Positions 1-51,222 of a stretch of DNA of 51,222 nt are shown here, piece by piece. The DNA is from Entrophospora sp. SA101 (taxonomy: Eukaryota; Glomeromycota; Glomeromycetes; Entrophosporales; Entrophosporaceae). The notes under the pieces are model-generated. The model did not search any database. It saw nothing but the letters and a program-made list of their open reading frames with translations, and was not told where the DNA came from. A program made the position numbers and the translations under genes. Numbering within the stretch: position 1 is the first letter of the stretch; each line of letters begins with the position of its first letter. The stretch spans positions 1 to 51,222 of the forward strand of contig CAUDNR010004281.1 in NCBI GenBank assembly GCA_958430865.1, in the 5' to 3' direction.

Positions 1-312
1 TTTTTAAAAAAACACTCTGTCAGGCTATTCTTTGAATCACAGAGAAAAAAACTATGGAAATTTTTTTACTCTAACTTGTTTGGTTATTGAGCATATACGT
101 TTCAAAGTTTAACAGTATTTTTTAACATTTTGGATGATTTTACTAATAAAATAAAAAAAAACTCTCTGTCACCATGTGGACCATTACATTTGTTATAATA
201 TCACTTAATTTTATAGTTGTGTCTTTTTTTTTTTTTGAATGAGAAGATGCAATTTTTATTTTTACAATTGTTGAAAAAAAAGTTAATTAGTAAATTTTAC
301 ATATGATGTTAA
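1..312. other. AT-rich intergenic DNA, no gene seen
   Basis: A/T homopolymer-rich sequence with no reading frame of note on either strand. No transposon end or RNA gene was recognised. Confidence 0.5.
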
Positions 313-720
313 TTAGTTTTGATCTACATTAGTCCATCGTACACCCCAATTATTTATCGATGTTACAATAGAGCTTGGAGCAATAGAATTTGTTTCATTA
401 AGACTACACAAAATCTCAGTTTCATAAATATATCCGAGAGGATGAATGGTTTGTCCAGTACGAATAGGAAATGCTCTATAAAAATCAGGAATATCATTAA
501 ATAACTTTATTTCCGAGAGTAACGGAAACATGACAACATTTCGACATAGTGTTAGCATTTGAGAATGGATACATAGTTTCTGCCGATCATAAAAGGACGA
601 ATACAAAATATAATTGATGGTGAAAATGGAACTGGGCCACAACTATATAGAAGGTCCTGATCCACTACAACGTGTCGATCTTTTATAAATTTCAAATTTC
701 CACGTATAATAATAATACAT
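313..720 (-). pseudogene. possible broken coding exon(s), unrecognised
   Basis: On the minus strand a frame open to a stop at 313 has protein-like composition in its C-terminal part (HPLGYIYETEI, NNWGVRW), but it has no ATG at its upstream end. A different frame further upstream (about 720 down to 590) is also protein-like (DRHVVVDQDLLYS, CGPVPFSPS). The two frames are not joined by an obvious GT-AG intron, so a frameshifted relic fits better than an intact gene. No family was recognised. The whole stretch could still be non-coding. Confidence 0.25.
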
Positions 721-846
721 AAAGTAATTTAATATAAATTAAAAATAATATTAAAAAACTGTTAATCTACAAAATTTTATTAATACCAACTATTTAGTCG
801 AACAAATGATTAAGTATTAGTTTAATTGGATCTAGATATGTATGTT

Positions 847-2019
847 TTAATGATCAGCTATGTGTCTTGGCAAATCATTCTCGCTCTTGCCATTTACAGT
901 GACATGTCTTGTGCCGTCAGAGGATTCTTTAATTACTGTAACATTTCCCTACAAATAGATTATTATTAATAAAATAGATCAAATTATTTATTAATTAATT
1001 AACGGTCAAAGATAATAAGCAATACAGTAATTACCTCTGCATCTACTGTTTTGGTAACAGTTGTTCTAACCCCATTGACTATTTGTGTTGAGGACTGTGT
1101 ACTTACGAAATTGCTAGTTCCACGACCACCACTTCCTCCAGAATATGAGCTTGTTGAATATGAAGTTGTACTACTATTTGTTGGGAATCCCCCGAATCCC
1201 CCGAATCCCCCGAATCCTCCGAATCCTCCAAATCCAGACATCATGTTCATGTTATTGTTATGATTAAAAGCCCTCGATTGCATATTAGGTGGTATAAATT
1301 GATTTTGGAAGAATTGTTGATCAAATCCCATTGAAGTATTATCTAAATGTTATTTGTTGTCATAGAAAATATTAATTGATAAAGTTTATTATATTCAATA
1401 AATAATATATATAGGGAATATATATACTAAAGAAATTATTTAAGAATGGATCATTTCTGAAGAATTGCATGAATATTTCATTGGGATCATGGAACTAAAA
1501 ATGCAAAAAAAATATAAGCATGTGAATCAAATATTAAAAAAATAAAAAAAATAAATAAATAAATAATTAGATTTACAAATGGTTGATTTGCATTTTGCGA
1601 AGGAAATCCATTCTTGAGGCCTTCTTCTCCATATGAATCATAAATTTTTCTTTTTTCGGCTTTTTTTTAAAAGAAACATAATATATTTTAATTAATTGAA
1701 TCAAATCAACGAATGATGAATTAATGAATTAAAGAATGGAACAAATCAATAATAATAACTTACAATCACTTAATACTTCATAAGCTTCTGCAATTAATTT
1801 GAATTGTGCTTCTGCCTCTTCACGATTATTCGTATTTTTGTCAGGATGCCATATTAATGCTAAAAATTATTTTTGAAAACTAAGTATTTATTTGAACCTA
1901 AATTTAACGAGATAACAAAGTAAAGAACTCTTATAACCTTGTTTTCTGTATGCTTTTTTAATATCATCGATTGTCGCATCAACTTCGACACCTAAAATTT
2001 CGTAGTAGTATGTGTTCAT
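847..2019 (-). CDS. J-domain cochaperone, DNAJB6-like
   Basis: Six exons join in phase with GT-AG introns: 1938-2019, 1764-1859, 1577-1659, 1428-1494, 1035-1342, 847-948, giving 245 residues. The N-terminal J domain starts at the ATG at 2019 ([11 protein letters not shown]) and has helix II (DDIKKAYRK), the HPD loop that stimulates Hsp70 ATPase (WHPDKN), and helix IV ending [10 protein letters not shown] Phe/Asn-rich stretch and a GGF-repeat Gly/Phe region follow, then a Ser/Thr-rich segment and a polar C-terminus. There is no cysteine-rich zinc domain, so it is a class B J protein; length and layout resemble DNAJB6-type proteins. Role by family: recruits Hsp70 and suppresses aggregation in cytosol or nucleus. 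It is divergent from VMP1, 518 bp between start codons. Confidence 0.88.
1183..1236 (-). repeat. 9-bp tandem repeat coding for GGF repeats
   Basis: About six units of the 9-mer CCGAATCCC (plus strand) lie inside exon 5 of the J-domain gene and encode the repeated Gly-Gly-Phe run. The unit length is a multiple of three, so copy-number change keeps the reading frame. Confidence 0.85.
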
Positions 2020-2537
2020 TTTTAAATGTTTTTGATTTAAAAAAAATGAATATGTGTTTTGGAAATTAAATATTTTTTTAACTTTGTCAATTAACAGTCA
2101 CCCCTTCATACAATCACACTTCCATAAATAAAAAACTTTTGTACAATCACAACTCCTCACACTTGAAAATACGTAATTTTAAAAAAAAATTCTACAATGT
2201 TCTAGCCGATTCATACATATCACATTTTATTACTATTATATATTAAATTCTTCGTGTAGCTTGTTTAATTTATACTAATTATAATTAAGGAAGTTGCCAC
2301 GTAGAGATAATCGCGGGCTTTTTGTATTGCAAGACCCGAAAAATATGCTGTATCTGAAGTTACACGAGCCTTGCCATTTTTTTTCCTTTAAAGAAAAATC
2401 TTTTATTTAAATTTTAACTTATTCTAACTAGTCTCTTATCACTTGAACACACAAATTTTTATACGTTTTTAAATTTTATTTTAAACTTTTCAGTCATTTG
2501 CCTATTTGAAAGGACGAATCTTATTATAAGCTCAACT
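2020..2537. promoter_or_regulatory. intergenic region between divergent J-protein and VMP1 genes
   Basis: 518 bp separate the two start codons and must hold both promoters and 5' UTRs. A stretch near 2290-2370 (GCCACGTAGAGATAATCGCG, then a GC-richer run) stands out from the AT-rich background and could carry transcription-factor sites. No TATA box could be assigned with confidence. Confidence 0.5.
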
Positions 2538-4541
2538 ATGATGGTCCGAAATCCTCGTATTTTATCTTCAAAAGTCTTTAAAAAGGCTAATGTTAATGAA
2601 GAAAGTTTTGATGGTATTTAGTTAAACTCTTGTTAAATGTATGTGGGTTTTTCAAATTTACTCAAATACCTATTGTCATTATTATAAATGCTACTGTTTT
2701 AGATTTTATAAAAAGAAGGAGAAGCATACTAGAGAATCAACGATCCAGTATCTCATTATACACTTCTCCAATCCTAGTATTGACTTATTTTTTAGCATAT
2801 TTGGTTCATCAATTTAAAATAATTATTGGGTATATACAATCAAGAAAATGGATTATATCATCTATACCAGCATTAATAATTCTAATTCAATTCACATTGT
2901 TTGTCGAAGGATCTCATAAAGATGTAAAAATCCTTTTATTTTAAATTAAAAATTTGCTTTGTAATAAATATTCATAATAATCTTTGTTGTATCAATGTAA
3001 TAGATCATTGAATTTTTTATTTCATAATTATATAATATAATATATTAATAATCTATGTGTATAGATTATATATCGTTTTCAATCATCGGTTTTTTGGTAT
3101 TCTTATTGGATAGGTTTAGGCATAGCTTCTTCAATTGGTCTCGGTACTGGCTTGCATACATTTGTGTTATTTCTGGGTCCTCATATTGCTGAAGTAACTT
3201 GGGCTGCTTATGAATGTGGGAGCCTTAAATTTGAAACTCATGGCCCAAATAGGTAAAGATTGAAATTTTTTTTTCTATTTTTTTTTAAAAAATTAGTAAA
3301 AATCTATTTATTAAATATTTTTTTTAAAAAACAAAGATTTCGATGTCAACCTACAATTGAAGGTTCGATTGCGATATCACTGTGGTCTATATTTCAAAAG
3401 GTTCAATTGGAATCTTTTTTTTGGGGATTTGGTACAGCAATTGGTGAATTGCCGCCATATTTTGTCGCTAGAGCTGGTTGGTTAGAAATTATTATTTAAA
3501 TGACGTACATAATATATTTATAGTATATTATAATATATATTGACGTATACATATGTTATATAGCTGCTTTGTCTGGAAGTAGAAGCGAAGAATTAAAAGA
3601 TATAGATAGATTGCTTAAACAATCACCAGAAAGCATATCATACAAGGAACGTTTTTTAATATCTATTCACAGATTAATGGGTCATTTAGGATTTTTTGGA
3701 ATTTTTTTATTTGCATCGGTAATCAAATTATATATAAAGCCTTATAAAAAATTTAAAATTTAAAATATTACTTATAAAATATTATTTATTACTTAAATAA
3801 AGATACCAAATCCTTTATTTGATCTCGCTGGTATTATATGTGGCCAATTTTTAGTACCATTTACTACGTTTTTTGGCGCAACATTTTTAGGCAAAGCAGT
3901 TGTAAAGTCTTCTATTCAGGTATTCCCTTTATTATAATTATTTAATAAAATAATCGATTATTTTATATTCTAATATGTTTAAAATTGTATTATTAGACAG
4001 TGATTGTAATTTTATTATTCACAGAAGATACTATTAAAACTATTCTAGAAGTTACAAGACGATATCTACCATATATTCATGATAAGCTAGAAGAAGCCGT
4101 AACACTACAAACTAAAAGGTTGAAACGCGAAGAAGGCGAAGATGCACCTGATATTGGTCCTGTATGTTTATTTTATTCTTTTATTCATCACGCGTTGTTG
4201 TTCTATTATTACGGAAATCAATATTTATATATATATATATATTATGCTTGTAGGGTAATCCAAGCTATATATCACTTATTTGGAATACTCTTTTTAATTT
4301 GATGTTAGCTTATTTTGCTCTTAGTATAATTGAAACACTAGCGATTGCTCATCTTAAAAGAGTACATGATCAAGAGATCGAAAAATGGGAGCAAAAGATA
4401 AAGGAAAGAGTTATTAAAGATGATGAGAGCGAGGACGATGATGAGGATGGGGAGGGGGGGGATTTAACAAATATGACAAGGAGTGAGGGTGATATTAAAA
4501 AAGAATCTGATTTAAATAACCAAGGTTATTCAAGTAGTTAA
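2538..4541 (+). CDS. VMP1: vacuole membrane protein 1 (VMP1) homologue
   Basis: Eight exons join in phase: 2538-2613, 2703-2923, 3065-3252, 3337-3476, 3564-3718, 3803-3919, 3997-4161, 4254-4541, giving 449 residues. Diagnostic stretches are [46 protein letters not shown] and [20 protein letters not shown], the last inside the VTT/SNARE-associated (DedA-like) domain. Several hydrophobic segments mark an integral membrane protein. By family VMP1 is an ER phospholipid scramblase needed for autophagosome formation and ER contact sites. The C-terminus is unusual: a charged helix followed by an acidic run ([15 protein letters not shown]) partly encoded by a G homopolymer near 4451. It converges with the phosphoesterase gene, stops 271 bp apart. 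Exon 4 uses the weaker donor GTTGGT. Confidence 0.93.
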
Positions 4542-4812
4542 TCCATCCATCATGATGACAGCATACAATAATAAAAAATTTAATTGTCACAATTTTGTTT
4601 ATTTATTTGTTTTCAGGAAAAAGTTTTTTTTTTGAAAATGCACTTTTAAATACGAATCAATAAATTTTTTAAAATTGATATTTCAGTAAGTAAATAAAAT
4701 TTACATATCCTGGCTAATGCTATATAACGAATAAATGTAAATACATAAAATAAAATAAAATAAATAGAATATTAACAAAACTAAATAAATAAATTTTTAT
4801 AAAATTTATTTT

Positions 4813-7163
4813 TCAAAAATCCACCACTACTATTCTATCTTCAAGCATTGGGGCAACAGTAACCCAGTCTTTAACAAAATCGGTCCTAGTTTGTGATTCA
4901 GAATCAACTGGTGTCTCTTCCAACTTAGCTTTGATCGTTTCGCCCAAAGATAAATTTAAAGCATTTTTGATGCTATGACGTGAAATATGACTATAGGCTG
5001 ATTTTTCACGTTTTGATTCTGCTAATTTTTTCCATTTCTCAAAGGCATGGAGTACTGATTCTTTGGTATGATCCTCACAACTCATGTTAAATTTGATTGC
5101 ACTGATGTAATAAAGTCCTATGAAATATCTATGGATAAGGGTGGAAAGAGTAATTCCATTCTCGTCATCTATAAGATATTTGGTGGTTGGCTCCTTAAAA
5201 CTTTCGAATCCATCATATCCGGCTGCAATATATGCTCTTGTGCAAACAGTATATGTTTTTTTCATATCAAGTTTTCCGATAATATTATGTGGTCCGGGAT
5301 CTTCAGCTAATTCCGCATCTTCTTCGGATGATTTTCTTTCAGTCAACCAGACATTACGCAAACGTTTAAATGGTTCAGTTTTAGGATTATATTCGACTTT
5401 TAATCCACTTACAATAGGAAATCTACCCTCTTGTTTTGGCACCATTGAAACGCCATTTTCCAATGCATCCCAGATTTGTTGACCTGTAATACGTACAACA
5501 ACCACATTATCTTCAAAAGGAAATATCTCTAATAGATCACCTAAAGTGATTTCACCTGGTGGATAAAGCAAGTCTGACCTTATACAACCACCACATAAAA
5601 TTGCACAATCAATATTGTAACTGATACACGGCTGATAAGCGTAAAGCATCAGATCAGCAACAAAATTTCCAAATGCTGTTTCTTGAGTCCTAAGTGATAT
5701 TGATCTGCAATCCCAAGGTGTCATTGTATATGCTACAGGTTTTGACATTTTGGCCGTAATTTCAGATGTAGCTTCTTCAATTAATTTGACCAAATCTTGA
5801 TCTTCCTCAATTGAGGATTTTACCTCATGGCGTGTTGCTATTAATTATATAATTAAGTTTAAATAAAAAAAATTTTTAAAATAAGATAAAATTGACAAAA
5901 ATTACCGGTCAAAGTTTTGATCTTTTTTCTATTATCAACATCATCAACGTCAAGTTCTAAAATAGTCAATTCTCGGAAATCTGTCCCGCTTTTTACTACA
6001 CGTACACCATCATCTCCTTCACTTCCTCCAATATTGTCGTCTCTTGTCCAATTCTTAATCACGTCACAACCTTTTCCTAAATAATAGAAATGATCATGAC
6101 TTTTTACAAATATTTATTTATTTATTAAATTGATAGGTTATATTAGTTTATACAAAATGACAAGAAAATTTTTATAGAAACATAAGGATTATCATTAAAA
6201 ACTTACCCTCCAAGAACCAAATCAATTTCATCTTTACACTCTTTAGCCAACATAATGTCATTTGGCAGCCGTGAATGTGACAATGCAATTACAAGATCGA
6301 CAGCATGATTGTCGCGTAATTCTGTTGCAAGTTCCTTTCCAACTGTAATAAAATCTTTGTATTCCAAACTTGGTGGAAGTCTGTTTGAATATAAATAAAT
6401 ATATATAATTTTTAATCTCAAAGCATAATTTTTCTTTTTAAACTATTCTAAATTTTATTAGCTTACCCAGGAATTGTTTCTAACCACTCTCTATTATTTA
6501 TATAATGAAACAATTGGATTTATTTAATATAATAATTTTTTAATATATAATATACATTGTGCTCGATTATTATATTTATATTTAATTACTTTTCAACTAA
6601 TCCAATAATCCCAATCTTTAATCCATTCTTTTCTAAAATAATCCATTTTTCCCCACCAGTAATCGGGCCACCAGTTTCAGAGTTAAGAACATTGGAGAGC
6701 AACCATGGGAATTTGGTTTCCATAATCAATTTTTTGAGTGTAGGCAAACCAAAATCAAAATCATGATTGCCTAAACAAGCTACATCTATGCCAAGTCCAT
6801 TCATTGCTGGTACCTTTTGTTCATTTTAAATAAAAAATCGGATGGTGTTTCTTATTTAATTGTTTGATTCATTTGAATTTATACTAAAAAGTCAATCAAA
6901 TCAAAAGAAACTTTTAAAAACAACAATTATCATTAAGATTGATTGTTTGGATACTATGCCATATGTCGACCTTTGCTTATGCTACTTTCCACCGATGGGT
7001 TGAAAGCATCTCCACTAAACAATACACAAGAATTTTCAACGCCATATTTTTCTCGGAATTGTTTTACCACGGTGGCAAACCTTGCTACTCCTCCAATAGG
7101 CTCTTGTTTTTGTGGTTTAAGGTGATAAACATCATTAAAATGAAAAATTTGAATTTTTGGCAT
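4813..7163 (-). CDS. 5'-nucleotidase-type metallophosphoesterase
   Basis: Six exons join in phase: 6960-7163, 6590-6813, 6467-6490 (24 nt), 6207-6380, 5906-6099, 4813-5837, giving 614 residues. The N-terminal calcineurin-like phosphoesterase domain shows the metal motifs HFNDVYH, SGDAFNP, GNHDFDFG, ALSHSRLP and GHDHFYY. The last spans the junction of exons 4 and 5. The C-terminal 5'-nucleotidase domain has GGCIRSDLLYPPGEIT and a Phe-rich FPFEDNVV segment. No signal peptide is evident at the ATG chosen (MPKIQIFHFNDVYH), unlike secreted UshA-type enzymes, so a cytosolic enzyme is likely. Likely substrates are nucleotides or related phosphoesters; the true one is unknown. Intron 1 (6814-6959) appears to have a GC donor, because family alignment needs the residues GRHM before VPAMNG. 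Confidence 0.88.
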
Positions 7164-7476
7164 TTTGTTCAAACTTTACAAAAATCTTTAATTCGGATAA
7201 AAAATTTTTTTTTTATATATTGATATTATGCCTAATACGGAAGGATGATTTTTTAGGATTCAAATTCGAATGAAAACGGTGTTCCGCAGCAAAACCCAAT
7301 TATATTTGTCATCCTGGGCCCACTTTAAAAGCTATTGGCATAAGGCTTTGTCAGAATATCTGGTTTCTTATCTTTAAAAATGAGCATTAAAAACGTTTGC
7401 CTTATATATATATATATATATCGAATCTAGAAAATTTGGAGAACTCCTTTGTTGATCAATTTATATATGTAGCAAT
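7164..7476. other. 5' flank of the phosphoesterase gene, nothing further seen
   Basis: AT-rich sequence with a short (TA)n run at about 7406-7420. It probably holds the promoter of the phosphoesterase gene, transcribed leftwards. No other gene was found. Confidence 0.5.
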
Positions 7477-7751
7477 TAGTGATGGGAATTTTTAACCACA
7501 CTCTTGATAATTCCAAGTTATTAATTAGTTATTATTAACCACTTATTAACTATTTCATTCTGAGCAAGATCTATTAACCCAAAGAAACCTATATACAGAC
7601 CAAGTCTCCTAATTTGGAAGCCTTATTGTTATTTATTTGCTATAAAAGTTCTTCAAGTTTGTTTTTTTAACACTTAAAATAAGTCACTAATAAAGTCATT
7701 AACTAATTAATAACTTGATCATTTTAAAGATAATTTGTATGTCCATCACTA
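7477..7751. mobile_element. hAT-like MITE candidate (about 275 bp)
   Basis: Perfect 9-bp terminal inverted repeats TAGTGATGG (7477-7485) and CCATCACTA (7743-7751) bound the element. Inside, a perfect 17-bp inverted pair AAGTTATTAATTAGTTA (7515-7531) and its reverse complement (7700-7716) lies asymmetrically. Ends of the form TAGNGATGG are typical of hAT transposons. There is no coding capacity. No clean 8-bp target duplication could be matched in the flanks, so the boundary may be slightly off or the copy old. Confidence 0.5.
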
Positions 7752-8228
7752 TGGCAAACGAGTTGGTGTGATACTTTGCTGCCCTTTTGAAAGTCTTTTT
7801 TTAAAAAAAAAATTCCCAATACTAATAATCAAAATAAACAATATTATTAGACTTTTGCTTTTTCATAATCTACTAAAAATCTACAATGATCTATTAATTT
7901 GTTCAAGTAAACTTTTACATAAATTTAAGTTTTTTTTTTCTTTTTGAACTTTAATGGATAAAACACATAAAACGTCAAGATCAATTGCACTTTCTGAGGA
8001 ATATTCAGAGAGTCATTTGAGATAAATATGTTAAATGCAATAGAGAATAAAGTAAAAGATTGTTTAAAACTATTTGAATATTTGTTTATTCGAAGCATGC
8101 TTTTACAAAATTAAATGATGTAACAAATTTATTCATTTTTATAGTTCCAATCATATTAGAATTACAAGTGATAATGAAATTAAAACAATTATAATAGTGA
8201 ATGATAAAACAGGTAAAGAAGTAATATA
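7752..8228. other. AT-rich spacer, no gene seen
   Basis: Only short interrupted frames are present. No RNA gene or transposon end was recognised between the MITE candidate and the Tc1-like remnant. Confidence 0.5.
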
Positions 8229-8745
8229 CACTTTCTGGACAAAAGTTTCGGTCACCATAAACAATTTATTGCACAATAACGTACATAATAAAAATATAAA
8301 TAATTTTTATCAATCGTAATTAAGATTTTCGTGCGAAATTTCAATAACAAAGAATAAAAAGCTTGACCAAAAAAATAATTTTGAAAATGATCTCTAAATT
8401 TGATTTTTATTTCAATCATAAAAAGCCCGCTATGCTGTTCATTTAAGCATACAATTAATTAAAAAATATGAAGAAGGAAACCAGGCATCAGTTGGATTAC
8501 AACTTGCAGTAATTTTATATGTATTAAGTTATTGAAATGCCTACTATGTTTGGTATTTAATATAAATGCTAAAATTCCTTCAGCAAAGAATGAGTTTTTT
8601 CCAAATACATTTATGACTGACAAAGATAATAAAAACAAGGGCTTGGAATAACTCGGATCGATATACAAAGTAGTTTTTTCTAGATGTTTCTCTGTATTAA
8701 AATGCACAGAAACCATATGGATAGATGGCCGAAACTATAATGCAC
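8229..8745 (+). mobile_element. internally deleted Tc1/mariner-like element
   Basis: A Tc1-type end starts right after a TA dinucleotide at 8227-8228 (CACTTTCTGGACAAAAGTTT, running on to GGTCACC at 8256). A degenerate inverted counterpart (GGCCGAAACT, 8727-8736) lies about 500 bp away. Between them a short plus-strand frame near 8420-8520 resembles the helix-turn-helix start of a Tc1 transposase (QLIKKYEEGNQAS, LQLAV) before it hits a stop. The DDE catalytic part is missing. Seen: the terminal motif and the short frame. Inferred: that they belong to one deleted element. Confidence 0.42.
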
Positions 8746-9569
8746 TGGTTCCGTTAGTGTTGGTATTGGTATTATATTGGTATAGCATTCGTATCGTTTC
8801 CATATTTTAGGCGGGGAAGTGTATTTCTCCATGCCAAAAATGCGTTTTTCATGTAGAAAATTTTAATTCAACCTATTTATGTTGATATTATGTGAAAGTA
8901 TGATTTATTACTCGAAGGCAACACTACTACATGTTAACAACAGCGTTTATCTGCCCCGCAAATAGGAAATTAAAATATCTACATGAAGACTTGGGAGTTT
9001 CAAGTTAATTATTAATCTCCTTTGAGGAGTAGGGTGGAAGGAAATAATGGTGGATACAAATCATTTTGATATCAATAAGGGATATATCAAAAATACTGCT
9101 GTTGTTGACAGTTCTTATAGCCTTTCACACAAACATACACGCCACCATTACTATTTGATTAAAGCTAATAACTTTTAGAAGATGGTATATATACGTTTAG
9201 GGCATCTTACTAGTTGAGTACACTTTACAAGAATTTGCACTTTCTGCGTCTATTGTATTGTTTAATGGTTTTTATTGTGTAATTGGTTGGTAATTCAATT
9301 CAACGCGCACCTCCCAGGAAAATGGACGCTAAAATATAAAAGGCCAACAGTTTTAGCAAATATATTAAGTAGAGTTGGCAACATTAAAAATTTATTAACA
9401 GCTCCATCATCCATACACACACAGTAAGTAATACTTGATGTTAAATTTCCTTTTTAAAATTTGTCCCTTTCTTAAAGTTATAGTTAATTAAAAATGAAAT
9501 AATAAAAATGAAGCCTTCATCACTGTTATCAATTGTAAAAATAAGAGACAGTTTTTTTATGGTAGTATT
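8746..9569. other. gene-free spacer downstream of the WD40 gene
   Basis: Includes a short GGTATT-rich run at about 8760-8790 and no substantial open frame. The 3' end of the WD40 transcript must lie close to 9569. Nothing else could be assigned. Confidence 0.5.
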
Positions 9570-11759
9570 TTATTGAGGTTCTATGGTGTTGTATAAGTAG
9601 CATTCATAATTTCCTTCAATTTTCCAGATTTTAAGAGAATTGTCTAAAAATTTTTCTTGATCTTTGTCTATTAATATATCTTTTTGGTTGGTACTTTTGT
9701 TGCAATAGAATGTATCATCAAAAAATTCAAACCGTCTTTGACCAGAACAAGAAGCAAGCAAAGGAAAATAAGGATGAAAGGTTGTGGTTGAAATTAAATC
9801 TATTAAAAAAAAACCAGATCTACTATGTTTATTATTAATCCTGATTTCAATTTTTTCTGACATTGTAATCATTACCTTTATGCCCATTCATTTGTAAATT
9901 TAATCGTGTCATGTTTTTTTCATCAGGATTTGCCAAGTCATAAAAAATTATTTCTCCATCCTCATGATAAAAAAATGTTTCAATAAAATATTTTTAAAAA
10001 AAATATTATATTATAATTTAAAATATTATTTTCTTACTTGATCCCCGGTTACTAAAAAACCACCGCTGTTATCAATATCAAATAGGATCCTTTGATTTGT
10101 TTCACCTTTACGATATAACTTATATAGAACTTCACCGGTATTTCTTATATCCCAACAACGAATATAATTATCTCGTCTTGACGCAGAGAAGAGATATTTC
10201 CCATCAAGTGAGAATTGCAACTATTTTTAAAAATTCAAATTGATAAGTTATCTTTAAATTAAAAAGTATCTTAATAAATTTTACCTGGGTAATACCATCA
10301 AATGGATCATCTTTATTTCCTTTAAAAAGATAAAGCAATTCGTTATTATTCTCATCATAAAGTCCTATTGTTTGAGAATAAGAACCAGCTGCATATAATC
10401 CTGACCTATCTGGATTAAATGTAATCGATGAAATTATGCCTAATATATAATAAATATTAAATAAAATCGTTGAATTCATGCGATTGATTAAATGTTAATC
10501 ATACTTGTAATTCAAAAAATTTCAATTTTAATGAGAACCTTTTTGTCCTTCTTTGCTTTTGCGTGTAGGTGTCGTAGGACATTTATCTCCCTCAAAGTTT
10601 GGACGAGTTGTATCAAAAATCTGAACCATGTTTTTAAATCCACAATATATTCTATGATTTTTTTTGAAAATTGTAATCAATCTTGAAAATAAAAAAATCC
10701 TTCACAAGTGTTTAAATAATAAACCTTACTTGCTACCATCCAGGTTAAATGATAATGAATTTGGACCTACGATTTGTTCTCGATGATTGATTATAGTATA
10801 AGATGCCCTTAACTATAAATATAAATATAATATAAATATAAATATACAAATTTATGATTAACAGACTATATATAAATAATGCTCATAAAAGTTGTTACTT
10901 TTCCTGTAAACGCGTCCCATAATCGCACAGGATGCTCTCTACTTGATGTGATGAAACAACAAGTTACGTGGTCTATTCTGGAAATTTTGATGAATTAGAA
11001 ATTATTTGTAAGGATTGTAACCATTCAACGTATTATTATTCACCTTGACTAGACATCATAGGATACCAACAACAATCATACACTGTGTCCCCTTGGTGAT
11101 AACTGAGTGCTGGCGTCAAGTCACATTCTATATAATCTTTTCAAAATTATATTATATACTGTATGTATATATTAACTGAAGTGTTGAATCAACCTACCTT
11201 TTTCAATTTCAAAAATATTCGTTGGTCTAAAAAATGGTTTTATTTTTAAAAAACATTTAATTCTTAATAATAGTGTAATAGTAATAATAATAATAATAAT
11301 GACAGCAATAATAAATAATAATTGCATACAATTCGAAAATTCTCAATAAATTGTCATTTGAAGAGGTTAAAATACAAGTTCCATCAGGCGACCTTGATAA
11401 ATAAAACTAACAATCAATTAATCAACATCAACAACATTCATGTAAAAAACATTTCCAAGGATAATTAATTACCACTTGGCAACTTTAAAAAAATTATCTT
11501 CCGAGCCATTTGGTATGTAATTAGATTCTTTTGGGTTTACATGACTTTTGCAAAATTTGTTGATGCTTTCCAAAACGGTGTGATTAAAAAGTTTTTTGGT
11601 CGAACAAAGAGAATTGAAAGATCGAGAAAAATCATATTTGAAAAGTTGAAAATATTGTTCGTTTTCTAAACTTGTTTCAACTTCTGATAAATTAGAAGTT
11701 TCATTCTGTTTTTCTAAAAATTCGCTATTTACTTGAACATCATCTGAAGTGAAATTCAT
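9570..11759 (-). CDS. WRAP53/TCAB1-like WD40 repeat protein
   Basis: Eleven exons join in phase: 11473-11759, 11330-11392, 11198-11226, 11044-11127, 10899-10972, 10730-10812, 10539-10651, 10285-10439, 10038-10220, 9876-9960, 9570-9799, giving 461 residues. After an acidic N-terminus, WD40 blades follow: KWSPDGTCILTSSNDN, YDCCWYPMM, SSREHPVRLWDAFTGKLRAS, SFNLDGSKIYCGF, FDTTRPN, SASRRDNYIRCWDIRNTG, FHPYFPLLASCSGQRRF. The order and wording match WRAP53 (telomerase Cajal body protein 1, WDR79), which binds the CAB box of small Cajal-body RNAs and telomerase RNA and guides them in the nucleus. It is somewhat shorter than human WRAP53, mainly at the N-terminus. Its start lies 91 bp from the divergent VWA8 start. 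Confidence 0.88.
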
Positions 11760-11850
11760 TGTTACAAAATTAAAAATCAAAGATCAATCTTAGATTATCA
11801 ATTCTATAATTAATCAAATTTTTTTGCTTGAAGTAATATCTCAATATATT
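11760..11850. promoter_or_regulatory. compact bidirectional promoter, WRAP53-like / VWA8
   Basis: Only 91 bp, extremely AT-rich, separate the two divergent start codons, so the core promoters and 5' UTRs of both genes must share or overlap this space unless one 5' UTR extends into the neighbour. No TATA or initiator could be fixed. Confidence 0.6.
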
Positions 11851-14800
11851 ATGGATCAAGTTAAAACAACTGTTGCAGCAAAAAGAAGACTTGACCATTT
11901 CACTCATTCTCTAAAACCGCAGGCTTTTCAAAATGACAAAAATGATGATATGACAAAATACGGTGTTCATACATCATTTAATCCTGAAAAGAAAAGTAAA
12001 TTTTTTGATATTTTTTCATTTTATTTTACCTTCTGTACTCAATTATTTGAAATGTACAGTTACCACAATTCGTATCGGTGATGTTTCTTTAAACATAACG
12101 GAATCAAAAAATCTCGAACTTGTTCCCGAATACCTTGAACCACTTTATGAAGAGTCGCAAGTTTGTAAAAAAAACTTTTTAATTTTAAACATGGATTTCA
12201 CAAGTTCAATATTATTAATCGTTAATATTTTAGGAAATCCTTCGACATTTAAGATGGTTAGATATTTTAAAATGTTGTGTTTTGATCAGTTGATTGAATT
12301 AGATTACTCATTTTTTAAATAATTATTTAGGATGATGCAAAAAGATAAACTTGGTCAAGATATATTTCTCATAGGGTAAACCTTTTTTAAAAAAATCAAG
12401 TTAATTCAATTATATTATCATTATAATGACAATAATTTATTTAAATCAAGCCCGCCGGGAAACCTACGTAGAGCCCTTGTACTAAGATATGCTCAATTAA
12501 CAAATCGAGAAATCGAGTATGTTCCATTATCAAAGGACTGCACCGATTCTGATCTTAGACAACGTAGAGAAATATCTGGTGGGACAGCATATTATGTAGA
12601 TCAAGCGTGTGTAAGAGCTGCAATAAACGGCAGGATTTTGATTTTGGATGGAATAGAGAAGGCAGAGAGAAACGTGCTTCCTATATTAAATAATTTATTA
12701 GAAAATAGAGAAATGGCTTTGGAGGATGGTAGATTTTTGGTTCATCCAAAGCGTTATGATTTGTTGATGAAATCAAAAAATAAAAGTTTAATGAAAAATT
12801 GGAAATTGGTTAAGACATCAGAACGATTCATTGTGGTGGCTTTAGGCTTACCTATCCCACCTTATGTAGGGCATCCATTAGATCCGCCATTGAGATCTAG
12901 ATTTCAATCAAGAGACATAAAGCAACCAAGTTTTTATACGCAAGTTAATCATTTAAAAAAAATAGCTCCCGTTGTTACTGATGAAGTAATTGAACGTTTG
13001 GTTTCTGTTGCCATTGTACTCAGAACTCTTCAACGGGAAGGAAGTGAGGGAGTTGTAATACCAGAATTCCCTCTTTCAATTGATCTTAGTATTATGATTA
13101 TTCAAAGTTTCCCAAACATTGAATTACGCTTCTTATTAGATCTGTTATATCCATGGCCATTATTACCCACATGCGAGAATCAACAAATGAGCATCATAGA
13201 AGCTACATATCATCGTTTTGGAATGCTTTTATATATAGAAACTAACACAGAAAATAGTGAGGGCAATCAACAAAAAAGTGAAGTAATAGTTCAATGTTCA
13301 TCAGGTTATCAAATAATTAACATTAAAAAGTCTGAAACAATAGAAAACCCCTCTTCAAGTGACCTTTCTATTTATCAAATTGAATTGACTTTTAAACCAA
13401 AAGACTCAAACAACAAAAATATTACAACTAAAGTTTTTGGTGGTGCCGGCATCCCTTCACCAGCTGAATTTTTTGTGGAAACAGATTACCACAAAACCAT
13501 TTTTAATTCGATGTTAATAGCGCATTCTGTTAGTGATTTTTGTGTAATTGGAGTGAAAGGTTGTGGAAAAAGTGCTTTGATTAGACATTTTGCAAAAAAC
13601 CTCGGGTAAAAATAAATCATATATATTTAAATAATTTAATTTAATTTAATGATAAAAAATGGTATTTATTTATCATTTATTAATATATAAATGACACTCA
13701 GTTACACTGTTGAATATATACCACTTTATAAAGATATGTCAGCACGAGACCTTCTTCAACATCGGAGTACAACATTTGCAGGTGATACTGTTTGGGAAGA
13801 TTCATTGTTAATCAAAGCAGCATTATCTGGAAATTTAGCTATAATGGATGGTATTGACACACTTTCATATGGAACACTTGTAACCCTACAACGCTTAATT
13901 AAAGAACGTGAAATTTCATTACCTAATGGAAATAAATTGATTCACCCTATTAGATATAAGAATTTAATGCAGAAATATGGATTCACAGACAAGCAGTTAC
14001 ATAATAAAGGCATTTTTATGATTCATCCTGCTTTTAGGATTGTAACATTAGCTCGACCTGTTAGCGGTAGTGGCGATGAAGGAAAACCTGGTTCATGGCT
14101 ATCGCCTGAAATCGTCTCTTTGTTTCATTTTATTGTTGTAAGACCATTGAAATATTTGGTAAATTGCTTTTTATATATATATGAGATTATTGGTAATATA
14201 TAACATCTAATAAATGATCCATGGATATTTTAAATAGGAAGAAATGCATGTTCTCGAAAGCTTGTCACCAGGGGTAGATAGAAATAACCTTTCTTTGCTT
14301 TTACAATTTGCTAATCGGCTGCGTCAAGACAAAGATGAAACCATTAAGATGTTATCTAATGCTCTTTCTACAAGGTGATTGGTTCATCATTAAATAACTT
14401 ATTTATTGATTTTTTTGATTAAATTTCTTAAAATTTAAAATTTATGGTGTAGACAATTGATCCGTATTTGTCGACGTCTAGCAGTGTTTCCTGATGAAAG
14501 TTTACATCAGGCTATCCATAAAGTTTCTTTATCAAAATTTTTGCCTTCTTTAGCAAAAGATGCATTAGAAGAATTATTAGTAAAAAATGGTATACTTTCA
14601 TCTGAAAAATCGTATAATAACGAACAGGTAAAGAATTTACAATTTCTCATCTTAATAAATATACACGCTCTCACACACACACATATATATCTTTTATATA
14701 CATCTTTATCATTATTATTATTATATCAGTTAAAAATTGAATTACTCCCAACAAGATCTAACCCTAGGCTATTGAGAATTGGAAATGTTGAACAAAATAT

Positions 14801-17800
14801 TTCACAAGATTCGAATCCACTTTTGGTCCCTAATATACTTTTTTACGAAAATCCAAAGCAGACAGAAATTTTGATGCAAATGTTACAAGATTACCAATTA
14901 GGCAAGCAAGAATATTAAAATTTTGTAAAAATGTATCGTGACAATGCTATTATAATAGTTTGCTAAGAAATATTTAATATATTAGGCGAACATTTACTTT
15001 TAATTGGCAATCAAGGTGTAGGAAAAAATAAGTTAGCAGATTATTTTTTGCAACTTTTAAAATTACCAAGAGAATATATACAATTACATCGGTTTGCATT
15101 CATTTTTAATTGCTCGAAATTCTTGATATAATGTTTTTTTCAATCAATATCATAATAATATTTTTACTTTTTAGTGATACGACTGTTCAAAGTTTAACCG
15201 TTACACCTTCTATAGTAGACGGTGTCTTACAATTTGAGGATTCTCCATTAGGTACGTTGGTTAAAATTTTTATTAAATGACACATACAAATATATATAAT
15301 GTTAATTTTAAAAAAAAAAATTAGTAAGAGCTGTTAAAAACGGTATGGAATTAAACAATTGCTTTTCAAAGATGTACTTTATATTAATTATCATCATTAA
15401 AAAAACTAAAAATAACTGCATTTTTTTGAAAAAAGGGTATATATTGGTTGTTGATGAGGCTGACAAAGCACCAACATATGTAACGTCAATCATAAGGAAT
15501 CTTTTAGAAGATGGACAAATGGTACTAGGAGATGGTAGAAGAATATTATCATCCATTACAACTGAAAATATGAAAGAAGAATGTATTGTCATTCATAGAA
15601 ATTTTAGAATGATTGTTCTTGCTAACAGACCAGGTAAATATTCTATTTAATAATGTATTTTATATTTGGCACTTTTAATTAATATTTATTTTTTGGTGAT
15701 TGTTATTATAGGTTATCCATTTCTTGGTAAGTAATTGTATTTTGAACTATAGAGTTAACTATTATTATTTACATATGTAAATAACTTAATTTTTATTAAT
15801 AAAATTTCCTGTTTAGGTAATGATTTTTACCGTGAGGTTGGAGATGTTTTTAGTTGGTAATTTTACATTTTTTTTTTTTTTTTTAATATCTATTTTACAA
15901 GCTTTGATTGTTTATCATAATAATTAAACTGGGGTTATTAGTCATGCAGTAGATAATCCTGGTCCAGACTCTGAGATGTTTTTATTACGCAAATATGCAC
16001 CTGACGTCCCGGAAGATTTATTATTGAAGTTAACAGCAGCATTTAGTGATTTAAGAAAATTAGTAGACGAGGGATTAATCAGTTACCCTTATTCAACCAG
16101 GGAATTGGTTAATGTTGTTAAACATATGCAGGTCCTTAAGTGTTTCACGCTTGATAATTTTTTATATTTATCATATCCTACTTATTATTAATATATTATT
16201 TTCCATAGGAGTTTCCTAAAGAAGGCATTGCACGTATTTTACAAAATATTTTTGATTTTGATCAATATGATCAAGAGTCAAAAGAGCTTTTGTTCAAGGC
16301 TTTTGAAAAGCATGGAATACCTGTTGCGCTAGAATCGGAGTTTATGATAAATTTAGGTGAAAAAATATCATTAAGTGATCCAATTGTAACGGAGGTTTGG
16401 ACAAAAACCGGAAATAAAATTAAATATTGTGAAATTAAAAAAGAAGAAATTTTAATGAAAGTAAGATTAAGTAAAGTTTATATAGACTTGTTTTGGAAAT
16501 TTTAATTAGAATTTTTTTAAAGTTGAAATTTTATAAAGGATGGTTGGGAAATTCCAGTTGGAACCCCTAAAGAGCTTGAAAGGACTGAAGGTAATTCAAA
16601 TTTTTGATTGATGATTGAATAAATGAATGAATTATATTTAGACGATTTCATTATTATATTAATTTTTTGTTTGTCTTTATTCCTATTTATTTATTTATTG
16701 TATTTCTTAGGCAGAACCATGACCTTTACTGAACAGACATACAGTTTTAAAATACCTACACGCGGGGAAGCATTAGACATAGTAGGATTGTCTGATGGAT
16801 CTTTATTTGTTGTTACGACAAATCCTATTACATTACACGCAATTAATCAAAATCATCGAAAAATTAGAAGCATGGATTTGTATGAATATTTTCCATTACA
16901 AAAAGGTAACAAGTAAAACTTAATTTTAGAAATTTTGATATTGTATTTAATCGTTGTTATAATTTTGTAGCACCACCAGGGTTAAAGATGACAATAGTAC
17001 AAACACAAGAAAATGGCTGGTATTTGTTATTGCATGATCCAATAGCAAATTCACTGCTTTGCATTGACTTTGCAAGAAGTCCAAAAATGTCTGTCTTGGT
17101 TTTTTTAAATAAAATCCCTGTAATTATTATTTGATAATATAAAGATGAGATAATTGTATAATTGCTTTTATATACTAATTTCTTGTTTTTAAAAACAATT
17201 TATAGTTGACAGGGTTAAATCCAACAAAATCTGTAATGCTAAAAGATTTTGAATCTACTGGTATTTTAGGTAATTATATTACTATATTTTGTTTAATTTA
17301 ATATATTTGATGTTTTACTAAATATATATACGCATTTAAAGTTTTCTACCAGAGCGAAAGATCAACTATTCTAATGTTAGATTTTAATATAAATACAATG
17401 TATACAATTGAAGTGCCTGTTAAAAGTAGGTTTTCAAGCCTCTTAACATATATTTTTTTCAATTAATGATTAATTACAATAATTTTCTAATTATAATTAA
17501 AATGTAGTTTCAAAATTATTTTTGCTTAAACCAAATGCATGGTTACTCAGAGATAGTGTTAGCGGGCATTATCATATCGTTTACGCAAATAACCTTGATG
17601 GGCAGAATTTGTAAATATTCTACATTTAAAAAGAGGGTTTTTAATTTAAAATAACTAATTATCCGAATATATTTATTAGGGTTCCAAACATCATACTGCA
17701 AATTGATATAAAGAGTTTGCTGAAGCCTATCCCAGATGAAATTACTTTCATATCCCAAGATGTATTTCAACAAGCAAGTTTGTAAGTATTGTATTGATTT

Positions 17801-20460
17801 TTTTCTTAGATGTATGGTAATGAAAATTGCAATTTCTAATTATTTGATTATTAAAATATAAATTAGCATGTCTACAAGATTTTTACAAAGTAATGATGAT
17901 TCTATAGCTGCTTCTATTATTTTAAATTCGCCCGAGACTTTGGTTGACGATATTAAAACTGAAATCATTTCATATATGAGAAAGCCTGGAGATGATTGCA
18001 AAAATTGTTTCAATGATCTTAAAAATTCCTCTATATCGCTTAAGAAGACAGGACAATTGGCAACTGTTATTCCATTAAAGGTATTAATGATAATTATATT
18101 TATTAATGAATTTTCAAAATATTTTATCGAAATTAAAATTTTTTTAAAAAAGGACGGGAGAAGTGTAGGAAATTTAGAGATATTTAATCCTGTTGAAAAT
18201 GCGTTATGGCGCATTACAATTCCTTTATCAATCCAAGTGCCTAGTTTCAGCATAAGGTATACATCAAACAAATTATTTATTTAAATATTAAATTACGTTA
18301 CAATAACACTGATGTACAAATAAATAAATATTATTATATTAGTGATTCAAGACCTATCGAAAATCCCTATTTATATTTTGATAGAATAGCAGCAACACTG
18401 TTAGAATTACCTAATGGAGATTTATTAACAATGGATATTAGTGGTAAGTATACGAGTTTATATGATTGATGAGGCTTAATGTTATTTACGTATTTAAAAA
18501 AACCTTCCCTAATTTAGGCGTTGTGCGTATATGGCAAGTGGACGCTGGTCAATTAATTTTGGCTGCCAATACTTGGAGAAAACTCGTTGGAAATCTAGAT
18601 CAGCAAAAGTTGTCGATTATATACGAAACTGATGAGGTTATTAGGATTTGATTAATGTGACATTATTTTATGTAATGTTTTTTAAAAAAAAATTAATAAT
18701 AAAAAAATAGGAAAAATTTTCAAGGGAAAGATTCGGGAATGAGGTTCAACAAATATTTCAAGACAGGATCGGTGAAAATATTGGAAGTGGCGAAGGTGGA
18801 GGTGAAGGTGAAGGCGGCGGCGAAGGATCTGGTAGTGGTAATGGCGGAGATGGTGGCGATTCATTGAATTTAATGGGTAGAGAACCTACCTTTATAGATG
18901 TTAGTAAACTGAGTTTGGTAAGTGGATTTTTATTATAATTGGTATTTATACGTTTAGATTATTAAATGAATTGTCATGAATAGAGAACTGAAATCCCACC
19001 ACCTATCAAACTTACAGCAGCACAAAGGTTTTTGATTTCTAAAAACAAATAATTGCTCAATTTAACAATCATACAATCAATCATCTAATAATCTTTTTTT
19101 TTTTAAAAAATACAGAGATTTGCATGAGTTGACTATGCGTAAAAAACGAGAACAAATAAATATGACACAAGAAAATATGAATTTATTTCAATCATATTTA
19201 GTGAATGTGCAAAAGGAGATTCATGAATTGCGTGTGATTTTGGAAAGTATAGAGGCTAAAAAAAAAGAACGTGTTTGGCTTAAGAATCAAAGTTCTGGAG
19301 ATATTGATGATACTAAACTGTAAGGATTTTTGATAAAATCTATGCAATATTTTTTTTTGTCTAAATATGCAAGTTTATTGATATACGATCATATAACCGC
19401 ATATACATAGGATTGAAGGATTGACTGGAGAAAGTAATATTTATAAGAGACGTGGTGATAATGATCCTGATTTAGGTTTTTTTCAGGATAAACCTAAAAA
19501 AATGGTTTTTGCTTTTGATCTTAGTGCAAGGTATAAATTTTAACAAAAAAATTAAGAATAAAATTAGAATTTAAAACATTACTTTATTTTTTATAATTAG
19601 TATGTTTAGGTTTAATTCTCACGATAGAAGATTAGATAGATCTATGGAAGTGGCACTTAGTAAGTGATAATTGTTAATTAAAAATGTTAAATTTGAATTG
19701 TAATTACTTATTTTGATTTTACTTTAAAAATAGTGATAATGGAATCGTTTAAATCATTTGAGAATAAATTTCAGTACCGTATTGTTGGGCATAGTGGAGA
19801 TTCACCGAATGTAGAATTTGTTAAAGAAGGAAAATATCCACGAAATGAAAAGGAAGAGTTCAAAATATTAAGCCAAATGTATTTACACTCGCAATTTTGC
19901 CTCAGCGGCGGTAAGATCTCATGTTAAAATTTTTTAGTTTTTAATAATAGGCATGATTATTCTTAAAATTTATTCTTTGAATAATAAAGACAATACTCTA
20001 AATGCAACGGCTAATGCTATAAAAGAAATAACAAAAGAAGAGGCTGATGACTATTTCGTTGTAATACTTTCTGATGCAAACATCGCACAATATAACATTA
20101 ATCCAACGGATATTTCAAAAAGTATGTAATTAATTTATTATTATACGTAGATGCACGTATATTTACGTATATATTAACGTCATTGATTCAATTAGCACTA
20201 AAATCAGATGATAGAGTGAATGCATTTATAATATTCATTGGATCTATACAAAATCAAGCCGAAAGGTATTTATTTATAATTTTCAATTTATTAATAAGAT
20301 TATTAAGTCAATTAACCATTTTTCTACTTTTGATTTATACTAAAATAATAATGAAAGACTTCGTGATAGTCTTACCGGGCATGCACATGTTTGTATGGAT
20401 AATAAGGATTTACCGAAAATTATGAAATCAATTTTTTTAGCTTCAATGTTAAAAGGCTAA
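11851..20460 (+). CDS. VWA8: VWA8-type AAA+ ATPase with C-terminal VWA domain
   Basis: A many-exon gene (about 35 exons, roughly 1,900 residues by summing exons, close to human VWA8). The Arg/Lys-containing N-terminus (MDQVKTTVAAKRRLDHF) could be a mitochondrial presequence, as in the family. First AAA module: LGQDIFLIGPPGNLRRA (about 12346-12480), a degenerate P-loop. Second: GVKGCGKSAL (about 13552). Third: GNQGVGKNKL (about 15012) with Walker B YILVVDEADKAP (about 15437). Then a long middle region, a Gly/Glu-rich linker (18776-18860), a coiled coil (19120-19320), and the VWA domain with a MIDAS-type DLSAS at about 19517-19610. The end, VCMDNKDLPKIMKSIF, matches the family. Exons include a 15-nt microexon (15712-15726) and one GC-AG intron (14902-14985). 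Predicted role: mitochondrial AAA+ machine of unclear substrate. Confidence 0.92.
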
Positions 20461-21689
20461 ATTTTGTGGAATCAAAATTAGTTTATATATTTATTTGGAC
20501 ATTTGGACAATGTAATTAGAAAATTTGGAGTTACATTATAGTAATTGAATAAAACCTTTAGATAATTTATTTATAGTAAATATTTAAAATCTAACAATAC
20601 TAGGTTAATTAATAAATAGATAAAGTTATATTGTCTTTAACGATTAGCTTGGAAACACGCTCTAAAAATCATCGATTAGTTAATATTAAATTCTTTTTTA
20701 AAGAATAGATCGAGATCTTTCAACTGATAAAACCCTCCCTGTTCAAGTTTTTAATTTACATTGGTCCGCGTGAAGATTCAACTAGTATCGGTAGTGCCGG
20801 GTACAGTTAGATGTTTCACCTCTTTGTAGAGTAAATTAATCTATTGCATTATTAACAATTGAAGTTGTAATTATTTTTCCCAAAAAATTTCTATTGATTA
20901 TTATTTTGAGTATATTATAGTTATAATAGACATGCGATGTTAAAATTATTGCTAGAGTAATTTCAAACGCGTGTTTTTACAATTCTAAATTTTCCGCTGT
21001 TACGACACGCACGTATAATGCAAGGCACTTAGTCCCTACAACTTCCTGCGTCACGGTGTCAGTTTCAATTAGTATATACCTTGTCAAAACTCTGACGATT
21101 GGCAAAAACCCTCAAATGCGAAACTCTGCCGAAACTCTAATAAACAATTAATGTGTAACCTGTCGAAACTCTATCGATTGATTTCTGGGGGAGTTTTGCC
21201 CATAACCTTAGTCTTTATTGAGGGGTTGTTGTGATCTTTAAAAAATTGAAATTGTAATTGAATTGATTGTAAATGTTAAAACTGAATAAGTTATATTGAA
21301 AAATAATATGTGAATAATAAAAATTGCTAATATCTTGAATGTGTATAAATAAACACTGTACATTATCTCACACCACTACATTGTGGAATAATGATGTGGG
21401 TTGAAGAATCCCTTTCAAATCTAAACCATACATGTTGGCCAAAATTAATTTAGTAAATGATCATTGCCAAATTCAAAATGCCAAAAATTCTGGGTATATA
21501 GTTTTTTATTTGGCAAATGCAAAACCAATTTTGGCTATCTAAACTAAGATCATGGGTCATAAAATAATGAAAAAACTAAAACTAATACTAATACTAACAC
21601 ATGAGAATTTCCAAACCTTGTCATAACATTACTAAATTTTGATCCCTGTAATTCTTAGTAACAAATGTTCATTTTGGTTTTGTTGCAGT
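20461..21689. other. 1.2-kb spacer with clustered GAAACTCT motifs
   Basis: No gene was recognised. Around 21085-21200 the motif AAACTCT occurs several times (AAAACTCTGACGA, GAAACTCTGCCGAAACTCTA, GTCGAAACTCTATCGA), with an inverted match GAGTTTTGCC at about 21191-21200. This may be a fragment of a transposon end. TTGTTGCAG at 21680-21688 looks like a 3' splice site just before the next ORF. Duplicated at 33131-34359. Confidence 0.5.
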
Positions 21690-21959
21690 ATGCCCCAAAT
21701 GGCAACATTCCAAAAAATCGAACAACAAGTACGAAGAAGCGAAGCAGAGGTTGGAAGGTGGGAGAAGGGAGATAAACAGAAGAAGATAGATGAGTTGTTG
21801 GGAGGAGATGCAGAAAAACGTGAAGGGAAGTTTGATTATTTGATTAACGAGAAGAAGAAGTTGGAGAAGGGCAAGGAAGATTGGAAAGGACAAGTGGTGA
21901 AGTTACAGGATGCATTGACTGAATTTAGTAAAGGAAAAGGCAATGAACAAATTACATAA
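21690..21959 (+). CDS. short Lys/Glu-rich coiled-coil protein, unrecognised (copy 1)
   Basis: 89 codons from the ATG at 21690 (MPQMATFQKIEQQVRRSEAE) to a TAA at 21957-21959. Highly charged and likely coiled coil, with DYLINEKKKLEKGKEDWKG near the C-terminus. The ATG follows directly on TTGTTGCAG, so the frame may be the last exon of a longer gene whose upstream exon I could not find. It resembles the small coiled-coil ORFs common in arbuscular mycorrhizal fungal genomes, but no family can be named. An identical copy lies at 34360-34629. Confidence 0.45.
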   Translation: MPQMATFQKIEQQVRRSEAEVGRWEKGDKQKKIDELLGGDAEKREGKFDYLINEKKKLEKGKEDWKGQVVKLQDALTEFSKGKGNEQIT

Positions 21960-22284
21960 AAAAATATAAAAAATTATTTTCCATTCATTCCATTTCGTTT
22001 TATTTAATTATGAACTTTTATATATTGTGTTATTGTTCATGACTTTAATTTTTATTATTATTTTATAGCTTTTTTACTTGTTATTTGGTATACTGTTTGC
22101 AACCTTGATTAACTTGGGTTTTTTCTTGCAGATAATCAATCAGCCTTCAGTGCCCACTGATGATGTAATGAACCAAAAAAAAAATTCATGAAAGCATTAC
22201 CTTAAAGAAGATTGAAACTATTTCTTTATCTTCATTCAATACCAATTAATTGGCAAAAGTCATGAAACACAACGTAAAAGTTAC

Positions 22285-23034
22285 ATGTCTTATATCCAAA
22301 AGCATCTGAATCCATTACCAAAAATCACAATACTTGAACTTGATGTCACAACCAATAAGATTTTACTTAGATTGTATAATGACTCATGTCTACTATTCAA
22401 CTTATCTATGGCACTGATGTTGTTCTGGGCCAAACTGCTGCCCAACCAAGGAATAAAATATAAGAAAAGAAGTCAGGAACAAGATAGTGTTACCACCCTA
22501 GCTAGTCAAAAACGAAAAGCAGAAGACTATCTAGAAGAATTTAGAATATGGCGATATGAAACAGTGAAACTGCCTGAAATACAAGGAAGTGTTGAGGAAA
22601 GGTTAAACGACCTAGTAGACAAATTGATAAATCGAAAGTATAATGTTGCTTTCGAATACTACTATGTCCTTGGGAAACTTTTATTAGAAAGTCCTTCAAC
22701 CTACAAAGCCAGGATAGTTCAACGTTTAGATCAATTTAAAGGAATTAGGATGGCCAACATAGTGAGAAGAACTCATACGCTATTTAGAGTGGTGGGACTA
22801 TCTTACTTAACAATAAAGAAATCAACCCCTACGACCTTGGGAAAATTTACAGATAAAGATTTTGAAGAGTTCATTTCAAGATTAAGGATGATCATGATGG
22901 AAAATCTAGAACAACAACTACTTCTAGACAGTGCCATAGAAGAAACTGTTCCTATTTCGACGGAGCTCAATGTTGGTGAGGGAGAGATGTTACCGGAATT
23001 AGATTTGGACGCTCTTTTGGCTGAAATTAACTAA
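22285..23034 (+). CDS. uncharacterised 249-residue protein (copy 1)
   Basis: A single intronless frame from a true ATG (MSYIQKHLNPLPKITILELD) to TAA, with few stops and balanced codon use, so very likely coding or recently so. It contains a basic stretch (KRSQEQDS, ASQKRKAED), a helical central part (WRYETVKLPEIQ, RLNDLVDKLINRKYN), MANIVRRTHTLFRVVGLSYL, and an acidic end (ELNVGEGEMLPELDLDAL). No catalytic motif or membrane segment was recognised. The intronless structure and repeat-rich surroundings fit an accessory gene from a mobile element. Identical copy at 34955-35704. Confidence 0.5.
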   Translation: MSYIQKHLNPLPKITILELDVTTNKILLRLYNDSCLLFNLSMALMLFWAKLLPNQGIKYKKRSQEQDSVTTLASQKRKAEDYLEEFRIWRYETVKLPEIQGSVEERLNDLVDKLINRKYNVAFEYYYVLGKLLLESPSTYKARIVQRLDQFKGIRMANIVRRTHTLFRVVGLSYLTIKKSTPTTLGKFTDKDFEEFISRLRMIMMENLEQQLLLDSAIEETVPISTELNVGEGEMLPELDLDALLAEIN

Positions 23035-24196
23035 TTCCGAAATTCTTAATTTTTATTATTCTATTATTTTGAATGGATATTTTCCTAATTAATTGAATTG
23101 TATATAAGGAGCTTGAATTCGATGTACTTGAAAAATAACTTTGTGATAAGTTAATTAGTTTCGACTAAATAAACTAAATAAACAAAATAGTAATTATTTT
23201 ATTTAACACCTTTATCTTCTTTAAACAAAATTATCCGCCAATACTAAAATTAATTCGTTGATAACACCTATTCATTCTGATCCACACAAATACAAAAATA
23301 ATTGTTATCACCCATTAAAACACGCTCTCCCAAATTTAATCGGTGACAGTAATATTAATATACAGAAATTATCAATAATCATTTTATAAACGCTGTTGAT
23401 TATTTTTTTTTAATTAGTAATAAATGTATTTATGTTTCAAATTAATAATCTCTCACTCAATTTCATTTATCCCCCCCCCCCAGTTTTTTCACAGAAATTT
23501 AGCAATATCAATATTGTTTAAGTTCTGGGTTCTTTTTCATTTTAAATATTTTTATTAGAAGAAAAATTTGACAAAGAAAACAAAGAAAATTATTTTTTAG
23601 GAAAAGAAATATTTAGGAATTAGGAAAAATGACCTCTCGGACAAATCCTTGATATACAAAGAAAGTATTCCCGAGCCCTATATCTATTCCAAACAAGTTT
23701 CAATTGTAATCCTTGTATAATAGATTAACATTAAGAAAACTCAAAATAAAAAAATCGGCTGAGAGATTGATTTTCCTAGTCCAAATCCCATTTTATGATT
23801 TAATTTTCGCAAATGAATTAACATTTTACTTCATAATTTTGGTTGCCATTAAATTGGCCAGAATTATAAGAGGAACAATTTCAAAATTTTTATAACACAA
23901 CATCATCAATTAACTTGACATGACTCTTGTTGCACTGAATTTATTAAAAAATTCCACATAACTTGATAGCTTTTACTAGAATAATCAATTTACACTGTTT
24001 TTTTTTTAAAAAAAAGTTACATGAAAATTTAACTCGTGTCAATTTAAAGACCAGTTATTTTGGATGTATTACTGTAACACACACTGTAGAGAATTAAAAT
24101 GAAATGCAAACCATTTAAAAATCTTTATTATTATTGAATTGAGCAAGAGTTCCTATTTGTAATACAAATTCTTATTTGAATTATTTGTTTTTTTTT
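23035..24196. other. AT-rich intergenic DNA with a C homopolymer
   Basis: No gene is supported. The run of 11 C at 23471-23481 is one of the two places where the 12-kb repeats were seen to differ. A frame near 23713-23895 has no ATG and looks random. Confidence 0.5.
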
Positions 24197-24241
24197 ATTC
24201 ATTTATTCATTTATTCATTTATTCATTTATTCATTTATTCA
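24197..24241. repeat. 8-bp tandem repeat (ATTCATTT)n
   Basis: About five to six head-to-tail copies of ATTCATTT. It is followed at 24400-24480 by a looser ATTTGTTT/ATTTGAA array. The second 12-kb copy has the same array at about 36866-36910, without a length change I could see. Confidence 0.9.
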
Positions 24242-24599
24242 AATCACCCGAAACATTTGTTTGTCCCTGTAAAAAAAACTGATCTGTGATTAAATAGATC
24301 ATATTCATGAAAAAATCATGGAAAGATTACAGGGGAAAGATGGACTTTGCCACTGTTGCAAATTCATGGAAAATTTTCAGGCAAATAACAGTTTGAATTG
24401 TTCATTTATTTTGTTTATTTGTTTATTTGAACTATTTGTTTTATTTGTTATTTGAATCATTTGAATCATTTGTTTTATTTGCTTTGCTCTCTAAGCTGAG
24501 CAGAGCCAAGTTCAAGAAAATAGATACTTAAATTGTTTTTTAGGTAATATGGGTAAATAAAATAATAAGTTAACATTCATTACTTGAAAAAATTTTATG

Positions 24600-24900
24600 T
24601 AACATCAAACTCTAGCCTGGCTCAAACTTGAAATTTGAGCTTTAGCTCAAGCCAGCTTGGCTTGTTTGGCAAGACAAATGATGAACTGATCACCAATTTA
24701 AAAGCCATTTGCTCCATAAATCCCAAAGTATCCTTGGTGAAAGGTGGTTGTCTGCACTGAGAAATATAATAGTAAACTGTGGATGTTATGGAGTCATCAA
24801 ACATAACTTGTGCAGCCAAAAGACTTTTAAATGTACATCTTGCAAAACTATCATTGACAGAAATGTAAATGGAGCCTGTAATATACCTTTAAAGTAACCC
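24600..24900 (+). pseudogene. TnpB/Fanzor-type (Cas12f-like) zinc-ribbon relic, copy 1
   Basis: A plus-strand frame at 24709-24897 ends with the signature of the C-terminus of TnpB-family RNA-guided nucleases: a zinc ribbon (KTFKCTSCK) followed by the RuvC-III motif as DRNVNGACNIPL, where the usual form is DRDVNGARNI. The first zinc pair is damaged (NCGCYG where CGxCG is expected) and there is no RuvC-I or RuvC-II upstream, so it cannot be active. Just upstream, 24610-24680 holds near-palindromic AGCTCAAGCCAGCTTGGCTTG-like sequence. Such domains occur in IS607-like transposons and in eukaryotic Fanzor proteins; which of the two this came from cannot be settled here. Copy 2 lies at about 37269-37569. 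Confidence 0.6.
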
Positions 24901-25103
24901 AACGAGAGTTGCTAATGTTGTTGGTGCTTACATCTGACACGCCTTATTGCAGGTTGTCTACATAGTGCTTGTACTGAGATATAAGCAGGTTCAAGAAGTT
25001 AATTTTTTTTGGATTAATTTTGTGTAATACAAATTTACTAAGTGATACATGAAGCATTTTTTAAAATTTATAATAAAAAAAATTTTTTCGATTAGAAAAG
25101 CAC

Positions 25104-25586
25104 ATGAATTCCGAAGAAACTATTTTTATTAAATCAGAAAAAGAAACCTACAAAGAGATAAAAGTAGAAAGTATAGAGCTAAAATTTGACAATAATGTTA
25201 CAATATTACGAGATGTAAAAGGCATCTCTTCAAATAGCAATAATAATAATAAATGTTCAAGTAATAAAAGATCTGTTAATAATGTTGATAAAGATCCCGA
25301 AACACTTGCTGCAGAGTTAGCCATTAAAAGAGCAAGAAATACAGATGCTGCTCGTCGTAGTAGACATCGTAAAGTTATGAAAATGGAATCACTTGAAAGC
25401 CAAGTTTCAGAATTATCATCAAAAAACCATACATTAAAAACTCATTTAGCTGTATTGGAAATTGAAATAAAAGGTTTAAATGAGAAAAATGAAGAAAATG
25501 ATTCAAGAATTAAAAAATTAGAAATTCAATTGGCTGAAACTTATGAAAAAATAATTACAGTTGGTAAAAGAACAAAACAAAAATAA
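25104..25586 (+). CDS. bZIP transcription factor, GCN4/CPC1-like (copy 1)
   Basis: 160 residues from ATG (MNSEETIFIKSEKETYKEIK) to TAA. After an acidic and Asn/Ser-rich N-terminal half, the basic region AIKRARNTDAARRSRHRK follows (about residues 73-90), with the Asn, Ala-Ala and Arg contacts of the GCN4 family. A leucine-zipper heptad run comes next (MESLESQVSELSSKNHTLKT) and continues as a coiled coil to the end. GCN4/CPC1 factors activate amino-acid biosynthesis genes on starvation; that role is inference. It is shorter than GCN4, and GATTAG at 25091-25096 could be a splice acceptor, so an upstream exon is possible. Identical copy at 37773-38255. Confidence 0.8.
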   Translation: MNSEETIFIKSEKETYKEIKVESIELKFDNNVTILRDVKGISSNSNNNNKCSSNKRSVNNVDKDPETLAAELAIKRARNTDAARRSRHRKVMKMESLESQVSELSSKNHTLKTHLAVLEIEIKGLNEKNEENDSRIKKLEIQLAETYEKIITVGKRTKQK

Positions 25587-27124
25587 TACAATGACAATGT
25601 TAACAACAGCAACATCAATAATAATAATAATAATAATATATATAATCAATTAATCACATAATAGTTTATGTCTAATAAGAATAATTATTAAATGAAATGA
25701 TTTTATCTCAAATGTTTTTTTAAATATATTTGTGGAATTTGTGGAAGGTGAAGTACATAAAAGACAATGTAAATTAATCAATATATCTATCTTATTTTCA
25801 AAATATATACATGAAATATTATAACCTTTTTATTTGATGAGTCTTGTTAAGTTGGTCTATTTGATAAAAAGGGAAATAATAAAAACCATTTTAAAATAAT
25901 AATAAATTAGATAATATGTAATTTGACAATACCAAATGTGAATAGGCAGGAATTTGTATTGATTAAAATGGTGTAGAATAAATACTTGAGATGCATTAGC
26001 TGCTTCTATTCCTGACTTAGGTTCTGTACCCAAGATATTTTCAAATCATGACCTTTATGTTATTATGAGGGATCTTGCTCAACTGAAGCCCTAGTTACAC
26101 AATTAATAAAGTACATTTTGATTTATTTTCAACTAAATTAATTATACTTTATGTAACTTCATTCTCTACGCCTGTAATAAATAATGAAGTCTAAAAATTT
26201 TTAAATTTATTACAGTCAACCTCGTTATAACGGATTTTTTGTTATACTGAACAAAATCTTATTTTTATTAAAAAATTTTGTTATAACGAATTTATGTGTT
26301 ATGCCGATTTTTTGAATCGTGTATTCAAGTTTTTTATTTGATCTTTTTGTTTGCAATTGCTCGTTCATCATATTTTATTTTATTACTTCTGTCCATGATA
26401 CACTCTAAGGGTTTCAAATTGTAATGATAATTAATAAAAAAAATTATTATTAACAGTTGATGGAAACATGGATGTTGCTTTTAACAACAATTTATTAAAA
26501 TATTTTGCCAATTAAATGAATGCGATTGATTTTTAATAGAGAAGTGGAAAAGTAAAAAAAATCCGTGTTTTTTTTTTGAATGGTTAGTTTATTTTAAAAA
26601 TGTCACTATTTTCATTGACCCTGAAGCTTTGACCTTATAAATAACTATAAATCAGTCCCTTATAATTAAAAGCAAAATTTTCTAACACAACCTTCCAAGT
26701 GGTTATAAAGCGACTTTGTAGGGAACAATTTGGCACAACTATTACTGCTGAATTTGCTTTAGTCTGCATACTAATTGAGCGATAATCTTAAAATAAGTGC
26801 GAAGAAAAGAAACGCTTTCGACCTGGCTTAGAATAACCAATATTTAAGCTAGTCTTTTCTTTTAATTGTTGTTAAAAAGTCTTAGTCTGGCTCTAAAATT
26901 ATTATTATGGTTGAAAAATCGCTTGCTATATGAAAAACGGAGATTTTTTTTTTGAAGTGGATGACAATAATAATATTGAATAACACTTGATCTGCAATGT
27001 CCCGCGACTATGGCCTGCCTATGAATTTTTTGGGGCCTTGAGTGATATTTGACCCTAAATTTGCGCCCGATATGCTTAACGTAGATCTCATTAATTTTTT
27101 TTTGTAATCTTTAAACCAGCAAAT
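25587..27124. other. intergenic DNA between bZIP and eIF4A, with a pogo-like end
   Basis: Contains an (AAT)n run at about 25616-25636 and, at 26213-26300, a sequence like a pogo/Tigger transposon end: CAGTCAACCTCGTTATAACG after TA, then repeated GTTATAACG and GTTATAC motifs. No matching right end (GAGGTTGACTG) was found, so it is a solo end. The 3' part must carry the eIF4A promoter. No other gene was found. Confidence 0.45.
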
Positions 27125-27616
27125 ATGAGCAAGTAAGTGATAATTGTAATTATAAAAAAATTTTTTTGGCAAAATTTTGTGTATAAATAAATGGTTAAAA
27201 TTTGAGATCAATTATTAAAATAAAGTTATCTAACGTTGCTTTTTTATCATGATCAAATAATTTTTTTTTTAATCATCTGTATCTTGTGAAAGTAGACAAG
27301 AGTATGATGATATTCCTGAGGGTGAGATCGAAGTAAGGGTTTAAAAAATTTTTTAAAAAATTTTAATAATTATTTGATTAAATTGATTAAGTTTTTTAAT
27401 CTAGTCAAATTGGGAAGAAATTGTTGATAATTTTGATAGTATGAATCTTAAACCTGACCTTCTTCGTGGTATTTATGCATATGGGTGGGTAGGCATTTTG
27501 ATTTTGACTTTTTAATAGTTATTATAATATATTTTTATTTATTTTGATTCCTCTTTAGATTTGAAAAACCCTCAGCAATTCAACAAAGAGCCATCCTCCC
27601 TGTTATAAAAGGACAT
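27125..27616 (+). pseudogene. eIF4A, 5' fragment (copy 1, truncated)
   Basis: Identical to the first part of the complete eIF4A gene at 39794-41586: start codon at 27125, short exons 1-3, and exon 4 up to AILPVIKGH. Homology stops at 27616, just before the Q-rich P-loop motif [10 protein letters not shown]. The sequence then runs into unrelated spacer DNA, reaching stops soon after. All helicase motifs from Walker A onward are missing, so no RNA helicase can be made. A transcript starting from its duplicated promoter would run into transposon-like DNA and the VWA8 fragment. Confidence 0.93.
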
Positions 27617-28254
27617 ATTATTGATCATCATTTTTCATGAATAAATAAATGGACGAGTTCATTGGCGAACAATAATAATTGCTCTAAAGCTAGATCACTT
27701 AATCATGAAGTGTGAAACCACAAGACTGTACTAAGTTATTTATATTAAATGGTAATTATTTAATTTAAACGTTAAATATGACTATACGATGAATATAATA
27801 TGATGATGGCAACACTAATATTTCTTTTTATCACTTAAGAATATATCTTTATTAATTCGAAGCAAAACTCTAACTTCCCTCCTGTTTATGCAGCGGTCTT
27901 TTTATAGATCAATCTAACTAAACAGTTTCGGATAGAGCAATACATTTCTATGTTCATACAGTGTGGGTTGTTAATGATCCGGTCCGCTCCAAAGACTGCC
28001 AGTCTAATCAAAGAGACCGCGGTCTAGACGGTGGATTCATTTGTTTTATTCGTTATGAATCTGATTATTCGAATTACATTGAAAGTTTATTCAAATAAAC
28101 CGTATAATTCGATAAAACGAATAAAACGAGTAATTTGAATAGCTGGTAAAACGAATAAAACGAATAATTTAAATAAACCGAATGAACGAGTATATAATTT
28201 GAATAAACGGCGAATAATTCGAATAAGAATTTATATTACAATAGAAAAACTCTA
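27617..28254. other. 638-bp junction spacer between the 12-kb repeats
   Basis: Unique DNA joining the end of copy 1 to the start of copy 2. From about 27959 it has CAGTGTGGGTTGTTAATGAT followed by CCGGTCCGCTCC and GAGACCGCGGTCTAGACGG, GC-rich inverted pieces that resemble a hAT transposon end. From about 28030 to 28235 it is a degenerate minisatellite. No gene was seen. Confidence 0.6.
28030..28235. repeat. AT-rich minisatellite of CGAATAAAA-type units
   Basis: Repeated variants of TTCGAATAAAACGAATAA, AAACGAATAAAACGA and ATTTGAATAAACG fill this stretch. It opens with inverted versions (TTTTATTCGTTATGAA), so the array has partial dyad symmetry. A related array closes the window at 51128-51222. 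Confidence 0.85.
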
Positions 28255-31200
28255 ATTGTCATTCATAGAAATTTTAGAATGATTGTTCTTGCTAACAGAC
28301 CAGGTAAATATTCTATTTAATAATGTATTTTATATTTGGCACTTTTAATTAATATTTATTTTTTGGTGATTGTTATTATAGGTTATCCATTTCTTGGTAA
28401 GTAATTGTATTTTGAACTATAGAGTTAACTATTATTATTTACATATGTAAATAACTTAATTTTTATTAATAAAATTTCCTGTTTAGGTAATGATTTTTAC
28501 CGTGAGGTTGGAGATGTTTTTAGTTGGTAATTTTACATTTTTTTTTTTTTTTTTAATATCTATTTTACAAGCTTTGATTGTTTATCATAATAATTAAACT
28601 GGGGTTATTAGTCATGCAGTAGATAATCCTGGTCCAGACTCTGAGATGTTTTTATTACGCAAATATGCACCTGACGTCCCGGAAGATTTATTATTGAAGT
28701 TAACAGCAGCATTTAGTGATTTAAGAAAATTAGTAGACGAGGGATTAATCAGTTACCCTTATTCAACCAGGGAATTGGTTAATGTTGTTAAACATATGCA
28801 GGTCCTTAAGTGTTTCACGCTTGATAATTTTTTATATTTATCATATCCTACTTATTATTAATATATTATTTTCCATAGGAGTTTCCTAAAGAAGGCATTG
28901 CACGTATTTTACAAAATATTTTTGATTTTGATCAATATGATCAAGAGTCAAAAGAGCTTTTGTTCAAGGCTTTTGAAAAGCATGGAATACCTGTTGCGCT
29001 AGAATCGGAGTTTATGATAAATTTAGGTGAAAAAATATCATTAAGTGATCCAATTGTAACGGAGGTTTGGACAAAAACCGGAAATAAAATTAAATATTGT
29101 GAAATTAAAAAAGAAGAAATTTTAATGAAAGTAAGATTAAGTAAAGTTTATATAGACTTGTTTTGGAAATTTTAATTAGAATTTTTTTAAAGTTGAAATT
29201 TTATAAAGGATGGTTGGGAAATTCCAGTTGGAACCCCTAAAGAGCTTGAAAGGACTGAAGGTAATTCAAATTTTTGATTGATGATTGAATAAATGAATGA
29301 ATTATATTTAGACGATTTCATTATTATATTAATTTTTTGTTTGTCTTTATTCCTATTTATTTATTTATTGTATTTCTTAGGCAGAACCATGACCTTTACT
29401 GAACAGACATACAGTTTTAAAATACCTACACGCGGGGAAGCATTAGACATAGTAGGATTGTCTGATGGATCTTTATTTGTTGTTACGACAAATCCTATTA
29501 CATTACACGCAATTAATCAAAATCATCGAAAAATTAGAAGCATGGATTTGTATGAATATTTTCCATTACAAAAAGGTAACAAGTAAAACTTAATTTTAGA
29601 AATTTTGATATTGTATTTAATCGTTGTTATAATTTTGTAGCACCACCAGGGTTAAAGATGACAATAGTACAAACACAAGAAAATGGCTGGTATTTGTTAT
29701 TGCATGATCCAATAGCAAATTCACTGCTTTGCATTGACTTTGCAAGAAGTCCAAAAATGTCTGTCTTGGTTTTTTTAAATAAAATCCCTGTAATTATTAT
29801 TTGATAATATAAAGATGAGATAATTGTATAATTGCTTTTATATACTAATTTCTTGTTTTTAAAAACAATTTATAGTTGACAGGGTTAAATCCAACAAAAT
29901 CTGTAATGCTAAAAGATTTTGAATCTACTGGTATTTTAGGTAATTATATTACTATATTTTGTTTAATTTAATATATTTGATGTTTTACTAAATATATATA
30001 CGCATTTAAAGTTTTCTACCAGAGCGAAAGATCAACTATTCTAATGTTAGATTTTAATATAAATACAATGTATACAATTGAAGTGCCTGTTAAAAGTAGG
30101 TTTTCAAGCCTCTTAACATATATTTTTTTCAATTAATGATTAATTACAATAATTTTCTAATTATAATTAAAATGTAGTTTCAAAATTATTTTTGCTTAAA
30201 CCAAATGCATGGTTACTCAGAGATAGTGTTAGCGGGCATTATCATATCGTTTACGCAAATAACCTTGATGGGCAGAATTTGTAAATATTCTACATTTAAA
30301 AAGAGGGTTTTTAATTTAAAATAACTAATTATCCGAATATATTTATTAGGGTTCCAAACATCATACTGCAAATTGATATAAAGAGTTTGCTGAAGCCTAT
30401 CCCAGATGAAATTACTTTCATATCCCAAGATGTATTTCAACAAGCAAGTTTGTAAGTATTGTATTGATTTTTTTCTTAGATGTATGGTAATGAAAATTGC
30501 AATTTCTAATTATTTGATTATTAAAATATAAATTAGCATGTCTACAAGATTTTTACAAAGTAATGATGATTCTATAGCTGCTTCTATTATTTTAAATTCG
30601 CCCGAGACTTTGGTTGACGATATTAAAACTGAAATCATTTCATATATGAGAAAGCCTGGAGATGATTGCAAAAATTGTTTCAATGATCTTAAAAATTCCT
30701 CTATATCGCTTAAGAAGACAGGACAATTGGCAACTGTTATTCCATTAAAGGTATTAATGATAATTATATTTATTAATGAATTTTCAAAATATTTTATCGA
30801 AATTAAAATTTTTTTAAAAAAGGACGGGAGAAGTGTAGGAAATTTAGAGATATTTAATCCTGTTGAAAATGCGTTATGGCGCATTACAATTCCTTTATCA
30901 ATCCAAGTGCCTAGTTTCAGCATAAGGTATACATCAAACAAATTATTTATTTAAATATTAAATTACGTTACAATAACACTGATGTACAAATAAATAAATA
31001 TTATTATATTAGTGATTCAAGACCTATCGAAAATCCCTATTTATATTTTGATAGAATAGCAGCAACACTGTTAGAATTACCTAATGGAGATTTATTAACA
31101 ATGGATATTAGTGGTAAGTATACGAGTTTATATGATTGATGAGGCTTAATGTTATTTACGTATTTAAAAAAACCTTCCCTAATTTAGGCGTTGTGCGTAT

Positions 31201-33130
31201 ATGGCAAGTGGACGCTGGTCAATTAATTTTGGCTGCCAATACTTGGAGAAAACTCGTTGGAAATCTAGATCAGCAAAAGTTGTCGATTATATACGAAACT
31301 GATGAGGTTATTAGGATTTGATTAATGTGACATTATTTTATGTAATGTTTTTTAAAAAAAAATTAATAATAAAAAAATAGGAAAAATTTTCAAGGGAAAG
31401 ATTCGGGAATGAGGTTCAACAAATATTTCAAGACAGGATCGGTGAAAATATTGGAAGTGGCGAAGGTGGAGGTGAAGGTGAAGGCGGCGGCGAAGGATCT
31501 GGTAGTGGTAATGGCGGAGATGGTGGCGATTCATTGAATTTAATGGGTAGAGAACCTACCTTTATAGATGTTAGTAAACTGAGTTTGGTAAGTGGATTTT
31601 TATTATAATTGGTATTTATACGTTTAGATTATTAAATGAATTGTCATGAATAGAGAACTGAAATCCCACCACCTATCAAACTTACAGCAGCACAAAGGTT
31701 TTTGATTTCTAAAAACAAATAATTGCTCAATTTAACAATCATACAATCAATCATCTAATAATCTTTTTTTTTTTAAAAAATACAGAGATTTGCATGAGTT
31801 GACTATGCGTAAAAAACGAGAACAAATAAATATGACACAAGAAAATATGAATTTATTTCAATCATATTTAGTGAATGTGCAAAAGGAGATTCATGAATTG
31901 CGTGTGATTTTGGAAAGTATAGAGGCTAAAAAAAAAGAACGTGTTTGGCTTAAGAATCAAAGTTCTGGAGATATTGATGATACTAAACTGTAAGGATTTT
32001 TGATAAAATCTATGCAATATTTTTTTTTGTCTAAATATGCAAGTTTATTGATATACGATCATATAACCGCATATACATAGGATTGAAGGATTGACTGGAG
32101 AAAGTAATATTTATAAGAGACGTGGTGATAATGATCCTGATTTAGGTTTTTTTCAGGATAAACCTAAAAAAATGGTTTTTGCTTTTGATCTTAGTGCAAG
32201 GTATAAATTTTAACAAAAAAATTAAGAATAAAATTAGAATTTAAAACATTACTTTATTTTTTATAATTAGTATGTTTAGGTTTAATTCTCACGATAGAAG
32301 ATTAGATAGATCTATGGAAGTGGCACTTAGTAAGTGATAATTGTTAATTAAAAATGTTAAATTTGAATTGTAATTACTTATTTTGATTTTACTTTAAAAA
32401 TAGTGATAATGGAATCGTTTAAATCATTTGAGAATAAATTTCAGTACCGTATTGTTGGGCATAGTGGAGATTCACCGAATGTAGAATTTGTTAAAGAAGG
32501 AAAATATCCACGAAATGAAAAGGAAGAGTTCAAAATATTAAGCCAAATGTATTTACACTCGCAATTTTGCCTCAGCGGCGGTAAGATCTCATGTTAAAAT
32601 TTTTTAGTTTTTAATAATAGGCATGATTATTCTTAAAATTTATTCTTTGAATAATAAAGACAATACTCTAAATGCAACGGCTAATGCTATAAAAGAAATA
32701 ACAAAAGAAGAGGCTGATGACTATTTCGTTGTAATACTTTCTGATGCAAACATCGCACAATATAACATTAATCCAACGGATATTTCAAAAAGTATGTAAT
32801 TAATTTATTATTATACGTAGATGCACGTATATTTACGTATATATTAACGTCATTGATTCAATTAGCACTAAAATCAGATGATAGAGTGAATGCATTTATA
32901 ATATTCATTGGATCTATACAAAATCAAGCCGAAAGGTATTTATTTATAATTTTCAATTTATTAATAAGATTATTAAGTCAATTAACCATTTTTCTACTTT
33001 TGATTTATACTAAAATAATAATGAAAGACTTCGTGATAGTCTTACCGGGCATGCACATGTTTGTATGGATAATAAGGATTTACCGAAAATTATGAAATCA
33101 ATTTTTTTAGCTTCAATGTTAAAAGGCTAA
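28255..33130 (+). pseudogene. VWA8, 5'-truncated duplicate
   Basis: Carries the VWA8 exons from VIHRNFRMIVLANRPG onward, including the Gly/Glu-rich linker, the coiled coil and the MIDAS-type VWA domain, with all splice sites unchanged from copy 1. The first two AAA modules and the Walker A and B of the third are absent. The frame entering from the spacer has a TAA shortly upstream and no ATG. The first in-frame ATG (in FRMIV) would give a protein with no ATPase P-loop. Sequence identity to copy 1 means there has been no time for decay. Confidence 0.93.
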
Positions 33131-34359
33131 ATTTTGTGGAATCAAAATTAGTTTATATATTTATTTGGACATTTGGACAATGTAATTAGAAAATTTGGAG
33201 TTACATTATAGTAATTGAATAAAACCTTTAGATAATTTATTTATAGTAAATATTTAAAATCTAACAATACTAGGTTAATTAATAAATAGATAAAGTTATA
33301 TTGTCTTTAACGATTAGCTTGGAAACACGCTCTAAAAATCATCGATTAGTTAATATTAAATTCTTTTTTAAAGAATAGATCGAGATCTTTCAACTGATAA
33401 AACCCTCCCTGTTCAAGTTTTTAATTTACATTGGTCCGCGTGAAGATTCAACTAGTATCGGTAGTGCCGGGTACAGTTAGATGTTTCACCTCTTTGTAGA
33501 GTAAATTAATCTATTGCATTATTAACAATTGAAGTTGTAATTATTTTTCCCAAAAAATTTCTATTGATTATTATTTTGAATATATTATAGTTATAATAGA
33601 CATGCGATGTTAAAATTATTGCTAGAGTAATTTCAAACGCGTGTTTTTACAATTCTAAATTTTCCGCTGTTACGACACGCACGTATAATGCAAGGCACTT
33701 AGTCCCTACAACTTCCTGCGTCACGGTGTCAGTTTCAATTAGTATATACCTTGTCAAAACTCTGACGATTGGCAAAAACCCTCAAATGCGAAACTCTGCC
33801 GAAACTCTAATAAACAATTAATGTGTAACCTGTCGAAACTCTATCGATTGATTTCTGGGGGAGTTTTGCCCATAACCTTAGTCTTTATTGAGGGGTTGTT
33901 GTGATCTTTAAAAAATTGAAATTGTAATTGAATTGATTGTAAATGTTAAAACTGAATAAGTTATATTGAAAAATAATATGTGAATAATAAAAATTGCTAA
34001 TATCTTGAATGTGTATAAATAAACACTGTACATTATCTCACACCACTACATTGTGGAATAATGATGTGGGTTGAAGAATCCCTTTCAAATCTAAACCATA
34101 CATGTTGGCCAAAATTAATTTAGTAAATGATCATTGCCAAATTCAAAATGCCAAAAATTCTGGGTATATAGTTTTTTATTTGGCAAATGCAAAACCAATT
34201 TTGGCTATCTAAACTAAGATCATGGGTCATAAAATAATGAAAAAACTAAAACTAATACTAATACTAACACATGAGAATTTCCAAACCTTGTCATAACATT
34301 ACTAAATTTTGATCCCTGTAATTCTTAGTAACAAATGTTCATTTTGGTTTTGTTGCAGT
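33131..34359. other. spacer, duplicate of 20461-21689
   Basis: Same content as in copy 1, including the AAACTCT cluster. The A at 33580 (G at 20910 in copy 1) is one of two differences noticed between the repeats. Confidence 0.5.
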
Positions 34360-34629
34360 ATGCCCCAAATGGCAACATTCCAAAAAATCGAACAACAAGT
34401 ACGAAGAAGCGAAGCAGAGGTTGGAAGGTGGGAGAAGGGAGATAAACAGAAGAAGATAGATGAGTTGTTGGGAGGAGATGCAGAAAAACGTGAAGGGAAG
34501 TTTGATTATTTGATTAACGAGAAGAAGAAGTTGGAGAAGGGCAAGGAAGATTGGAAAGGACAAGTGGTGAAGTTACAGGATGCATTGACTGAATTTAGTA
34601 AAGGAAAAGGCAATGAACAAATTACATAA
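34360..34629 (+). CDS. short Lys/Glu-rich coiled-coil protein, unrecognised (copy 2)
   Basis: Identical to the 89-codon ORF at 21690-21959, with the same putative splice acceptor directly before the ATG. See that entry for its features. Confidence 0.45.
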   Translation: MPQMATFQKIEQQVRRSEAEVGRWEKGDKQKKIDELLGGDAEKREGKFDYLINEKKKLEKGKEDWKGQVVKLQDALTEFSKGKGNEQIT

Positions 34630-34954
34630 AAAAATATAAAAAATTATTTTCCATTCATTCCATTTCGTTTTATTTAATTATGAACTTTTATATATTGTGT
34701 TATTGTTCATGACTTTAATTTTTATTATTATTTTATAGCTTTTTTACTTGTTATTTGGTATACTGTTTGCAACCTTGATTAACTTGGGTTTTTTCTTGCA
34801 GATAATCAATCAGCCTTCAGTGCCCACTGATGATGTAATGAACCAAAAAAAAAATTCATGAAAGCATTACCTTAAAGAAGATTGAAACTATTTCTTTATC
34901 TTCATTCAATACCAATTAATTGGCAAAAGTCATGAAACACAACGTAAAAGTTAC

Positions 34955-35704
34955 ATGTCTTATATCCAAAAGCATCTGAATCCATTACCAAAAATCACAA
35001 TACTTGAACTTGATGTCACAACCAATAAGATTTTACTTAGATTGTATAATGACTCATGTCTACTATTCAACTTATCTATGGCACTGATGTTGTTCTGGGC
35101 CAAACTGCTGCCCAACCAAGGAATAAAATATAAGAAAAGAAGTCAGGAACAAGATAGTGTTACCACCCTAGCTAGTCAAAAACGAAAAGCAGAAGACTAT
35201 CTAGAAGAATTTAGAATATGGCGATATGAAACAGTGAAACTGCCTGAAATACAAGGAAGTGTTGAGGAAAGGTTAAACGACCTAGTAGACAAATTGATAA
35301 ATCGAAAGTATAATGTTGCTTTCGAATACTACTATGTCCTTGGGAAACTTTTATTAGAAAGTCCTTCAACCTACAAAGCCAGGATAGTTCAACGTTTAGA
35401 TCAATTTAAAGGAATTAGGATGGCCAACATAGTGAGAAGAACTCATACGCTATTTAGAGTGGTGGGACTATCTTACTTAACAATAAAGAAATCAACCCCT
35501 ACGACCTTGGGAAAATTTACAGATAAAGATTTTGAAGAGTTCATTTCAAGATTAAGGATGATCATGATGGAAAATCTAGAACAACAACTACTTCTAGACA
35601 GTGCCATAGAAGAAACTGTTCCTATTTCGACGGAGCTCAATGTTGGTGAGGGAGAGATGTTACCGGAATTAGATTTGGACGCTCTTTTGGCTGAAATTAA
35701 CTAA
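34955..35704 (+). CDS. uncharacterised 249-residue protein (copy 2)
   Basis: Identical in sequence to the intronless gene at 22285-23034. If both copies are real, the organism carries two identical genes about 12.7 kb apart. Confidence 0.5.
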   Translation: MSYIQKHLNPLPKITILELDVTTNKILLRLYNDSCLLFNLSMALMLFWAKLLPNQGIKYKKRSQEQDSVTTLASQKRKAEDYLEEFRIWRYETVKLPEIQGSVEERLNDLVDKLINRKYNVAFEYYYVLGKLLLESPSTYKARIVQRLDQFKGIRMANIVRRTHTLFRVVGLSYLTIKKSTPTTLGKFTDKDFEEFISRLRMIMMENLEQQLLLDSAIEETVPISTELNVGEGEMLPELDLDALLAEIN

Positions 35705-37268
35705 TTCCGAAATTCTTAATTTTTATTATTCTATTATTTTGAATGGATATTTTCCTAATTAATTGAATTGTATATAAGGAGCTTGAATTCGATGTACTTG
35801 AAAAATAACTTTGTGATAAGTTAATTAGTTTCGACTAAATAAACTAAATAAACAAAATAGTAATTATTTTATTTAACACCTTTATCTTCTTTAAACAAAA
35901 TTATCCGCCAATACTAAAATTAATTCGTTGATAACACCTATTCATTCTGATCCACACAAATACAAAAATAATTGTTATCACCCATTAAAACACGCTCTCC
36001 CAAATTTAATCGGTGACAGTAATATTAATATACAGAAATTATCAATAATCATTTTATAAACGCTGTTGATTATTTTTTTTTAATTAGTAATAAATGTATT
36101 TATGTTTCAAATTAATAATCTCTCACTCAATTTCATTTATCCCCCCCCCCAGTTTTTTCACAGAAATTTAGCAATATCAATATTGTTTAAGTTCTGGGTT
36201 CTTTTTCATTTTAAATATTTTTATTAGAAGAAAAATTTGACAAAGAAAACAAAGAAAATTATTTTTTAGGAAAAGAAATATTTAGGAATTAGGAAAAATG
36301 ACCTCTCGGACAAATCCTTGATATACAAAGAAAGTATTCCCGAGCCCTATATCTATTCCAAACAAGTTTCAATTGTAATCCTTGTATAATAGATTAACAT
36401 TAAGAAAACTCAAAATAAAAAAATCGGCTGAGAGATTGATTTTCCTAGTCCAAATCCCATTTTATGATTTAATTTTCGCAAATGAATTAACATTTTACTT
36501 CATAATTTTGGTTGCCATTAAATTGGCCAGAATTATAAGAGGAACAATTTCAAAATTTTTATAACACAACATCATCAATTAACTTGACATGACTCTTGTT
36601 GCACTGAATTTATTAAAAAATTCCACATAACTTGATAGCTTTTACTAGAATAATCAATTTACACTGTTTTTTTTTTAAAAAAAAGTTACATGAAAATTTA
36701 ACTCGTGTCAATTTAAAGACCAGTTATTTTGGATGTATTACTGTAACACACACTGTAGAGAATTAAAATGAAATGCAAACCATTTAAAAATCTTTATTAT
36801 TATTGAATTGAGCAAGAGTTCCTATTTGTAATACAAATTCTTATTTGAATTATTTGTTTTTTTTTATTCATTTATTCATTTATTCATTTATTCATTTATT
36901 CATTTATTCAAATCACCCGAAACATTTGTTTGTCCCTGTAAAAAAAACTGATCTGTGATTAAATAGATCATATTCATGAAAAAATCATGGAAAGATTACA
37001 GGGGAAAGATGGACTTTGCCACTGTTGCAAATTCATGGAAAATTTTCAGGCAAATAACAGTTTGAATTGTTCATTTATTTTGTTTATTTGTTTATTTGAA
37101 CTATTTGTTTTATTTGTTATTTGAATCATTTGAATCATTTGTTTTATTTGCTTTGCTCTCTAAGCTGAGCAGAGCCAAGTTCAAGAAAATAGATACTTAA
37201 ATTGTTTTTTAGGTAATATGGGTAAATAAAATAATAAGTTAACATTCATTACTTGAAAAAATTTTATG
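35705..37268. other. spacer, duplicate of 23035-24599
   Basis: Contains the shortened C run (10 C at 36141-36150) and the (ATTCATTT)n array at about 36866-36910. No gene was seen. Confidence 0.5.
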
Positions 37269-37569
37269 TAACATCAAACTCTAGCCTGGCTCAAACTTGA
37301 AATTTGAGCTTTAGCTCAAGCCAGCTTGGCTTGTTTGGCAAGACAAATGATGAACTGATCACCAATTTAAAAGCCATTTGCTCCATAAATCCCAAAGTAT
37401 CCTTGGTGAAAGGTGGTTGTCTGCACTGAGAAATATAATAGTAAACTGTGGATGTTATGGAGTCATCAAACATAACTTGTGCAGCCAAAAGACTTTTAAA
37501 TGTACATCTTGCAAAACTATCATTGACAGAAATGTAAATGGAGCCTGTAATATACCTTTAAAGTAACCC
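37269..37569 (+). pseudogene. TnpB/Fanzor-type zinc-ribbon relic, copy 2
   Basis: Same sequence as the relic at 24600-24900: KTFKCTSCK followed by the RuvC-III-like DRNVNGACNI at about 37498-37557, with a damaged first zinc pair. Not a functional nuclease. Confidence 0.6.
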
Positions 37570-37772
37570 AACGAGAGTTGCTAATGTTGTTGGTGCTTAC
37601 ATCTGACACGCCTTATTGCAGGTTGTCTACATAGTGCTTGTACTGAGATATAAGCAGGTTCAAGAAGTTAATTTTTTTTGGATTAATTTTGTGTAATACA
37701 AATTTACTAAGTGATACATGAAGCATTTTTTAAAATTTATAATAAAAAAAATTTTTTCGATTAGAAAAGCAC

Positions 37773-38255
37773 ATGAATTCCGAAGAAACTATTTTTATTA
37801 AATCAGAAAAAGAAACCTACAAAGAGATAAAAGTAGAAAGTATAGAGCTAAAATTTGACAATAATGTTACAATATTACGAGATGTAAAAGGCATCTCTTC
37901 AAATAGCAATAATAATAATAAATGTTCAAGTAATAAAAGATCTGTTAATAATGTTGATAAAGATCCCGAAACACTTGCTGCAGAGTTAGCCATTAAAAGA
38001 GCAAGAAATACAGATGCTGCTCGTCGTAGTAGACATCGTAAAGTTATGAAAATGGAATCACTTGAAAGCCAAGTTTCAGAATTATCATCAAAAAACCATA
38101 CATTAAAAACTCATTTAGCTGTATTGGAAATTGAAATAAAAGGTTTAAATGAGAAAAATGAAGAAAATGATTCAAGAATTAAAAAATTAGAAATTCAATT
38201 GGCTGAAACTTATGAAAAAATAATTACAGTTGGTAAAAGAACAAAACAAAAATAA
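37773..38255 (+). CDS. bZIP transcription factor, GCN4/CPC1-like (copy 2)
   Basis: Identical to the bZIP gene at 25104-25586, with the same basic region and zipper. It lies about 1.5 kb upstream of the intact eIF4A start, so the bZIP-eIF4A neighbourhood here is probably the ancestral arrangement. Confidence 0.8.
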   Translation: MNSEETIFIKSEKETYKEIKVESIELKFDNNVTILRDVKGISSNSNNNNKCSSNKRSVNNVDKDPETLAAELAIKRARNTDAARRSRHRKVMKMESLESQVSELSSKNHTLKTHLAVLEIEIKGLNEKNEENDSRIKKLEIQLAETYEKIITVGKRTKQK

Positions 38256-39793
38256 TACAATGACAATGTTAACAACAGCAACATCAATAATAATAATAAT
38301 AATAATATATATAATCAATTAATCACATAATAGTTTATGTCTAATAAGAATAATTATTAAATGAAATGATTTTATCTCAAATGTTTTTTTAAATATATTT
38401 GTGGAATTTGTGGAAGGTGAAGTACATAAAAGACAATGTAAATTAATCAATATATCTATCTTATTTTCAAAATATATACATGAAATATTATAACCTTTTT
38501 ATTTGATGAGTCTTGTTAAGTTGGTCTATTTGATAAAAAGGGAAATAATAAAAACCATTTTAAAATAATAATAAATTAGATAATATGTAATTTGACAATA
38601 CCAAATGTGAATAGGCAGGAATTTGTATTGATTAAAATGGTGTAGAATAAATACTTGAGATGCATTAGCTGCTTCTATTCCTGACTTAGGTTCTGTACCC
38701 AAGATATTTTCAAATCATGACCTTTATGTTATTATGAGGGATCTTGCTCAACTGAAGCCCTAGTTACACAATTAATAAAGTACATTTTGATTTATTTTCA
38801 ACTAAATTAATTATACTTTATGTAACTTCATTCTCTACGCCTGTAATAAATAATGAAGTCTAAAAATTTTTAAATTTATTACAGTCAACCTCGTTATAAC
38901 GGATTTTTTGTTATACTGAACAAAATCTTATTTTTATTAAAAAATTTTGTTATAACGAATTTATGTGTTATGCCGATTTTTTGAATCGTGTATTCAAGTT
39001 TTTTATTTGATCTTTTTGTTTGCAATTGCTCGTTCATCATATTTTATTTTATTACTTCTGTCCATGATACACTCTAAGGGTTTCAAATTGTAATGATAAT
39101 TAATAAAAAAAATTATTATTAACAGTTGATGGAAACATGGATGTTGCTTTTAACAACAATTTATTAAAATATTTTGCCAATTAAATGAATGCGATTGATT
39201 TTTAATAGAGAAGTGGAAAAGTAAAAAAAATCCGTGTTTTTTTTTTGAATGGTTAGTTTATTTTAAAAATGTCACTATTTTCATTGACCCTGAAGCTTTG
39301 ACCTTATAAATAACTATAAATCAGTCCCTTATAATTAAAAGCAAAATTTTCTAACACAACCTTCCAAGTGGTTATAAAGCGACTTTGTAGGGAACAATTT
39401 GGCACAACTATTACTGCTGAATTTGCTTTAGTCTGCATACTAATTGAGCGATAATCTTAAAATAAGTGCGAAGAAAAGAAACGCTTTCGACCTGGCTTAG
39501 AATAACCAATATTTAAGCTAGTCTTTTCTTTTAATTGTTGTTAAAAAGTCTTAGTCTGGCTCTAAAATTATTATTATGGTTGAAAAATCGCTTGCTATAT
39601 GAAAAACGGAGATTTTTTTTTTGAAGTGGATGACAATAATAATATTGAATAACACTTGATCTGCAATGTCCCGCGACTATGGCCTGCCTATGAATTTTTT
39701 GGGGCCTTGAGTGATATTTGACCCTAAATTTGCGCCCGATATGCTTAACGTAGATCTCATTAATTTTTTTTTGTAATCTTTAAACCAGCAAAT
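38256..39793. other. intergenic DNA upstream of intact eIF4A
   Basis: Duplicate of 25587-27124. The pogo-like end recurs from about 38882. The promoter and 5' UTR of eIF4A must lie near its 3' end. Confidence 0.45.
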
Positions 39794-41586
39794 ATGAGCA
39801 AGTAAGTGATAATTGTAATTATAAAAAAATTTTTTTGGCAAAATTTTGTGTATAAATAAATGGTTAAAATTTGAGATCAATTATTAAAATAAAGTTATCT
39901 AACGTTGCTTTTTTATCATGATCAAATAATTTTTTTTTTAATCATCTGTATCTTGTGAAAGTAGACAAGAGTATGATGATATTCCTGAGGGTGAGATCGA
40001 AGTAAGGGTTTAAAAAATTTTTTAAAAAATTTTAATAATTATTTGATTAAATTGATTAAGTTTTTTAATCTAGTCAAATTGGGAAGAAATTGTTGATAAT
40101 TTTGATAGTATGAATCTTAAACCTGACCTTCTTCGTGGTATTTATGCATATGGGTGGGTAGGCATTTTGATTTTGACTTTTTAATAGTTATTATAATATA
40201 TTTTTATTTATTTTGATTCCTCTTTAGATTTGAAAAACCCTCAGCAATTCAACAAAGAGCCATCCTCCCTGTTATAAAAGGACATGATGTATTAGCTCAG
40301 GCACAATCAGGAACAGGAAAAACAGCGACATTTTCTATTTCAATACTTCAAAAACTTGATACGGCTATTAGTCATTGTCAAGCACTTATTCTTGCACCAA
40401 CTCGTGAATTAGCACAACAAATTCAAAAGGTAGTGATCGCACTTGGAGATTTTATGAATGTCGAATGCAATGCAACAATTGGAGGCACAAATGTCCGTGA
40501 AGATATTAAAAAACTTGAAGCAGGTGTTCATGTAGTTGTAGGCACACCAGGCCGTGTATTTGATATGATTAATCGTAAAGCTTTAAAAACTGATCATATA
40601 AAAATGTTTGTGCTTGATGAGGCAGATGAGATGTTATCACGTGGCTTTAAAGAACAAATCTATGATGTTTTTCAATTACTTCCACCTAGTACCCAAGTTG
40701 TACTTTTATCAGCTACAATGCCATCTGATGTTCTTGAAGTGACCACTAAATTTATGCGTGATCCTGTAAGAATTTTAGTTAAACGTGATGAATTGACATT
40801 AGAAGGTATTAAGGTAATAGTATAATTTATACAATTTATATGTTTATTTATATTTAATTATAATTCTAATAATGAATTCAATTATTGATTGATTGATTGA
40901 TTGATCGATTGATTGATTGATTGATTGATTGATTAGCAATTTTATATTGCAGTTGAAAAAGAAGAATGGAAACTTGATACTTTATGTGATTTATATGAAA
41001 CAGTTACAATAACTCAAGCAATCATTTTTTGTAATACCAGAAGAAAGGTTGATTGGTTAACAGATAAATTACATTCCAGAGAATTTACAGTATCAGCCAT
41101 GCATGGGGATATGGAGCAAGCTCAACGTGATGTTATTATGAAGGAGTTTCGTTCAGGATCTTCCCGTGTACTTATTGCCACTGATATTTTAGCCCGTGGT
41201 ATTGATGTTCAACAAGTATCATTGGTGAATAAATTTTGATTATTATTATCTCTCCTATTCATTCATCATTTGAAGATTAAACATATGGAATATTTATTAT
41301 TTATATATTATACATTGTAGGTTATCAATTATGACCTCCCTACCAATCGTGAGAACTATATTCATCGTATTGGCAGAGGAGGACGTTTTGGTAGAAAAGG
41401 AGTTGCTATTAATTTTGTTACTAGTGAGGATGTTCGAATGCTTAGAGATATAGGTAATCTATATTATTATTATATTATAATTTAAATGACTTTGGTATTA
41501 TTATTGACGATCTATATCTTTAATTAGAACAATTTTATAATACACAAATCGACGAAATGCCAATGAATGTGGCAGATTTGATCTAA
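39794..41586 (+). CDS. eIF4A, DEAD-box translation initiation RNA helicase
   Basis: Seven exons join in phase: 39794-39801 (8 nt), 39965-40001, 40074-40153, 40228-40813, 40937-41224, 41321-41453, 41528-41586, giving 396 residues, the normal eIF4A size. Motifs in order: Q motif ([12 protein letters not shown]), Walker [27 protein letters not shown] (VLDEADEM), [33 protein letters not shown], and the terminal MPMNVADLI. It unwinds 5' UTR structure as part of eIF4F in the cytoplasm. The very short first exon (MSK) and small early exons are as in copy 1. Intron 4 ends in an ATTG microsatellite that supplies the splice acceptor. Confidence 0.96.
40884..40936 (+). repeat. (ATTG)n microsatellite abutting an eIF4A splice acceptor
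   Basis: About twelve ATTG units, one interrupted as ATCG, run straight into GATTAG, which is the acceptor of eIF4A intron 4 (exon 5 starts at 40937, CAATTTTATATTGC). Confidence 0.92.
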
Positions 41587-42399
41587 AAAAAAAGATTCCG
41601 AATAAATTTTTTTTGTGATGATACTAAAAAATTTTTTTGACTAATATTTATTTATTTATTACATTATATCAATTTTTATCATTAAAAAGACATTTTTATT
41701 TTGTATATTAAAAATTTAATTTTTATAAAAAAATAAAAATTCAGCCTAAAAATCAATCTTTTGTTTGTTTTATGATGAGAAAATTCTATGATAATATTCA
41801 TATGTGCATAATGTTTCTTCTTATTTACGTTGATGTCTACCAACAATTGATCAAAAAAAATCAATCAAGATTTGTTAAAGATAATACATAATACCTCTGT
41901 GTTTTACCTTTTTAGCTTGGGGAAGGGTCAGAAAATACGTGTTTAAAATAAGGGAGGGGTTCTCAAGGTCATGTCACAAGGGGAGCTCTTAATCACATAT
42001 TTTCTGGTCCTTTGAATAACGTACTCGAAAAATTATTATTATTTTTAGTTAATATGTTACACAGAATTTTTAAATTTTATCTTGAATAGCCAGTCATTAT
42101 CTAAAGTTTTTCAATCTAAAAAAAAGGCAAGCATGGCAGTGTAAATTTTTTTTAAAATTATTAAAGCAAAGAAAATTAAAATCTTCTCGCGTAGCATCAA
42201 TAGATTTACATGTAACAGGAAAATACTTTCGTTTCGCGAAACAATGGCAGGTTTCATTTTATACTGTTTAAAATATTTACCAATTACAATTTCTGAAAAA
42301 TTTATTATTACAACATATATAAAAAAAAAAGAATTGAAATAAATTAATCAAGACCCCTCACAAATAAAACCCTCTTCACTTTCAAACCCTTCCCCTTTA
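41587..42399. other. intergenic DNA, no gene seen
   Basis: AT-rich 3' flank of eIF4A with only random-looking frames. No transposon end or RNA gene was recognised. Confidence 0.5.
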
Positions 42400-43040
42400 T
42401 CCAAATTCGTGTCCTCAGTCAAGTCAGCGCGTTCTTCCCTTTACTGCTTGTGGCGACTGCATTTATTGCATTTTGAAACATTGTTGTTCTTCTTGTTGAC
42501 AGGTCTGGAGGGCTTTCTTCATTGAGAACTGCTTGGCCTACAGGTCTTTTGTTGGGTGATTCTTGGTGATGATTCGCAGGTCTTTTTTTATTACTAAAAT
42601 ATTTTTATTCAAAGTCCAGATACTTTGACTTTGTGCCTTCCAAAAAGAAGGTACACTTTGGTTTTCTTTATTGTTGGCGTTTTCTGAAACGGGGAAAAGC
42701 CATTCAATCTCTTTGTCAACGATCTGCACCATTCTTTTACCAACAAAAAGTTCTCCTGCTACAGGGGGAATAGCTTTCCCATTAGTGGCAGTTGTGACAG
42801 GGCTGTAACGTCCATTGTTTGGGTTATAAAACATGGGACATCCATTGTTGTGTATGAGTTTGCAAATGGATTGTATATTTTTCGAGACAAAGTGAAAAGG
42901 CTTGCACCATCTTGAACTCTAGATGGTGCTGTGCATGGAGTGATGAAGGTGCCAATTAAAGAATTGACGGGTAAATCATAGATGCTAGGATTATCAGCAA
43001 TCGTTTTCAGATCAGGTAACCTGAATCAAAAACAATACAC
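42400..43040 (-). pseudogene. uncharacterised gene, probably frameshifted
   Basis: Two minus-strand frames are both protein-like. Upstream (about 43022-42830): LPDLKTIADNPSIYDLPVNS, GTFITPCTAPSRVQDG, KIYNPFANSYTTMDVP. Downstream (about 42840-42540): MFYNPNNGRYSPVTTATNG, ELFVGKRMVQIVDKEIEWLF. They overlap near 42840 and would read through if one base were missing, so a single frameshift (or sequencing error) is the simplest reading. A third short frame near 42560-42430 (SPPDLSTRRTTMFQNAI) may be a last exon. No family was recognised. Confidence 0.35.
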
Positions 43041-44511
43041 ATTATTATTCATTACTGAATGAAGAATCCATTGCATATTAATATAACAAAAACTCACATA
43101 TAGCTGTGAATCATGAAGCATATATTTTCCAACAAACATCATAAAAGAATTCTTCTGTATATCTTAGATCACGATGTCTTTGTTGGAATTAAAGGCTCTG
43201 AAGGTAAAGTCCAAAAAATATCATTTTCAAGTCTTGAAGTTGCCACACCATTCAAAACGTTAGGTCCGCTCGCAGACTTTACAAATGCGATTGTAGCTAA
43301 GATGGAAGACATAATTTTTGATGAGTTTTATTTTATTTTTTTTAGATGTGATTTAAATTGTTTTGTGCGTGTCAAATATTTTCTTTGCATCTAGTAGCTC
43401 ATTCATTTAACCTTATTATACAAAATTTTTTCATCCAAGAACAAACATTGATTTTTCTTCATTAGTCAAATCGTAAAAATCAGTAATTCAATGAATGGCA
43501 GCACAAGAAACATATACATATCCACGTAGCATAAAAAAAAGAAAGATGTACGATGTAAAAATAAACACGTAGTTGCATAGGTACATGTTCATCAATGATT
43601 TCGTTGATTGATCAGATAATGGTTCACAGCCATGATCTCATGCACCTGAATCAAGAATCAACGGATAAAATGTAGATCTCAAATTGAGGTGCATTTGTTG
43701 GTTGCCAACTTAAAATTGTTGAACTTTTCATTAAAAACCAATGCAAAAACATGTTTGTTTTCTTGCCATAAAGAAATGCTCAGAAAGTCCAAAATTATGT
43801 TTTATTGTTTAAAAGTTAGTTAAGTAATTTCCGGCCAATTAAAAAAATTGTAATTTTGGTTTTTTTGATGGTGTACCAGTACACAAAAACAGATGATAAT
43901 AATTAGATACATGTGAAATTCTGACATTCTAATGTGTTAATTATTAAAATTTTTAAAAATTAATTTGTGCTATGGGAAAAAAGTACAGGTTTTCACAGAT
44001 CACAAACTTATTAAAAATCACCTATATATATAAATGAACTATGCTCCCTCCTCCTCTCCTCTCTTCTCTTCTCTGCAAGTCTAAGAAATTAAACCTTTGC
44101 CGTACGACTCTAATATGCCAGAATAAGAAAAAACTGCAAATCTGATTAAAAATTACGAGTTTTGGCAAGCAATAGTGACACGACGAGCATCGATCTTTTA
44201 TTTGTGTTAAAAACAACAGTTATAACCACGCTCTCAATCCATAGGTTATAAATAAACGTTACTATAAAAAATAGATACGGAATTTCCCATTATTTTTATC
44301 TTGATTATTTTTTGATTGATTATTTTTTGATTGATTTTTTAAAATAAGAGACCAATAATAAATAATGATGACATATCAGATAAAATAATAAAATAAATAT
44401 CCCTCAATTTTATTAATTGGTAAATTTTTTTATTAAAGCCCAAAAATACTCTATCATTATTATTATTCTTAAAATAATATATTAAATCTATTTTTTATTA
44501 TTTATAGAAAA
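43041..44511. other. intergenic DNA with a pyrimidine-rich tract
   Basis: No supported gene. At 44041-44080 there is a CT-rich simple tract (CTCCCTCCTCCTCTCCTCTC). TTTATAG at 44501-44507, just before the next start codon, could be the acceptor of a 5' UTR intron. Confidence 0.45.
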
Positions 44512-46649
44512 ATGCTTCCTATTGACCCTGATAATATATTTTCACGTCATAATGACAAAAAACAAAATTATAATCATCGATTTGACAAAACATCACAAGA
44601 TTCTTCTGACACAGATAGTGATAATTCAATTATTACAACACTTACTCCAACAACTACTAAAAACCATCAAAAGATAATAATTGAAGAAATTGGGAAGAAA
44701 AAGAAATTTCCTAGATTTGCTGAAATAGTTAAAACTGGCAGTTTTGAACCCGAACGTCATTTTTATCCCCGTGTTTTAAATGCTACAATTCATCCTTTGG
44801 TTGCAAGCTTCTTTCAATTGGGTAATGAACGTATAATAGCAAGATATACTCATTTAAATCCTAGAGTGTCATTAAACACTCTTACTGATTTATTATCAAG
44901 ATATAAACCTAAACATTTTCGTTGGGCAGGTTAGTTTCTTTTTTTATAAAGAACTTCTTTATTATCATTAATTGACGTTGATAAAAACAATATTTTTAAA
45001 ATTAATACATCAAAAGATTTTGATTTATTCTTTGTAATTAGTTACTTTATTTTAAATTTTTTATTGACCACTGTTGATAATATTTTCTCTCCATGTTAAT
45101 AAGCATCATCAACGTTCACTGTTTATACATGAACTATATTTTCAATTGGTTTTCAAAATAATAATTATTCATATATTACTATTATTAATATAATAAATAG
45201 GATCAGACCTATTCAATGTTACGACAGTCAATGGTCAACGTCAAATGATTATTGTTGAGACCAATTCATGCCCATCAGGACAAAAGTCAATGCCATTATT
45301 GTCTGATACTGATGAATATGGTGGATATCAAGTAGTCATAGAATCTGCATTTAAAGAGGCTATAGAAAAGGCAGATCCTTCCTTAGGAGACTTAGCAGTC
45401 ATATGTGATAAAAATTTAATGGAAACATCAGGTTATGCTACTGCATTGGCTGAAGTCATGCAGGAAAAGGTTTGGTTTGTACAATACTATGACGATGATG
45501 ACGATCCTCCAGTTAAATGGATTGATCGAGTTATGTATATAAGAGATATTAACAACGGTTTGTATTTAAATAATTTAATTAATATATGATATTTATATTA
45601 TTAATATATACATATTTATTTATTTACTTTATAGAATGGCATTCAATCAGAGCATGTTTCCGTTATGTTACTCAAAGACCATGGAATCGCATCCCTCTTA
45701 GTACTCGTACAATAGTAATGAATGAAATAGTCTCTTGTCTTGCTGGTGGTCGTAACAAAATGATGGCTGACAGAGCCTATGAATTCTTCAATGCTGAATT
45801 AGTGGATACTGGTTTGGCTATCAGAGTACCTGAAACAATCAACAATGTTACCAGAAGTGAAATTCCATTATGGATTCATAGTATGGGTGGTCATGCTGTA
45901 TTAAAAGTGCCATATAGTAATGCTGGTAACTATTAATAAATAAATATTATTATTACTTATAATTTAATAAATTTAATAATAATAATATTACTATTATTAG
46001 GTCAAGGTGTCTACACAATAACAAATCCACAAGAACTTCAAGAATTTCTAGACAAAGATCATCATTATGACAAATTTATTGTACAATCATTGGTTGGTAA
46101 TGCATCATGGTCATCTGTCACAAGGTCTGGAAAGTTTTATCATGTAGGAACAATTCCAAACAAACGTAATCATACTTATGTAAGTGATCTTCGTATGATG
46201 ATAACAGCTGGTAAAAATGGCTTTCAACCTGTAAGCATTTATGCAAGAAGAGCAAGAAAACCTCTTTTGAGTCATCTAGAAGATGATCCATCAAGTATTT
46301 ATCCTTCATTAATATATTTTTTGATTTTATTTATATTTTTTATTAATAATCAATGTATTTTAAAACAGTAACTTCTTGGGAAATGTTAGGCACAAATTTA
46401 TCTGTAAAAAAAGCTGATGGTGAATGGTCATCAGAATCAGAACGGTTATTGTTGATGGACCGTAAAGATTTTAATCAATTAGGCATAGGAGTTGATGATT
46501 TGATAGATGCTTATGTACAGACTTGTTTAGCAGTTATTGCAATTGATAAAATGTGTCAAAAGTTGATGCCAGAAGAAGGAAAATTTGATTTTAATTTATT
46601 CAGAGCTTTAAATCCTGATGAAACTTTGTTATCAGAAATATTAGAGTAA
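44512..46649 (+). CDS. conserved uncharacterised protein, ATP-grasp-like
   Basis: Five exons join in phase: 44512-44929, 45201-45557, 45635-45925, 46001-46294, 46369-46649, giving 546 residues. The N-terminal 45 residues are Ser/Thr/Asp-rich and probably disordered. The folded part begins [20 protein letters not shown]. Conserved-looking stretches are [67 protein letters not shown] and [10 protein letters not shown]. The E-x-N-x-x-P pattern, the KFIVQ strand and the later basic [12 protein letters not shown] segment recall ATP-grasp ligases, but this is inference from pattern only. I recall similar fungal proteins without an assigned function. Its 3' half is duplicated at 49923-50429. Confidence 0.72.
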
Positions 46650-47310
46650 ACACTTTATAGGAGCAAAGTAAGGATAAATTTTCTAATACACAAATATAAA
46701 TAATCGTATTTATATATACTTATATATATATATTCAATTATTTCTTTTACAACTGCCTGTTTATTATTTTGGGATTGTACGTTAGCTTTAATAATTATTT
46801 TTTTTTTAATATCATGTTTCAATAACAATAGAAATGATGGAATTTCTTATTTACATAATAATATTCAATAAACTTTGTAATCGCACAGTTTTTAATTTGC
46901 TATCCATCAGTTGTCAATATCCATAAACTTTTATTAGGAACAAGACAAACTAAATAGTAACCTTCATTCCATTAAAGAATATTTTTTTCTATTAAATTAT
47001 CAGTAATACCATGTGCAGATTATTATTTAAACTTTTGCCATCCAACAGTCACCAATACCCATAAAGTTTTATCAGAAGCAAAGTCTTTAGTATAACAGTT
47101 TCTTATTAACTGAGAGATCAAATTTTTAATATTACAATTTTATGAGAAATCGCAAAGCAATGTTTACTTTCTATAACTTAAACCAATTAATTTAAATATT
47201 CATGTTTACTTGAGACAAATACATATATATATAGTAACTTTTTACTATCTGTTTATATTAAAGAATTTTTAGGTAGATGCATCTTTATCGGTTGGAAAAA
47301 TTTTATTTGT
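46145..47310 (+). repeat. about 1.15-kb direct repeat, copy A
   Basis: Starts within exon 4 of the ATP-grasp-like gene (TGTAGGAACAATTCC) and runs through exon 5, the stop and about 650 bp of 3' flank. It matches 49922 to about 51057. Within the flank, two diverged segments (about 46900-46945 and 47035-47080, each with a CCATAAA(C/G)TTTTAT core) form an internal tandem repeat. Confidence 0.9.
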
Positions 47311-47508
47311 GTATTATTATTAATAATAAATGATTGATAATAAAGTACGAGTTTTTATATATGGGGCATGCTGCAACAAAACCAGACAAAGTGAACATTG
47401 GTATTACCAAAGATTCAGGGATCAAAATTTAGTCATAATGTGATTATATAATTAACAGTTTTATAATTAAGTGATATATAGAACTATCCCTATATAAAAA
47501 TAGTTAAT

Positions 47509-47775
47509 ATGAAACTCATTTACATCAGATCTACTATGGAACCCAAGAATTATAGTACTATCAGAAGTATTTTGAAGAAAGAGCAAGGTGAAAAAATTGC
47601 ACCTTATATTTTCAAAATAAATGATACTCAAACACTGGAAGCTTATCTAAGAAAAGAAAGGATTACTTATGAAATTTACCAAGAAGAAAGAAAATTAATA
47701 AACATTAGAAAAAGAAAGCATCATGATGATGCATTATTACCTAATAAAAAGCAAAAGTCTCTAAAAAGAAAATAA
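47509..47775 (+). CDS. small basic hypothetical protein
   Basis: 88 codons from ATG (MKLIYIRSTMEPKNYSTIRS) to TAA, ending in a Lys/Arg-rich tail (NIRKRKHHDDALLPNKKQK) that could be a nuclear-localisation or nucleic-acid-binding segment. It contains no Trp and no internal TGA, so it does not tell which genetic code applies. It converges with the TGA-recoded ORF at 47812-48426, 36 bp away, and lies in the insert between the 1.1-kb repeats. It could belong to the same foreign segment or be fungal. No family was recognised. Confidence 0.35.
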   Translation: MKLIYIRSTMEPKNYSTIRSILKKEQGEKIAPYIFKINDTQTLEAYLRKERITYEIYQEERKLINIRKRKHHDDALLPNKKQKSLKRK

Positions 47776-47811
47776 CTACCATTTTCTTTGATAATTTCAA
47801 TTTATACAGAA

Positions 47812-48426
47812 CTACTTTTTTATTTTCAATCAAGATCATCTTTTAGTCTCTTTGACTTCAATTTGAGCAGTTAATTGACCATTTTGTTGATCTTTTAATT
47901 TCCTGTTTTCTTCTTCTAGATGATTAATTTTCTCTTCTAAACTTTTTATCTTATCTAATAACTCCTGTTTTTGCTTTTTACTTCACTCTTCTGATTTTTC
48001 CTGAAATTTGGCTACTTCTTCTCTTTCAATTTTTAATTCTTCTTTGGTAATTGATAACTCTTTTTCTAGTTCTCTAGTTTTATTTTCTAGGCGAAAACTG
48101 AAAGTTTGTGAAAGTAGTTCTTTGTCAGAAAGTGGTTTAGTTGATTTAGCTTTTAAATGACTACAAAAACATCTGTTTCTATTCCTTTTTAACCTACCAC
48201 ATTTCTCACATCATGGAAGAGTATTATTATCATAATCTTTTTTACATTCACCACAGATAAAGACAATGTCAGAATAACCATCAGGAGTATTACGAGCCAC
48301 CATTTGATGAGTAGCAGGAGCAGTATCAAAATTAAGGAGAGTTGGGTCATCAAAATCTAGAAAACAAAAATTACACTCTTGTTCATCTCCCTGGGTTATT
48401 TCCAGAATTCTATATTCTAATCTCAT
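47812..48426 (-). CDS. TGA=Trp ORF B: Cys-rich coiled-coil protein, mollicute-like
   Basis: Read with TGA as Trp (genetic code 4) this is a 204-codon ORF from ATG at 48426 (MRLEYRILEITQGDEQE) to a TAG at 47812-47814. In the standard code it is cut to 71 residues at 48211. In-frame TGAs lie at 48211-48213, 47983-47985, 47836-47838 and 47830-47832. The N-terminal half has paired cysteines (CNFC, CGEC, CEKCGR, CFCSH), and the first TGA sits inside this cluster, in LP-W-CEKCGR, where a Trp fits. This looks like a zinc-binding module. The rest is a Lys/Glu-rich coiled coil (EEKINHLEEENRKLKDQQ). Its start is 6 bp after the stop of ORF A, as in a bacterial operon. Function unknown. Confidence 0.8.
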
Positions 48427-48432
48427 ATTTGC

Positions 48433-49242
48433 TTACTTATTCTTTTGAACAATAAAAGTCTGGAACTTCTCTTTAGTCTTTTCTTTTACTTTATTTACTA
48501 ATTTTTTGAGTTTGCATAATCTGTTTTCTTTTTGTTGTTTTGGTAAAGCTGGTAATTCTTTGGTTGTTAAATAATCTTTTCAGTTTGTTTCCTGATTTTT
48601 AGCAGCTAAATTATTTTCTAATAAATCTATTCGGTCTTGAAGTTTGCCCATTGCAGCATCATGTTTCAACACAGTTTCAAACATTTGTCATTTTCTCCAT
48701 TCCATGGCTTTATTTAGTGCTTTTTCAGCCTCTTCTCGCTCCATTCATACTTCATCATCTAACTCTTCTACTCTTGCTTCCAATTCCTCCTTTTTTGTCT
48801 CTAATTCCTCAATATTTCCTTCATAATCTCTCTTTTGTTCATAAAGTTTTCCATTAGTTCTGCTTCATTTTCCAACATAATCTAACCATTGTGAACTTAA
48901 TTCATTAGAACTATCAATAAAACCTTCTAACATTTCTTCAATTGTAATGTTATCTAATCAAATTCTTTTACAATTCTTAGCTCATTCCCTAGTTTCATTA
49001 GGATCTACTGCCATTATTAATTTGCCTTCATCCATTCATTTCTTGTTTAGTTTCTTATATCATCTTGTTCCTGTAGGAGCATACATACTAGCTTTACCCT
49101 TTTCATCAATAGACTGACCAGTAACATGTCAGATTTTTAGTTTAAGATTTTCTTCTTTATCTGCTAATTGCTTCTTTAAATTTTCATTTTCTTCTAATAG
49201 TTGTTTATTTCTCTCTTGGAATTCATTTATTGTATTTACCAT
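48433..49242 (-). CDS. TGA=Trp ORF A: coiled-coil protein, mollicute-like
   Basis: Read with TGA as Trp this is a 269-residue ORF from ATG at 49242 (MVNTINEFQERNKQLLEE) to TAA at 48433-48435. Nine in-frame TGAs (ending at 49129, 49060, 49036, 48982, 48958, 48865, 48745, 48688, 48580) and two TGG occur, with no internal TAA or TAG. Recoded residues fall in natural contexts such as GTR-W-YKKLNKK-W-MDEGK and AMEWRK-W-QMFETV. Layout: N-terminal coiled coil, a compact central part (residues about 35-130) and a second Glu/Lys coiled coil, then a basic tail. No family was recognised. A/G-rich AAAAAAAGAAAATC precedes the ATG and is at best a weak ribosome-binding site. It is followed by ORF B after 6 bp. 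In the fungal nucleus neither ORF could be translated in full. Confidence 0.82.
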
Positions 49243-49388
49243 GATTTTCTTTTTTTATTTATTTGCTCTTTTAATATACTAATGTACTTTTATGAGGGTA
49301 TATAAATTATTTTAGTACTTTTTTACTTTAAAAGTGGAAAAAGATTAATGGGTGGCAAAGTCATGGAAGTGATTTTATTCCAAATATT

Positions 49389-49922
49389 TTATTTGTTGCC
49401 AGCATAGGATGGTCTTGGGCAAGTAGTATCTTTGTATTCATCTTTCACAAATGGGCGAATATTGTTATAAAGGTATTCTTGCCTTTTGTAGTCCAAAGGA
49501 GGTGGGATTAACACTAAAATAGATAAAGCTCTAATTTCTTCAAAAATATCTGCTTTCTTGATTTTCAATAAATTGAATTCAGCAAAAGGTCCATTAGCAA
49601 CTTCTTGAACTTTCACTGTACCAAGATTAGATGCTTCAAAAAGAAAATGTTGATATTTCTGTATACTTGGTAATTTCTTAAAATAAATTCCCAAAATAGC
49701 TTTAATATCTAAGTATTGAAAACCTCTTCCACCTTTATAACATTGAGCTTTATTCAATCCTGCTGGACTTGATCTTTTCACAACTTCCACAACATGATCC
49801 ACACAATCTACACTTGTTTTCTATAAAGTTTTTTAATCGATCCAAAACTACCATCACATTTGAATTTGGTGTGTCCAGGAATCATGAAATTCAATTCAAC
49901 ACTTTCATAATATCCACAAATT
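49389..49922 (-). pseudogene. DUF7869-type transposable-element protein, C-terminal fragment
   Basis: A minus-strand fragment begins at the repeat junction (ICGYYESVELNFMIPGHTKF) and runs to a TAA at 49389. FMIPGHTKFKCDGSFGSIKK, then SVDCVDHVVEVV, KYQHFLFEA and PPLDYKRQEYLYNNIRP with a DTTCPRPS end match the order of the DUF7869 domain, found in large numbers in transposon-like genes of arbuscular mycorrhizal fungi. A one-base loss near 49808 (AGAAAACAAG) puts the two parts in different frames, and the N-terminal region is missing where the 1.1-kb repeat starts. It is therefore a dead fragment and clearly fungal, in contrast to the adjoining TGA-recoded ORFs. Confidence 0.65.
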
Positions 49923-51057
49923 TGTAGGAACAATTCCAAACAAACGTAATCATACTTATGTAAGTGATCTTCGTATGATGATAACAGCTGGTAAAAATGG
50001 CTTTCAACCTGTAAGCATTTATGCAAGAAGAGCAAGAAAACCTCTTTTGAGTCATCTAGAAGATGATCCATCAAGTATTTATCCTTCATTAATATATTTT
50101 TTGATTTTATTTATATTTTTTATTAATAATCAATGTATTTTAAAACAGTAACTTCTTGGGAAATGTTAGGCACAAATTTATCTGTAAAAAAAGCTGATGG
50201 TGAATGGTCATCAGAATCAGAACGGTTATTGTTGATGGACCGTAAAGATTTTAATCAATTAGGCATAGGAGTTGATGATTTGATAGATGCTTATGTACAG
50301 ACTTGTTTAGCAGTTATTGCAATTGATAAAATGTGTCAAAAGTTGATGCCAGAAGAAGGGAAATTTGATTTTAATTTATTCAGAGCTTTAAATCCTGATG
50401 AAACTTTGTTATCAGAAATATTAGAGTAAACACTTTATAGGAGCAAAGTAAGGATAAATTTTCTAATACACAAATATAAATAATCGTATTTATATATACT
50501 TATATATATATATTCAATTATTTCTTTTACAACTGCCTGTTTATTATTTTGGGATTGTATGCTAGCTTTAATAATTACTTTTTTTTTTTAATATCATGTT
50601 TCAATAACAATAGAAATGATGGAATTTCTTATTTACATAATAATATTCAAATAAACTTTGTAATCACAGTTTCTAATTTGCTATCCATCAGTTGTCAATA
50701 TCCATAAACTTTTACTAGGAACAAGACAAATTAAATAGTAACCTTCATTCCATTAAAGAATATTTTTTTCTGTTGAAATTATAGTAACACTAGATGCAGA
50801 TTATTGTTTAAACTTGCAGTTGCCAATACCCACAAAGTTTTATTAGAAGCAAAGCCTTTAGTATAGCAATTAAGAGATCAAATTTTTAATATTATAACTT
50901 TATGAGAAATTGTAAAAGCAATGTTTGTTTTATATAATTTAATCTAATTAATTCAAATATTCATGAGGTTTACTCGAGACAAATACATTATATATATAGT
51001 AACTTTTTTACTATATATTAAGGTAGATGCATCTTTATTAGTCGGAAAAATTTATTT
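49922..51057 (+). repeat. about 1.15-kb direct repeat, copy B
   Basis: Second copy of 46145-47310. The exon and intron part looks identical except one synonymous change (GGA to GGG in the codon before KFDFN), while the 3' flank past about 46770 / 50550 has many substitutions and indels. Confidence 0.9.
49923..50429 (+). pseudogene. ATP-grasp-like gene, 3' fragment
   Basis: Contains the last 152 bp of exon 4 (to about 50074), the intron and the complete exon 5 (50149-50429) of the gene at 44512-46649. Exons 1-3 and the start codon are absent; upstream lies the DUF7869 fragment in opposite orientation. It cannot make the protein. Confidence 0.92.
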
Positions 51058-51127
51058 TAACTACAGTGCAAAATTAATTTTTTATTTATAATGATTTAAT
51101 TACATTGTTAATTTCATCATAAAAACA
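51058..51127. other. short AT-rich link
   Basis: Unique A/T sequence between repeat copy B and the terminal minisatellite. Confidence 0.5.
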
Positions 51128-51222
51128 AATAATTCAAATAAAACGAATAAAATGAATAATTCGAATAAAAAGATATAATTCGAATAAAACGAATGAGTAA
51201 TTTTGAATAAACGAATAAAATG
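51128..51222. repeat. AT-rich CGAATAAAA minisatellite at window end
   Basis: Variants of AATTCGAATAAAACGAATAA repeat to the last base and probably continue beyond the window. It is the same family as the array at 28030-28235. Confidence 0.85.

What the first reader, a model, noticed from the sequence alone, without database searches (positions are those of the whole stretch)
47812..49242. Two adjacent ORFs that are open only when TGA encodes tryptophan, inside a fungal contig
Seen: on the minus strand 269- and 204-residue frames contain 13 in-frame TGA codons and no internal TAA or TAG, and end at TAA and TAG. The TGAs sit where Trp is plausible, including next to a CxxC pair. The ORFs are 6 bp apart in the same direction, like a bacterial operon. 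Known: Mollicutes use genetic code 4 (TGA=Trp), and arbuscular mycorrhizal fungi host Mollicutes-related endobacteria. Inference: this is a piece of endobacterial (or endobacterial plasmid/phage) DNA moved into the fungal nucleus, recent enough that no other stop has appeared. The proteins themselves (coiled coils, one with a Cys cluster) are of no family I recognise.
Basis: partly seen in the sequence, partly recalled or inferred. Interest (0 to 1): 0.95.

Follow-up and report, generated by a model that had tools for sequence, protein, structure and literature searches.

The report
Transposon written in another genetic code
A repeated and likely mobile DNA element in the genome of a probably mycorrhizal fungus carries a predicted transposase and two companion genes that read as whole proteins only if the stop codon TGA means tryptophan, so it was likely shaped inside bacteria living in the fungus and repeatedly inserted into fungal chromosomes.

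Summary
Observation confirmed: two minus-strand ORFs (269 and 204 aa, 6 nt apart) hold 13 in-frame TGA and no internal TAA/TAG. They are not a lone recent insertion but part of a truncated copy (47359-49922) of a dispersed element; the genome gave 151 matches to ORF-A, 160 to ORF-B and 76 to a third gene of which only the C-terminus remains here. That gene is a DUF7869 protein with a predicted DDE/integrase-like core and also carries TGA at Trp sites. In fetched copies 194 of 306 Trp-aligned codons are TGA against 3 TAA/TAG, 0 of 53 terminators are TGA, code-4 dN/dS medians are 0.22-0.31, and ORF-A and ORF-B lie 4-12 nt apart in 34 pairs. Six reverse-transcriptase stretches of the same genome show no TGA at an assignable Trp site. 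Related gene models lie on contigs of several AM fungi. So TGA=Trp is a selected property of the family, pointing to translation in a code-4 compartment. Mollicutes-related endobacteria are the best candidate, but no bacterial copy was found and the donor is unproven. How an element unreadable to the nucleus reached so many sites with a sharp left end is the open question.

The parts
47359..49922 (.). Truncated copy of the TGA=Trp element family (left end present; right part, with most of the transposase-like gene, missing)
   Evidence: Same left boundary in other contigs; homology continues past 49922 in other copies
47363..47410 (+). Left terminal sequence GGGGCATGCTGCAACAAAACCAGACAAAGTGAACAT...
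   Evidence: The 15 left junctions printed start here within a few bases; 14 different flanks (L025 and L026 share one)
47509..47775 (+). 88-aa ORF with no Trp codon (reads the same in both codes), Lys/Arg-rich C-terminus, function unknown
   Evidence: 12 of 16 copies aligned hold no stop; no Pfam match above cut-off, none in NCBIfam or PHROGs at E 0.01
47812..48426 (-). ORF-B, 204 aa under code 4: Cys pairs (zinc-ribbon-like, my reading) then a long predicted coiled-coil helix
   Evidence: mean pLDDT 69
48433..49242 (-). ORF-A, 269 aa under code 4: coiled-coil-like protein, no Pfam match above cut-off
49389..49933 (-). C-terminal remnant of the DUF7869 transposase-like gene (residues 427-607 of the L022 protein; 49389-49391 is its stop TAA)
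   Evidence: tblastn; stop; Pfam on the L022 protein
46143..47308 (+). Host sequence unit, left copy
   Evidence: 92.8% identical to 49923-51057
49923..51057 (+). Host sequence unit, right copy; it begins where the element is cut off
21636..21700 (-). Diverged left-end remnant of the family (about 80% identical)
34306..34370 (-). Second diverged left-end remnant, in a duplicated host segment

Best explanation
This is a truncated copy of a repeated, predicted transposon family whose transposase-like gene and two companion genes carry TGA at tryptophan positions, and which was likely shaped by translation inside a Mollicutes-type endobacterium and repeatedly inserted into fungal chromosomes, where the nucleus would read its genes as broken. 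Shown here: TGA stands at conserved Trp sites in all three genes; TGA is not the terminator in any of the 53 gene ends read; the genes show low dN/dS when read with code 4; ORF-A and ORF-B are tightly spaced on one strand; the left end is sharp at the 15 junctions read. Predicted: the DUF7869 protein is a DDE-type (RNase H-fold) transposase acting on the element's ends. Inferred: the compartment that translated it is an endobacterium of the fungus, because genes with 4-12 nt between A and B suit bacterial rather than nuclear translation, and because AM-fungal mitochondria probably make little use of UGA for Trp. Inferred and untested: copies reached nuclear DNA either as element DNA plus protein released from the bacterium or with help from related standard-code transposases in the nucleus.
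Against: No bacterial copy was found: two GTDB scans (one and two short patterns, weak), four IMG/VR scans, plasmids (50 transposase, 51 ORF-B) and phages (52, ORF-B) gave nothing. The transposase family's named members are mainly eukaryotic. A sharp left end at many nuclear-looking sites implies transposition there, where the TGA-laden gene should not work. Whether the assembly holds endobacterial contigs could not be answered (rpoC search unanswered ten times). Background decay also favours TGA over TAA/TAG in this genome (19 of 25 stops). Near-identical copy pairs do not show a clear switch to neutral change.
Confidence: 0.58

Rival explanations
1. A nuclear transposon whose UGA codons are decoded as Trp by the fungus itself (readthrough or a suppressor tRNA), so that it amplifies in the nucleus by its own transposase.
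For: Sharp left end and 1436 first-look candidates for it, 40 of them scored and all 40 matching; low dN/dS; mainly eukaryotic named relatives of the transposase; named AM-fungal clade members on long contigs.
Against: It would need readthrough at up to 13 sites in two genes; ORF-A and ORF-B are 4-12 nt apart on one strand, so ORF-B would have no ordinary route to translation; one tRNA gene (Val) in 20 loci scanned and none in the window, so no suppressor rides on the element, while the rest of the genome was not scanned; DUF7869 genes and host ORFs of this genome stay open in the standard code and the fetched reverse-transcriptase stretches keep TGG.
Confidence: 0.15
2. The element lived in fungal mitochondria (code 4) and nuclear copies are mitochondrial DNA transfers.
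For: Fungal mitochondria can read UGA as Trp (stated in PMC10470734, passages); compact same-strand genes.
Against: AM-fungal mitoviruses rarely use UGA (PMC10470734; G. margarita mitoviruses lack it, PMC7082362, passages); a DUF7869 transposase is not a known mitochondrial gene (recalled); a sharp left end argues against random fragments. Not testable here: the assembly has no cox1 match.
Confidence: 0.1
3. Fragments of endobacterial DNA joined the nucleus at random, without transposition (as first proposed).
For: Code-4 genes beside eukaryotic-type genes.
Against: Same left boundary at 15 junctions with 14 different flanks; the same gene set recurs many times. Other bacterial genes were not successfully searched for (rpoC unanswered).
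Confidence: 0.07
4. Ordinary decayed nuclear transposon: the TGAs are mutations (CGA to TGA decay or a RIP-like process) in a standard-code gene.
For: TGA is the commonest stop in other decayed elements of this genome: 19 of 25 stops, in 20 of 71 reverse-transcriptase matches; 11 of the 21 TGAs outside Trp sites in ORF-A lie at Arg.
Against: TGA sits at Trp sites (194 of 306 Trp-aligned codons) and rarely elsewhere; 0 of 53 terminators are TGA; dN/dS is low.
Confidence: 0.02
5. Assembly chimera joining endobacterial and fungal reads.
For: Endobacterial sequences in AM-fungal or Mucoromycota assemblies are published (PMC11423566 passages; PMC10507103 section 10).
Against: Many sites with different flanks, and clade members on long contigs of other projects, e.g. 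Geosiphon 1.19 Mb.
Confidence: 0.03

Closest known systems
DUF7869 (Pfam PF25273) proteins of AM fungi and other organisms
   Same: The third gene matches the profile (62.3 bits, cut-off 26); named Rhizophagus proteins are 35-38% identical
   Different: Many DUF7869 genes of this genome are open in the standard code; this clade carries TGA at Trp sites and, in the loci read, travels with ORF-A and ORF-B
DDE/D transposases and retroviral integrases (RNase H fold; e.g. Mos1, SETMAR/Metnase)
   Different: No Foldseek E-value at or below 0.001 (best 3.9e-3, the nuclease NurA) and no sequence match to solved structures
Gene exchange between Mollicutes-related endobacteria and Mucoromycota fungi (MGMT, PknD)
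   Same: Same kind of partners, DNA crossing between them (PMC10507103, section 10 read)
   Different: That section describes single genes moved from host to bacterium; here a multicopy element sits in fungal DNA
Nuclear copies of mitovirus-like sequences
   Same: Sequences of a virus of a UGA=Trp compartment found in other genomes (PMC4393810, listing and opening of the abstract only; detail recalled)
   Different: RNA-virus fragments, not an element family with its own transposase-like gene and a defined end
Nuclear lineages with UGA=Trp (Blastocrithidia)
   Same: UGA read as Trp from nuclear DNA (PMC12153298, listing and opening of the abstract only)
   Different: There the nuclear code itself changed; here other genes of the same genome stay open in the standard code

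Membership tests
DUF7869 (PF25273) | Profile match above the curated cut-off | tested here: met
   L022 protein 62.3 bits and L037 protein 59.4 bits, cut-off 26
DDE-type transposase | RNase H-like catalytic fold | tested here: met
DDE-type transposase | Three catalytic acidic residues in the right places | tested here: inconclusive
   D432 invariant, D311 and D390 at least 90% conserved in 51 sequences, at the ends of core strands and before a core helix; E356 is invariant too; not superposed on a solved active site
DNA transposon | Defined termini with inverted repeats | tested here: inconclusive
   Left end sharp in the 15 junctions printed; an inverted core ATGTTCACTTTGT lies near the transposase start, but homology runs on for about 2.4 kb and the right end was not reached
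DNA transposon | Target-site duplication | not tested
   Needs the right end
Genes of a code-4 (Mollicutes-type) genome | TGA at conserved Trp sites, TGA not a terminator, selection when read in code 4 | tested here: met
Element of Mollicutes-related endobacteria | Homologue in an endobacterial genome | tested here: inconclusive
   None in two GTDB scans with 1-2 short patterns; whether such genomes are held there is not known
Mitochondrial element | Copy on mitochondrial DNA | not testable with these tools
   No cox1 match in the assembly

The most novel reading that the evidence does not exclude
A two-compartment transposon: its proteins can be made only in the fungus's code-4 endobacteria, yet its DNA inserts and persists, probably by the hundreds, in the fungal nucleus, so the bacterium supplies the machinery that reshapes its host's chromosomes. 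Standard-code ribosomes cannot make the intact transposase, which makes each nuclear copy a lasting record of bacterial translation across AM fungi.
Probability: 0.25. Interest if true: 0.97.

Novelty: new variant of a known kind. Interest (0 to 1): 0.86.

Why it matters
An element family with a eukaryotic-type transposase-like gene, selected under a code the nucleus is not known to use and yet found at many places in nuclear-looking contigs, would be a direct trace of DNA traffic between an endosymbiont and its host's chromosomes. It also warns annotators: none of the 15 named AM-fungal gene models of this clade that I compared shows the Trp beside the predicted first catalytic Asp (14 have a gap there, one Ile), and four of them, from three genera, share the same alignment break. 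The TGA/TGG state of each copy could help to tell when and where it was last translated.

Tried and rejected
Right end of the element: two rounds of fetched right arms; homology keeps going for about 2.4 kb, no conserved ORF was evident, end and target duplication not found.

Post-insertion neutrality: I expected near-identical pairs to show dN/dS near 1. The five pairs with dS up to 0.035 gave 0.42, 0.97, 0, 0.92 and 0.39: mixed, so not used.

Element-borne suppressor tRNA: not found (one tRNA-Val, in L034). RIP-like or CpG decay as the main cause of the TGAs: rejected because the TGAs lie at Trp codons. Phage or plasmid origin: no match (ORF-A was not run there, the transposase not against phages); NCBIfam and PHROGs gave only weak coiled-coil-type hits, far below cut-off where one exists. 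ORF-B fold: low confidence, not searched further.

Literature: nine searches of the open PMC library listed no paper that by title or opening of the abstract describes such an element, and DUF7869 occurs in none; subscription papers are not held, so this does not show that it is unpublished.

Full report
WHAT WAS CLAIMED AND WHAT IS THERE. The two ORFs exist as described: ORF-A 48433-49242(-), 269 aa, 9 TGA, stop TAA; ORF-B 47812-48426(-), 204 aa, 4 TGA, stop TAG; 6 nt between them. Length alone is weak evidence: the window has 15 code-4-open runs of 150 or more codons, and the longest run in 40 Markov simulations was 268 (observed 273). Conservation is what settles it.

IT IS A REPEATED ELEMENT. 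ORF-A has 151 matches and ORF-B 160 in the window's own 101-Mb assembly. These are matches, not distinct copies: one copy can give several and some contigs repeat each other; on the other side only the best first-look candidates were scored. Some copies carry only TGA as stops, e.g. C783 (A 89% identical), C693 (A 91%, residues 1-193) and C1529 (B 94%); others carry TAG and TAA as well. BLAST of the region against 20 fetched loci of 5-10 kb shows a common left boundary at window 47359 and homology that in other loci runs on past 49922 into a third gene. In the window that third gene is cut: only its C-terminal residues 427-607 remain (49389-49933), and a host unit (46143-47308, repeated at 49923-51057, 93%) begins where the element stops. 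Fifteen left junctions were printed and start with the same sequence, GGGGCATGCTGCAACAAAACCAGACAAAGTGAACAT with small variants and, in L036, a small gap; 14 have different flanks. A DNA search with the left end scored 40 matches, all 40 positive, of 1436 first-look candidates, the rest unscored; probably hundreds of ends, therefore (inference). The inverted core ATGTTCACTTTGT lies near the start of the third gene in 25 of 25 stretches examined, but 20 of these were found with a query that includes the core, so the count is not independent; homology continues further and the right end was not reached.

TGA MEANS TRP. (a) Homology: of 102 lower-ranked relatives (P0207-P0308), 95 align at site 237 and 94 have Trp; 96 align at site 333 and 57 have Trp, 31 Phe or Tyr, 8 other. 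(b) Codons in 20 loci plus the window: at Trp-aligned sites A 112 TGA, 1 TAG, 1 TAA of 194; B 65 TGA, 1 TAA of 79; transposase 17 TGA of 33; elsewhere 32, 29 and 21 stops in 4408, 4065 and 4773 codons. Those loci were chosen as good matches, pieces under 40 aa were dropped, and overlapping pieces may count twice. Site 237 was TGA in 6 of 6 and site 333 in 6 of 7 (one TCA) there; in 7 copies picked as near-intact both are TGA in 7 of 7, while sites 110, 158 and 424 vary between TGA and TGG. (c) Terminators: 53 read, 42 TAA, 11 TAG, 0 TGA; 3 unreadable. (d) Selection: code-4 dN/dS medians 0.22 (transposase, 14 copies, 91 pairs), 0.31 (A, 20 copies, 174 pairs), 0.27 (B, 19 copies, 163 pairs); pairs with dS of 0.05 or less and stop codons were left out, and the pairs are not independent. 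(e) All 76 transposase rows list at least one TGA. (f) None of 15 named AM-fungal gene models of the clade that I compared has Trp at site 333 (14 gaps, one Ile), and in four of them (Ambispora twice, Gigaspora, Diversispora) the alignment breaks at the same residues, 329 to 357, as if gene callers spliced around a stop; their codons were not seen. Of 11 unnamed clade proteins 10 have Trp there.

CONTROLS. The same genome has many DUF7869 matches without stops, e.g. in open frames of 598-632 aa. Of 71 reverse-transcriptase matches 20 hold stops: 19 TGA, 3 TAG, 3 TAA. So TGA is also the commonest decay stop here, which speaks against a naive reading. In six fetched ones, comparison by eye within the set puts three TGAs at Arg, one at Glu, none at Trp, two unassigned; four of the six hold TGG codons, 11 in all.

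LAYOUT AND COMPARTMENT. In 34 pairs picked, in which the ORF-A match reached residue 269 and ORF-B started at 1, the distance, stop included, was 9 nt (17), 4 (12), 8 (3), 5 (1) and 12 (1) (some pairs are likely copies of one locus; pairs with shorter alignments were left out, of which C1539/L037 reads 8 nt from the frames). Tight same-strand genes under selection suit bacterial or organellar translation. AM-fungal mitoviruses rarely use UGA for Trp (PMC10470734, passages; PMC7082362, passages) and mitovirus usage is reported to parallel host mitochondria (title of a paper cited there), which speaks against mitochondria; PMC10470734 also says that fungal mitochondria read both codons as Trp. 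That leaves Mollicutes-related endobacteria, reported to have taken genes from these fungi (PMC10507103, section 10); their use of code 4 is general knowledge and matches the annotation setting quoted. This is inference: no endobacterial copy was found, and the rpoC search that might show endobacterial contigs did not complete.

HOST. ORFs in the window match a DEAD-box helicase, bZIP, 5'-nucleotidase C-terminal and AAA_5 domains. In the ORF-B tree, drawn from 16 own copies and a sample of the hits, own copies fall in several clades among unnamed proteins and models from Entrophospora, Gigaspora, Funneliformis and Ambispora; in the transposase tree a Gigaspora rosea model lies among the seven own copies. 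This fits repeated entry from a diverse pool, or old amplification.

MECHANISM. Most likely: a DDE transposon living in a code-4 endobacterium enters fungal chromosomes again and again through its own ends; nuclear copies are then unreadable and decay. Weakest step: how a transposase that the nucleus cannot make produced so many ends there. Options not separated here: delivery of protein and DNA from the bacterium, help from standard-code DUF7869 transposases in the nucleus, or decoding of UGA by the fungus.

VERDICT. Observation confirmed; interpretation partly supported and much enlarged. New variant of a known kind on present evidence; categorically new if the two-compartment reading holds.

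Noticed in passing
17843-25583 and 30513-38252: Segmental duplication with an offset of about 12.67 kb: ORFs of the same length and same first 60 residues (as printed), including the bZIP gene.
   Followed up: no
46143-47308 and 49923-51057: Host unit duplicated at 93% on both sides of the element copy; may be a tandem duplication with the element at the junction.
   Followed up: partly
L022 about 7360-7480: Small nested repeat with ACCGTAAAGTCTGG... terminal inverted repeats inside the element's right arm.
   Followed up: no
L021 and L022: ORF-B differs by dS 0.009 but ORF-A by 0.135 between the two copies: mosaic, recombined elements.
   Followed up: no
47509-47775 (+): The 88-aa ORF has no Trp codon, so it would be readable in both codes; Lys/Arg-rich, nuclear-signal-like tail (my reading).
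   Followed up: partly
P0042, P0050, P0059: ORF-A relatives of 329-361 aa with different middle segments: modular coiled-coil-like proteins.
   Followed up: no
P0194, P0195: Clade members on unnamed JGI contigs of up to 65 and 84 kb whose ORFs start just after site 158 and hold Trp at 237 and 333: perhaps TGG versions; contigs could not be fetched.
   Followed up: no
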